A stretch of 64,000 nucleotides of DNA. Source: Gautieria morchelliformis (Eukaryota; Basidiomycota; Agaricomycetes; Gomphales; Gomphaceae). The notes beneath the pieces were generated by a model. That model did not search any database. It saw nothing but the letters and a program-made list of their open reading frames with translations, and was not told the DNA's origin. Numbering within the stretch: position 1 is the stretch's first letter; each line of letters begins with the position of its first letter. Made by a program: the position numbers and the translations under genes. Below are positions 1 to 64,000 of the stretch, one piece after another. The stretch is taken from the NCBI GenBank assembly GCA_015179125.1, contig WHVA01000192.1, forward strand, positions 62,001 through 126,000. The letters run 5' to 3'.

Positions 1-226
1 ATGAACACCTAAAGGGGTTGCATTAGGAAGGTGATGGGGCCAGTGATGAACCACCAAGCCGGTCCAAGGACATCGATTGTGCTTTGATGGTGTGGCTATG
101 GTGAATGGTGTGAACAGCGAAGATCGGTTGCCGAACCTGGCGAAGGGTGATTGGAGCGAACATGGAGGTGGAGTGAGGAATGGGAGGACAGAGTGACTGA
201 GTATAGGAAATAAATGGGTCATGACA
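1..226 (-). repeat. L1 LTR, 5' part, cut by window edge
   Basis: Read on the minus strand this begins TGTCATGACC, the 5' end of the L1 LTR family, and matches the first part of the L1 copy at 17510 base for base over long stretches. Only about 226 bp lie in the window; the rest of the LTR would lie before base 1. No coding sequence is seen. Confidence 0.8.
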
Positions 227-282
227 TCAGGGCAATGCAGGGTTGATGGCAAGTGCTGAGTGTTGTCCCTGGCTGCAGACTA

Positions 283-690
283 TGTAGAGGACAGGAATTA
301 TAGGCAGTAGGACTGGACTTGATGCTCAAAAGAATAGACTAGAAATTAATTCACTCTCTCAGTGAATTTAGTTGTCACTGAATATATTATACACTACCTA
401 GAAATTAATTCACTACATGATTTCTAGGTCAATAAATTGAAGGAAAATAAGACTAATTTACTTGCCTCTCTCAGTGAATTTAGTTGTCACTGAGAGAGGG
501 GGGAAATCTGTCTCACTGTGCATATACTACCACCCGGCCCTTTAGCGCCCATGGCAGCGTCGAAATGATTATGTAAGGGTGCCAGTGGTGAAAAGAAGAA
601 AAACAAATCAAAATAGAAGTACAATCTTTGATAGAAAATTTCGGAAAAATTCTGAAAAATCAAGTAGTATCGCGCACCCTCTAAGCGCCC
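283..690 (+). repeat. L4 LTR, diverged copy
   Basis: Starts TGTAGAGGACAGG and shares the first ~260 bp with the L4 copies at 5868, 48013 and 51387, including the arm CTCTCTCAGTGA pairing with TCACTGAGAGAG. The distal part differs from the other copies, so the far end (about 690) is uncertain and no target duplication was identified. Family orientation is arbitrary. Confidence 0.6.
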
Positions 691-856
691 ATTAGTCATC
701 TTAGGGTTAGGGCTTATGCGGCGAAAATAGCCCGGGGAGAATTTTCAAATTTCGGTAGGACATCCTGGTAGCTATGGTATATTACTTTGGGGCCTGATCT
801 AAGTCCATTGTTGGTAGTACTCTATACCCATGAAACTTTATTTTTCTCTACTGTCT

Positions 857-918
857 GTTTGGTGTAGTGGTTATAAGTATTATCTAGATTGATGTTAGTG
901 TGGCAGGTTTGACTCTTG
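857..918 (+). other. tRNA-like Pol III box pair (weak)
   Basis: TGGTGTAGTGGTTA at about 860-873 resembles a tRNA A box, and GGTTTGACTCT at about 906-916 resembles a B box (9 of 11 to GGTTCGANTCC). No cloverleaf can be folded with paired acceptor or T stems, so this is at most a tRNA-derived fossil such as a SINE head. Confidence 0.2.
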
Positions 919-984
919 AGGCCCAGTGAGAATTGACCAGGGATCCTTTGGGATCTCGCGGGTAACTAAATAATTGTCTGTACT

Positions 985-3456
985 CACCTTAAATCTTCTC
1001 TTGAGATCACGCAAATGACCCTGGAATAGCTCTAAGACTTTGCTGCAGGCGAGCTTGTGGCCAGGAAGCTTGAGTTTCTCCTTGGCATGAGATGCCATTT
1101 AGAGCATTTCTTTGAATCGCGGGTTATCAAACACCGATATAGGCTATGCACATAATCTAAGTCAATGAATACAAGTGATAATATGATGAACATACCTGAT
1201 CGGTCGCAATCATCCACTCTACTGTGAGCTGGACAAACGTCTCATCGGTATACGGAGCTACAGCCGCTTCCATCACTTGGGAGGGAGCCGGTCCAAAGTG
1301 TGTCGTCAGTACACTGTTCTGCGCAAGCCTGGCTTGCCTAACCGCATTCGGCAGTTTGTTGGTAAACCCAGTCTTAGAACACCACTCTTGGTATTTTCCC
1401 TAAATGGGTAGTTAAACCATGGGAATGTTGGATGGACTAAAAAATCACCTCATGCATTGACTGGAGGTGGCGTCGCAGGGTGCTGACATCGTTCACAAAA
1501 CTGACCTTAGACCGATCATGTTTTCTGGGTTCGGACAAAGTCAGCGATGTGTCAAGATTGGTTTTCAAGCGTTAATATTGTGTATTAGTGAACACAGCGA
1601 ATGCCCGAATAACTTGTGCAAATAAGTATGCCGTTCGGCAAATAGGTGAACCGATGAATGTTCACGAAACAAGAGGGCTTGCCCGAACGGGGCTCGCCCT
1701 ATCTACAGTCGTAGCGAAATAGCTCGCAGCACTTGACGACGTAATGTGCAAGATATCGCGGAAGGGCTGTCTAAGTTTCGACGGTCCCTTCGCTGGCGAA
1801 GGTGCTCCTTCAGAGCCCTTCGCCAACAGCTTAGAGAGTAGTTCGAAGGCTAAGGTAACGAAGATGAAGTATGAGAACTCACCAGTGATGCCTAAGTCCT
1901 TGGCTGGTTGAAGATAGAAATCTTCAAGGGGAGGCTCAAGAAGATGATCACAGCGAGGTCAAGTTTGCACAAGATGGACGACGTATGATAATTGAACTGG
2001 GGAATATACATGCGAATGTAAACTACTTATATCGAATACTCGTAAGGTATCAGTGAATAGGAAAGAGGCCGTCACAAGTCAGGGTTGGATAGGGGTGCGC
2101 AGCCATGATACAACATAGATGAAATAAACATACAATAGAATGTAAGAAGAGGGAGAACATGAAACGATGGAGAGTAGAGGTGGCGAAGGCACTTATGGAC
2201 AAAACCATGTCTTGGGACCCACGTACATGCTACCCTGCACGGACTCTTGGTCTACTGGGTTGATTCCGCACGGCCTATGGAGGGGATGTCCTGCGAACAT
2301 ACTTTGACCATTCGAACGCCCAATGGGGTTGGATTTAAGAAGACGATGGGGTTAATGATGGGCCATCATGCCGGGTGAATGGTATCGATCGTTTTTGATG
2401 GTGTGCCTGCTGGCGAATGATGCGAGCAGCGAATAGCCGTTCGGCAAAATGCAAGGAAGGGCGAACAGAGGTGACATAGGGGAGGAGAGGTCAAGGTGGA
2501 GGGCGAAGCCGAGCGAACACTGAGGAGGAGTAGCGAAAGGGAAAATGGGGATACCAAGGTGCAGGAAATGCACAGGTCATGACAACCCAACTATTAGGAC
2601 ACCATCGGAAGAGGGTCGAGCAGAGGAGGTGGTAGGCCCAGTGATGACTGCCGAGTCAGTCCCAGGACGTCGATAGTGCGTTTGATGGCGCGGCTATGGT
2701 AGTTGGCACGAACAGCGAGAGTTGGTTGCCGAACATAACAATGGTGATCGGAACGAACACGAAGGTGGGGTGAGAAAATAGGAAAACTGAGCTTCTAAGT
2801 ATGGGAGATAAACACGTCATGACACGATGATGAAATTCCAGGAGGCTGCCACGACCGCCCACACGCACGGTGACGCACTGACACAGCTTGCAGTCCATGA
2901 TTTTCTTGCCTTCTTCCTGGCACCGGTTCTAAAAAAAGAACTGTATATCTAAGGTATGTTCCTTGGAAATTTTTGAATTGTCGGGTAAGACCTCAATCCC
3001 ATCTATATCTTTCAGCCACGCTTCCGGGTGGGTGTCGTCATGAGTGATAGTTGCCAGGGGTAAGGCTGGATCAGCTGAAACTGAATTAGATGTACTTATT
3101 AATAAACCCAATATAATGATAATATCAAATCACACACCCGGGGCGGGGACAGGCACTGGAACCTCCTTGTCCTTTTGCTTACCGGTAGGTTTGGCAATGG
3201 TAGGTTTGGGTTTCTTCCTTTTAGGTTCCTCAGCTTCCCCCAGCCTCCTAGTGTCGTGAGGCTGGCCTGGGACTTTTGCCACATTACTCGGATCCAGAAG
3301 CGCCACGCTTGGCTTCACCACGTGGCCCGAACTGCTTTTAAATGGCAGAGGGCCCATTTCCTGGATTTCCTCGTCGGAGCTGTCAATGACACGTGGCATG
3401 GGCAACTTATGAAGAGTAGTAGATTCAATAGTATGCAGTGACTTGCGTCGCTGCAT
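985..3456 (-). pseudogene. hAT-family transposase, N-terminal part (BED zinc finger), disrupted
   Basis: Minus-strand gene from the ATG at 3456. A Lys/Pro-rich head ends at a probable intron (about 3121-3066), followed by an acidic segment with the WLKDIDGIEVLP motif. Then comes half of a BED finger (CKLC). A solo L1 LTR (1560-2824) interrupts the finger loop. The gene resumes with TLRRHLQSMH, the HX4H half of the finger, then a short intron, GKYQEWC, and VEWMIATDQ, which precedes another intron. The order matches the N-terminus of agaric hAT transposases. The frame slips near a T8 run at about 2941, a TAA lies near 1110, and the RNase H-like catalytic region is missing beyond about 985. It is a dead 5' fragment. 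Family assignment is from motif recognition. Confidence 0.65.
1560..2824 (-). repeat. Solo LTR of family L1 with TSD CGATG
   Basis: A 1265-bp LTR, TGTCATGACG...CTTGACA on the minus strand, flanked by perfect 5-bp duplications CGATG (1555-1559 and 2825-2829). No internal region remains, so it is a solo LTR left by recombination between LTRs. It splits the BED-finger loop of the surrounding hAT transposase. Confidence 0.92.
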
Positions 3457-3477
3457 TAAATACTAATACCCACCCAA

Positions 3478-3590
3478 AAGCCCGGCCCTGCTCCTCGCGC
3501 TTTTGGAGGCCTGGGTCGGGCCGGGCTCGGGCTTTTTAGGGCTGGGCTCGGGCTCAGCCCGGGCCTAGGCCCAAGCCCAGAGAACACTAG
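3478..3590. repeat. GC-rich inverted repeat
   Basis: A stretch of GGGCTCGGGCT units meets its complement AGCCCGGGCCTAGGCCCAAGCCC, giving a strong potential hairpin upstream (minus-strand sense) of the hAT start codon. It may be a transposon terminus; no target duplication was identified. Confidence 0.45.
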
Positions 3591-3889
3591 GGATTTGAAA
3601 ATTTTCACTGCAAACTACAGTTTGCTTTGCATTTAAGCCATGTCTGATTACCAATTAATAGAGTAAAAAGCTTTAGTGTGACTGAAAGGAACTGGGCTTA
3701 GAAGGTGTTACTAACCCTGACCCCTTTCAGGCATCAACATGGCAAGAACTGACTGAAGCCAAGAATAGAGTAGATAGCTAGTACAAAGAGACCGCAGAAC
3801 CATTCATATAAATACAGCTTTAGTTTCTATCCCTCGATATACATTGATCTCAACTGGTCTTCTGTAAAGATGTAGATCTTAAGCCTTTT

Positions 3890-4064
3890 GTCACAAGGGC
3901 ACAACAGAACTTGACCAATGTGTGGTATTCTGAATGCTACGTAGTGACAGTGTAAGGTAAGATGTGATGGGAACCACTGGCCGGTTCCCACGCATGAACT
4001 GTACAGTGGGTCCCTATGGGACCCACTGGGATTAGGTAATAATTATGTACATAGGTTATTTACA
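3890..4064 (-). repeat. Element T 3' LTR fragment
   Basis: On the minus strand, after a purine tract (about 4066-4078), an LTR-like sequence begins TGTAAATAACC. Its body repeats the sequence at 16973-17090 downstream of element T, including the shared stretch around CTACGTAGCATTCAGAATACCAC. Its 3' limit is unclear; 3600-3890 may also belong to it. Confidence 0.55.
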
Positions 4065-4086
4065 CCCTCCCCCTCTATAGACAACT

Positions 4087-4293
4087 TCAAGAGGTATATA
4101 AGTCTTCCATGATGGAGTCCTCTAATGATTCCGATACGATGATGTCAGCATCATAAGGGGCTGGCGGAGCATGTGACTCCGCCAGGGGCACCTCCGCGTC
4201 AGCGGGGGTGTTTGGGTGTGGTGGCTCTACCTCACTGACGGCGGGGGCTTCCACCTGGTCGTCGAGGCCGGTGTCCTTGTGGAGTATGGCCTC
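4087..4293 (-). pseudogene. C-terminal end of element T accessory ORF
   Basis: The minus-strand frame ends with a TGA just before the purine tract of the T LTR. It matches the C-terminus of the T accessory ORF at 16.8-16.96 kb, sharing EPPHP, ESHAPPAPY versus ESRAPPAPY, and the same spacing. This copy keeps the last ~20 residues that are deleted from the 17 kb copy. It is cut at 4293/4294 by the L1 LTR, so only about 68 codons remain. Confidence 0.6.
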
Positions 4294-5294
4294 TGTCATG
4301 ACCTGTCTATTTCCCTTACCCCGCTGCCTCTATGTTCCCCCTCGTCACTCCCTAGCATCTTCGCCAGCGTTCGCCTCACCCTTCGACCACTCTTCCCCTA
4401 TGTCCACTCTATTCGCTGTTTGCCCCATTCTCCGAACCGCTGTTCGCTGCTCGTACATTTTGCCATCAGGCAAGCCATCAAATATGATCGATACCATTTA
4501 CCCGGTGTGATGGTTCATCACTAGCCCCATCATCTTCTCAATCCAACCCCTTTGGGTGTTCATATGGCCAGAATGTGTTCACGGGACGTCCCGTCTGTAG
4601 GTCGTGTGGGATCAACCTGGTAGACGAGGAGTCTGTGCAGGATAGCATGCATGCAGGTCCCAAGACATGGTTTTGTACATAAGTACCTTCACCACCTTTA
4701 CTCTCCATCATTTCATGTTCCCACTCTTCCCTCACTCTATTTTATGTTTATTTCATCTATTTTGTATCACGACTGTGCACCCCTATCCAACCCTGACTCA
4801 CAACCGCCTCTTTCCTATTTGCTAATACCTTACGAGCATTCGATATAAGTAGTTTACATTCGCATGTATATTCCCCAGTTCAATTATCATACCTCGTCCA
4901 TCTTGTGCAAACTTGACCTCACTGTGATCATCGTCTTGAGCCTTCTCCTGGAGATTTTTATCTTCGACCAGAAGAGGACTTAGGCATCACTGGTGAGTTC
5001 TCATACTTCATCTTCGTTACCTTAGCCTTCGAACTATTTTCTGTGCTGTCAGCGAAGGGATTGTCACTACATAGACAGCCCTTCCGTGACACCTTGCACG
5101 TTACATCATCAAGTGCCACGGGCTATTTCACTATGACAGTAGATAGGGCAAGCCCCGTTCGGGCAACCCTCTTATCTTGTGAACATTTATTGGTTCACAT
5201 ATTCGCCAAACGGCATACTTATTCACACAAGTTATTCGGGCATTCGCTGTGTTCACTAATACACAATATTAACGCCTAAAAACCAATATTGACA
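4294..5294 (+). repeat. L1 5' LTR (internally shortened)
   Basis: Begins TGTCATGACC and ends ATATTGACA. At 1001 bp it is shorter than the 1.27-kb solo copies. A TATAA at 4844-4848 lies 33 bp before AGTTCAATTAT (4877-4887), the predicted RNA start. Flanks are not duplicated (GCCTC versus GTATA), which fits a 5' LTR still joined to its own internal region on the right rather than a solo LTR. Confidence 0.75.
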
Positions 5295-5296
5295 GT

Positions 5297-5307
5297 ATAA
5301 TTGAACT
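5297..5307 (+). promoter_or_regulatory. Self-priming primer-binding site of L1
   Basis: ATAATTGAACT, two bases after the LTR end, is the exact reverse complement of AGTTCAATTAT at 4877-4887, at the predicted start of the L1 transcript. In Tf1/sushi-type elements the RNA 5' end folds back onto such a site to prime reverse transcription instead of a tRNA. Confidence 0.75.
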
Positions 5308-5339
5308 AACAAACTACAGTCAAAGAATTTATTCCATCT

Positions 5340-5867
5340 ATTCATCACCCCTTTCTACACATGCACTCTACGCCACATCTATTCGTGGGACGGCCTCACC
5401 GTTTCACAGGTCGCCTTCCCGCAACAAACATTCTCTCAGACTCCTCCCCCACTTGGCGGGCCTGCCCTATTCCCCTTCGTGGGACAAACCCCCTTGCAAC
5501 ACCCCTTTCTACAGATTCCTGCCTCACCTGGCGGGCCTGAGCCTTGTTTATTCGCGGGACAGCCTTACCCCTTTGTGGGTCGCCCTTCCCCTTACCAATC
5601 CTTCGCACAGCTTTCTGCCCTACTCAGCGGACCTGGACCTTCTCTCCCACTAGACTCTGACTCATTTTCCACGACTCTTACCCATACCTGTTTTGTCCCT
5701 CCAAATAACAACCCTATCAACTCTGTACCACCGGCGTGCTTATTCGCCTCTATTAGCTCCCATTCCGATCCATCCTTCATCATCCATGTACACCTTCCTG
5801 GTCTCTCTAACTCTATCCCTACTCGGATCGACTCTGGTGCTACTTCCAACTTCATTGATAGCTCTTT
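5340..5867 (+). pseudogene. L1 internal region: Pro-rich sequence and first half of retropepsin
   Basis: An open frame from about 5479 encodes a Pro/Ser-rich stretch and then IDSGATSNFID, the catalytic DSGA motif of a Ty3-type aspartic protease. It is broken at 5868 by a solo L4 LTR and continues in the same frame at 6248 when the insert and one TSD copy are set aside. Only ~500 bp separate the LTR from the protease, so most or all of gag is deleted. The stretch 5295-5479 holds the PBS and no recognisable gene. Confidence 0.65.
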
Positions 5868-6247
5868 TGAAGTAGACAGGAATTATAGGCAGTAGGTATG
5901 GACTTGTTGCTCAAAAGAATAGACTAGAAATTAATTCACTCTCAGTGAATTTAGTTGTCACTGAGAGAGGGGGAAATCTGTCTCACTGTGCATGTACTAC
6001 TACCCGGCCCTTTAGCGCCCAAGAGCTCGCGCGTCGAAGTCATTTCAGACTCCGCTGGGTGCAGCCGCTTGTGAAAGTAGAAATAACAAAATGAAATGGA
6101 GAGGTAGGGAGTGACTGGAAAACTTCGAAAATAATCAAAGAAATGGATGCAGGGTACAAGAACAATGTGAGAAGAGATTGAAAAACCATACAACAAATTG
6201 AATATATTATGCTTGATTTTGGTGCAGGAGCATAAATGCACCCAACA
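5868..6247 (+). repeat. Solo L4 LTR with TSD TCTTT
   Basis: A 380-bp LTR (TGAAGTAGACAGG...CACCCAACA) flanked by perfect TCTTT duplications at 5863-5867 and 6248-6252. It lies inside a retropepsin frame that is continuous across the insertion, so both ends are base-exact. It has TG...CA ends and the family hairpin arms around 5940-5968. Confidence 0.92.
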
Positions 6248-6919
6248 TCTTTTTCCTCTCATCCTGGTTTCATATGTACATTGCTCCGTTCGCCGATCAC
6301 TCTCTCCCTTTTCGACGGGAAGCCAGCCACTGCTGGTTTCATTCACGAATATCTAGATACTAGTCTCGCTTTCAGCGACTCCTCTTCGCAGGACATTTCG
6401 CTACTTGTCACAAAGTTACACCCTTTGGCCGTGATCATTCTCGGGCTTCTGTGGCTTCGCTCTATGAAACCCACTATCGATTGGGGCTCCCTCTCAATCA
6501 CCTTTCCTTCCGGAACCAATTCCATGCTCCCATGTATGACGGTCGCTATGGCCTGTACGATGATTTTCCCGCCGGCTATCTTCGACAGTATCCCCAAACT
6601 CCACACTGCATCGATGACTTCGCCACCGCCAGTTCCTGGTTCGCATTTGTCCCTGCCATCCTTGGGTTACGTCCCGAACACAGCAATTGGACCATCCCCC
6701 TATGTCCCGGTCCTTCCACCGGATGTCACTTCTTCGCCCGCTCCTATTCTGAATATTTCTGGTTACAAACAGACGTTCGACGTGGATGGTGAACCCTTAC
6801 TTCTCTCAACCAAGCCAATTGAGAATCACTCCTCTGAGTCCTCTATATCGGTTCCTAACAATCTCATCCGTCCATTTTCAGTCACAAAAGAACACATAAT
6901 AGAAGCCGAACCTATTTGA
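6248..6919 (+). pseudogene. L1 internal region: second half of retropepsin and linker
   Basis: This continues the protease interrupted at 5867. It reads LSLFDGKPA, a hydrophobic VTKLHPLAVIILGLLWL segment (the conserved flap/ILG-WL motif of Ty3 proteases) and PTIDWGSLSITF, then a Pro-rich linker as found before reverse transcriptase. The frame stops at 6919 and no RT follows; element T sequence starts near 7016. It is therefore a 3'-truncated pol remnant. Confidence 0.7.
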
Positions 6920-7037
6920 CCAAAAACAGAGCCCATTCTGAGTCATTCTCGCCACTATCAGCTGGGAAAACAGGGTTTTAAAGTGATTTTAATCCTTTTT
7001 TCGCGAGGCTTTTCATTAGCAACGGTTCCCACACACG

Positions 7038-7465
7038 TTGCCTACGGCACGAAGTGAAGTCGGTTCAGGGATGGTAGGGTGCATGTTTAACATGAAGGTT
7101 TCTTCTTCGCCGAGTTTCATGATTAGCTTGAAGGCGGACGCACTGATTAGGCTTATATGTGGTGTTGCCCTCTTTGTCAGAGGTGGGTCAGGAGGCGAAG
7201 AATGGAATGGGAGGTGGTCATCGATCAGCGATTCTGTACATGGTGTACACCAAAGCAAGCATAGGATGCGGCCAACATGCCCACGCAGTGAGAACCGTAC
7301 CCTCTTGGGGTACTGGGAAATAAATGGCATAAAAGCCCACTGCCTGCTGGATAGCAGGAGCGAAGGGGTGTTACTATCCCCTGAATTCACACGAGCTACA
7401 GGGATGGAGACATTTGCCCTGGAGCAGCCAATCACGCTGCAGCTAGCCTGCATAGGGAGCCGTTC
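7038..7465 (+). pseudogene. Element T: protease region, first part
   Basis: The frame contains YWEINGIKAHCLLDSRSEG followed by LSPEFTRATG, a Ty3-type retropepsin. The usual LLDSGCEG active site reads LLDSRSEG, so the catalytic Gly is lost. It is interrupted at 7466 by the L3 element. The reading continues at 11282 (after one copy of the 5-bp target) as STINYG... in the same protein. It is decayed and inactive. Confidence 0.65.
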
Positions 7466-8158
7466 TGTTACGTATCGAGATTTCCACTAAGTCGGAACTG
7501 GAAAGGACGGCGGCTTCAACTTATAGGTTGCGCCCCCAATGAACTATCGTCCTAGGTATTTTGGAAATGAGTCGGAAGTCGGAAAGTACTGAACCAAAGG
7601 TTTGGTCAGAACTTCAGTCAGAACTGAGGCGGAGGGCAGAAGACAGAAGGCGGAGAGAGACTGAGATCTTGCTAGACTCGCTGTGCTAAGAACAGGAGAT
7701 GGAGTGAAGGAAATCAAGTATCGAAGGCGATTATCTGATTGCAGAATAAGAGACATACATGACAGGCTTTTATACAAAGAGCTGAGACAACAGGTAATGA
7801 TATGGTACTAAGCAAATTCCGGAGGAAGCGGAAGTCGAGTAGACAATGCGTGGGAACTAACTATTGGGAACAAGGGGACTACAAGGGGGGTTCAGGGTAA
7901 GGTAGAACAATGGCAAAGAACAAGGGGTCGGGAAAACATATCTGACAACGAATTACAAGGGTGGCCGGATATATGGTCTTGATGGACGGTGAGGTGGGTC
8001 CGGTGGGTCTGAGTAATAGAGTTGAAAGAACAAGGAAAATGTACAAGGGGCGGAATGTCGGAAATATTGGAGGGGCGGAATGTGTTGTGGAAATATCGGA
8101 GGGGCGGAAAGGTGTGGCGGAACTGAGGGTCGGAAGTTGGAAATGAACGGTCGTAACA
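7466..8158 (-). repeat. L3 3' LTR
   Basis: A 693-bp LTR, TGTTACGACC...CGATACGTAACA in element orientation. It differs from the 5' LTR by a 14-bp indel (around 7638) and scattered substitutions, so the insertion is not recent. A purine tract (AGAAGGGAGATAC in element sense, 8159-8171) adjoins it, as expected for plus-strand priming. Confidence 0.9.
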
Positions 8159-8281
8159 GTATCTCCCTTCTAAGGTCGAGCCCCGTGAGACCACAGGTTG
8201 GATCACGTGACCTGTGAACAAACGCGTCGGAGTTCTAAAAAAATAGGCTGAGGAACAAACACGTCTTCTTTCCATTCCATC
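8159..8281 (+). promoter_or_regulatory. Putative promoter of the opposite-strand gene
   Basis: The 123 bp between the 3' LTR and the ATG at 8282 contain the palindrome TCACGTGA (about 8204-8211), an E-box core, and an A-rich CTAAAAAAATAGG near 8234-8246 that could serve as a TATA-like element. The assignment is inference; the adjacent LTR could equally supply antisense promoter activity. Confidence 0.35.
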
Positions 8282-9527
8282 ATGAGTGCTCCAGTAGACT
8301 TCTCCAAAATGTCCAGCGCCGAGATGAAACAGCATTTCGCTGATATGCTTGCGCAAAAGGAATTGGCCGAAAAACGCGAGGCTGAGGAAGCTGCGCGGAA
8401 AGAGAAGGAACGTCGGGAGAAAGAGTGGAAGGAACAGGAGAGGAAGGACCGCGAGCGCCGCGAGGAGGAGGAGCGCGTCCGTGAAGAGAAACGGAAACGG
8501 AACACGGCACGGAAAGCTGCTGCGGACAAGGCTGCTGCAGAGAAGGCTGCTGCAGAGAAAGCTTCTGCGGAGAAGGCGGAAAGGGAACAGGTGAGTCGGG
8601 AATGTCTGGCGGAAAAGTTCTTGAATCAACTAAAAGTTCTTCCAGAATAATGTTCAGGACAAGTCAGAGTCAGACTCGGAAAGTTCGGCGGAAAGTACAC
8701 CGTCTCCCGAAGGAAAAGGGAAGCAAAAGGAAATCGCTACTCTGGTGAACCTTGTGGCCGAACGGAAACGTCGGGCGGACACATTCCAGAAGGCTCGGAA
8801 GAACAAGTTGGGTCGGATGTTGGAACTGCGTGAACTGGGGCCGGAGAATCCCGCAACTAAGAAGCGGAAAACGCGGGACGGCGATGAGGAGGAAAAGGCT
8901 CCTTGCGACCCATGCGAGTCTAAGGGGGTGGATTGCACGTGGTCGAGTAATCCACGGGAAACATCCTGCGATCAGTGCCGTGACAGGAAGAGACGCTGCG
9001 TTGTGGACGGGTGCGCTTCGAGGCTGGAGCGAAAGAAACAGAAGGTTGAGGAGTCGAATCCGAAGTCAGAACCGGGACCGAGCGGAGGGAGGGCTGAGGA
9101 ATTGTTTCCGGTAACCGGAAAATCGGGACAGGCAGTGTTGAACCGATTTACCATGTCCTATCCGCTCCTTGACATTGCCGGGTCGCTGAGGGCCATGCGG
9201 GAGCAGCAGCGCGAAATCCGGGATATCATGATCGACATGGCAGAAGTTCAGCAGCATCAGGTTCTGTCAATTCAGAACCAGATGACTGTCATGTCTACAG
9301 TCCTGCAGCAGTTGACGCGGGAAATGCGGTGGCGGAATGATCTGGTCCGGGACCGAATGGATGCGCGGCTGCGGGAGCAGGGAATTGGGGCGGAAGCGGG
9401 TCCGAGCGGGGGGGCGGAAACGAGGGAAAGGGTGGAAACAGAGTTGGTGAGTGTCGAGGTAGGAGAGGCGGAAAAAGAGCCGGAAGCGGAAGAAGAGGTT
9501 GAGGCGGAAACGATGAGGGAGGAGTAG
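8282..9527 (+). CDS. Opposite-strand Zn2Cys6-like / coiled-coil protein of L3 chromovirus (2 exons)
   Basis: Exon 1 is 8282-8590 and exon 2 is 8646-9527. The 55-nt intron (8591-8645) has donor GTGAGT, a CAACTAAA branch-like site and acceptor TTCCAG, and splicing keeps phase 0. Product 396 aa. Residues ~20-100 are a highly charged Glu/Lys/Arg coiled coil. A six-cysteine cluster follows at C190, C193, C200, C211, C214 and C221 (CX2CX6CX10CX2CX6C, the Zn2Cys6 spacing) with basic RDRKRR before the last Cys. A helical Gln/Met-rich segment (~285-340) and an acidic tail follow. It runs antisense to gag-pol and converges on the pol stop (9657) with ~130 bp between. The L2 chromovirus carries a gene of the same architecture in the same place. 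The likely role is nuclear, DNA-binding or element regulation; this is inference from the cluster. It appears intact although the element is defective. Confidence 0.75.
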
Positions 9528-9656
9528 GGTATCAAAAGACTTGTAGATAATTTCTTGAAGTGTCGGAAAATAGAGTAACGAAAAAATAATCGGATTTTAC
9601 CAATGACTTGAGAACTGTAAGAAAGCAATGGGCGTCGGAAATGAGGTCGGAATTGA

Positions 9657-9800
9657 CTAGGGCGTGGAAATGGGGCCAGGCTTATCAGGATAAGACTTGT
9701 GGAAATCAGAGATGAGGTCAGAGGCGTGGTCTAGTTCCGTGGTGGAAATCCACGAGGTCTCTTCGTCGGTGTTTTCATAGCCTGCCCACTTGACTAGGTA
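9657..9800 (-). pseudogene. L3 pol: C-terminal chromodomain remnant
   Basis: The minus strand reads QYLVKWAGYENTDEETSW...LDHASDLISDFH and stops at TAG (9657-9659). This aligns with the chromodomain end of the L2 pol (YLVRWTGYEGTDEETSW...LDHASELVTDFH). It is joined to gag at about 9800 in a different frame, marking a deletion that removed the rest of pol. The region 9528-9656 between it and the antisense gene holds no feature I can see. Confidence 0.75.
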
Positions 9801-10564
9801 CTGGAGTTGGCAGCGGTGAGTTCATTTTCCGCATCGGCTTCCATGTCAAATGGTCCAAAGTTGCTGCGGAGTTCGGAAATGAAGTTGTGGTAATCGTCGG
9901 CCCAGTCGATGAGAGCGAACGGATCCATGAGGGCGGGTTCGAAATAGTCGAGAGCCGTGCCTCGGAGATAGGAAAGGGCATAATTGACCTTCCGTTCGTC
10001 GTCGGGAAAGGTGTCGGGACGATCACGGAAATTGAGTTGTAGCTGGACCAGAAACGGCTGGAGCTTCTTGGGGTCGGAACCGTCGAACTGATCTGGTTCG
10101 CGGACCTTTGTCTTGGGTCGTGGTGGTGCTTGGGCCGGGCGCTGGAATTGTCCAGCTAGCATGGCGATGGCTTGTGCAAGATCCGGAACTGGCGCGGGCG
10201 GAATTGGGTTGGCGGGAATCTGAGGTGGGATTGGAGGTGGAGGACCGCCGGGTGGGCCGCCATGAGGGCCGCCTGGAGGTGGTCCTGGTGGAGGTGGTGG
10301 TGGTGGAGCTGGGTGTTGGAATGACGCTGCTGTTTGTTCGCCGCTGCTACTCGTCGAGTTTCCATCATAGTCGGGATTGTTGTCGGGATTAGCGTCGGGA
10401 ACTTCTTCGAATCGTTGTGGAATAGCATCGGAGAGCTCATCGTCAGCACGAGAGCTGCCGGAGGGTTCTGCGTGCCTTGGTGCTGCGGATCTAAGGCTGC
10501 CAAAATAAGAGAGAGCTTCGACAGCTCCTGCTCGAGCTGAAGTAGCTGTGGTACGAGGAGGCAT
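9794..10564 (-). CDS. L3 gag, N-terminal 256 residues (truncated)
   Basis: Starts at the ATG 10564, 34 bp inside the 5' LTR. There is an Ala/Ser-rich head, a Pro/Gly-rich stretch (~80-120), then a retrotransposon gag core with KVREPDQFDGSDPKKL, LNFRDRP, a YALSYLRGTALDYFEP motif and LRSNFGPFD. The core aligns closely with the L2 gag (KVKEPDSYDGTDQAKL, LNFRDRP, YAISYLSGSALQYFEP). The frame ends at the deletion junction with pol. The C-terminal half and zinc knuckle are absent, so particle assembly would need helper Gag. Confidence 0.8.
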   Translation of the reverse strand: MPPRTTATSARAGAVEALSYFGSLRSAAPRHAEPSGSSRADDELSDAIPQRFEEVPDANPDNNPDYDGNSTSSSGEQTAASFQHPAPPPPPPPGPPPGGPHGGPPGGPPPPIPPQIPANPIPPAPVPDLAQAIAMLAGQFQRPAQAPPRPKTKVREPDQFDGSDPKKLQPFLVQLQLNFRDRPDTFPDDERKVNYALSYLRGTALDYFEPALMDPFALIDWADDYHNFISELRSNFGPFDMEADAENELTAANSST

Positions 10565-10584
10565 AGTGATAGTTATCGGGTGGG

Positions 10585-10595
10585 AATCAGATAAT
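10585..10595 (-). promoter_or_regulatory. Self-priming primer-binding site of L3
   Basis: In element sense ATTATCTGATT lies two bases after the 5' LTR. It is the exact complement of AATCAGATAAT within the LTR (10848-10858), which lies 34 nt after a TATAAAA (10892-10886, minus strand). This is the same Tf1-type arrangement as in L1 and L2. Confidence 0.75.
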
Positions 10596-10597
10596 AC

Positions 10598-11276
10598 TGT
10601 TACGTATCGAGATTTCCACTAAGTTGGAACTGGAAAGGACGGCGGCTTCAACTTATAGGTTGCGCCCCCAATGAACTATCATCCTAGGTATTTCGGAAAT
10701 GAGTTGGAAGTCGGAAAGTACTGAACCAAAGGTTTGGTCGGAACTTCAGTTGGAACTGAGGCGGAGGGCGGAGAGAGACTGAGATCTTGCTAGACTCGCT
10801 GTGCTAAGAACAGGAGATGGAGCGAAGGAAATAAAGTATTGAAGGCGATTATCTGATTGCAGAATAAGAGACATACATGACAGGCTTTTATACAAAGAGC
10901 TGAGACAACAGGTAATGATATGGTACTAAGCAAATTCCAGAGGAAGCGGAAGTCGAGTAGACAATGTGTGGGAACTAACTATTGGGAACAATGGGACTAC
11001 AAGGGGGGTTCAGGGTAAGGTAGAACAATGGCAAAGAACAAGGGGTTGGGAAAACATATCTGACAACGAATTACAAGGGTGGCCAGATATATGGTCTTGA
11101 TGGACGGTGAGGTGGGTCCGGTGGGTCTGAGTAATAGAGTTGAAAGAACAAGGAAAATGTACAAGGGGCGGAATGTCGGAAATATTGGAGGGGCGGAATG
11201 TGTTGCAGAAATATCGGAGGGGCGGAAAGGTGTGGCGGAACTGAGGGTCGGAAGTCGGAAATGAACGGTCATAACA
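10598..11276 (-). repeat. L3 5' LTR
   Basis: 679 bp, with the same ends as the 3' LTR. It contains a TATAAAA box at 10892 (minus strand) and the predicted RNA start near 10858. It lacks 14 bp present in the 3' LTR. Confidence 0.9.
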
Positions 11277-14200
11277 TGTTCCACGATCAATTATGGAATG
11301 AACACGACCATTAAATTTGGTCATGAAACATACGATGAATATTTCGACATAGCAAACATCGAATATTACGACGCGATCTTAGGGACACCGTTCCTAAGGA
11401 GATTTGGCATCACCCTGGACTTTTCAAGCCCAGGGACGATCCGCAAGGGGAACAAAATAATCCCCACAGACAAGGTCTCATTCGACGATGATAAATTGAC
11501 GAACGAGGGCAAGGGGCCAAGGGTGAGCAGGGTCACCCGGGCGCCGAAGCCAAACCTGGCTCATTGAAGCCAGGAGGACGAGTCGCATAATGACTCGTCC
11601 TCGAGCTCGCCCTACAATCATAGGGAGAGGCGCTCTCACCTGACGGTGAAAGCGATAGGAAAAAGAAAAGCGGTTCCGCGCACTGCAGGACCAAATAGAC
11701 GCACACAGTGCCTAATGGCTTCTAAGCCAACCACCACCATCATCCTCACGGATGATGACCTTCCTTGCCTCCGCAAGGAATGGATGGAAAGGATCACTGA
11801 CCTAGTCAGTGGGATTCCATTAGAACTCCCACCTCTGCGGGAGCTCAACCATGAGATCAATCTCATCGATCCCAACAAACACATGTGGTATCGACTACCA
11901 AAGTGCACCGAACATTGCTGAGAGGAACTGTTGGCAAAGATAGAACAATACACCACTGCAAAGTGGTGGATTCCGGCAGTTGCACAGCAGGCCGTACCCA
12001 TGCTGTGTGTGCCGAAGACGAATGGTACACTACGGACCAACTTCAATCTGCGCCAGCAGAATGAGAACACGGTGAAGGACGTCACACCCTTCCCGGGTCA
12101 GGATATCATCCGCAGTGACATGGCTCACTGTCGGTATCGCACAAAACTCAATATGTCTGAAGCATATGAGCAGATCCGGATTCATCCGGATCACGTAGCA
12201 AAGACTGCCTTTGCCATGATCCTTGGCACGTTTAGGAGCCAAGTGATACAGATGGGAGACTGCAACACCCCATCGACGTTCCAATGGCTGATGACACCCA
12301 TTTTCTGTGACTGCATAGGTCGCTTCGTCCATGTCTACATGGACAACATCCTCATTTTCTCGCTCTCAATACAAGAGCATGAGGAGCACCTCTATAATAT
12401 CTTTGACAGACTGAGGAAGAACCACCTTTTTCTGAGCAAGAAAAAGGTTGACCTCTATTCCATCTGAATGGAGTGCCTTGGCCACATCATCGATGGCCAA
12501 GGAGTACATGCCAATGAGGATAAGATATAATGCATCTGCGAGTGGTGTTGGCCGCGGACATTCAACGACGTCCAGCGTTTCCTCGGGCTAGTACAGTATC
12601 TGGCACATTACATGCCAGATGTTAGCACATACACGACCCCACTATTGGGCTGTGTGCGTAACAACCATCCATTCGAATGGACTCCACTACTGGACAAATG
12701 CTAGCAAAGCATTAAGGCATTGGCCTGTAAGGCCCCGATCCTGCATCCATAGGACGCACGGTGCCCAGAGCCAATCTGGGTGATCACCGATGGGTCAGAA
12801 GCTGGCATCGGTGCAGTTTACGGCCAAGGCCCCGACTGGAAAACCTGTCGGCCAGCCGGCTTCTTGTCAAAGAAGTTCAGTGTTGCTCAGCAACACTACT
12901 GGACTCACGAGCACGAGACAATTGTGGTGCTTGAGGCTCTCATGAAATGGGAGGATAAACTGCTGGGACGAAGGTTCACCCTCATCACAGACCACAAAGG
13001 GCTCGAATAATTTGAGACCCAGAAGAGCCTATCTGACCGCCAGGTCAGATGGTGGGAGTTTCTATCCCGGTTCAACTTCAACACCGTACATGTTGACAGT
13101 GTAGAGAATAAGGTAGCAGACTGCCTGTCGCGCTACTACGAGAGCAACATGAGTGATGACAATCACCCGGACCATGTCTTCGTAAATGCAGATGCGCGTT
13201 TAGACCCGGAAGGTGAGCTACTGCCCACCTACCAGTATATCAAGCTGTGGACAGCGGCAACGAGATGGTCTAACCGCCTCGCAGAGAAGACAGAGGCGTG
13301 GATAATGGAATCCGCCGCATTAAACGAGGGCTCACAAAAGCCCGTGAATGGCGCCGCATCACGCGACGACGATGACGATGATGTCAGAGTCATCGCTGCA
13401 GGTAATGATGGCGCGCCCCTGCGCCGGAGCATTGAACAAGGCGTAGACCTGTCCAAGGTCTTACGAGATGCGTACTATAGGGACGCCATGTTCTCAAAGA
13501 TCATGGAGCACCTGGACACGCACCTGAGATTTGGAATCCAGGACGGGCTGATTTGGACAAAGAATCAGCTCAAGAGAGACATCATTGCCATCCCCCGATT
13601 TGTTCTTCAGGGGGGAAGAAGGCTGATCAAAATAATCATTGATCGAGCACACCAGATAGTCGGTCACTACGGCCATCTGAAGACATCGAACTACGTTTGA
13701 AGGTCATACTGGTGGCTGGGCATGAGCCCAGACATCGAGTCATTCTGCACATTGTGTGCAAAGTGCCAGATGAAGAAAACCAGGCCATAATGGCCCAAAG
13801 GCTTACTACACAGCCTACCCATTCCGGATAGGCCATGGCAGTCGATTGGCATTGACTTCATGGGGCCCCTGCCCCAATATAATGACTGTGACTACCTGAT
13901 GGTAGTCATCGATCGACTAACATCGCACGTCCACCTCGTCCCAACCACAACGAGCGTGTCAGCCAGGGGAGTAGCCTGGCTGTTTCTGAAGGAGATTGTT
14001 TGACTCCATGGAGTCCCAGACTCCATCATCTCGGATAGAGACTCGAAGTTCACATCGATCTTCTGGCGTGAACTACAGCGACTCATGGGGACCAAACTCC
14101 TCATGTTGACTGCCTTCCATCCCCAAACGGATGGAGCGACCGAGTGTGCAAACCGCTCGATTGGACAGATATTACGTGTGGTCGTCAGAGACGATCAGAA

Positions 14201-14666
14201 GGATTGGGCATTGAAATGCCCAATGGTTGAGGTCGCCCTCAACAGCAACGTCAGCACAACCACAGGGTTCGCACCCTTCGAGCTGAACCACGGCTATATG
14301 CCGCGGATAGATTTCCCCATAACCGCGGACACCCCGTTTAAGGGGATGGCCCGGTTCGCACATCAGGCAAGATGGAACCTGATGGTGGCACATGATGCAA
14401 TCATTGAGCATCGAGTGACGCAAACGTTTCATGCAAACAAGAAACGTATGGCGAGCGACAGGTACGCGGCCAACGACCGCATCTACCTCTCGACCCAAAA
14501 CCTAACTCTCCCGAAAGGAAGAGCCAGAAAACTAGTTCCATGGTATATCAGACCATACCGCATCGTCAAGGCACATAACGACGCCTCGACGGTGACCCTT
14601 GAGCTTCCTGACAAGCTGAAAAACCGTCACATATCACTGGTCTTCCATTCAAGCCTCGTACAATGA
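11277..14666 (+). pseudogene. Element T pol: protease end, RT, RNase H, integrase (nonsense-riddled)
   Basis: One reading frame runs through the whole region. It shows the protease end (YDAILGTPFLRRFG), RT with VPMLCVPKTNG, LNMSEAYEQIRIH and YMDNILIF (the YxDD motif reads YMDN), and RNase H ITDGSEAGIGAV. An integrase follows with an HX..H..CTLCAKC finger (~13650-13770), SIGIDFMGPLP, a SDRDSKF motif and HPQTDGATECANR. At least five in-frame stops (11919, 12465, 13008, 13698, 14664) and others interrupt it, yet the frame never shifts. Several stops sit where Arg (CGA) or Gln is expected, fitting C-to-T change. The element is dead. The segment 14667-14975 carries no recognised domain. Confidence 0.85.
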
Positions 14667-14975
14667 TATGAGGCTAACAACGACGAATTGTTCCCTCGTC
14701 GTGAGGCCAAGTCATTTTATAACTTTGGAGCGAATGACGATGAGGAGTGGCTCGTTGACGAGATATCGCACATCAATGGATAAACTTGACGGACCTGGAG
14801 TTCCAGGTCCGCTGGACCCTAGGCGACATGACATGGGAACCCATGTCATCATGCAAGGATCTTGAAGCCCTAGATAGCTATCTAGAGCTCCGGGGGGTGG
14901 GCAAGCCACACGACCTCCCCAGATGCTGCTAGATGCGTCTGTCATGTGCACACCACATGACGCGCCGGCCATGGC

Positions 14976-16970
14976 GTGGTCAAATGTTCGCCTCGGATCT
15001 TTCCGAGGGCGCATCGCTTCTTGGAAGCAAACCACCATCATCTACCCACGAAGATGATACCCCCCAAAGATGGGATGGACGTTGATCCGTCAACTTCCAC
15101 GACACGCATAATGGCCCTGAGACAGGGGGCCACAGACATCCTACGAGCCCCAGTCGACCAGGAAAACTGGATGATGGTAGGATGGGAAGACACCTTGGTG
15201 ATAATCCACCCACACGATTGCACCACCTGCACGGACTATGCTGCACACTTACGGGCTGCGATAGGCACCTGCAAGGTAAAACTGCGGGATGAAGACATCG
15301 GCTACGCCATCGACGTGGCCTGGGGATGGCTCCCGAGGGGCATTGCGCGTGACGCGCAGGAGGAGCCCCTACGGGACGTCCATGACCTCAAAAAGGAGGT
15401 CAAGGACTTGGAACGCATGGTCTAAGACCGCGACGATGCACTTGAAGTTGAGCGCGCCAGAGTAAAAGATCTCGAGGAGCAGCTGAGTGCGCTCCAGCTC
15501 CAGCTCAAGTTCACCCACGCAGCCTCAAAAATGCCGCGCCATGACCCGGCCACAGACCCAGTGGCCGGGCCCTCATCATCTCACGCGACGGCACCCTTGC
15601 CAGTGCATGCAGCATCAGGGCTGGCATCCCGATTATCAGCTCCCACCCCAATGACGATGACGACAGAGGGGCGGAGCATGCCATCTGACGCAGTATACGG
15701 CATCCCAGAGGGATGGGAGTCCGACCCCTCTGTCTGGAAGATGTATGACCTGGACAGAGCTCAGTGTCTGGCTGAGCAGCCAAAAAAGAAGCACAAGAAA
15801 TTGTGCGGCACCCCCAACACCGTCAATGGTTTGGCCATTGCGAGGGAAAGCGCGATCAGCGCATACCTGGCGGCGTCACCGTCACACAATCAATGACCCT
15901 GCCCTACATCGGCAGGTAGCATTGGTTGAAGCCCAGTACATTGGGCCTCACGTGGTCCTGCCGCCACCGGTGGGGACAGTTCACCCTCCCTACCCAGGGG
16001 AGGGAGTGATCATACCACTCGGAGACCCGCCAGCCTCCGAGATGGGCCTCCTACCACAACCAGTAGGAAAGGCGCAATAGCGTCGTACTCAATGGTATGA
16101 CGTCTGCCCACTCAACGACCCACGCTTCGTTGAGCTCCTAGCATGTGCGAAAGACACGCCGCAACTCATGCGCATGCGTGAGATGATTGGCATGTTCAAG
16201 CGCATCGAGCGCAAGCAATGCACTCGCAATCCCAAACGGGATTGTCTCGTAATAGCGAGCGGTACCCCACACGACATCGCCGCTATCCTAAGGGGTTGGA
16301 TACATAACCCCGAAGGAATCCCTTCTGCTATCCATGACAACGCAGATGGAACCTTCAACCTAGACAACATGGACGTCTGGATGTGGCTGAAGGCACTTGC
16401 GCCCTGAGTTAAGGGGGTTGCGTCACCTCTCAAGTTGAGACTCCTCAACTTGTTCAGCTCGGCTGATCAATGGTCAAGCCTCATCGATGCCAGGGAATGC
16501 CTGACACCAGCCTGTGGCTATCCATCACGGGTCCATATCCCATGGGAGACCAAGCTGGCCCCAACATCCCACTCGCAGAGATTGCGCGATGGCTAGCCTG
16601 CTACGCTGGCGTCACTTGCGAACGAGCAGTGCGCATTGAACAATATGTTCAATGCAGCCTCACTGGCACGGCATTCAGTGCCGCCACTCAGGAGGGCCAA
16701 CAAAAGGTCCTCGAGACCAGCCACATGAAGGCCGCAGCGCCATGACCGCTCACCCACACTCAGCTTGATCAAGAGCTGGCATGCTTCCGGCCTCCTCCCC
16801 AGGCTGAGGACCTGGCCGTTGAGGCCGTGCTCCGTGAGGATGCCTGCCCCGTCAACCAAGCAGAAACCCCCGCCAGTGGTGAGGCAGAGCCGCCTCACCC
16901 AACCACCCCCATGGATGCAAAGGTGCCTCCAGAGGAGTCACGTGCTCCACCGGCCCCGTACGAGTTTATG
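14976..16970 (+). pseudogene. Element T accessory ORF downstream of pol (sense), decayed
   Basis: Sense-strand coding sequence after pol. An N-terminal part around MDVDPSTSTTR is followed by ENWMMVGWEDTLVIIHPHDC and CTDYAAHLRAAI, then a heptad-rich segment (LKKEVKDLERMV, a stop at 15423, then VKDLEEQLSALQLQL). The frame shifts near 15890 and again near 16450-16480. A Pro/Glu-rich C-terminus (EPPHP...ESRAPPAPY) ends near 16965. A second copy of that C-terminus at 4087-4293 shows it belongs to the element. I do not recognise a function; a coiled-coil structural or gag-like role is possible. Confidence 0.55.
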
Positions 16971-16972
16971 CG

Positions 16973-17090
16973 TGGGAACCGGTCAGCGGTTCCCATCGCA
17001 TATTACCCTTACACTGTCACTACGTAGCATTCAGAATACCACTCCTTGGTCAAGTTCTGTTGTGCCCTTGTGACACAAGGCAAAGATTGT
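16973..17090 (+). repeat. Element T 3' LTR remnant
   Basis: This repeats, in the opposite orientation, the LTR-like sequence at 3890-4030. Compared with that copy the last codons of the accessory ORF, the purine tract and the LTR start are deleted at about 16970. The following 17091-17170 shows nothing recognisable. Confidence 0.5.
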
Positions 17091-17170
17091 CATCTTTACA
17101 TGTTGGCACCATTCCATAGCTGCTGGACAATGTGAAATTCTGTAATATCCTGCAGACACATGGCCAGGGA

Positions 17171-17509
17171 TCAGAGGTGTCTTATGTATTCTCGTATCGT
17201 TTTCTTGCCTTGGTGAGCTTCATAGAATTTGAGACGCATTTGTTGTCTAAAGCAGGCTGGAAAACAGAAGTCAAATAGCTCCTTTCCCAGGGATCCTACC
17301 GAGTAGGCGTCAGGTTGTGGGGCCACAAATGTCATGTAGTACTTGGCAGCTTTTCCTTTCATAAACTTCTCCATGTGTCTTACACAAAAATGTGATGGAA
17401 AATTTGTCATCTCGAACCAATTATTTACTTCAAACATCCACTGTTCAAAAGCATCAAAGTCTGCGAAGCCATTGTAGGGGTCTGGCTCCAAGATTTTGAC
17501 ATGGGACAT
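17171..17509 (-). pseudogene. Element E gag, C-terminal segment
   Basis: The minus strand encodes ILEPDPYNGFADFDAFEQW, a MFEVNNWFEM motif, GKAAKYYMTFVAPQP and FPACFRQQMRLKF, matching the core of Ty3-type retrotransposon gag. The upstream part of the same gene lies at 26981-29324; the L1 LTR at 17510-26980 separates them, and the frame is continuous across that insertion. It ends at a stop at 17171. No zinc knuckle or protease follows. Confidence 0.65.
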
Positions 17510-17770
17510 TGTCATGACACATTTATTTCCTATACTCAGTCGCTCTATCCTCCCATTCCTCACTCCACCTCTGTGTTCGCTCCAATCGCCCTTTGCCAGG
17601 TCCAGCGATCGATCTTTGCTGTTCATAGTCACACCATCAAAGCATGATCGACGTCCTTGGACCGGCTTGGTGGTTCGTCACTGGCCCTATCACCTCCTCT
17701 GCTCAACCCCCTTTCCATGTTCCTATGATCGGATTGTCACGACTCGTGTATTTCCTGCACCCAGCTATCC

Positions 17771-18306
17771 TGTAAGGACCCGGCCTTTGGCCGGCTACTT
17801 ACCGGTAGAACCTTCTTCCGAGCCCGAGCCTTGTGATATTCATGCCCGAGTACATATGATACTTATCCGTGCCCGAGCCCAATCTCGAGCTTGAACTCAT
17901 ATCCGACCTTGATCCTATGCCCGTATCCCCTTAGTTACTGATTCCGCTCCATCACGCATCATTCGTATATTACCTCGCCCTGACCTCCACTAATCTGTTC
18001 GCCCCTGACTTGCACCTCGTCCGTATATAACCCCCTTGTATGCATTCCTACTCCTCAGTCTGAAAATCAACTATCGTGTCCCTTCGATCCCTAGCTAGTT
18101 TCTACGCCTCACCTCTTAAGCCAGAACCTCGCCTCTTATTCGTTTACCTCCGAAATTGGGACTCGTGCGTAGGGTCGGCGCAGCACATAAGCTGAAGCCA
18201 AGTCCCTCTCCGACTTCCCCATCCAAACCTCGCCCCGTAACCTCGGACCTTGCCTCGGGTTTCGTCCCCGACCTCGGTCAACCTTACGACGGATCGTACC
18301 GTAACA
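17771..18306 (+). repeat. L2 5' LTR
   Basis: 536 bp, TGTAAGGACC...CCGTAACA. It carries TATATAA at 18024-18030; the predicted transcript start is CAGTCTGAAAAT at 18056. It is followed by the PBS at 18309. Confidence 0.96.
18024..18067 (+). promoter_or_regulatory. L2 core promoter and predicted RNA start
   Basis: TATATAA at 18024-18030 lies 32 nt before C18056. The 12 nt from 18056 (CAGTCTGAAAAT) are exactly complementary to the site just after the LTR, which places the RNA 5' end here by analogy with Tf1, where the first bases of the mRNA are the primer. Confidence 0.7.
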
Positions 18307-18308
18307 GT

Positions 18309-18320
18309 ATTTTCAGACTG
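18309..18320 (+). promoter_or_regulatory. Self-priming primer-binding site of L2
   Basis: ATTTTCAGACTG begins two bases after the 5' LTR and is the exact 12-nt reverse complement of 18056-18067. No tRNA-type PBS is visible here. Confidence 0.8.
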
Positions 18321-18349
18321 CTTACACCCTACGTATCCCTTTTTTCACG

Positions 18350-19582
18350 ATGTCCATGATAACTCGTTCTCGCACCCTTCGGGGTATCTCAGAACAGCGA
18401 CGTTTCTCGGAAGCCCCCGATGACTCACCCCCGTCCCCGGGGATACCCCTCGCAGACCCCGCCGAGCCTAGTAACAAAGGCAAAGGTAGGGCTAACCTCG
18501 GTGACCCTTCAGGTGATCCAGGTGATGGCTCTAGAAGTTCTGACAACGATCAGGACCTCCCCAACCTTCCGCCCGAGGACCCCGGTGACCTCGAGGACAA
18601 CGAGCTTATGCGTCGAGTGTTGATCAAACTCGCGAAACCTCGCGAATCCGAAGCACGAGCCAAGGTCAAGGAACCGGATAGTTATGACGGTACTGACCAA
18701 GCCAAGCTTCGCACTTTCTTCCTTCAATGTGTACTCAACTTCAGAGATCGCCCCACCGCGTTCAAGACTGGGGCCTCAAAGGTGCAGTATGCTATTTCTT
18801 ACCTGTCCGGCTCGGCTCTGCAATATTTCGAGCCGGCGATTCTCGGCGAAGTCCAACCCGAGCCAGATTGGCTCGAGGACTGGGACAGTTTCAAGGCCGA
18901 GCTCGAGCTTAACTTCGGCCCATACGACAACGCGGCCCAAGCCGAGATTGACCTCGAGAAGATCGTTATGAAAGAGCACCACAAGGCCGCGCGATTCTTT
19001 ATCGACTTCGCCCGAGCTTCGACTCGGACTCAGTGGAACGACGCGGCCCTCCGACACTTTGCCTACAAGGGCTTGGCTAAACGGATCAAGGACGACTTAC
19101 TTCACTTCCCTCGATTCCGCAGCCTCGCCGAGCTTAGGAACTTCGCGCTGGAATGCGATAGCCGTTACTGGGAGCGAAAGGAATACGACGCCATGATCAC
19201 TGGTCGTAGCTCCCAGCCTGCACGCACCACTAATCAGTCCAGTAGCAATGCCACTAACAACCACCAGTCTTCCAGTGGTTCCAATAACAATAAGAACCGC
19301 AACAAGACTAACAACAGCGGCAAGGGTTCCAACAACAACAACTCTTCGAACAACAAGAGCCAGCCCGACATTTCGAGCAAACTCGGGAAGGATGGCAAAC
19401 TGCTTCCCGAGGAGCGCCAACGTCGGGTCGACCAAGGGCTTTGTCTGCTTTGCGGCACCAAAGGTCACGTCATCAAGGACTGCCCGAAGAACAAGTCTAC
19501 CAATAGTAGCGGTTCTAAAGGTCGGGCAACGAAGACCCCTAACGAGGGGACTTCAGCCTCCATTACGGAGGTGAAAAAATAG
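18350..19582 (+). CDS. gag: L2 gag polyprotein (capsid and nucleocapsid)
   Basis: 410 aa, ATG 44 nt after the LTR. It forms the virus-like particle in the cytoplasm and packages the element RNA. The N-terminal ~100 residues are Pro/Asp-rich. The capsid core (~105-290) shows KVKEPDSYDGTDQAKL, VLNFRDRP, ISYLSGSALQYFEP and LELNFGPYD. An Asn/Ser-rich low-complexity linker (~300-345) precedes one zinc knuckle C365-X2-C368-X4-H373-X4-C378. It ends with Lys-Lys-stop immediately after a run of six A, where the pol frame takes over by a -1 shift. It is homologous to the L3 gag but clearly diverged. It appears intact. Confidence 0.95.
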   Translation: MSMITRSRTLRGISEQRRFSEAPDDSPPSPGIPLADPAEPSNKGKGRANLGDPSGDPGDGSRSSDNDQDLPNLPPEDPGDLEDNELMRRVLIKLAKPRESEARAKVKEPDSYDGTDQAKLRTFFLQCVLNFRDRPTAFKTGASKVQYAISYLSGSALQYFEPAILGEVQPEPDWLEDWDSFKAELELNFGPYDNAAQAEIDLEKIVMKEHHKAARFFIDFARASTRTQWNDAALRHFAYKGLAKRIKDDLLHFPRFRSLAELRNFALECDSRYWERKEYDAMITGRSSQPARTTNQSSSNATNNHQSSSGSNNNKNRNKTNNSGKGSNNNNSSNNKSQPDISSKLGKDGKLLPEERQRRVDQGLCLLCGTKGHVIKDCPKNKSTNSSGSKGRATKTPNEGTSASITEVKK

Positions 19583-19584
19583 GT
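19571..19584 (+). promoter_or_regulatory. Putative -1 ribosomal frameshift site gag/pol
   Basis: Gag ends GTG AAA AAA TAG (19571-19582). With the stop in the A site, the Lys tRNA in the P site can slip from 19577-19579 to 19576-19578 with perfect re-pairing, giving ATA GGT AGC... in the pol frame. That frame is open across the gag stop and for at least 20 codons upstream. It is not a classic X XXY YYZ heptamer. Confidence 0.55.
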
Positions 19585-22500
19585 AGCAACCTCGGAACCA
19601 CACGATCCGAGGATTGCGGTAACCTCACCCGTGTGCTCAGACTCAGCGCCGCTTCTCATTCATTGTCCAAAGATTCCCTTAATGTAGATCTAACCTCGCC
19701 TTCGCTGCCCAACGTCGCTTTTGTTGCATTAGTTGACTGCGGGTCCTCAGACTGTTTTATTGAATCCAGATTTGTCCAGAAGTACTCCATGCCTGCTTAT
19801 CCTGTCTCTCCTATACCCTTGAAACTATTTGACGGTAGTACTAACACTACCATTACCCAAGCTCTAGACCTCTGCATTTGCTTTCCGACCGGCGAACAAC
19901 AATGGGTTACCTTCTACGTAACCTCGCTCGACTCGAGTTGCTCGATGGTACTTGGCCACAACTGGCTCACCCGCTACAATCCGTCGATTGACTGGGTATT
20001 GGGCAGTATTACTTTCAAGACCATCGACCTAACAACGACTCCAGCGACCCCGGCGACGTCAGCCCGCTCAGCTTCGGCTACGACTTCGACCTCGCCTACG
20101 GCATCTTCGCCCCCGCCTCCGACCTCGCTTCCGAAGTTGCAAGCACCCCTCGTTTCCCTAATCAATGCACCCGCTTTCATGCGCGCATCTAGATTGGAAG
20201 GGTCCGAAGTGTTTCAGCTCAATTTGGCTTCGCCTGAGCTCCTCGCCAGAGGGGCAACATCGGGAGGAAGCTCTTCCGAGCTTCCTGAGAACATTAAGAA
20301 ACATGTTCCTGAAGAATACCACGAATTTGCAGATGTGTTCAGCAAAGCACGCGCTGACACTCTAGCTCCCCACCGACCTCACGATATCAAAATCAACCTC
20401 GAAGAAGGGACCTCGCCACCGATCGGTCCCATCTACTCTCTCTCAGCTTCCGAACTCAAAGCACTTCGCGAGTTCATCGACGAGCATTTAAACATCGGCT
20501 TCATCCGACCTTCACGCTCGCCTCATGGTGCACCGGTATTGTTCGTTCGCAAAAAAGATGGCTCACTTCGGTTGTGTGTCGACTTCCGAGGTTTGAACAA
20601 AATCTCAAAAAAAGATCGGTATCCATTGCCATTGATTGCTGACTTACTTGATGCTCCAAAGAATGCTCGCACCTATACGAAAATTGACCTTCGTCACGCT
20701 TACCACCTCGTACGGGTGGCCGAGGGTGACGAATGGAAAACCGCCTTCAGGACTCGCTATGGGTCTTTTGAATGGTTGGTTATGCCATTTGGTCTCACTA
20801 ATGGCCCTGCTGCCTTCCAGAGATTCATGAACGAGGTGTTCGCCGACCTTTTGGACGTTTGTGTGGTGGTATACTTGGACGACATTCTAATCTACTCCAG
20901 TGACCCCTCCAAACATGTGGAACATGTCAAGGAAGTCTTGCGACGACTACGACTCAACAACCTCTTCGCCAAAGAAGACAAATGCGAGTTCCATCGCGAC
21001 TCGGTTGAATTCCTCGGCTACATACTCTCTCCCGAGGGCCTCACTATGGCAGATGACAAGGTAAAGGTCATTCAAGACTGGCCTGAACCTCGCAAAGTTC
21101 GCGACATCCAATCCTTCCTCGGCTTCGCCAACTTCTACCGACGTTTCATTCACAACTACTCCGACATCACCATTCCTCTCACCCGACTTACCCGCAAGGG
21201 TACCCCTTGGAATTTTTCCGAGGATTGTCGACGGGCTTTCAACCTGTTGAAGAGGGCGTTCACTACCGCTCCTATCCTTACTCACTGGATTCCTGACCTT
21301 CCACTGATCGTAGAGACTGATGCATCAGATTATGCCTTAGCGGCAATCTTATCTCTACAAACCTCGGAAGGCGAACTTCATCCCATCGCTTTCCACTCCC
21401 GCACATTCACCTCTACCGAGCTCAACTACGATGTTCACGACAAGGAGCTCCTCGCCATTTTTGAAGCCTTTCAACGCTGGCGACACTACCTAGAGGGCTC
21501 AGGCGAACCAGTTGACGTTATCACCGATCACAAGAACCTCGAATACTTTTCAACTACGAAGCTCTTGACCCGTCGACAAGCTCGGTGGTCGGAATACCTT
21601 TCCCAGTTCAACCTCGCCATACGCTTCCGACCAGGTCGCCTCGGAACGAAGCCTGACTCTCTCACTAGACGATGGGACGTCTACCTTAAAGAGGGGAATA
21701 GCGACTATGCCACCATAAACCCGCAGAACCTACGGCCAGTGTTTACTCAGCACCAGCTGGCATCGTCCCTTAGAGCTACTAACCTCGCTCCCATCGTGCT
21801 CCGAGCCGCTTCACTTCTTGATACCGAGCAGATCCGAGCTGACATACTAGCGAACCTCCCCTCGGACCCCATAGCCAAGTCGCACCTCGGCTTGGTTAAT
21901 GACCCGAGGTGGACCACAGACCCCGAGGGTTTCCTCAAGCTTGACAACCGAACCTATGTTCCAGCGGCCCAAGACCTTCGACTTCGCATCCTGCAATACA
22001 AGCACGATCACATTCTCTCGGGACACTTCGGGGTCAACAAGACCTTGGAGCTGATCCGACGAGACTATACTTGGCCAGGGATTAGATCCTTTGTCAAGGA
22101 GTATTGCAAGACGTGTACCACTTGTATGCGAAGCAAGCCGCAACGTCACAAACCCTATGGTCTCCTCAAACAACTTCCTGTTCCCGAGAAACCTTGGAAT
22201 TCCATATCTATGGATTTCATTGAGCAACTCCCCCCTTCGTCCGAGTTCACCTCCATCCTAGTGATTGTTGACCGCTTCACTAAGCAGGTTATCTTCATTC
22301 CAACCACAGACAAGATAACCTCGCAAGAGCTCGCTCACCTCTTCGTCCTTCATGTCTTTTCAAAGCATGGAGTTCCCTCGCACGTCACCTCGGACAGGGG
22401 TTCCGAGTTCGTCTCGCATTTCTGGCGTTCTCTAGGGAAAGCCTTGGACATGCGGTTGCATTTCACCTCGGGATATCATCCCGAGGGTGACGGTCAGACC

Positions 22501-23292
22501 GAGCGTGCTAACCAAACTTTGGAACAGTACCTCAGGATCTATTGCAACTATCAGCAGTCAAATTGGGCTTCGCTCCTTCCCCTAGCCGAGTTCGCTTACA
22601 ACAACGCGCCTAGCGCAACCACCGGCATCTCCCCATTCTTTGCCAATAAAGGCTACCATCCGAACCTCGCAGTTCACCCCGAGCGCGACCTCGCCTCGGC
22701 ACGAGCCCGAGACTTCGTGGTTGACCTGGACGAGCTTCACCAAGAACTTCGCCACGCCATCCTCGAGGCTCAGAAAACTTACCAAGCCTCGGCCGATGTT
22801 CGTCGCAAGCCCGCTCCTGATTTCCAAGTAGGATCCCTCGCCTTTGTGAAGGCACAGTACTTTCGAACAACTCGGCCTACCAAGAAGCTCGCCGAGAAGT
22901 TCTTGGGTCCTTTTGAGATCATTTCCCGAGCGGGTACTCACTCCTTCACCCTTCGACTTCCAGAACACATGCATTCAGTCCATCCGGTCTTCCACGTATC
23001 CATGCTCGAACCAGCCTCGCCCAACACCATACCAAACCGATTTCAGCCGCCTCCGCCCCCAGTCGTTATCGACGGCGAACCCGAGTTCGAGGTTTCCGAA
23101 ATCCTCGACTCGAAGATCGATAATAGACGCAAGAGCTGCAAATTACTCTACCTTGTTAGGTGGACTGGTTACGAAGGTACCGACGAAGAAACCTCGTGGA
23201 TCCTCGCTTCCGAGCTTGATCATGCCTCGGAGCTGGTCACGGATTTCCATGACTCTTACCCGGGCAAGCCCGGCCCCTTGACTGCTCTATGA
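19579..23292 (+). CDS. pol: L2 pol polyprotein: protease, RT, RNase H, integrase, chromodomain
   Basis: Continuous frame entered by a -1 shift from gag; no ATG is needed (numbering below is from the GTG at 19633, giving 1219 aa). The protease site is LVDCGSSD (D35; DCG instead of the usual DSG). RT has FRGLNKISKKDRYPLP and YLDD at 414-417. RNase H starts VETDASDYA (D563) and includes VITDHKNLEYF. Integrase has an H-H-C-C finger (H791...CKTCTTC) and D861, D921, E957 with the D-X35-E spacing. A C-terminal chromodomain (~1150-1210, YLVRWTGYEGTDEETSW) can direct integration to chromatin marks, as known for chromoviruses. Element order PR-RT-RH-IN places it in Ty3/gypsy. No stops or shifts are seen; all catalytic residues are present. 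Confidence 0.96.
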   Translation: MGSNLGTTRSEDCGNLTRVLRLSAASHSLSKDSLNVDLTSPSLPNVAFVALVDCGSSDCFIESRFVQKYSMPAYPVSPIPLKLFDGSTNTTITQALDLCICFPTGEQQWVTFYVTSLDSSCSMVLGHNWLTRYNPSIDWVLGSITFKTIDLTTTPATPATSARSASATTSTSPTASSPPPPTSLPKLQAPLVSLINAPAFMRASRLEGSEVFQLNLASPELLARGATSGGSSSELPENIKKHVPEEYHEFADVFSKARADTLAPHRPHDIKINLEEGTSPPIGPIYSLSASELKALREFIDEHLNIGFIRPSRSPHGAPVLFVRKKDGSLRLCVDFRGLNKISKKDRYPLPLIADLLDAPKNARTYTKIDLRHAYHLVRVAEGDEWKTAFRTRYGSFEWLVMPFGLTNGPAAFQRFMNEVFADLLDVCVVVYLDDILIYSSDPSKHVEHVKEVLRRLRLNNLFAKEDKCEFHRDSVEFLGYILSPEGLTMADDKVKVIQDWPEPRKVRDIQSFLGFANFYRRFIHNYSDITIPLTRLTRKGTPWNFSEDCRRAFNLLKRAFTTAPILTHWIPDLPLIVETDASDYALAAILSLQTSEGELHPIAFHSRTFTSTELNYDVHDKELLAIFEAFQRWRHYLEGSGEPVDVITDHKNLEYFSTTKLLTRRQARWSEYLSQFNLAIRFRPGRLGTKPDSLTRRWDVYLKEGNSDYATINPQNLRPVFTQHQLASSLRATNLAPIVLRAASLLDTEQIRADILANLPSDPIAKSHLGLVNDPRWTTDPEGFLKLDNRTYVPAAQDLRLRILQYKHDHILSGHFGVNKTLELIRRDYTWPGIRSFVKEYCKTCTTCMRSKPQRHKPYGLLKQLPVPEKPWNSISMDFIEQLPPSSEFTSILVIVDRFTKQVIFIPTTDKITSQELAHLFVLHVFSKHGVPSHVTSDRGSEFVSHFWRSLGKALDMRLHFTSGYHPEGDGQTERANQTLEQYLRIYCNYQQSNWASLLPLAEFAYNNAPSATTGISPFFANKGYHPNLAVHPERDLASARARDFVVDLDELHQELRHAILEAQKTYQASADVRRKPAPDFQVGSLAFVKAQYFRTTRPTKKLAEKFLGPFEIISRAGTHSFTLRLPEHMHSVHPVFHVSMLEPASPNTIPNRFQPPPPPVVIDGEPEFEVSEILDSKIDNRRKSCKLLYLVRWTGYEGTDEETSWILASELDHASELVTDFHDSYPGKPGPLTAL

Positions 23293-23394
23293 TCGTTTTC
23301 CCTGTTAATCCCCATGACCCCGGTAGTTAGATGACAAAAACCCTTCAAAACAAAATCGATAAAATCCAAAAAAATCTATTATTCCATTTACTAG

Positions 23395-24538
23395 TTATTC
23401 CACCATCCTCATATCCTCTCCCTCGCTCTCCTCGCTCCCCTCGCCGGACTCCTCCTCATTACTGCTACTACTTCGCTCCACCAGACCCCCATGTCCCCCA
23501 TAATCCGCCAAGTCTCTCGCCCCCTGCATCCGCTTCAAATAATTCCGCCTCCTCCTTATCCTCATGAACTCCACATCCGCCCTGTTCATCCTGTCATTCG
23601 CAGCCCTAAACTCCCCTAGCAACTCGCACACCCTCTCCCCAACCTCGCCAACCTTCTGTCCCACATCCCTCACCGCCGTTATCAACTCCCTCATCTCCGC
23701 ACTTCGCTCCGATCTTTTCGTCTTCTTGTCCTTTTTCGCCCTCCGACCTCCAACCTCGGTTTCCTCCCCCTCAGTCTGCCTCGCTTCCCCGACCTCTGTC
23801 TCCTCACGCTGCCTCACTTCCCCAGTCTCCTTACCCTTCTCCTCGCTCAACCTCGCTTCCATCCGCTCTACCCTCATCTCGAGGTTCCTCTCGACCCAAT
23901 CACTCGAGTCGTTGTCATCCTCATCCACCTCGTCTCGAACCTTGGCCCCTTTCCTCGGCCTCGGTTCACCCTCGGCCTCCTCGCTCCTCGCTCGCTTCTT
24001 GCTCGCTACACCCACCTGACCTTTCCCTGGGGTCGCCTTGCTGCGGCGACCTTGGGCGATGCTACAGCCCAAGGAACGGGTCCTGCACCACACGCAAGCA
24101 CCCTGGTCGGCGAGGCCGAAGTTGAGACTAACGGCCCGAAGGCACGTATAGTCGCGCTCTTCGCAGCGCGCGCACCTCGCCTCGGCCTTGGTCGCGAGCT
24201 GCCACTCGCGAGGTCCCCCGTCGGCGAGCTTGTACCCGTATAGGGACAAGTCAGTCGGGTGGTATGAAAACAACATGCGCTTATACTGTACAAATCAGCA
24301 GCGTCCATGACCAGCCAACAACGGTACTCACCTTTTTTCCATTCGGCCCTTCCTGCCACGGCTGCCGCATGTCAATGGCCCCCGTCTCATCAATTGGCAA
24401 GGTGCCAACCTCGGGTCGATCCTCGGGCACAACCTCGCCCGAGGCTCCGTTCGCCGCAGACAGCAATGTCTGGTCGAACACGTTGTTTGTGCTGTCCTCG
24501 TCGACGGCTGAGTTGAAGAGGGCTTGAGGGCGCACCAT
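23395..24538 (-). CDS. Opposite-strand Zn2Cys6-like protein of L2 chromovirus (2 exons)
   Basis: Exon 1 is 24538-24332 (69 codons from ATG), the intron is 24331-24286 (46 nt, GTGAGT...CTGAT...TACAG), and exon 2 is 24285-23395. Splicing is in phase 0 and the product is 365 aa. Residues 70-105 are aromatic-rich (YHPTDLSLYGYKLADGG). A cysteine cluster follows: C107, C110, C117, C133, C136, C143 (CX2CX6CX15CX2CX6C; the middle loop is longer than typical Zn2Cys6). A Lys/Arg patch (ASKKRARSEE) could be a nuclear signal. The rest is charged, probably helical, with a Ser/Glu tail. It is antisense to the element and convergent with pol (stops 102 bp apart). The matching gene in L3 has the same place, strand, cluster and intron presence but little overall identity. 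A nuclear DNA-binding role is inferred, not shown. The alternative is an incidental captured host transcription-factor-like gene. Confidence 0.78.
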
Positions 24539-24697
24539 ATTCGTTGGCAATGGGGTTCGCTGCCTCCTACCCACCCTTTTATCCAACCTCGGCTACGATT
24601 TAAGCTTCGCCTTTCCGGCTACTTAACATCGGACCGAGATCTAGATTCAAGGATAGGCGAACCCTGTTCACATTACGGCCTCGAGGGTCTCGGCCAT

Positions 24698-24710
24698 GAG
24701 GGGGGAATAC
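24698..24710 (+). promoter_or_regulatory. L2 polypurine tract
   Basis: GAGGGGGGAATAC directly precedes the 3' LTR, the expected primer site for plus-strand DNA synthesis. The segment 24539-24697 upstream is the likely promoter region of the opposite-strand gene; no clear box is visible in it. Confidence 0.8.
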
Positions 24711-25246
24711 TGTAAGGACCCGGCCTTTGGCCGGCTACTTACCGGTAGAACCTTCTTCCGAGCCCGAGCCTTGTGATATTCATGCCCGAGTACATATGAT
24801 ACTTATCCGTGCCCGAGCCCAATCTCGAGCTTGAACTCATATCCGACCTTGATCCTATGCCCGTATCCCCTTAGTTACTGATTCCGCTCCATCACGCATC
24901 ATTCGTATATTACCTCGCCCTGACCTCCACTAATCTGTTCGCCCCTGACTTGCACCTCGTCCGTATATAACCCCCTTGTATGCATTCCTACTCCTCAGTC
25001 TGAAAATCAACTATCGTGTCCCTTCGATCCCTAGCTAGTTTCTACGCCTCACCTCTTAAGCCAGAACCTCGCCTCTTATTCGTTTACCTCCGAAATTGGG
25101 ACTCGTGCGTAGGGTCGGCGCAGCACATAAGCTGAAGCCAAGTCCCTCTCCGACTTCCCCATCCAAACCTCGCCCCGTAACCTCGGACCTTGCCTCGGGT
25201 TTCGTCCCCGACCTCGGTCAACCTTACGACGGATCGTACCGTAACA
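24711..25246 (+). repeat. L2 3' LTR
   Basis: 536 bp, read line by line against the 5' LTR without finding a difference. It is followed by the TSD TATCC and the resumed L1 LTR. Confidence 0.96.
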
Positions 25247-25558
25247 TATCCCTGTTTCCCGTTTTACCACTCCTCCTCTGTGTTCGCTTGGCTTCACCCC
25301 CCCCCTTCAACCACGCTTCCTCTATATAGTGTTCTCTCCATTTGCCCTTCACCACATTCACCAAATGACCATTTGCTGCTCGCATCATTTGCCAGCAGGC
25401 ACACCATCAAACATGATCAACACCCTTTACCCAGCGTGATGGTTCATCACTGGCCCCATCACCTTCCCAATGCAACCCATTTAGGTGATCATATGGCCGG
25501 GATGCATTCACAGGACGTCCTACCCGTAGGTCGTGTGGGATCAACCCAGCAGACCAAG

Positions 25559-26291
25559 TGTTACGTATCGGAAATCTCGGAGGTCGGAACTAGAAAGGAC
25601 AACGGCTTCAACTTATATGTTGTGCCCCTGATGAACTACCGTCCTAAGTATTTCGGATTTGACTTCCGGATGTCGGAGAAGGCGGAAGTCAAGAACAGAG
25701 TGCTGAGGGTCAAGGGTCAAGGTTGGAGAACAAAGGTCGGGAGAGGCGGAAGAGGCGGAGGACAGAGGATCGAGAACGGAGGGAGACAAGACTAGCAAAA
25801 CTCGCTGTGCTAAGAACAGGAGATAGTGCGAAGGGATTTACATATCAAAGTCGATTATCTGATTGCAGAAATGGAGACATACATGAGGGGGTTTTATACA
25901 AAGAGCTGAAGCAACAGGTGATAAATAGTATGGTACTAAGAAAATTCCGGAGAGTGCGGGAATCGGATAGACATACAGGGCAAGTAACTAATGCGGAACA
26001 AGGGGATGACAAGGGGGGTGCAGGGTAGGGTAAGTACAATGGCAAAGAAAAAGGCGTGTAAGTACAATAGGCATAGGAACAAACGGAAGTATGGAAATGG
26101 TATCTTGCTGTGCTCAGGGTCGAGTACGGGGGCCGGTATCTGGAGGTGGCCAGGGGTACTGAAAGAACAAGGGGTCGAGGTAGAGGGTTGCGGATGTTGC
26201 GGATGTTGTGGAATAGAGTCGGATGTGGTGTGGAGGAGATGCGGAGAAGATGCGGAGGTGGCAGAGATGGTTGGACGAAACGGTCGTAACA
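25559..26291 (-). repeat. Solo L3 LTR (variant) with TSD CCAAG
   Basis: A 733-bp LTR with L3 ends (TGTTACGTATCG...GGTCGTAACA on the plus strand) and perfect duplications CCAAG at 25554-25558 and 26292-26296. It is longer and more diverged than other L3 copies, so perhaps a subfamily. It is inserted in the L1 LTR. Confidence 0.9.
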
Positions 26292-26980
26292 CCAAGAGTC
26301 CATGCAGGGTGGTGTATATGCAGGTTCCAAGGTGTGTTTTCGTACATAGGGGCCTCTTCCTCTCCATTGTTTCATGTTCACACTCCTCTTCCATTCTATT
26401 GTATGTTTATTTCATCTATTTGTATCATGACTGCGCACCCATATCCAACCCTGACGCACAACAGCCTCTTTCCTATTCGCTGTTATCATATGAGCATTCG
26501 ATATAAGTAGTTTACATTCGCATGTATATTCCTCAGTTCAATTATCATAGGTCTAGCTTGTGCAAACTTGACCTCACTGTGATCACCGTCTTGAGCCCTC
26601 TCCTGTAGATTCCCATCTTTGACCAGAGGAAAACTTAAGCACCACTGGTGAGTTTTCGTACTTCACCTTCGTTACTTTAGCCTTTGAACTATTTTCTGTG
26701 CTGTCGGCAAAGGACTCCGAAGGAGTGCCTTCACCGGTGAAAGGATTGTTGTTACTTAGACAACCTTTTCGTGCCACCTCATACGTTATATCGTCGAGTG
26801 CCACAGGCTATTTTGCAACAACTGTAGATAGGGAGAGCCCCAATCGGGCAGCCCTCTTACATTCTGAACATTTATTCGTTCACCTTATTCGCTGAAAGGC
26901 ACACCTCTTTGCACAAGTTATTCGGGCATTCACTGTGTGTACTAATACACAATATTAACGCCTAAAAACCAATCTTGACA

Positions 26981-27395
26981 GATGTGTCTGCAAGTCTTTC
27001 TTTCAATTTTTACGGTAAGCATTCATATGAAGTACTTTGGCTTTGTATACACTAGGTGGGTCACTGGACTTAGCCGAGGACACGTCTGTGTCATATTGCC
27101 AGTTTGTGGGGTGCTTTGTCGTTCCTCCCTTGAAGATATTTGCCAAATAGCTTTGGACTGGGATCTGGTCCGTAGCATGGGTCAGGAGCGGGTAAGTAGT
27201 TGTTGCTGTTTCCCTGTTGCTGCGTTTCTACTGTCTGAGCTGATAAGCCCCCGGGAGGACACTTGCCATTTTTTTGTGAATATTTTCTCTACTGGCGTCA
27301 TCTGGGTCAGCACCATTGAACTCCTCATGGAGTTGTTGAGCGAGCAGCTCATCAGTTTTGGAGTTGATGGTCTGTATGTTTATTGTCGACGTTGT
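26981..27395 (-). pseudogene. Element E gag, middle segment
   Basis: The minus-strand frame reads TINIQTINSKTDELLAQQL and HEEFNGADPDD, then a stop near 27228; lesser similarity continues to 26981. It joins in frame with 28668-28894 when the solo L1 and one GTTGT copy are set aside, and with 17171-17509 across the other L1. No conserved domain is seen here; it is probably the helical region before the gag core. Confidence 0.5.
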
Positions 27396-28667
27396 TGTCA
27401 TGACGCGTTTATCTCTCATACTCAGAAGCTCAGTTTTCCTACTTTCACCCCACCTTCGCGTTCATTCCGACCACCATTGTTATGTTCGGCAACCAACTCT
27501 CGCTGTTCGCGCCAACTACCACAGCCGCGCCGCCAAATGCACGATCGACGTCCTGGGGCTGACTCGGCAGTCATCACTGGGACTACCACCTCCTCTGCTC
27601 GACCCTCTTCCAATGGTGTTCGAATAGTTGGGTTGCCGTGACCTGTGCATTTCCTGCACCTTGGTACCCCATTTTCCCTTTCGCTACTCCTCCTCAGTGT
27701 TCGGTCGGTTTCGCCCTCCACCTCGACCTCTCCTCCCCTATGTCACCTCTTTTCGCCCTTCCTTGCATTTCGCCGAACAGATATTCGCTGCTCGCATCAT
27801 TCGCCAGCAGGCACACCATCAAAAACACGATCGATACCATTCACCCGGCATAACGGTTCATCATTAACCCCATCGTCTTCTTAATCCAACCCCATTGGGC
27901 GTTCGTATGGTCAAAGCATGTTCGCAGGACATCCCCTCCATAGGCCATGCGGAATCAATCCAGTAGACCAAGAGTCCGTGCAGGGTAGCATGTATGCGGG
28001 TCCCAAGACATGGTTTTGTCCATAAATGCTTTCGCCACCTTTACCCTCCGTTGTTTCATGTTCTCTCCCTTCTCACATTCTATTGTATGTTTATTTCATC
28101 TATGCTGTATCATGGCTGCGCACCCCTATCCAACCCTGACTTGTGACGGCCTCTTTCCTATTCGCTGATACCTTACGAGCATTCGATATAAGTAGTTTAC
28201 ATTCGCATGTATATTCCCCAGTTCAATTATCATATGTCGTCCATCTTGTGCAAACTTGACCTCGCTGTGATCATCGTCTTGAGCCTCTCCTTGAAGATTT
28301 CTATCTTCGACCAGCCAAGGACTTAGGCATCACTGGTGAGTTCTCATACTTCATCTTCATTACCTTAGCCTTCAAACTACTTTCTGTGCTGTTGGCGAAG
28401 GGCTCCTAAGGAGCACCTTCGCCAGCAAAGGGACCATCGAAACTTAGACAGCCCTTCCGCAATATCTTGCACGTTGCGTCGTCAAGTGCTGCGAGCTGTT
28501 TCGCTATGACTGTAGACAGGGCGAGCCCCGTTCGGGCAACCCCTTTGTTTCGTGAACATTCATCGGTTCACTTATTCGCCGAACGGCATACTTATTCGCA
28601 CAAGTTATTCGGGCATTCGTTGTGTTCACTAATACACGATATTAACGCCTAAAAACCAATCTTGACA
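27396..28667 (+). repeat. Solo L1 LTR with TSD GTTGT
   Basis: 1272 bp, TGTCATGACG...CTTGACA, flanked by perfect GTTGT (27391-27395 and 28668-28672). It contains the L1 promoter motifs (GATATAAG near 28185 and AGTTCAATTAT near 28220). It is inserted in the E gag gene. Confidence 0.93.
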
Positions 28668-29324
28668 GTTGTATCCTGCAAGCTCAAGTCACGCACTCTC
28701 CAGTTTTCTTCTTGTGTTGCAGTCAATCTGGGTGTTGCCCGAGGTGTTGACTTAGAATTTTGTGACGTCGAAGGTGCAGTCAAATTGGATGTAGCAGTGT
28801 TATTTACTTCAGCGTATTGAGACATGCAACGTGTGCGATCCTTTATCATCTCACGCAATGACTTTGAGTCCATATTGTCTAAGATACCGATCACCGATCA
28901 TGAACTGTCGATATGGGTCATCTTCATGATCCAGCATTGTTGGCAAGGGTCTGTCTACATGCCTAGATTTACCAGGTGGGCATGACGTCCATGAGGCTGG
29001 AATCTCGCCGTAGGGGTCTTCTGACCTATCATAGTTGGACCATGCTGCTGATTCACGACCAGCACATTCAGGAGTCTCCAGTGTGGGGTGGATTGTATGC
29101 TAATGCGGGCAGGGGGAGTCGTTGGTAGGCCAAGGCCACTAGTGATCAGAGAACCAGTCCTGGAAGTAGCGAGTGTCTGACTGTATGATGGCGTGGCCAT
29201 TTGGAGGCCTTACCTTACTCATGGTTCGTTGGGCAGGCAAGAATTCATCCTGACTTGACTCAGTGTTGACGTAGTCGTTGTCAACGTCAGCATCACTCAC
29301 AGAAAGGTGGCAACGGTCTGTCAA
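28668..29324 (-). pseudogene. Element E gag, N-terminal segment
   Basis: Three overlapping minus-strand frames make up the N-terminal region: one from 29324, one with SLITSGLGLPTTPPARIS (29200-28955) and one with MDSKSLREMIKDRTRC...ENWRVRDLSLQDTT (28894-28668). Frame changes near 29140 and 28950 show decay. The Pro/Ser/Thr-rich composition fits the N-terminus of Ty3 gag proteins. The assignment rests on in-frame continuity with the gag core at 17171-17509. Confidence 0.5.
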
Positions 29325-29572
29325 GTCTGCTCCATCTGCAGAGCAGGGGCGACATTCTATCGAGTCAGCTCCATGCGCTGGGCGGGGGTGACAGTCTCTC
29401 CAGTCAGCTCCATCCGCTGTGCCGGGGTGACATGTTATACCCTCATGACGGTCCTCAGCTATGTGTCAACAGGGGTTCTAGCCTTGACCTCTAGAAGGGG
29501 TGTGCGAGCCTCTGTCGAATGAGAAATGTCAAGGGCCGCACCCTCTGCTCTTTCTAGGTCGGAATGTCCATC

Positions 29573-30096
29573 TGTTACGTATCGAGATTTCCGCTAAGTC
29601 GGAACTGGAAAGGACAGCGGCTTCAACTTGTAGGTTGTGCCCCCAATGAACTATCGTCCTAAGTATTTCGGAAATGAGTCGGAAGTCGGAGATTACTGAA
29701 CTAAAGGTTGGTCAGAACTTGAGTCGGAACTGAGGCGGAAGACGGAAGGCTGGAGGCGGAGAGATGGAGGTCTTGCTAGACTCGCTGTGCCAAGAACAGG
29801 AGATGGAACGAAGAAAATCAAGTATCGAAGGTGATTATCTGATTGCAGAATAACAGACATACATGAGAGGCTTTTATACAAAGAGCTGAGACAACAGGTG
29901 ATGAGATGGTACTAAGCAAATTCCGGGCGGAGCGGAAGTCGGGTAGACAATACGTGGGAACTGACTAATTGGGAACAATGGGACTACAAGTGGGGTTCAG
30001 GGTAAGGTAAAACAATGGCAAAGAACAAGGGGTCGGGAAAACATATCTGACAATGAAACACAAGGAGGTCCAGACATATGGTCTTGATGAACGATG
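29573..30096 (-). repeat. L3 LTR, truncated
   Basis: Begins TGTTACGTATCGAG and follows L3 to ATGGTCTTGATGAACGATG, about 170 bp short of the usual end. No TSD is found. The region 29325-29572 holds short tandem-like units (AGTCAGCTCCAT...GGGGTGACA, 29300-29440) and no gene. Confidence 0.85.
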
Positions 30097-30221
30097 CGTT
30101 CCTGCAGCCACAAGCACCGTCAAAGTGGCAGGAAAGGCTCTTTCGTTGGCTCTGTCTATCGTATACTGACTCTTGACGATCGACCATAGACTTGAAATGC
30201 AATCAACGTCCCAATATCGGA

Positions 30222-31145
30222 CCGTTCAGCAAACATCCTGACAAATACTACGTGAAACTCTTTGTCGACGAGAATGTCAAGAAGACTGCCGTACCTGCGA
30301 GAGGCAATGCTGCCTCATGGAATGAGTCATTCTATTTGTTCGTTTAATTCCAGTGTTATTATCCTCGCGTGAGCTTAAATCCATGCCCAGCAACGACTTG
30401 CATCGGGATTCCGTATTAGGAGTCGAAGTCTATAGGCATCATACAACTGGTAGTGATGAGTACATTGGTGGTGCGAAGGAAAGGATTGAGTTACTGCTTG
30501 CAGAAGGAGCAACAGGAGGCCAGTCCTTGTCGCTCAACGACTGAGTGCAGATGTAATCATCGAACACAGCGGCCGTTCCTCGCAAACTACATAAATGCGA
30601 TAAGGTGGGGAACATGCATGATGTTCAGACTGTCCTAGAGTTCACCATCATGTCTTTCAGGACGTCCGACGAGGCACTGAAAGGCCAGTTGAACGAAGCA
30701 GTCGGCAAAGTGACAGTGCTCAATAATATGAACCCCGCGCCATCCCGAATTATTGGTGCAGGGAATGTGGTCGGCATCATTTCCACCACCAATAATACAC
30801 TCATCCCGATAATGGTGGCTTGGGATCCACTTTTGGAGAAGATCAAGCTGTTTAGCAAGATCGTGGATGGTATCTCCGAGGTATGGTTCAAATGCCGGCG
30901 GTCTCCCAGGTCATCTCATATACACCGTTTGCTTCATTCTAGGTCCATCCTTACGCGAAAATGGCATGGTCTATCCTGTCTAGTGTGCAAAAGGTAGATC
31001 TATCTCCTGCACCAGCTGCGTAGAGATATCTGATGTCTGGGAAGACGATCATTGCTCAACAGAACCGGGACGATAGCATCAATGATCTGGCGAAAACCAT
31101 GGGAGATGCCTATGCATTCGTCCACTTGGCCGAGCCATTGAAGAA
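30222..31145 (+). pseudogene. C2-domain / NACHT-type protein, 5' fragment
   Basis: Exon pieces in order: DKYYVKLFVDENVKKTAV and WNESFYL (C2 beta-strand motifs, ~30240-30345), then SNDLHRDSVLGVEVY and DEYIGGAKERIELLL (~30380-30520). Next is an exon with SDEALKGQLNEAVGKV and PLLEKIKLFSKIVDGISE (to 30880). A GT-AG intron (30881-30942) follows, then VHPYAKMAWSILSSVQK, a second intron (30992-31044) and IAQQNRDDSINDLAKTMGD...VHLAEPLKKVES. This matches my recollection of the C2 plus helical N-terminus of agaric NACHT (STAND, NLR-like) proteins. The NTPase and sensor repeats are absent: the fragment ends at a TRIM-like insertion. Frame breaks occur near 30350 and 30540-30640. It is probably a host gene relic, or transduced. 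Confidence 0.55.
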
Positions 31146-31149
31146 AGTC

Positions 31150-31325
31150 GAATCGCAGTTAGTTAGTCGCTTAGGTAAGGGGATCCTCACCCAATTCTCT
31201 TTGGATCCCCCTTACCAGGTGTGTAGGTCGCCTATGTAGTTACTGAGTAGTGTCTTATATAGCTTTGGATCCCCCTTACCAGTGCTCTGTGTGACTTACC
31301 ACGAGCAGGTAGGGTTGCCCTTACA
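31150..31325 (-). mobile_element. TRIM-like short element, copy 1
   Basis: On the minus strand TGTAAGGGCAACC..., with two GGTAAGGGGGATCCAAAG repeats and CTATATAAGAC, matching the copy at 44538. It is about 170 bp, has a TATA-like box and inserts into coding sequence. The right end and TSD were not resolved. Confidence 0.5.
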
Positions 31326-31650
31326 ATAAGTAGCTACTACGAATGTATGAATAAATCATCCAGAATCAACTGTTTCACCCCTTGAAGTCACTGTAGTCTT
31401 GTTTGATAGCTACAGAACTTAGATCTCGATAGTTTACTCCAATTCTTCATTGAGAGTTCACTATTACTGTTTATTCTAGACTAACTCAAAAGCGAATCCT
31501 TTTGACTTAGTTATTCCTTAGATTGACACCATTCTCTCGTCGACACGGTCACGTGACCTCCATCCATCAGTGCCAGACACGTCTCGAGAGGCTTAGTCAG
31601 CACACAGGAGAGGGACAAATATAGCGGTCCCAACCGCTGAGCAATAGAGA

Positions 31651-33853
31651 TTGTTTGCTAAAGGCACCACTAATATTTTAATCATAAAAATTTGTATGAT
31701 CACAGAGGGGGCATGTGCTATTCTCTATGCATCCAAGCTGCCAAAATATCTGTGGTCAGTAGCTGTCAAAATGACATCATATCTTCACGACAGATCACCA
31801 GCTCAGGCAAATAATGGAATCATGCCTCTTGAGTGTATTACTGGACAGAAGCCAGACCTTGTGCATATCAAAGTCTTTGGCTGTCCTGTCAACGTCGCAG
31901 TACCAAAAGAAAAACAAAAGAAATGGGAAAATCACTCACGCATAGGGTATATGGTAGGATACGAGCCTTATCCATCTGGGTACCTTATTTGGTATCCAGG
32001 GTCAAAGCAGATAGAGAAGGCTAGAGACATGTTCTTCCATGAGGAAGCTGTAGCACCTGATACACCCATGTTGTACGGTGAGGATGACGTGCCTTGCAAT
32101 GTTAATGAACGATGAAATGTAGTAAAAACTGTTAACGCGCCTGTTACGGCTCCCAAAGCACCCCCATGGCTTTTTATACACATCCCAGCACGTCCCACAC
32201 GTGTCAAATATGGTCCTGAAGATCAGGACCATGCCACAATTGAGGAAGTAATCCCAGGTCAGTCTGAACAAGATAAATCAATATTAGTGTTGAATGTACC
32301 TGATTTCCTACCAGGAACGATGCGATCTGGAAAGCAACGTGGAGCGATCCAATCCTTAATAGCAAGCGATGAACAATTCAAAGATTCTATAATGATGTCA
32401 GCCAACATTATAGGAGAACCAACGAGTATACACAACGTGTTGAACTTACCTGGAGAAGAGGGAGAAGCATGGGAATGTGCGTGGCAAGCTGAGTGGCAGA
32501 ATATGATTGACTATAAGGTGTTTAGTGCATCTGAAACCCCTCCACCAAATACGCAGGTGCTTAAGACTAGTACAGTGTTGCATACAAGCCACCATGACAA
32601 CAATATTACTAAGCACAAAGTTCAAATTGTCACTAAAGGGTACAGTCAGGTGCCCAGTCTCCATTATAATGAGACATACGCTCCAGTTATACACTGGGAA
32701 ACATTCTGAATCATTCTAGCTATTGGCGCAATATACAACACCAAAATACGTCAGTTCAACGTGAAGTCAGCCTACTTACATTGAGTAATTCAGGAGAAGG
32801 TGTGGGTTGAGCAGCTGGAAGGGTTTAAAGTGCCAGAGAAGGAACATTTGGCTCAAAGGTTGAAGAAGGCCCTGTATGGGACAAAACAAGGCGGGAATCA
32901 ATGGAGGAAGACCCTCAAAGAATTTATGGAGAAGACTCTTGAATGGACTTGCTCTGAACATGTCTGAGCAGTCTTCTTTAGGATGTGGGATCATGGATCA
33001 TGGGCCATCATAGGATTCTGGGTCGACGACGCTACATCAGTAGGTCACGAAAATTGACTCCTCAATCTTGAAGATGCATTTGGTCAATGATTTGGCATAT
33101 CAGGCCAAGGTGACATGCACCGGATTCTTGGGACACCTCTCAGTCAAGAGGCTAAGTCAAATTTAATCCATATCTCGCAGAAAAATTATATTGAGCACAT
33201 GGCGATAAGTACAAAACCGCCCAAAATTCCTATTCCCCTTGGCATCGATTTCTCCACAATAACAAATGATGACAAACAAAAGAATCAATCAAAGGATTTT
33301 CCCTACCGTGAGCTGATCAGCAGTCTAATGTTTGCTGCCACAGTATTATGCCCCAATATATCACACGCAGTTAATAAACTGGCATGATACTCATTGAATC
33401 CTAGTCCAGCTCATTGGAATCTAGCAAAACAAATCCTTCAATATCTTTATCATACTCCCGATCAAAGTCTATCACTCAGTGGAAAAAAATTTCTTTATCT
33501 GCGCATTCAGACACAGATTTTGCTGGAGACTCAGAGGATAGGAAATCGATGAGCGGATGTGCTCTATTTTTTGGTAATGGTGCCATTTCATGGCCCTCAA
33601 AGAAACAGAGCATTGTTGCTCTTTCTTCAACTGAATCCGAATATATCACACTCTTGGAAACTGTGCACGAGGTACTGTGGACACGTCGTCTTCTTCAAGA
33701 ACTAGGTTTTATCCTCGACGACCCTACCATCCTCTACGAAGACAATCAGGGAATGATTGCCTTCACTAACCACCAAAACGCCTTATGTCGTATGAAACAC
33801 ATCGATGTGAAGTACCATTTTATCAGGCATCAAATTGATGAGGGAACAATATA
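31651..33853 (+). pseudogene. Ty1/copia pol remnant 1 (integrase, RT, RNase H)
   Basis: Integrase C-terminus: KLPKYLWSVAVKMTSYLHDR, PLECITGQKPDLVHIKVFGC. RT: YKVFSASETPPPNTQVLKT, KVQIVTKGYSQV (GxSQ), RQFNVKSAYLH, ALYGTKQGGNQW. RNase H: SDTDFAGDSEDRKSMSGC, STESEYITL, LYEDNQGMIA and MKHIDVKYHFIR. The order integrase-before-RT identifies Ty1/copia. Stops at 32113, 32707, 32784, 33385 and a frame change near 33420 inactivate it. The 5' part (gag, protease) is missing. The stretch 31326-31650 is AT-rich and may include old copia LTR or leader; no gene is seen in it. Confidence 0.85.
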
Positions 33854-33895
33854 GCAGAGTCACTCGGCCTCACTACCTTAACACTCGAGAGGGAG

Positions 33896-34180
33896 TGTTA
33901 GGAAAACGAGTGTCGCATAGTTCAGCTCAATCTGGTACTCAGTTAGGAAATGGTTCGTACTCCTTCTTACTCATTCTGAGACAGTATAGAACGTATAGTA
34001 GCATAGTCTTCCCAGTGTCTTTTGCTGCCACTGGGAAGTAAGTACATAGTTTGTATAACGAGTATCAAAGCTAACTGTAGCTTGTAGTTTATACTTGTCT
34101 TCAGGTAGTGTATAACATAATGTCTTTCGCTGCCACTGGGAATTTACACTTGTCTTTACATTTAGGTAACCTCACCTGGC
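33896..34180 (+). repeat. Copia 1 3' LTR (end uncertain)
   Basis: Starts TGTTAGGAAAACG directly after a purine tract (GAGAGGGAG) that follows the pol stop. It contains two related TCTTTYGCTGCCACTGGGAA units. The 3' limit is estimated. Confidence 0.5.
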
Positions 34181-34189
34181 TAGGCTGAA

Positions 34190-35402
34190 CGACCCTTGCT
34201 GTTTGCCCAGATGGCAAAGGCAAAGGGAGAAGAGCTTAGGGTGCTGGCAATATTGAAGTTGTTCATTCTCTATCTGGCATGGTTTACTCTGTTCTGAGTA
34301 TGATGCCATGCCACAGAGTACCCTGAAAGGCCAAAATATACCTCTCGCCACCATTCCATTTAAGTGGAAAAGAAGTGATTATTTACCCCCAGACCGCTGG
34401 AGAGGCAGCTCTTGGTGCTCAAGGAGAAGAGCTGATAAGCTCGCGGCGAAAGCCTGCTGAAGGTAGCAGCAGAAGAAGAGGTGATGATGATCTAATCTAT
34501 GTGACAGTGACTACTACAGGACCCCGACTCTCTGGCTGTACCTGGGCCCGCGGCCTGGTCTCTGGCCTACTCTGCTCCAGGAGCCACTGCTCCACTGCTA
34601 ACTCCCATTCTTGGAGAGTGGGTCACTGCACCCATGCTCCATATTCTTAAACTATGAGACCCATTCTTTTACAGTTTCTCGCTGAATCAAAATAACTGGG
34701 GAGAAACACGGCTTGTGGTTGAAAAATATCACCCAATCTCTTGTTCTCCTTTATATAACAGAATACACAGCATTAGGTGGATATTTTGACAGAAAACAAA
34801 CCTGATCCTTCCATATTCCTCCCAAGAAATTTCACCTGATATGATTTCTGGAGCACCATAGGTATTTTTAATCACTTGCCCTATTTTTTTGGTCATCCGA
34901 CTGGGCTGAGGCAGCCAGTCTAATAATTAATTACACCAAATACTTAAGCCACCTCCAATGCCCCTATATCCCAAAAGAAAAGGGGAGTACGGCCTCCTTC
35001 CTGGGTACACCAAACTGATACACCTTGTCCCACCTGTTCCTGAAAATCCCACTGGCCATGTACTTCTGTATCTTCAGGGGTTCTCTTGAAATAATGTGTC
35101 AATAAGAAACACCCCCACGAGGAAAATGTTGAATAACATTCTTAGCTCATGTCCAATAAATCCCATTATTACAAGTCCCATCCTGTACCCCAGTAGTCCA
35201 CATGTGTGTCACAAGTGTATGTCGAGGCTGCGTGATAGATAGTATTCATTAGCAGATGAGCATTCATCCTCACCTCATCCCATCTGTTGTGCAAATCAAC
35301 TAGCCCATTATTACAAGTACTATTACAAGTCCCCTATAGCCCAGTGGTCTCTCAAGTGCATGTTGAGGCTACATTCAGGATAATATTCATTATCAGGTGA
35401 GT
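34190..35402. repeat. No gene seen; degenerate ~140-bp repeats from 35155
   Basis: 34190-35150 has no supported coding region. From 35155, units containing CCCATTATTACAAGT, a CCAGTRGTC motif, CAAGTGCATGTTGAGGCT and ATATTCATTATCAGGTGAG recur at 35155 and 35300, after the solo L3 at 36100, and near 36700. Confidence 0.4.
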
Positions 35403-36093
35403 TGTTACGTATCGAGATTTCCACTAAGTCGGAACTGGAAAGGACAGCGGCTTCAACTTATAGGTTGCGCCCCCAATGAACTATTGTCCTAAGTATTTCG
35501 GAACTGAGTCGGAAGTCGGAAAGTACTGAACCAAAGGTTGGTCGGAACTTGGGTCGGAACTGAGGCGGAAGGCGGAAGACGGAAGGCAGAGAGAGACTGA
35601 GATCTTGCTAGACTCGCTGTGCTAAGAACAGGAGATGGAGCAAAGGAAATCAAGTATCGAAGGTGATTATCTGATTGCAGAATAAGAGACATATATGACA
35701 GGCTTTTATACAAAGAGCTGAGACAACAGGTAATGATATGGTACTAAGCAAATTCCGGAGGAAGCAGAAGTCGAGTAGACAATGCGTGGGAACTAACTAT
35801 TGGTAACAATGGGACTACAAGGGGGGTTCAGGGCAAGGTAGAACAATGGCAAAGAACAAGGGGTCGGGAAAACAAATCTGACAACGAACTACAAGGGTGA
35901 CCGGATATATGGTCTTGATGGACGGTGAGGTGGGTCCAGTTGGTCCGAGTAATAGAGTCGAAAGAACAAGGGAAATGTACAAGGGGCGGAATGTCGGAAA
36001 TAACGGAGGGGCGGAAAGTGTTGCAGAAATATCGGAGGGGCGGAAGGTGTGGAGGAACTGAGGGTCGGAAGTCGGAAATGAACGGTCGTAACA
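35403..36093 (-). repeat. Solo L3 LTR with TSD TGAGT
   Basis: 691 bp, plus-strand TGTTACGTATCGAG...GGTCGTAACA, flanked by perfect TGAGT (35398-35402, 36094-36098). It splits the degenerate tandem repeat described for the preceding stretch. Confidence 0.95.
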
Positions 36094-37384
36094 TGAGTAC
36101 CCACCCCAGGCTCCAGTAGTCCACATGCATCTCTCAAGTGCATGTTGTTGTTGGGTGCATATGTGCACCAGACTTCAAACCCAATATTTCCTTTGTATAT
36201 TGTTATTTATTCTTTCGATTTTAACCTGAAATTATGCTGACATTCATTCTATGATTTTTAAAATTTTCCTTGATTTTTTTTGAGGCTATATTACTACTTC
36301 TTTTCTTTTGCAACCAAACCGACCCTTTGTGGGTGGTTGTGGATGAACTTCCTTTTTGGGCTGCAGCAGTCCCCTAATGCATTACCTTCTACCTAACGGG
36401 CACTAAAATTACCTTCTGGGGCCACACCATTGCCTGACAGGCGCATAAATGCCGGTGTCCAAACCACGTATATGTGAGTGAAACAGGCCAATATGTGGCC
36501 TTCCCTCCTCACTGTTGACTATCACTGAGAAGGTCAGTTAGTAGTGTATCTTTGTAGTATGTAACTAAAAAAAAACATGTGGAACACTAAATAGATAGCT
36601 TTCATTATATTACTCAGTGTTGACTATCACTGTGAGGAGAACACTAAATAGTTTATCAATCTCCTGCAAGTCCCATCGTTCATATAACTGATCTATAACT
36701 TCCTACTTGTCCAAACCAAGTTACTACACATGTAGGCTGCATTGGGGATAATATTCATTATCAGGTGAGCATTAATCCATGGGGGCTTAGTGTAAATTGA
36801 TGAGCCTCATTATAGTCTGGTTGTAGCAGCTAGTAGTAATATGATTCAGGCTTCGAGTTGAAGTCGAAACAAGAAGAGTTCAAATGCGAAAGCATACGCG
36901 TACAAGTAATGTATGCGCCCAAAGACAATAGCGGCTGGGACTGGCAGCTTCAAGATCACAGAACACAGTGAGTATCCCCAACTCTCTCCAAAGCAGAGCG
37001 AGGGACCTGTTCAACCCAAATGTCCGACCTTCCACTTATGTGGATGATTTTGTATTCATTTTATTGGCTGCTTTATCTTATTGGTTTTTCCTCCCTGAAC
37101 CTGTGTCATCGCTGTCCTTTTCCCTTCTACGCCAACATGTCCCTGTCACGCCTCATGGGTTTCCCCTGCATTCCTTGCCAGCATCACTTCCTCCTTTCCC
37201 CTACACTCCCTGGCTGTTTATCCCTCTCATCCCCTCATCTCTGTTTGTTGCATACGGAAAAAATTGCGGAACTGGAAGAAGTCCAGCGCTGCCTTTTTTC
37301 CCTTGTGCATAAGTCATGGGATTTTTATTGCCCCAAAATTGGTTTTTTAATAAACATTTTTGACTTTTGATTGTCCAAGTGGGT
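36094..37384. other. Unassigned; possible single exon near 36850-36968
   Basis: Mostly AT-rich sequence without a supported gene. A plus-strand stretch reading FELKSKQEEFKCESIRVQV then YAPKDNSGWDW ends at a GTGAGT donor (36969). It looks like an isolated exon of an unknown protein. No neighbouring exon could be joined. Confidence 0.25.
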
Positions 37385-37935
37385 TTGCCTCGTCCACCGC
37401 TTCGTAAGAAGCCTGGATGGAGACTCGTTGCCATTGGCAGGCTGAATCGATATGCATGGGAAGTTAATATATTCCCATAAGCCTCTACTATTCATAGCAT
37501 AAGATAGCATATTCGGAATGACCTAACTCCATGTTTTGTCAATGTATATGGTCAATAACCATTGAGATTGTTATACTAGTGGAGCCTAGCTGCGCCAGAT
37601 GTGGGCTTGTTCCCGCCTGCTGAAACCTTCGCCAAATTCCATTGCTGCCAGCTCATGTTCGTGCTTGCTCCGCCCCAGTTCAGTGTGCGTAGCAGAAACA
37701 ATGACCTGTAATGAGATATTGTTATGTCCATGTGATGTGATTAGCATAACACAGCAGATTTAGCATGACATGGCTCCATGTTTCATCAACACTTACAGTC
37801 AATAACCATTCAGATGCTTATACCAATGCAGCTTGGATGTGACGCATGCGGGCTTGATGCTGCCTGATCAAACATTCGCCCAACTGCCTAGCTAGAACAT
37901 CACCTTTGTTTTCGCTCCGCTGTTTTGGAACCTTT
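37385..37935. repeat. KDZ-element end repeats, copy at 37 kb
   Basis: This repeats the sequence at 51885-52340: TTTGCCTSGTCCACCGCTT, then units with CCATTGAGATTGTTATAC, CCTGTAATGAGATA and GATGCTGCCTG. Two degenerate ~200-bp units are visible. It marks another end of the same element family and gives the empty site for the L4 insertion at 51387. Confidence 0.65.
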
Positions 37936-38560
37936 GGTGTTATTGCTAACACCTCTGTCTATCAGAATGTGTCGTTTACACGACTAGTAGAATACCAATT
38001 CAATGCAGCAGCACAACTCCGGAAATAATTTAATATTTGTACCTTGGTTGCAATCCATGTAATAACTAGTCCAAGTTATTACAGCTAGAAGGCAATGCAT
38101 TTATTAGCTGCACTGAACAATAAACTAAAAGAGTGTGTAGGTTCAAGGACACTATCGGGGTCCAAGAGTATTCCTTTTAATAAAGAGGGAATAGGCTCCG
38201 CAGGAGAGTTTGTAAGTGGATTGGGTCGACCAATGTCAATGCACTGCAATAACGAGAGAGTAATGTGAAGTGGCTTTCGCACACAACTTGACTTGACTTG
38301 TAAAAGTCCCTGAACAGGAAAATCAACTGAACAGCTCGTCTCGGGTATTGGAGTGCTAATTGACAAGAAAATTGATTGCCAACCTCACTCTGTAGAGTTT
38401 CACTCAGCGGGTTAGGCTAAGCAGTAAAGCAACTACTTAACTAAGAATAGTTACTCTAAGCAAGAGTAGTATTCTAGTTCGGGTTAGGAACTTAGGTAAG
38501 ATGTGCAAGTCACACAAGTTGTATAGGACAGAAGATGGGTAGATTGATTGCTCAAAGGAT
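37936..38560. repeat. Dispersed repeat P, copy 1
   Basis: About 600 bp matching 47220-47790, with the shared block AACTCCGGAAATAATTTAAT and onward through the AACAATAAACTAAAAG region. No coding sequence. 38561-39289 shows nothing recognisable apart from general AT-rich sequence. Confidence 0.6.
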
Positions 38561-39289
38561 GGAATGGAGGAAGAAGCTTGAGGAAGATGGAAGAAAGTGT
38601 TGGAAGGCACTGGCTGTTACCAGGTGACTCTACTATAATTCCTACCAATCAGAGCTTGATTTGTCAAGAATGACTCACTGAAAAGGGTCATGTGCCATAG
38701 CACAGCTTGGTTGAGTCATGTACTCCCGACTCACCAAGGTGTGCCTGGTTTGGTTGAGTCATTGAGGCTGTATCTCCAGATAACTATGTTTTTGGCACTC
38801 AGAAGCTGAGTAAGCAGTTCTGAGCCAATTAGGGCTCTGTAGCCATAATTACTAAGAGCACTGCTTAGCACAGCTGAGTATAGCCTGGTACAGCCTTGTT
38901 GTCATGACTGACCAAGATCCCCACTGTTTGGTGAAGCCAAACAGGCCGCACAGTTGCTATGGCTGCATATAGCAATTGTTTGAGACTCAGCTGGAAATAC
39001 TGAGACCGCCATCCTGCCAGACTTGTGGGTGCTTGGGTGACCATAAGTCCGAAAATGTGGCCACCGCCGAGGTGCCCGGTGGAGTTTGAAATAGAACACC
39101 CAGAACAGAGTTGTGGGTGCTAGAGGATCCACAACTCTGTAATGACAGAAAAATGGTAGTTTGAGCCATGGAGGCTTTGGAAAAATAAGGAAAAATATAG
39201 GATAAGTAGAGGAATATTTGAAAAGCCTTTCCCCAGTTTTATTAACAGCATACAGGGACTGTTAATTCTTCAAAGGTGTTTTTACATGT

Positions 39290-42202
39290 TGTCAAGGCAA
39301 ATAGAAAGGACTAGGGCTGGTTGAGCAGCCTTCCTTGGCTGGTTGAACAGGCATTCCCCTATATCCGCTCCACTGCAGTGTCCGTAGCAGCAAGAATGAT
39401 CTGTGTTGACATATGGTTAGGTCATGGTGATGTGAGTCGCAAAACAGCATATTCAGAACATAGACCCATCTTTCTTCGCCGCTTAGGGTCCATAATGATT
39501 CTGATGCTGATACCCATGTAGCTTTGTGGCCACATATGTGGGTCTGTTGGAACGGACTCAATCCTTTGCCAAATGGCCTAGCTGGAACCTCACCTTCGTC
39601 TGTGCTCCCCTCCACTTTGGTGACTGTAGCATAAAGAACAATCTATATTGAGATATGGTTATGTCCATGTGATATGAGTAGATAGAATCCAGTAGATAGA
39701 ATCCAAACCTTGATCTGCCAAAGGAGACTTTGGTAAGGATTAATACAACCATGGGAGTAGCTTTTGGACAGAAACTGCAAGTTTGCACTTATTCAGGCTC
39801 ATACGACAGTCTGAGAAGGCAATGTGGACACTTAGAAGGGAAGGTAGTAGATGGCAGCAATGTTTAGGGCTGGGTGAGGGGTGGGGCCAAAATCCTAACC
39901 TAGAATGACGCTACATGTCCCAATCACCTCCAGAGTTGCTTTGGGAATTAGGTTTGGTTTCGGACAAGGAACACCTACTCCAATGCCCATGAAAGCCTTT
40001 ACCCTGATAGGCACTAATAGTGAAAGTAGGACGGTGGCAAATTAGCACATAGGGGCTGACCATGGGGCCACAAGACCATAAACCAGGAACCTTGCTCGCT
40101 TGAATGGCTTGTGGTGATGGGCATGCGGTAGGAGGACACATCCCAAAGATTGAGCATGAGGTGCCTGCGTGCTATGACATCATCAACTATGCACGTCATG
40201 CCAGTGGGCTGTGGCAATGGGAGGTTTTACACCCACACATAGGAGATGGAGTCCCAGGCATCCAAATGAAAGTGCATTGGATAAGTGACCATGAAGAAGT
40301 TAGTGATTGGTTGATGGAAGGCTGGTGCCTCAGGTTTTGGGAAGAGGGGGTTATGGCTGGGCCATGAGGTGCTCCCACAGTGAGTGGACCCGTTAATTAT
40401 TGATTGAACGTTGGTGCAAGTGGCCTTGCGAAGGAAGCAAATAGAATATGTAGGCTTTTTTCAAATTGGGTGTGGCTTTATGCACAATTGCAATTGCCTG
40501 GAAGCATGTGTCGGCTTGGTTGCACTTTCACTCTGGGCCAAATGGTAACTAAAATGGTTTTATTGATGCCTTGCACGATCATATACGACAGGATGGTCCC
40601 AAATGGTGAGGATTATGTTGTGTGCTGTGGCTATTGCTAAGTCAGCACCACCACCAGCATTCTCGGCAGCACCATAACGCTGGTGGAGTTTCATTTCTGG
40701 AACTTAGTGTGTCATTCGCGGCGCAGACAACAATGCCGGCTGTGTTTCCTTTCTAGGTGACAGGGGTTCTCGCTTCATCGGTTTTTGTCATCGGTTTACA
40801 TGTTGGGGTTACAGCCTTTAGTCATCAAGCAGCCACACAGACCTAATGAGTGACAAGTGTGGGTTAAGAATGGCCTTCCATATTTAATCTCTGTGCCTGA
40901 TGGAGACTTCTGGGATGGCCCAATAAGATAGAAGTCACTTAAATGTGGCACCTTTATGTAAGTGGGAGCTTATGTCATGTGATGCGCCAAATCTTTAATT
41001 TGGTGAAAAAAAAATTTTTTTTTCCTTAGTTGAGACAGCACTTTGGTAAATCAGATTAAATAGGCACTCTTTTTATAGTGCTTTTCCAAACTCAGACATA
41101 ATTTTTGGAAGTGAAATATGATGGCTGTGGAATGCCATGCAATAATATAATCTTTAAGCACTGAAAGCTGTCCAGAAGCACCATCCTCTCCTTTAGCTGC
41201 AAGTGAAGTATGCTCCTTAATGGAAAGTATGTACCTCATCATCGGAATCCTCTGAATCATCTGCAACCCTGATGGCAGCCTTTGCAGCCTTCGGTGGCCT
41301 TGGACATGCAGATTTGAGAGTGTGGAGTTGAGAAGCCTTATTTTTAGATTTTCATCCCATTTCCATGGCTCAGACTGTTCAAATATACTATTATGAGAAG
41401 TAGAAGGGGTAGGAAGGGCCTTGGAGTGGCAGTGAAATGTTTTTCTTTGAGCCTTCAAAGCTGACAAATACATCATGTGATCCATCATATGACTGCCAAA
41501 TTCTGTTGGTCCAAATACTGAAATTGGGTAGAATCACTCCAGGACTTCAAAAAAATAATTTTGGAGTTTTTCTTGTGTCATACTTTGAACTGATATATCT
41601 CCTCCAGTAATAAAGATATTTCCAAAGTCTCTCCTAGAAGTTGTAGCTATGCATAACCCAAAGAGAATCTAAGAAGCAGTTTGGCAAAAAAATTGTGCCT
41701 TCTAATGTTATTGACCTCACCATCGGATGGTCCTGAGCTTACATAAAGGTGCCACATTTAAACAACTATCTTAGCTAAGTTGCTCCATTCATGTGAAGTA
41801 CCACTTGAGTACCGCTCTGCACAATTGAATCATACCGTTACTGTAATCCTTGCTGGCACTTGAAGCTTTACCTAACCGCTAGCCGAGGTCCACAGAATGC
41901 TGGTGGCAAATGAGGTAACAGGGTGAGTGACGAGGGTGCTTTGAGGGTGGCATCATGTATTTCATTTTGGGGCCTATGCCAAGGACCCAGGACACACCCG
42001 CTTGAGACTGTATGTTTAAATGCCTGAAGGGTAGTGAATGTGAAATCATAGGCTTAATTGTGAAGTTGAGCTGGCAAGTTGACCAGACATCAGACCTCAC
42101 CAATGGACTACTCTACCGCCTCTGCACTATTTCACACCCTGCTCAACATGGGTGTCGGCCAATGCAATTGGGGGCAGAAGCCCAAGTGGTACGCTGGGGC
42201 TC
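39290..42202. repeat. Inverted copy of the 56.9-58.7 kb segment, left part
   Basis: Reading along the plus strand this matches the reverse complement of 58690 down to about 57120: the subterminal units (39290-39740), the block at 39960-40380, the block at 40620-40860 (versus 57560-57790) and 41750-42200. An extra ~900 bp (40870-41750) has no counterpart seen. Many differences are CG in the 57 kb copy versus CA or TG here. No intact gene is seen. Confidence 0.65.
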
Positions 42203-42895
42203 TGTTACGTATCGAGATTTCCGCTAAGTCGGAACTGGAAAGGACAGCGGCTTCAACTTATAGGTTGCGCCCCCAATGAACTATCGTCCTAAGTATTTCG
42301 GAACTGAGTCGGAAGTCGGAAAGTACTGAACCAAAGGTTTGGTCGGAACTTGAGTCGGAACTGAGGCAGAAGGCGGAAGACGGAAGGCGGAGAGAGACTG
42401 AGATCTTGCTAGACTCGCTGTGCTAAGAACAGGAGATGGAGCAAAGGAAATCAAGTATCGAAGGCGATTATCCGATTGCAGAATAAGAGACATACATGAC
42501 AGGCTTTTATACAAAGAGCTGGGGCAACAGGTAATGATATGGTACTAAGCAAAATTCTGGGGGAAGCGGAAGTCGAGTAGACAATGCGTGGGAACTAACT
42601 ATTGGGAACAATGGGACTACAAGGGGGGTTCAGGGTAAGGTAGAACAATGGCAAAGAACAAGGGGTCGGGAAAACATATCTGACAACGAAACACAAGGAG
42701 GGCCGGACATATGGTCTTGATGAACGGTGAGGTGGGTCCGGTGGGTCCAAGTAATAGAGTCGAAAGAACAAGGGAAATGGACAAGGGGCGGAATGTCGGA
42801 AATATCGGAGGGGCAGAAAGTGTTGCGGAAATATCGTAGGGGCGGAAGGTATTGCGGAACTGAGGGTCGGAAGTCGGAAATGAACGGTCGTAACA
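42203..42895 (-). repeat. Solo L3 LTR with TSD GGCTC
   Basis: 693 bp with L3 ends and perfect GGCTC duplications (42198-42202, 42896-42900). The paralogous segment near 57040-57060 lacks it and gives the empty site. Confidence 0.96.
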
Positions 42896-43149
42896 GGCTC
42901 TTGGGCGATCCCGATATTGAGGAGGTGGTAGAGTGTGAGCATCATGTTGGAAATGCAGTAAGCTCCATGCAGGTTGTATATGCCACACTTGGACTAACCT
43001 CGGTGTCAAATGGCCCATCTGGCGATGTTGCAGCATGACATTGCAGGGGGACTTTGGGGCATACATAGTGGGGGGTCTTTGGAAATGTTGACTGATGACG
43101 GCTTGTCACCTTTTGCTCACAAAGAGAACAGTGTTGGTGAATGCAATGG
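42896..43149. repeat. Inverted copy of the 56.9-58.7 kb segment, right part
   Basis: This continues the duplicated segment after the solo L3 (matches the reverse complement of about 57060-56815), including GGCCCATCTGG and GGGGGTCTTYGGAAA. Similarity ends near 43150, where the Zn-cluster gene begins. Confidence 0.65.
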
Positions 43150-44160
43150 TAAGGTCACATCCCCATCCATGTCCTTTTCCACGTCATCGCGCTCATCCCA
43201 CTCATCCCCAAAACCCTCACCCAAACCCTCACCCAGAACCTCACCTGAACCCTCACCCAAACCCTTACCTGAACCCCCATCCCTTGTTTTCTCCACATCC
43301 TCTTTCCATCTCCCAAATCCGAATCTGTTTCCGTCCTTTTCTCCATCTCTTTTTCCTTTCCTTTCCTCTTTCCTTTTTCCCTGCTTCTCAAACCCGAACC
43401 GCTCCCTGCCAACCCAAAACCTCCCCAATCCAAATCCGAACCCAACCACAATGTTACTTTTTCAGCCACAGTGGTCCATAACCTGATACACTTGTTCATC
43501 CAGGAATTTTGCTGTTCAATCTGCTGTGCAAAATCCAGAATGGCCCAAAGCAGATGGTTGCTCTGCTCCAACTGCTGGTTCTGCTGGGACAACAAGTCCC
43601 TCAACATTGCAGAAACTTCCTCCCTGGAAAGTCCCCCCAACTTCAATCCCCTTGGTCCTGACCCCTAAGGCCCAGCACCTATGTCAACTGTTGGTATGAC
43701 TCCCGATAGCTTGATCGGTGCTGCCTTTGCCTTTTTTGGCTCCGGCCCTTCAGTCCCATACTCTGCTTTCCGCTTCTACTTCCCATCCATGAAGCTGCAG
43801 CGAACCTTGCAGTTCACACAGTCCTGGCATGTGGTTTTCGTCCCACAGGTGCACTTAACCTTGTGATGCCTGCAAGTGTCCCATGGCTCGAGCTATATCA
43901 AAATAAGTCTCAACCCGAGCTGAACTGACCCAAGTACTCACCTCTTCATCCCCTTTTTCCGCTGACTCTTTGGTCACCTTCTGTTTTTTTTTGTCCTGCG
44001 GACCTCGGTTTCAGCTTAGCCAACTTCCTTTCAAGAGTGTGCTTGGACACGAAAATCGGAGCCTGCATAGTTGCCAAATCCATGACAACTGGCTTGGGCA
44101 AAGGGATGTGGATGTTCTGGTCCACCGATGCTTGCCGAACCCATTCGGCTTGCAAGGTGT
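43150..44160 (-). pseudogene. Zn-cluster / coiled-coil protein associated with TE, damaged
   Basis: Minus-strand exon 1 (to 43940) reads PLPKPVVMDLATMQ, SKHTLERKLAKLK, then after a one-base slip at an A8 run (about 43985) QKVTKESAEKGDEE. A 49-nt intron (GTGAGT...ATATAG, ~43938-43890) follows. Exon 2 reads EPWDTCRHHKVKC, then CQDCVNCKVRC: a Zn2Cys6-type cluster in which the first Cys reads Trp. A TAG lies at about 43787. Then there is a predicted coiled coil (LLSQQNQQLEQSNHLLWAI) and a repetitive tail encoded by ACCCTCACCCAAA units. It resembles the opposite-strand chromovirus genes in domain order. The parent element is not identified. Confidence 0.5.
43195..43290 (+). repeat. Short tandem repeat (CCCTCACCCAAA)n, degenerate
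   Basis: About eight 12-bp units, CCCTCACCCAAA with variants. They lie within the C-terminal coding part of the minus-strand Zn-cluster pseudogene, giving a Gly/Val/Arg-type repetitive reading there. Confidence 0.7.
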
Positions 44161-44169
44161 CCAGCCTCT

Positions 44170-45836
44170 AGCTCACAGGTTTTTACAACTACCTGGCATG
44201 GACTATTTCAATACTTTTCAAAAGCTCCAGTTGCCAAGCTGGCATCTATACGGACGGTACTAGCACTAGCCACTGCCAAAGACATGGAGTTGCATCAGAT
44301 AGATATCCAAGGCATGTGCTTGAACAGGGAACTCACTGATAAAGAGACAATATACCTCCAGAGTACCATGCACTGAACTCTTCTGGAAAAGTATGCATCC
44401 TGTGCAAAACCCTATACAGGCTCAAGCAGTACAGACGTCACTGGTATCAAAAGCTTATTGACATTATATTCACCAAACTACTTTTTTCCCACTGGGACAT
44501 GGACCAGGTAGTGTTCTTCCACCACATGAATGATGCTGTAAGGGCAACCTTACCTGCCCACACAGGACTGAGGTAAAGGGATCCAAAGAGTATATATGAG
44601 TACTAGGTCAGCAACTACAGCGGCAACATACCTGAGGTAAAGGATCCAAAGAGAACAAGGTGAGGATCCCATTACCTCAGCAACTAACTATATAGCTGCT
44701 GAGCAGACCAAACTACTGGTCACGGACACAAGTGAGGGAGTATGTCATATAGACCTAGGAGTAGGAGGGGAAAATGGAAGGAGGCAGAGGAAGAAAGGAA
44801 AGGAAGACAAGGCATAAAGGAAATAAAAGAGACCAATTGGCTGTCCCCTGACAGACACCATGGTGATTGTCCTAGTCCACGCTGATCACTGTACAATCGC
44901 CGCAGTGTCACAGGCACTGGTACATCAGTTTAAATCTGGTATCTCGAAGCACGTGGAAATAACAGATCTCAGCAAGCTGCACTGGTCGTTGGGCATCAAA
45001 GTTAAATGTGATAGGGAAAGACGTACCATACACCTTTCCCAAAGGCCTTATATCAAGTCCATCATATGCAGGTACAAGTTTGGAGACCTCAAGCCTGTAT
45101 CCATGCCAATGGAACATGGCTCAATCCTCTCTATGTCATGAATGCCTAAGACTATGGCAGAATGAGCGACACACCTTATAGAGAAGCCGTTGGATCACTC
45201 ATGTACGCTGCACTTGGGACCCACCTTGATATCACCTTTACCATTCAAGAAGTATCTAGGTATTTGACAAAATTCAGCCCTGGTCACTGGAGTGCTATAA
45301 AACGAAATTTTCAGTACTTAAAAGGGTTGATGAATCTATGACTGACTTACAGGCATGTGAAAACTGAACTCACTGGGTACACCGATGCTAATGGCAACAT
45401 GGCCGAATATAGGTGAGCAATCTCCGGGTATGTGCTTATTATCCACGGTGGGGCCATTTCCTAGAGTGCAAAGTGCCAGCAAATTGTTTCCCTGTTAACA
45501 ACTGAAAGTGAATACATCGCTGCCACACATGCTGCAAAAGAGGTGATGTGGCTATGCACCCTCATTCAGCAGCTCTTCAGTATCACAATGTCAGCTGTGA
45601 TGCTGTTCTCCGATAACCAGTCAGCCATTGCACTTACTAAGGATCACTAGTACTACACTCGCATGAAACATATTGATATCCAGTTTCACTTCCTTTGATG
45701 GATCATCGAGCAAGGTGTTCTTCAACTTGTGTACTGTCGCACAAATGACATGGTAGCCAATGCTTTTACCAAAGTGTTGCCGTCCACGAAGGTCAAATAT
45801 TTTGCAGTCGAGCTTGGGCTGTCCACTATTTGAGGG
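44170..45836 (+). pseudogene. Ty1/copia pol remnant 2 (RT and RNase H)
   Basis: RT: APVAKLASIRTVLALATAKD, MELHQIDIQGM, then CKTLYRLKQYRRHWYQKL (to 44530). An inserted ~300 bp including a TRIM-like element follows; RT resumes at 44858 with MVIVLVHADHCTIAA (Y/V-x-DD degraded to HADH) and ITDLSKLHWSLGIKV. RNase H: GYTDANGNMAEYR, STESEY-like TTESEYIAA, LFSDNQSAIAL, MKHIDIQFHFL, TNDMVANAFTK. Several stops (for example 45139, 45340, 45414, 45647). Gag, protease and integrase are absent. It ends in a purine tract before the 3' LTR. Confidence 0.85.
44538..44700 (+). mobile_element. TRIM-like short element, copy 2
   Basis: TGTAAGGGCAACC..., TATATATGAG, two GAGGTAAAG(G)GATCCAAAGAG units, GAGGATCCCATTACCTCAGCAAC. 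It matches the reverse complement of 31150-31325 over its length. It sits in copia RT; the next ~150 bp (44700-44855) is also foreign to copia and may be part of the insertion. Confidence 0.5.
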
Positions 45837-45840
45837 GGAG

Positions 45841-46131
45841 TGTTGGAAAAAGAGACAAACACATGACTGCCTGTGACTCACTGTGTGTTATGTCAGCTTT
45901 TCATTTATTCTCTATATTAGGTATATGCATCTCAACATGAGACATTTCCTTTGTTCTCCATTTATTCATGACAATAGTCATTGAAACTATAAGTAACGCT
46001 AGCTAGGTTTCCTTTCCCTCAGTCATTTGACTACGCTGAATTCAGACACTGAGGTAAACACTCATATTTATTATGTATGCCTTTTGCTCACCTGTACATT
46101 ATAGATTATTGTACCAGTCTATCTTGTTACA
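45841..46131 (+). repeat. Copia 2 3' LTR
   Basis: TGTTGGAAAAAG...CTTGTTACA, 291 bp, preceded by the purine tract TTGAGGGGGAG (45830-45840). Confidence 0.7.
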
Positions 46132-46443
46132 CATTTATTACATCCCCAAGTACAGTGTCGCATTCAGAGGAGTTAGATGGCCATATAGCATCATTGTAAG
46201 AAACAGTGCTCTCACTGTCTGAGTCATTATAGAGGGTGGGAGTGGGAGGAGAGGGCCATTTCCAAGATGTTTTGGGCAAGACCATGGACTTGAGCTTGGC
46301 TTTACGAATCCAGGCAGCGAGCTGCCTTGAGATGTCTTGCCAAGTAGTGAGCTGTCTGTGGATAATGTCCGGATCTTCAGGAAGAAGTAAGAAGTTGTAA
46401 GTAAGTTGATAGATGGAGGGAAAGGGAGGATGAGGCATGTTGA
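46132..46443 (-). pseudogene. Unidentified coding fragment, split by L3
   Basis: The minus-strand frame reads PHPPFPSIYQLTYNFLLLP, then WQDISRQLAAWIRKAKLKS and SDSESTVSYNDAIWPS. On the other side of the solo L3 the same strand reads LTIPNEKLVKI (about 47070-47020). It looks like part of a real protein; I do not recognise it. Confidence 0.3.
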
Positions 46444-47019
46444 TGTTACGACCATGCACTTCCAATTTCTGACACTCAGTTCCGCTTCCTTTCTGACATT
46501 CCGATAATTCTGACAATCCCACCCCTTGTTATATCCCTTCTTCTTTTGACTCTATTACTCCGACCCACTGGACTCGACTCACAGCACAGCAAGACCATAT
46601 GTCCATCCCCTTGTTCTTTTGCCATTGTAGTTCTTTGTTCCCAATTAGTTACTTACCCCATATATCTATCCAACTTCCGCTTCCTCCAGAATTTGCTTAG
46701 TACTACCCCATTACCTGTTGTCTTAGCTCTTTGTGTAAAACCCCCTCATATATGCTCATTATTCTGCAATCAGATAATCACCTTCAATATGTGATTTCCT
46801 TCGCTCTACCTCCTGTTCTTAGCACAGCGAGTTTTTGCAGAATCTCTGTCTCACTATCTTTCACCTTCCGACCAACTTCCAACCTTGACTTACTTGGATA
46901 CTTTCCGACTTCCAACTCACGAGCAAAATATTTAGGATGATAGTTCATTGGGGGCATAACACTTAAGTTGAAGCATTGTCCTTTCTAGTTCCAACTTGTG
47001 AAAATCTCGATACGTAACA
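46444..47019 (+). repeat. Solo L3 LTR (plus orientation) with TSD GTTGA
   Basis: 576 bp, TGTTACGACC...CGATACGTAACA, with perfect GTTGA duplications (46439-46443, 47020-47024). It is shorter than the other solo copies by internal deletions and is the only plus-oriented L3 found here. Confidence 0.93.
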
Positions 47020-47219
47020 GTTGATCTTGACGAGCTTTTCATTAGGAATGGTAAGGGGGAGCAGCTCCTCCGCTTTGTGTTGCCATTCTAGTCATTAGCT
47101 GCTGCAAGAATATACTGGTTTGTCAGACAGTTGTTTTGAGCTGACAGTTGTTTGGGGGGGTGGCGGGCGTTTGCGAGGGCAAGGCGGAGAGGGGGTGATA
47201 GTGTTTTGGAACCCTTCAA

Positions 47220-47790
47220 GACTTTGGTGTCAGAGCTAACACTTTGGTCTATCAGAACGTGTCGTATACGAAACTCCAAGAATATTAAACAATGCTGCAG
47301 CACAACTCCGGAAATAATTTAATATTTGTACCTTGGTTGCAATCCGCGTAAGAACTAGTCCAAGTTAATACAGATGGAAGGCAATACATTTCTTAGCAGC
47401 ACTGAACAATAAACTAAAAGTCTGTAGGTTCGAGGACGACTATCAGGGTCCAAGTATTCCAAAAAGATAGGAATGGCTTCACAGGAGAGTTTGTAAGTGG
47501 ACTGACCTGATTACCGTCAATGCACTGCAATAAACGAGTGACTAGGGTTTAAGAAGTGACTTGTGAAAGTCACTGAACAGGAAAGTCACTGATCAGTTCG
47601 TCTCGGGTATTGGAGAACTAATTGACAAGGAAATTGATTGTCAGACTCACTCTGCAGAATTTCACCTGGAGTGTTAGTCTGGGTGGCTAAGTAGAGACGC
47701 AACTACTTAACTGAGAATTAATACACTAAGTAAGTGTAATAACCCTAGCTGGGGTTAGCAGCTTAGTAAGCTGTGCAAGCTTGGCAAGTC
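47220..47790. repeat. Dispersed repeat P, copy 2
   Basis: Matches 37936-38560. It begins shortly after TGGTGTCAGAGC, which resembles a Met-tRNA-type PBS, so P may derive from an LTR-element leader; this is not established. 47025-47219 is otherwise unassigned. Confidence 0.55.
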
Positions 47791-47821
47791 ACGAGGTACG
47801 TGGATAGTAGATGATGATGTA

Positions 47822-48012
47822 TTGGCTGATTTTACTAACACTTGCTCGAGGTAGTAGCTGTGCTAGTTGCACAGGCTTTGGATTACTAACCCCCTGGCTG
47901 GGATTAGCAGCTGTGACTGGCGCACAGGCTTTGGCTGGATAGAAGGCTGATTGTACTAACACTTGCTCGAGTTAGCAGCTGTGCTAGTTGCACAGGCTTT
48001 AGGATTACTAAC
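47822..48012 (+). repeat. Tandem repeat, ~55-60 bp unit
   Basis: TTACTAACACTTGCTCGAG, RGTAGCTGTGCTAGTTGC and ACAGGCTTTRGATTACTAAC occur as two close copies (about 47825-47890 and 47950-48012) with a related degenerate unit between. The last unit abuts the solo L4. Confidence 0.7.
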
Positions 48013-48489
48013 TGTTGGGTGCATTTATGCTCCTGCACCAAAATCAAGCATAATATATTCAATTTACTGTATGGGGTTTCAATTTCTTCTCACATTGTTC
48101 TTGTACCATGCATTCATTTCTCTGTTTATTTTCGAAATTTTCCAGTTACTCTCTACCTCTCCATTCCACTTTGTTATTTCTACTTTCACAAGCGGCTGCA
48201 CCCAGCGGAGTCTGAAATGACTTCAACACGCGAGCTCTTGGGCGCTAAAGGGCCGGGTAGTAGTACATGCACAGTGAGACAGATTTCCCCCTCTCTCAGT
48301 GACAACTAAATTAGTCTAGTATTCTCTCGATTTATTGACCTAGAAATTCTCTGTAGTGAATTAATTTCTAGGTAGTGTATAATATATTTATAGTGACAAC
48401 TAAAATTCACTGAGAGAGTGAATTAATTTCTAGTCTATTCTTTTGAGCAACAAGTCCATACCTACTGCCTATAATTCCTGTCTACTACA
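48013..48489 (-). repeat. Solo L4 LTR
   Basis: 477 bp, plus-strand TGTTGGGTGC...CCTGTCTACTACA. No matching target duplication (CTAAC versus GCATG), so it may have lost a flank by rearrangement. Confidence 0.85.
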
Positions 48490-51386
48490 GCATGTATGTG
48501 CTCCATGCACCTTTCCCAAAATGAGTTTTCGACGGAGGTCGGGCAACCACTCTACTGGGTAAGCGTGACATGAACTTCATTTCTCTCTTTTTGGAGTCAA
48601 TAATATCCCCCGCATGTTAAATAAGTCCACTTGGAGGGTGTGGATATCCATCAGCATCTGCTATGTACTCCATGGCTTCAGAATTCCCACTTAGCCCAGT
48701 GTCTGCTTCTGGAGCGACCAAAGGGTGAGATACCCCTCATTCGGCGATATGCTCCCCAACGCCAGAAATGTATGGTGAGAAGGGGGAAGGCCATGTGGGG
48801 CAACGTAACTACCCCTCCGATATTGTCTTTGGATTTGCCAGCTTCAACCCCACACTCATTATAGGTGTTCCCAGTGACGATTTAAAGCCCATTGGGCTTT
48901 TACGCCCGGTACATAGCACACGTAAGTCTCGGCGGACATCGTTCCCTTGCCTGGTACTGAGACAGAGTAGCCTCTCATAGTGTTATCCCTGCACCCAGAG
49001 GCATTATTCCCCCATGCCCATGCTTATCCCATGGATGGAGACAGAGTGTTTCTGGTGGGGTTAAAGTCCTACATACCGTACGCTTTGTTTTGACCCAACA
49101 CAATTGATAGATACGAAGGCGATGAAGAAGGAGCCTGGTGTCAAGAAAACCACCCTTGTCGCCCATCGAGTCCTGACAACCGCTTTGTGGTGAGTAGTCG
49201 TCGTGAGGCATCACAATGCATGGCAGGAATATGGTCAGTGCATCCAATCGACCCGGAATAAAAGAGTGCTCTTGCTCATTCCCAACAACAGCTCCCGCTG
49301 CCCTCCAATGCACCCTTCAAAGGAGACACAGCTACGACCACATCATTGACCATGCCACGCTGCCACCCCAATGGAGCCCAGAATGGCCCTGGGGCTCATG
49401 CCGAGCCGCATAAGTTGCTTTTATCATATTCGCAGTCATATGCTGCTAATGTCGAACTGTAGGCGTCCGGCCACCTGGGGAGCTGGGTCTAGCAACGACA
49501 GTTCGCTCTGAACACAATCTACACGAACGTGTGACGACAATGCCTGGTACGTGGTTTCTGTTGCCAGCCCAAGGGGAAAGCAAGTCTAACCTCTTGCGGT
49601 CAAGGTGATCGACTGGTTGGAGAAACGTCCTGCCTGTGGGAGTCCCCGGAGGTGGATATGGTCATGGTTTACAACCGGGACATCCCACCTTTGTGTGGGT
49701 CTGAGTTAGAGGAGACCATTGCACGTCTCCACTCCAACGAAGGGGTGGATTCCGTGACATTTTGGAAGGCGTTTGATATGTACAATTGCACACGTTTTTT
49801 CACAAAAGAAGCCCTGCATGATGTGCATGGGCCCAACTGTGCAATGTGGGTTTATGGGAATAGTTAGTCCTTCAGCCGCTAACCTGTACCACATACTGCC
49901 CTCCAATTTCTTGAATGCTACTCTCATGTTGAATTTATCTGCCGATCGACCAATCGAAACATCACAGGAGTTTGACACTCATGTGCCCTGGTGTTGAATG
50001 CTACCCTCATGTGGAAGGTATATTGCTAGCCAGTCATTGACACATAACTGCAGTTTTCCACTGTTGTAGGCTGTAAGTAAATCACCTGCGTGAGGAATCC
50101 GCTGAGGCCCGTCGCGGCGGGCATTCACCAGGGGCAGTGGAGTTCACCCACAGTCATGTGAGGAGGTGGGGCTTGGGGTCTTCAAGGTGCTCAACACCCC
50201 CACTTCTAGATACCAGGCGCTTGTGAAGTCAATGGGTTTGCCAGTTATGTCCAGCTTGTCACCCAACCTTCCGACATAACATGTGAGTGCTCGGGGGGTG
50301 CATTGATATGAGTAATCATCGCTGGTTGGGAATGGGGGTTTATCTAAGGGAAAGTGCACGTCGGCCTGAATCGTCATTGTGTCGAATGACGATGGCTTTG
50401 CCCTGGTTTTTGGGTTGGGGGTTGGGGTTGGCAAATAAGACTGACACCATCAATGTGCCTGCCAACGGCCCTAGCATGGTGACCAGAAGGATGGTGGGAC
50501 TATTGGGTGTTTTAGGAGCGTGAGCGGACGGCGAGCGCGATATCGTAGCGCCGACGCATGACAGGGTGCTCTTTGGGGCGAAAGCCCTCACATAAAACCT
50601 TGGTTAAGCCCAAACCTAATGGATAGAGTGTTAGGTTTGGACTATGTCCAGTAAATCCTCTTTAGTGCTTGCTTTTGACGTCGATTGTTTAGGCCTTGGC
50701 ATTTACATGCTCACCCTTTCCCAACCCCATCAGACTAGAAATACACCGAGGTCCGCACCCCAGGACTGTTGTGGAAACATGTTGGTGGACGGTGAGACCC
50801 TTGGTGTCTGAGAGGATTATGTAGTAAGAAGAGGCGGGTCCTTGAAGCAGAGGCAGTTGGCATATATGCGTGTATGTATATAATAAGTAATAAGGACGCA
50901 TGACACCCCACGCAGCCCCTGCCAACACCAACCCGAAAGCTACGACCTGCCGCATCCGGTTCAAGCAGAGGAATTGGGCATATATGCGTGCATGGAGGGA
51001 CCATAGTTCTGGGTGCAAGTAACACAACCATCTGGAGGCCCACCACAGGATCATGCAATCGGTGACTGTTCGGTGACTGTGGTACACTGAGCATTTACTA
51101 CAACTATAGCATTTACTACAAATACCTTATACTTGAGTTTTTCGGCGCCGTTGCGCATGGAATATGTCGACCGGGAGGTAATGATGCAAGCTGGGGTGCT
51201 GTAATGACCATGTGCCTGCTTCTATAGTCTGATTTCGCCTAGTATAGCATGGGCTTCAGATACCAATGAGGGACTGGATGGCACCGTCACTGTCGTGTTG
51301 TGGTATATCCATGGCTGGAATTGAGGTGGTCATAGAGAAACCATAAGGATGCTTAGCATATATTGCCAGTAAGAGAGTGGGTTTTC
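48490..51386. other. Unassigned 2.9-kb region
   Basis: Several short open frames exist, for example plus-strand 49652-49867 with CGSELEETIARLHSNEG and WKAFDMYNCTRFFTKEAL. None can be joined to a recognised family. The GC-richer composition resembles the KDZ element to the right, so it could be decayed transposon coding sequence. Confidence 0.3.
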
Positions 51387-51884
51387 TGTTGGGTGCATTT
51401 ATGCTCCTGCACCAAAATCAAGCATAATATATTCGATTTATTGTATGGTGTTTCAATCTCTTCTCACATTGTTCTTGTACCATGCACCCATTTCTCTGAT
51501 TATTTTCGAAAATTTCCAGTCACTCCCTACCTCTCCATTTTATTTTGTTATTTCTATTTTCACAAGCGGCTGCACCCAGCTGAGTCTGAAATGACTTCGA
51601 CGCGCGAGCTCTTGGGCGCTAAAGAGCCGGGTAGTAGTACATGTACAGTGAGACAGATTTCCCCCTCTCTCAGTGACAACTAAATTCACTGAGAGAGGCA
51701 AGTAAATTAGTCTAGTGTTCTTTCGATTTATTGACCTAGAAATCCTCTGTAGTGAATTAATTTCTAGGTAGTGTATAATATATTTATAGTGACAACTAAA
51801 TTCACTGAGAGAGTGAATTAATTTCTAGTCTATTCTTTTGAGCAACAAGTCCATACCTACTGCCTATAATTCCTGTCCTCTACA
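51387..51884 (-). repeat. Solo L4 LTR, near-perfect TSD
   Basis: 498 bp, TGTTGGGTGC...CCTGTCCTCTACA on the plus strand. Flanks TTTTC (51382-51386) and TTTGC (51885-51889) differ at one base; the paralogous uninterrupted site near 37380 reads GTGGGTTTGCCT, confirming TTTGC as the target. Confidence 0.9.
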
Positions 51885-52650
51885 TTTGCCTGGTCCACCG
51901 CTTGGTAAGAAGCCTGGATAGAGAATGGCTGCCGTTGGCAGGCTGAATCGATATGCATTGGAAGTGTAATATATTCCCATAGGCCTCTACAATCCATCAC
52001 ATCAGAAAGCATATTTGGAACGACCTAGCTCCATGTTTCATCAACACATATGGTCGATAGCCATTGAGATTGTTATACCAGTGGAGCCTAGGTGCTCTGG
52101 ATGCGGGCTTGTTCCCACCTGTTGAAACCTTCACCAAATTCCATTGCTGCCAGCTCATGTTCACGCTTGCTCCGCCCCAGTTCGGTGTGCATAGCAGAAA
52201 GAATGACCTGTAATGAGATATCGTTATGTCCATGTGATGTGAGTAGCATAATGATACCAGTGGAGCTTGGATGAGGGCATGCAGGCTTGATGCTGCCTGG
52301 TCAAACATTGACCCAACTGCCTAGCTAGAACATCACCCTTGTCTTCACCCCGCTCCACTGCAGTGGCTGTAGCAGCAAGAATGATCTGTGATGACATATG
52401 GTTAGGTCACGGTGATGTGAGTCGCATAACACAGCATATTCAGGGCGACATAGATGCATGTTTCCTCCCCCTTATGATTCATAACCATTTATATGCTTAT
52501 AGCCGTGGAGGTTCGATGTGGCACATGCAGGCCAGATGCCGCTTGATCATATGTTTGCCCAATTGCCTAGCTGGAACTTCATGTTGGTATTTGGTCAGCT
52601 CCCATCCCACCGCTCGCTCACATGTACACACCCCTTCGCGCTCCATAGTC
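51885..52650 (+). repeat. Subterminal repeat block, left
   Basis: Three units sharing GTTATACCAGTGGAGC-type starts, a GGCTTGATGCTGCCTG motif, CCTAGCTRGAAC, TGTAGCAGCAAGAATGA and GTTAGGTCACGGTGATGTGAG. Related single or double units occur at 37.4, 39.3 and 58.4 kb. Confidence 0.65.
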
Positions 52651-52958
52651 GATCTACTAGCTAGTGTTCCGAGTAGTATAAAGTAGCTATCCATGTATGT
52701 TGAATAACTAGACAGCATTCTCTGTCTACTTCCGTGTGATCCCCAGTCTGAAGTTCCTTGTAATGTTCACTGCCGCTCTTGCTTAAGTGGCACAGCCTAC
52801 CGAGACATTTGTACACTACTCCCACGTAGAGTAGCACCATCGAGTCCCATCCCAGAACTCTCACTTCATCCACAGGGATATCCGAGAATAGCATCGAGAT
52901 ATATTTCTACTGTCCCCAGACCAAACCGCTGAAGACCTTTTATCTACACGAGGGACCG

Positions 52959-54934
52959 ATGGCGCCGTCAGTCCCCTCAAGTGGACTCCCACTCGCCAGC
53001 GGCCAGCGTGAGTCCTCAGTCTCTCACCAGCCCATCCCCCTTCCCCTGTGGGCCCGCCTCCCCAATGATGCGTCTGACGATGCATGGTCGCGCGCACGGC
53101 CCCCAGCCAAGCTGTTACTCGAGGAGGGCAGTCGGTGTGCCTGGCATCCTGACTCGGCGGTCACGCTGAGGGCCGACCACATCAAGCAGATACAGTGCAC
53201 CATTTACACACTGACAAGAACCATCATCAGTGTTATGGAGGTTGTGACCTGCCCCCGCTGCCCGCCCCGAACTCGTCGATGCTGCGGCCCAGATCTGGGC
53301 CGGCTTGGGTTGTTCAATTACAACAATCACATGGTATTCACACATGACCTCTTAGATGAGTACACCAGTGCATATACACTGGCTGAAACACCATTCAGCG
53401 CATGGAGAGTAGGCATTGCGAGACGGTACAACACCCACCGGTCTGGCAAGGCTTTCGTGACAGACGACGTCTTCCGGGATGCCTGGTTTGCTTATGTCTC
53501 CCTGCAACCCTGGACGGTGCCCCAGGTGTGTCCAGTCTGTGGCCCCTCCCCTTCAATGACCATTTGGGATGGCATCACACTGGCCTACAGCAAGAAGCAT
53601 CTCCTGCCGTCCTTGCAACCCCCAACCATGACCACTGCAGATGCCCTTGAACGTCCAAGCCGGCGATATGAGCCTGACCAGGCGCCGCTCAAGGAGAAGA
53701 GTTTACGCCATGACCTATGGCGGGCCATGTACACCATCCATCACATGTATGCCCCAAGACCCGGGCACAAGTACAAACCACGACACCCGTGCGCCCAGGG
53801 GCGAGGCGCCTGGGCTTCATGCTGAGCTGGCCCATCGTTTTCACCAGGTTTCTCCCACTTTGGCGACCCTCTTTGAGGTGGCACACCTCCCAGGGGCCAA
53901 AGGCGCAAGGGGGCCCGACATCAAGGCCATGGCTCATTTCTTAAGCCAGGTGAGTTGCATTCAGTGACTGAAAACAAGGGTGTATTAACCATCCTACAGG
54001 TTGCCATGGAGGAGTCTGTCCTTCAACTTGTGCCTGCTCGTGCCCATGCTGACTTGGAAATGTTCCTGGCGGCCCCCGGCTGCCACTCGGTGTCACATCT
54101 GGCAGCTGTTCCAGCCATCAGTCAGCTTGTCAATCCCTGGGTCCAACGGAATGCTCCGGTCCCACGTGCTGCCTTGGATGCTGTCGCGTGGGTCCTCTCA
54201 CGCTCACACGAGGTATGGTGCAGGGTACTGGGCCCTGACACCGTCGTACCCCCTGTGACCCCAATCGAAGCCGCAGACTGGCACAAGGTGGGTCCGAATG
54301 CCTCTACTTCCTATGACCCAAGTTCACATAGGTAGGACAGACAGGGACATGGTACACACAGCCTGCTATCCACTCCCGCCCACGTTATCCTTCTCTAGCT
54401 CATGACAGTAGCAATGAGCCCACTGGTGACCGCGGCCGCAAGTGCTCCAAGTACTATGCAAGGTACAAAACCCAGGGACTCACTGGGGGCATCATGTGCT
54501 GCTGGTGCACGCATTCAATATGCTATGGATTCCACTGCATCCCACAGGGCGAGGGACGCAATGATGTGTTCTCTGCTATTCTCACACGGTGGCCAGTTGC
54601 TCCTAAACTGGTTGTGTATGATTTCGCCTGCGCACTCGCCCCTTACTGCCTCACACGTGAACTGGCGTTTTTTGCAGACACCCTATTTGCTGTTGATGAC
54701 TTTCACTCCTCTGGTCACACGAAGTGCTCGCGGGCCTCTTTCTTGTCAACCTATGCCGCTCTGGACCCCCGGCTGGCTGCCGTGAACACTAGTGCGGCAG
54801 AGTGTGGAAACGGTGGCCTCAACCGAATATGGAAGGGGGTGAGCTACATGAGCCAAGGGCGGGCCATAGTTTATACCCAGGTCTTTGTGAGTGTTTGGAA
54901 CCGGCTGAAAATCCAACGGATGACCGTGGGCTAG
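52959..54934 (+). CDS. KDZ-family transposase with N-terminal cysteine clusters
   Basis: The ATG at 52959 opens a frame with CPRCPPRTRRC, FNYNNHMVFTHDLLDEYTSA, PFSAWRVGIARRY and CPVCGPSP...TIWDGITLAYSKK, the cysteine-cluster region seen beside KDZ transposases of basidiomycetes. The frame must shift +1 near 53770-53800 (indel or a 28-nt GT-AG gap 53771-53798). Intron 53950-53999 (GTGAGT...TACAG) follows, then VLQLVPARAHADLEM. A probable intron 54332-54408 is next, then RGRKCSKYYARY, GFHCIPQGEGRNDVFSA, LTRWPVAPKLVVYDFACAL, FAVDDFHSSGHTKC, AAECGNGGLNRI and a WNRLKIQRM end. Candidate RNase H-fold residues are D in YDFAC, D in VDDFH and E in AAEC. It catalyses DNA cut-and-paste in the nucleus by family analogy. 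It could be intact or a very recent pseudogene. Confidence 0.82.
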
Positions 54935-55164
54935 CAAGCAACATTGTGAGTGCAGACTGTGTCTCACTTCGTCTCACTTCCCATTTCTCCAAGTTGCCAA
55001 AAAGACGGATGTGATCCCTTAATTAGGACCATTAGTTCTGCCATTAGTTGTATAGAAAGTCCGTTAGCCAACCCCAACCATTGGCTATCTGACAAATTTA
55101 ATATAATCAATTGTGACATGAAATGCCGGTTGATGTGAGTAAATACATATTGTTTTACTGAAAC

Positions 55165-55215
55165 AGGTTAGATTTTTTTTTTATTCTTTTTTTTATTTAT
55201 TTTTATTTTTTCACA
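55165..55215 (+). repeat. T-rich tract
   Basis: About 50 bp of nearly pure T with scattered A (TTTTTTTTTTATTCTTTTTTTTATTTATTTTTATTTTTT), downstream of the KDZ gene. It could be a poly(A) tail of an inserted retro-copy on the minus strand or simple sequence. Confidence 0.6.
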
Positions 55216-55526
55216 AACAAGGCCTTTTGCTTGCTCGAAAAACATACATGCCCACAGAGATTTCACCTTTCGTTCCTCAAAATAAAAGGGCACGTAGCTC
55301 GCAACGTCACGTGCCTCATCCCCGCACGTGAGAGTCTGCCATGTGCACGTGACACATTACAAACATGCTTGCGATCATTGTTGCTTCTAACTCGAGGAGC
55401 TTGCTTTTAACTCAAGGAGCTTTACATCTTGCCCAAGACTCTCGACGCTATTGACAAACGACCTGAGGTATGTTGCTGGGGGGTACCACACCATGTGTGT
55501 GCTCGCACGCTGACCTACGTATGTAA

Positions 55527-55703
55527 ACTACAAGGGTGACCGGATATATGATCTTGATGAACGATGAAGCGGGTCCGGAGTGTCCGAGTAATAGAGTCGA
55601 AAGAACAAGGGAATAGAACAATGGGCGGAATGTCAGAAATATCGGAGGGGCGGAAAGTGTTGCGGAACTGAAGGCCGGAAGTCGGAAATGAACGGTCGTA
55701 ACA
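55527..55703 (-). repeat. L3 LTR fragment
   Basis: Only the 177 bp next to the GGTCGTAACA end remain, matching other L3 copies from CTACAAGGGTGACCGGATATAT. No TSD; it was truncated on insertion or by later deletion. Confidence 0.85.
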
Positions 55704-55866
55704 CGTTGTGTACTCGTCCAGCCCCTTATAAGTCAATTTGCGACGATGCATTCATCCCATCAATATCTCATAGCATAAACCCAAGGAGGCCACAGCTGGA
55801 GCCTTACCAACTCTGGCAAATATTTGGAAGGCACGCCCTTTACCAGGAACTTCTCTTAGTACGCTG

Positions 55867-56940
55867 TCACCATGTATGCCTGCATAATGGCCATTGTAGA
55901 GTAGCACAGACGAGACGATACCTGGTTGCATTCAAAATAAAAACACGTGCTACATCGTGGTGCCTACTCTGCATTTCCCCTTGCGTTGGAATTTTTCTTC
56001 CTCCATCAACTGTAGCAGCCTCTCTTTGTACCTCTAGAGCCCACAGTTCCAAAATACCCCCTCCCATGTTTGGTGAATTTCGGCGAAAAGTGGGCACAAC
56101 CCTGTCAATTTCAGAAAGCACAATAGGTGCAGCTTCTATTTTGCGCAAAAAAACATCCAGCTCTGCATGGAACAATGGGCAGGCATTGTCCTTCACCAAG
56201 AAGTCCTGCGGTCTGCCCTCAGAAGCTGATAAAATCACAGGGCTAGTGGTGAGGGCACGGCTTACGGGCCGTTTTATTTCAGCTTTATTACAAGGTGGCA
56301 TGGCCCCCCGGTTTGGGCCAGCAGATCCTGTGCCAGCCATCGCTGAAACCCTCCTGGTGCTCTTCTTGGGAGTGATCCATGCATCTATCTTTTCGATATC
56401 CTTTGGAGTGAACTCCTTGAATGTACCCCACATCCCCTCCTCACCAGGAGTTCCCTTGGGACAACTTCTAGCAGCTGTTGGGGTCAAGCATGGAGGAGCA
56501 CAGCTTACGGGGAGTTTTATTTCAGGAGCTTGATTACAAGGTGGCATGGCCCCCCAGTTCGGGCCAGGAGACCCTGTGTCACCAGTCGCTGATGCCCTCC
56601 TCATGCTCTTCTTGGGAGTTATCCATACATCTATCTTTTTGATATCCTCTCGAGTGAACTCCTTGAATGTACCCCACATCCGCTCCTCACCAGGAGTTCC
56701 CTCGCAAGACCTTCTAGGAGCGGCACCTGCGGTTCAACACAGTGTGAGATGATGGCTGGCTTGCCGGTCCCATGCCATTGCTTACCCACGCATTTTCCCA
56801 CGCATTCACCAACCCCCTTCTCCTTGGGAGAAAAAGGTGACAGGCCGTCATGGGACCATGTTTCCGAAGACCCCCCACTGTGTATGCCCTGAAGTCCCCC
56901 TGCAATCTCATACTGCAAAAACCCCAGATGGGCCATTTGA
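55867..56940 (-). CDS. Unknown protein with tandemly duplicated ~80-residue module
   Basis: The minus-strand frame (270 codons to 56679, possibly extended upstream to ~56940 in another frame) contains two copies of a module. Copy 1 begins MWGTFKEFTREDIKKIDVWI and copy 2 MWGTFKEFTPKDIEKIDAWI; both have TPKKS, GxTGSxGPNxGAMPPCN and a Cys/Pro-rich end. A unique part follows with SRALTTSPVILSASEGRPQD and LFHAELDVFLRKIEAAPIVL. I do not recognise the family. It lies inside the KDZ element between the transposase and the long right segment, so it may be element cargo. Module identity is high at DNA level (56300-56500 versus 56540-56720), pointing to a recent duplication. The last ~100 codons may run past a splice site. 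Confidence 0.45.
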
Positions 56941-58329
56941 CAACGAGGTTAGTCCAAGTGTTGCATATACAACCTGTATGGGGCTTACCGCGTTTCCAAC
57001 ATCATGTTCACACTCCACCGCCTCCTCGGTATCGCGATTGCCCAAGAGCACCAGCCTTCCACTTGGGCTTCTGCCCCCTATCACATTGGCCGATGCCCAG
57101 GTCAAGCAGGTGTGAAATAGAGCAGAGGTGGTATACTCATCCATTGGTGAGGTCTGAGTCCTCTGGTCAATTTGCCAGCTCAACTTCACAATTAAGCCTA
57201 CGATTTCACATTCACCACCCTTCAGGCATTTGTACACCAGTCTCAAGCGGACCTGTCCTGGCTTCTTGGCATCGGCCCCAAAATGAAATACATGAAGCCA
57301 CCCTCAAAGCGCCCTTGTCACTCACCCTCTTCCCTCATTTGCCACCGGCCTTCTGCGGACCTCGGCTAGCGCTTAGGTACAGCTTCAAGCAGCAAAGATT
57401 ACACTAATTGTATGATTCAATTGTGCACAGCAGTACTCAAGTGGTACTTCACATGAATGGGGCAACTTGGTTGTTGGGCCATCCCAGAAGTCTCTATCAG
57501 GCTCGGTGATTAAATATGCAGGGCCATTCTTAACCCACACTTGTCACTCATTAGGTCTGTGTGGCTGCTTGATGAATAAAGGCCGTAACTGTAAGCCCAA
57601 CATGTAAACCTATGACAAAAACAGATGATGAAGCGACAACCCCTGTCGCCCAGAAAGGAAATGCAGCCGGCGTTGTTGTCCGCGCCGTGAATGCCCGGGG
57701 GCGCGCTAAGTTCCAGAAACGAAACTCCGCCGGCATTATGGTGCCCACTGAGAATGCCGGTGGCGGCGCTGACTTAGCAATAGCCACGGCACACAACACG
57801 ATCCTCGCCATTTGGGATCACCCTGTTGTATATGATCCTGCAAGGTATCAATAACACCATTTTAGTTACAATTTGGCCCAGAGCCAAAGTGCAACCAAGG
57901 CGACACATGCTTCCAGGCAATTGCAATTGTGCATCCAGCCACGCCCAATTTGAAAAAAGCCTATTCTATTTGCTTCCTTCACAAGGCCACTTATGCAAAC
58001 ATTGGATCAAGAATTAGCGGGTCCGCTCATCGTGGGAGCACCTCGTGGCCTGGTGCCATAACAAGACCCTCTTCCCAACCTGAGGCACCAGCCTTCCATC
58101 AACCAATCACTAACTGCTTCATGGTCACTCATCCGGCGCCCTTTCATTTGGATGCCTGGCACTCCATCTCCTACGCGTGGTAAAACCTCCTATTGCCATT
58201 GAAGACGTCATATCCCGCAGCCACCTCGTGCTCAATCTTTGGACGCACATGTTCGGCCCCTATGTGCTAATTTGCCACCATCCTACTCCCACCATTAGTG
58301 CCTACCAGCGTAAAGCCTTTCATGGGCAT
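56815..58329. repeat. KDZ-element right segment, duplicated at 39-43 kb
   Basis: About 1.5 kb with no supported gene, matching the reverse complement of 40.0-43.15 kb. 57630-57790 is strikingly CG-rich (GCCGGCG and CGCGCC motifs). Open frames there (57551-57811 minus, 57612-57854 plus) have no recognised domain and overlap in opposite strands. Confidence 0.55.
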
Positions 58330-58690
58330 TATAGTAGGTGTTCCCTGTCCGAAACCTCTACTGGATTCTATCTACTCACATCACATGTTCTTTATGCTAC
58401 AGTCAACGAAGGGGAGGGGAGCACAGATGAAGGTGAGGTTCCAGCTAGGCCATTTGGAGAATGATTGAGTCTGTACCAACAGGCCCGCATGCATGGCCAT
58501 GAAGCCACATGGGTATCAGCATCAGAATCGTTATCGACCCTAAGTGGGTAAGAAAGATGAGTCTATGTTGTTCTGATTATGCTGTGTTATGTGACTCACA
58601 TCACCGTGACCTAACCATACCTCAACAGAGATCATTATTTCTCCTACAGACATCGCCATTCCCTGCCTTCAAAGACGAGCAAATCATGAT
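58330..58690 (-). repeat. Subterminal repeat block, right (inverted)
   Basis: In reverse complement this gives the units of the left block (GTTAGGTCACGGTGATGTGAGTC around 58590-58615; GGAACCTCACCTTCATCTGTG around 58420-58445). Two units are visible, also matching 39290-39740. Confidence 0.6.
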
Positions 58691-58847
58691 GTAAGACAAG
58701 GGCAGGTGACTGTGCCAGAAAGCACCGGCGCGCGTGGGAACACTTTGCGGTGAATTGCGCATGCGCGCAAAATGCAATGCCACGTGAACGGGAATTTTTC
58801 CTTTTGGCATGGAGTTGGGATAATATTTGTGCACACCAACCGCCATA

Positions 58848-59860
58848 GGCGCTGTCAGCGCAGCGTGCCCTGGTGCATGTCGCTGTCAGCGCACGCTTGC
58901 CCTGGTACCCGGCGCTGTCAGCGCACATTGCCCTGGTACCGGCACTGTCAGCACATGCGTGCATTGGTGCACGTCGCTGTCAACGTGGGCTTGCGCTGGT
59001 ACCAGCGCTGTCAGCACAGGCGGGCACTGGTACCCGGCGCTGTCAGCGCAGGTGTGCGCTGGTACTTGGCGCTGTCAGCGCACGCTTCTGCTGGTACCGG
59101 CGCTGTAAGCGCACGCGTGCGCTGGTGCATGTCGCAGTCAGCGCACGCATGCGCTGGTACCGGCACTGCCAGCATACGCGGTCGCTGGTACCCGGCACTG
59201 TCAGCGCAGGCTTGCGCTGGTACCAGCGCTGGTACTCGGCGCTGTCAGCGCATGCTTCCGCTGGTACCGGCGCTGCCAGCGCAGGTGGTCGCTGGTGCAT
59301 GTCGCTGTCAGCGCACGCTTGCGCTGGTACCGGCGCTGTCAGCGCAGGCGTGCGCTGGTACCCGGTGCTGTCAGCGCAGGCGTGCGCTGGTACTCGGCGC
59401 TGTCAGCGCACGCTTGCGCTGTTACCCGGTGCTGTCAGCGCAGCGTGCACTGGTGCACGTCGCTGTCACCGCAGGCTTGCGCTGGTACCAGCGCTGTCAG
59501 CACAGGCATGTGCTGGTACTCGGCGCTGTCAGCGCAGGCGTGCGCTGGTAACGGCGCTGCCAGCGCACGCAGTCGCTGGCACCCTGGCGCTGTCAGCGCA
59601 GGCTTGCGCTGGTACCAGCGCTGTCAGACCACGCGTGCGGTGCATGTCACAGTCAGCGCTGCCAGCGTACGTGGTCGCTGGTACCCGGCGCTGTAAGCGC
59701 AGCGTGCACTGGTGCACATCGCTGTCAGTGCACGCCTGTGCTGGTACCCGGCGCTGTCAGCGCAGCGTGCGCTGGTGCACGTCGCTGCTTGTGCTGGTAC
59801 CAGCGCTGTCAGCGCACGCGTGCGCTGGTACCCGGTGCTTTCAGCGCAGGTGTGTGTCAG
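58848..59860 (+). repeat. GC-rich hairpin minisatellite, ~31-34 bp unit, roughly 30 copies
   Basis: The unit is approximately GGCGCTGTCAGCGCAGG plus CGTGCGCTGGTACCC. Each unit contains palindromes (AGCGCA...TGCGCT with a 4-nt loop, CAGCGCTG, GGTACC). Units vary in one or a few positions and alternate between GGTACCSG and GGTGCATGTCGCT versions. Because stops are absent in the unit, long open frames cross it in all plus frames; their composition rotates with frame and I regard them as artefacts. Confidence 0.9.
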
Positions 59861-61860
59861 GGTCAGCGAGCACAGTGCCAGGCACGCACGAGGGTGGGTC
59901 CACGTCCAGCAGGCTCACGCTCGATGACTCCAGATGCGTCCCCAACCGCGTATCCCTGGGGTGATTGTCTGCCGGGGGTACTGGTGGGATGGACGGGGAT
60001 AGATGCCCGGGGATATGGCCGGGGTGGAGTCGAGCCATGGTACCTGATTGTACATGTATATACTGTGGAGTGGATGGGACATATGGAGATGGAGTGGGAA
60101 GATGGAGCCAAGTAACGGGTTGAGTGTCAGCTAGGGATGAGGAGCGGGGGAAGTGGTGTGTAAGCGCGCGCGGCATTGCTTCGGGGCCGCTGATTCGTCT
60201 CGGGTTTCACAACACCTCGGGGCATTCTACAATTGCCCGTACGATGGTTAGTAATCGCAACCTGGTAACGTGGCTGTTAGGAACCACTCGCCTCTCCCGG
60301 GGTTGTGGTCTGCAACGGCCTCATCCGCGATCATCATCGCCATCCCTTCCCGCTCATGGCCGGCCAGCAAACGCAGGTGCCGCTGCACAGGTGAAATGTG
60401 TGTGCAGTGGCCGTTGGAGGTATGGTGGTGACAAAGCCAGTGTCCTTGTCCTTGGTCGTCACCCCGGTACAAGACCACTGCACGCCCTTTCATACCTCCT
60501 CCTGCCAGACCGCCGGACACAGAGAACAGGTTATCTGGGGGCACACAGGTTGTGTCCCTCAGGACCAAGGCAACCTCTGGGGCTACATGCCGAGTTAGGA
60601 TCATGGGTTAGAACACACTCGGTTGGATGGGTGACCCACGCACAGTCAGCTTCGTGTGTCCCCGGCACATGCTCAGGCAGGCCCCTCACCCACTCCACGT
60701 GGAAGCACGCCGAAGGCCCTTTGGGGCATTGACACACAATGGCCCATTCGTCACCAATGTGGCTGCACTGGAGATGATACCAGTGGGCCTGGTATCGATG
60801 TCAGGACGGTAGCCATGCACCCTGCAGTTTTGCACGCACCGTTGACCTTGAATGCTTGATGTCCCAGCCTTGCACCACAAATAGACTTGGAGATACCAGG
60901 TAGAATCCGGTCCCCGCACTCACAATCGCGCTAACAAATGTGGCCCACCGGTGCACCGCGTCGGAGTTAGGGGTTGCCGCACCGACACACCTGTCCACTC
61001 CCATGGAGGCCTCGTCCTGGACATGAGGATGCATGCGGTCTGGGACATGAGGTCCCATGCGGTTTCCAGCCCGGGCCCTGGGTTGCTGTGTGCCGCCTGC
61101 ACGCGCCGCGCGTGGGCGAGCGTGGGGGGACAACTCCCCCACCAGGCGGCTGAGGGTAGAGCAAGAGGGCACTTGGCTCCTGCACAGGTGGGTCAACACC
61201 CCTGGAGGCCTCGCCACCCACCTGCAAATGCCCCACGGCTCAACGGCGGTCGTCGGTTCCGCATGTGGCCATAGGTGCAAGTGACGCAGGCGGGGGAGGG
61301 TAGTGCATGAGGGGACTGGCATCCCGGAGACCGGGGGACAGGGGTACGTAAAATCCCGTAGGTCTGATGTTTGTGGCAGCGGATCCAGAGCGCTCCTCGC
61401 TGGGCCAGTCCTTTTACCCACCATCGGTATCGTTCGAGAAGGAGACCTCAGGCATCCACTGGCACCCATGGCGTGACAGCGGCGATAGACGCTTGTGGCG
61501 ACACGCACGTCCGCACGCATCTATGACGGACTCAGTAAGTTGTCAGTCAGTACACATCCACTCTAGTATTTTCTTACCGGACAGGAAGGTTGTCCATCAT
61601 TCTAGTCAATCATTTTGGGAAGTATATACAGATGTGGTGGTTGCTGGGGACTGATCCCAGCTGATCCCCGGTCCAAATCGCCAATCCTCCAACATCTCAT
61701 GCATCATGAGTGGTTTCCTTGCGCCTCATTTCGCGTTAGCCGTTAGGCATGAGAGTTAGCTGCCGTTGACTTTGCTGATGGCACATTGCTCATTGCAGCC
61801 GCCACCCCCACCGCTGCTACTGCCAAACCCACAACACATTACATATTTTCTTGGAACATG
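59861..61860. other. Unassigned 2-kb GC-rich region
   Basis: Overlapping open frames on both strands (for example 60801-61520 minus, 60124-60732 plus) show no recognisable motif, and GC-rich sequence gives such frames by chance. No repeat partner elsewhere in the window was noticed. Confidence 0.3.
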
Positions 61861-61875
61861 AGTCAGAAATCAGAA

Positions 61876-63060
61876 CTATAAGCCCCGGTGATAAGAACAT
61901 ATACAGACATAGTAATACCCCCATGCTGGCATCCGCTGAAATGCCGTGGTCCGTAATAACATATGAATCCGTCGGCGGAAGCGGACTCGTGCCGAAGAGC
62001 TTCGAGGAGGAGGAGAGAGAACAAGCGGATCAGGATTATGATAAGATTCCAAGGCGGCGGTCACAGGAGGATGAGAGTTTGATGTCGACACCTGTCCAAG
62101 CCTGCCTGCAAATGGTACATTGTCATCTTCATCGACCCAATCATCCTCATCACCAAAGTTGATGGAAGGGCGTCCTGAAAAAACGTCACGGACGCTCGTT
62201 CGCGGGTCATCTGTAAATAGCACTTCGAAGGGCACCTCCGTAGACCGCGACTTCCATCCGGGAGGCTCCACCCCCCAGGCTTTCTTCCAGCTCGACCTGC
62301 TTAGTGATGGCTGGCAGAAAGGAGTCTGCTTTTTATGTGCAACAAGCACCATAGCACTATATGGCGCCCGCCGTGGCATATCGTCACTTTGCTGTGATGA
62401 GGGTCGGAGTGCAGAGCCATTTCGATTGGCTTCTGCTTCACTACCCTCGTGATATGAACCAGGCCGGGATGACGGCCCAGAGTGGTGGGAGGAAGTGACG
62501 GAGCTAGACCGAACATGTGGATGGACCGTCTTAATTTGTCTCACTACCCGTGTGGAGGAGCCAGATCCACCTCTGCGGTGGTATTGCTGCAAAGGAGAAT
62601 CCGTACGTCGTATACTACGACGCCCCGAACCCGTAGAGCTTTCCGAGGGCGAATGCGACCGTCGATAAAGGGGCGGTAACCCTGGCGTAGTCACTTTGAA
62701 ACTACGAATAGACGAAGGCCGCGAGGAGAAATCGCCACGCTCTGAGGTTGGCGTTCTAGTACCAAATGATCGTCTCCTTGGGTTGAAAGGATCGTCGGGA
62801 TGTGGGTAATCCACTGCCTTCTGAACTGATGTGACAGACGATCGTCGAGAATCCACTGCCTTCTGAACTGACGTGACAGATGATCGTCGAGAGTTTACAC
62901 TACTCGATCTCCTTGATGAAGCTGATGGGTGCTTTTGATGCGCCCCACCCCTCACAGGTGCCGACCCACTGCTCCGTCATTTGGCACGTCCACCCCGTAC
63001 AGAACCCACAGAAGTCGGTGTGGTGCGATCACTGGTGCCGTTTGTGAAGCGCGTGGTCAT
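61876..63060 (-). CDS. Ser/Arg-rich conserved-looking protein with an in-frame TGA
   Basis: Minus-strand reading from the ATG at 63060: MTTRFTNGTSDRTTPTS, a single TGA at 62977-62979, then 340 codons open in the same frame to 61876. No splice pair removing the TGA in phase was found. The N-terminal half is Ser/Arg-rich with a 14-residue tandem duplication (SRRSSVTSVQKAVD twice) and SPSESSTGSGRRS. The better-ordered part is SSWKKAWGVEPPGWKSR, PFEVLFTDDPRTSVRDVFSG, and an acidic NFGDEDDWVDEDDNVPF. The last ~35 residues may be intron read-through. The N-terminal composition suggests a disordered, phosphorylated protein. It seems to be a fungal gene rather than a TE; function unknown. The TGA where CGA (Arg) would fit may be a pseudogenising change or sequence error. 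Confidence 0.55.
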
Positions 63061-63716
63061 GGATATCGAGGCGCCAGTGGAGCAGGAGCAGGCTTGGGAG
63101 CGGACGAAGGTGTCGAGGAGACAGGGTGGTGGGAGTGTGGGCTCGGGGAGTGGAAGTGGGAGCGGCAGCTGCAGCGGGAGTGGGGGCGAGGCGGCTGCTG
63201 CTGCACCGCGTGAGCTGGACACGGAGGCGTGTCGTGCGCTCGGGTTCGCGGGCACGATGGGCGCTCAACGTCCACAATTGTCTTCCCAGCGAGACCTTTG
63301 ACAGGAACTAAATGAAAGTAATCGAACGATCGTATCAGAAAGTAAACGATTAAAGACAATACTCCACGCGCCTCAGATTGCGCATCGAACCCTGTTTTAT
63401 TACCAGTTGTTATGTGCTCGCCTGTCCTGCCGTTTCCCTATTCATTTGTCTCCCCTTCCAAACAAATACACTATACTTTCTATGTTATTGAAAATTATAG
63501 GTGAGCCATATAAACAAACGCCACCTCTGCCCAGGTCCGTAGAACTTCGATGTTGGCGAGAGAGTGGAGAATGCATGTGGTTGAAGTAGGTCCGGTCTTT
63601 GTGAACGATCTGAGCGACCGCGGAGTGGGAGCGACCGTTGTATCAAAGTTGCACCTGAAAAATATGTGCACGATACAAATCCACAACAACTACATCCCAT
63701 CTTTACAGCTCCCTGG

Positions 63717-63800
63717 AATCCAACCACTTAGGGGCATTCAACCAGGGAGTTGCTAGGGATATGCCCACACCCTGAATCCAACCACTTAGGGGCATTCAAC
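63717..63800. repeat. 26-bp direct repeat
   Basis: The 26 bp AATCCAACCACTTAGG plus GGCATTCAAC occur exactly at 63717-63742 and 63775-63800, 32 bp apart. Each is bounded by CCCTG on the left and a CAGGG sequence on the right. The flanking 63301-63716 and 63801-64000 show no supported gene. Confidence 0.8.
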
Positions 63801-64000
63801 AGGGTATGAGGGCGTACAGAGTGGAGATGCATGGCATTGTGGGAGAGGAGTTTGACGTGACGATGTCACAAGGTCATGCTGTACAGTTTCCCTCAACATC
63901 AAAACTAGAGTAAGGGCCGCTACCGGCAGACCCCTTGCTCTGGAATTGAGCAGGATTTGGCTCTGCAAACCATTCCACGGATCACAAGTGAAAGATCCGG

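Follow-up and report, generated by a model that had tools for sequence, protein, structure and literature searches.

The window, by which we mean the whole 64,000-nt stretch of DNA that was analysed, forms part of a 122-Mb assembly (1113 contigs) of the truffle-like fungus Gautieria and holds two LTR retrotransposons, L2 and L3, each with an antisense gene (Table 1). L2 had originally been described as an intact chromovirus, and this is what we find: the two LTRs are identical, the TSD TATCC flanks the element, and gag and pol are both present and overlap in different frames. As its LTRs are identical, we take this intact chromovirus to have inserted recently. The gene beyond its pol lies on the minus strand, starts at an ATG at 24538 and encodes 365 aa; its ends were rechecked, confirming the predicted two exons and single canonical 46-nt intron. 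The cysteines of the anticipated cluster, CX2CX6CX15CX2CX6C, fall at aa 107, 110, 117, 133, 136 and 143, and gene and pol do converge as proposed, with their stops tail to tail and 102 nt apart.

The sense strand of L3 is the minus strand, and its antisense gene (8282-9527, plus strand) encodes 396 aa with a single intron. The window copy of L3 (7466-11276) and another copy, L022, are gag-chromodomain deletion derivatives without RT and integrase in which the antisense ORF is intact; in other L3-type copies the antisense gene has an integrase-chromodomain stretch as its neighbour. In one L3 subfamily, represented by L080, the antisense intron (compare 8591-8645 in the window) is 51 nt long and has no in-frame stops, so that an unspliced transcript could also be translated. 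Elsewhere in the window, the remnant of a Gypsy-type pol (11940-14663), with about 30% identity to that of L2, is apparently interrupted by the L3 insertion, a Ty1/copia-type pol fragment (31648-32709) matches RVT_2 just under the cut-off and has a retroviral SH3-like domain, and a KDZ transposase remnant (52830-54934) has a strong CxC4 cysteine-cluster match and a KDZ match under its cut-off.

Table 1. Positions in the window of the features of L2 and L3.
Feature	Position	Strand	Detail or basis
5' LTR of L2 (TG...CA)	17771..18306	+	identical to 3' LTR over 536 nt; TSD TATCC flanks
L2 gag	18350..19582	+	Retrotrans_gag; CCHC knuckle match under its cut-off
L2 pol	19543..23292	+	protease-like region, RT, RNase H, integrase, chromodomain
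Gap, pol stop (23292) to antisense gene stop	23293..23394	.	102 nt
L2 antisense exon 2	23395..24285	-	cysteine cluster, basic stretches, predicted helices, acidic tail
L2 six-cysteine cluster, aa 107-143	24064..24174	-	CX2CX6CX15CX2CX6C, read from sequence
L2 antisense intron	24286..24331	-	46 nt, phase 0: GTGAGT...GCTGAT branch-like site...CAG
L2 antisense exon 1	24332..24538	-	207 nt; ATG at 24538
TATA-like GGATAAAAGG, candidate own promoter	24575..24584	-	37-46 nt before ATG, well-conserved stretch
3' LTR of L2	24711..25246	+	LTR comparison
L3 LTR, 3' end of element (sense strand minus)	7466..8158	-	LTR comparison
L3 antisense exon 1	8282..8590	+	sequence, copy alignment
L3 antisense intron	8591..8645	+	55 nt, phase 0
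L3 antisense exon 2	8646..9527	+	CX2CX6CX10CX2CX6C, predicted helices, acidic tail
L3 gag-chromodomain remnant	9666..10567	-	most of pol missing in window copy
L3 LTR, 5' end of element	10598..11276	-	LTR comparison

We searched the whole genome, scoring the best 40 of 354 candidates in a DNA search and the best 112 of 741 in a protein search, so that all counts of copies are lower bounds. The resulting alignment (n = 43) comprises the window copy and 42 distinct copies out of 48 fetched loci, with L001 and L042, which are the window copy, and L043, L058, L066 and L068, which duplicate other loci, left out. Since similarity to the antisense gene was the basis of selection, copies lacking the gene would be missed. 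All 43 retain the ATG and the GT..AG ends of the intron (GTGAGT in 41), and 32 have the six-cysteine pattern. Once spliced, the reading frame runs for more than 330 aa without interruption in 29 copies, 28 of them distinct. Nine of the 11 copies without the pattern have lost it by frame shift or stop, while the remaining two, L072 and L077, both among seven L2 sequences compared, are each short of one cysteine. In 41 of the 42 other copies the tail of a convergent pol is found no more than 400 nt from the gene.

For 17 of 18 pairs of L2 copies the dN/dS of the antisense gene lies between 0.14 and 0.24 at dS values that reach 0.79; the remaining pair, L072-L077, has 0.61. The differences between L2 and L074 fall 44/41/110 on codon positions 1/2/3. 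The corresponding values for pol, in two comparisons, are 0.04-0.09, and the antisense protein is therefore under weaker but clear constraint; in the L2-L074 pair its dN is 0.114 as against 0.030 for a pol tail of only 59 codons, about 3.8 times as high. Within the intron, 29-46% of sites differ in L070, L072, L074 and L075, with the donor GT, GCTGAY and AG retained, and in the same four copies 7-13% of sites differ in the 60 nt before the ATG, which include TTRGATAAAAGG. The L3 gene behaves similarly, with the ATG and GT..AG each in 33 of 34 copies, an ORF of at least 371 aa in 24 of 34, and a dN/dS of 0.15-0.19 (three pairs; dS 0.7-1.4). It converges with pol in 29 of 34; four of the five misses are short sequences cut off some 200 nt beyond the gene, and the fifth, L062, is a locus of the L2 set. 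The 60 nt upstream of the L3 gene differ at 28-32% of sites, as against 31-35% in its intron, and show no special conservation, so the argument for an own promoter is drawn from L2 only. A chance ORF, or a mere antisense reading of a coding region, is ruled out, since the region lies outside pol, selection acts at the level of the protein and the splice signals are kept. We conclude that the antisense gene is, with near certainty, real and under selection.

We then compared the proteins with known domains. Zn(II)2Cys6 factors have the spacing CX2CX6CX5-12CX2CX6-8C, which the L3 linker of 10 fits and the L2 linker of 15 exceeds. Cut out from its protein, the cysteine domain of L3 scored 19.4 bits (E 0.0012) against Zn_clus and that of L2 15.5 bits (E 0.019), neither reaching the curated cut-off of 21 bits; the whole L3 protein scored 13.9 bits against the same profile (PF00172). 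The two halves of the L3 domain match the profile in reversed order, half 1 at 15-33 (E 0.008) and half 2 at 1-13 (E 0.06), both weakly, and the L2 halves gave no match to it. Among whole-protein searches, no Pfam threshold was passed by the antisense proteins or by L2 exon 2 alone, three whole L2 proteins matched only chance-like families (E 0.1 or worse), and the TRP28 domain (PF04195) was absent from the L3 and L2 Pfam results (E up to 1 and E up to 10). Single-sequence structure models were uninformative for the cysteine region of both proteins, with confidence below 50 for L2, and predict long helices after it in both. Of the charged helical C-terminus originally ascribed to L2, the charge takes the form of basic stretches and an acidic end read directly from the sequence, and the helical character amounts to two long helices in a single-sequence model. 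This make-up is that of a dimeric DNA-binding regulator, from which we infer that the protein would bind metal and DNA.

The original prediction treated L2 as a second, diverged chromovirus, and here it needs correction, for the divergence from L3 is not deep: over 454 aa of integrase-chromodomain, L2 shares 76.2% identity with L034, a copy of the L3 type, and L2 and L3 are sister families. Its statement that the LTRs are unrelated holds at the sensitivity used (blastn, E 1e-5), since matches to the two LTRs never overlap in 78 loci; few loci have both, and there they lie side by side. The antisense proteins, too, share little beyond architecture, as had been proposed. A comparison of their profiles with hhalign aligned the six cysteines at E 0.11 and a probability of 0.5%, and for residues around the cysteine skeleton nine permutation tests gave p 0.06-0.24. 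Extrapolating from the 3.8-fold dN ratio, we would estimate an identity of roughly 35-45% between the two proteins, and far less is alignable, which may reflect either acceleration or two captures.

Did L2 and L3, then, inherit one gene or acquire two? Two unrelated cysteine-rich genes might have been captured independently at the same place, which would account for the want of a significant alignment, for the linkers of 15 and 10 residues, and for an exon 1 that resembles a charged coiled coil in L3 and not in L2. Such a double capture would, however, have had to strike two sister families with 76% identity in the integrase-chromodomain at an identical place, orientation and spacing, and to yield in both cases a single short intron, in phase 0 and ahead of the cluster, as well as the same order of cysteines and an acidic end. 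Nor was a source found: free-standing host homologues, which had been named beforehand as the finding that would imply two captures, did not appear in three limited protein searches, all based on shared 5-residue words, which returned one hit, seven hits with one significant (best 7990 candidates scored) and none. The significant matches are short (16% and 7% of the query) and lie inside two predicted Gautieria proteins. No relative turned up when viral contigs were scanned with A1, pol and A2, searches of solved structures gave one chance-like match for A1 (E 0.043) and none for A2, and the idea of a wide agaricomycete protein family with the same motif order was not borne out by the third protein search. 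On balance we consider two captures rather unlikely. Both genes are real, spliced and selected and occupy the same place in sister families, so that one ancestral gene is the simplest reading; the common ancestor of the two families probably already had a single such gene, which was kept and diverged much faster than pol. Place, orientation, intron number and phase and the order of the cysteines are common to both. The original proposal of a gene in the common ancestor is thereby plausible on place, splicing, selection and sister pol, while the similarity of the proteins is not significant.

A survey of other chromoviruses for the antisense ORF, suggested with the original prediction, was run on one further family, recognised as the top matches of a Pfam chromodomain search (best 150 of 2658 candidates, mostly 64.1 bits) and, judging from these, probably abundant; the reading covered four of its junctions and a single stretch of its pol. 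Its pol is 41-42% identical to those of both L2 and L3, its 3' LTR begins about 100 nt after the chromodomain, and the antisense gene is absent at all four junctions (L083, L085, L086 and L087). At each of these the pol frame stays open beyond the chromodomain and enters the 3' LTR with no stop, crossing TTCCGACTCC-like repeats that translate as SSDSIS. The gene is thus ruled out by this one family as a general feature of chromoviruses.

Another way to view these elements is through short motifs, as each family has its own CG-containing pentamer across LTRs and genes. In L2 (17771-25246) this is CCTCG, with 79 occurrences against 17.6 ± 4.1 in dinucleotide shuffles, and in L3 (7466-11276) TTCCG, with 48 against 9.2 ± 3.0. 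Both are biased to the sense strand of the element (CCTCG 79 vs CGAGG 21 in L2; TTCCG 48 vs CGGAA 5 in L3), even inside the antisense genes, where the motif lies on the element's sense strand by 20 to 4 in L2 and 19 to 1 in L3. Against synonymous shuffles, L2 pol has 36 motifs where 15.0 ± 3.2 are expected, and the L3-type pol of L034 has 16 TTCCG and 11 CGGAA for expectations of 4.7 and 2.6, L020 and L030 being alike; in the coding part of L084, from the gene-less family, both orientations are likewise enriched (TTCCG 12, CGGAA 18). An artefact of codon or dinucleotide usage is ruled out by the shuffles. When all pentamers were scanned in this way, TTCCG and CGGAA came top in L3-type pol, CCGAG and CCTCG in L2 pol, and CGGAA in the L3 antisense gene and in the gene-less family; the family motif was second in the L2 antisense gene (below AGCGA) and in L2 gag (below CGAGC).

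Pol pieces with an unbroken match of more than 300 aa (27 of the 32 L2 loci, with one place entering twice, and 17 of the 30 L3 loci) have, per kb, 11.1 CCTCG and 0.03 CGGAA in L2, and 10.8 TTCCG, 7.1 CGGAA, 4.0 CCTCG and 0.0 CGAGG in L3. In a codon alignment of L2 with L034, none of 27 L3 sites is common to L2, 16 of them being at identical amino acids, and of 18 L2 sites one is retained and nine are lost synonymously. Sites within the antisense genes turn over as well, with 13 shared, 8 lost and 5 gained between L2 and L074, 13, 8 and 1 between L2 and L075, and 12, 8 and 13 between L3 and L080. Enriched beyond shuffles, specific to the family and subject to turnover, the pentamer looks like a cis feature selected family by family. 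A third LTR-like family in the window (27700-28669) has TTCGC 13 times against 2.0 ± 1.2, with 7 at 4300-5296 and 8 (reverse) at 2050-2830 where about 1-2 are expected, and more weakly (3 and 2) in two adjoining stretches.

Retroviral accessory proteins act in packaging, nuclear export and localisation, and cysteine clusters can bind RNA; the antisense protein might accordingly act on the element's RNA or its Gag particles, in packaging, nuclear export or localisation, rather than on DNA. The bias of the pentamer to the sense strand, even within the antisense gene, is what an RNA signal would give. The enrichment of both orientations in the coding parts of L034 and L084 is, however, that of a double-stranded DNA site, and the cysteine domain resembles a DNA-binding family, so we think an action on RNA or Gag unlikely. 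On the DNA side, the protein and the motif could be parts of one self-recognition system, in which the Zn-cluster antisense protein would read a family pentamer that the element writes into its own LTRs and synonymous codons (CCTCG/CGAGG in L2, TTCCG/CGGAA in L3), protein and motif having changed together at the family split, as in VANC/VANDAL. The link is speculative, being suggested by covariation across a single pair of families, and a strict one is spoken against by the presence of L3's motif in the gene-less family; a strict tie of motif to gene is unsupported, and we hold the full scheme to be quite improbable.

The layout predicts convergent antisense transcription into pol. The gene could therefore be a brake, its protein or its transcript lowering sense expression and copy number, in the manner of HBZ or through dsRNA or small RNAs. 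The feeding of small-RNA silencing by antisense transcripts has been proposed for plant elements, in the accessible text of PMC7264820. A brake working by the transcript only would leave the protein-level constraint, the kept intron and the kept cysteine pattern unexplained; these observations do not count against a brake working by the protein. We give a brake of either form little credence. Our preferred reading is instead that the L2 antisense gene is the element's own accessory gene, of the kind called aORF-3R in plant elements. Its transcript would run in the direction of pol, the likely start being a core promoter just inside the 3' LTR, and would undergo a single splicing; the product, with its Zn2Cys6-like cluster, basic stretches, long helical part and acidic tail, would probably be nuclear and dimeric, and its likeliest role would be that of a sequence-specific DNA-binding regulator, activator or anti-silencer, of the element's own expression. 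We put the probability that the antisense protein is a nuclear DNA-binding regulator at roughly 55%. In favour are the gene model retained across copies, the low dN/dS in both families, the convergence with pol, the nearness of the cysteine domain to Zn_clus, the long predicted helices, the upstream conservation in L2 and the intact ORF in L3 deletion derivatives; against it are the Zn_clus scores below the cut-off, the chance-like Pfam matches, the structure models that are uninformative for the cysteine region, the two L2 sequences minus a cysteine, the ordinary divergence upstream of the L3 gene and an abundant chromovirus without the gene. The data establish the gene, its splice signals, the selection on its protein and its position in many copies and in the sister family; transcription, metal binding, nuclear location, dimerisation, DNA binding and the regulatory role are inferred.

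Similar arrangements are known. Zn(II)2Cys6 (Gal4-type, PF00172) factors share with the L2 and L3 proteins two CX2CX6C half-clusters, a helical part and an acidic tail, and differ in that both of ours fall under the Pfam cut-off, the L3 halves are reversed and the L2 linker of 15 is outside 5-12. The HTLV-1 gene for HBZ, a bZIP protein, is likewise antisense at the 3' end with a nuclear, regulatory product, as we propose for L2, and no sequence relation is claimed. An antisense gene, brtn, was reportedly described in Boty by Zhao et al. in 2011 (Virology). In the accessible parts of the cited papers, Boty of Botrytis cinerea is a CHROMO-domain LTR element with brtn antisense to gag-pol in the interval between pol and 3' LTR (PMC7264820, PMC8365987, PMC4227169); by description it is like L2 a fungal chromodomain element with its antisense gene in that interval, and unlike L2 it has an ascomycete host. 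The L2 gene, lying between pol and the 3' LTR and antisense to gag-pol, falls within the definition of the plant aORF-3R, for which the same kind of partial text names maize Grande gene23, Retand TRP28, RIRE2 and PvRetro13, reports a nuclear protein and own promoter for gene23, and proposes DNA binding for TRP28 (PMC7264820, PMC11963269). As described there, Retand belongs to a non-chromovirus lineage, unlike L2, and its pol-LTR region spans 2.9-6.6 kb as against about 1.4 kb in L2. Additional ORFs in bdelloid elements offer a further comparison in the part of that paper available (PMC5408684).

VANDAL transposons are not LTR retrotransposons. Their VANC proteins in Arabidopsis, in the accessible portion of PMC5735166, are anti-silencing accessory proteins that vary between related families and have different target motifs, VANC21 being located in non-coding regions. 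They resemble the L2 and L3 proteins as transposon accessory proteins varying between related families, with an enriched family-specific short motif, and differ from them, on the same text, in that here the motif also lies in coding regions and in a gene-less family, and the antisense protein's binding is putative. Our literature search, thin on subscription journals, turned up no publication describing an antisense gene carried by an LTR element of a basidiomycete, and in 'LTR Retrotransposons in Fungi' (PMC3248453) the word 'antisense' is absent from the main text as far as accessible. The kind of gene is thus known from Botrytis brtn, Grande gene23 and Retand, and what looks new is the spliced basidiomycete form, with its Zn2Cys6-like domain and, in L3, reversed halves.

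Antisense accessory genes are known from plant gypsy elements and from Botrytis. A single genome here offers a natural comparison: L2 and L3 are sister families whose antisense proteins differ greatly and whose element-wide motifs are different, and an abundant relative lacks the gene. Function can therefore be tested directly, by asking which DNA is involved, in which family and to what effect. The family pentamers, kept with turnover and largely synonymous, are a strong and unexpected cis signal, whatever reads them.
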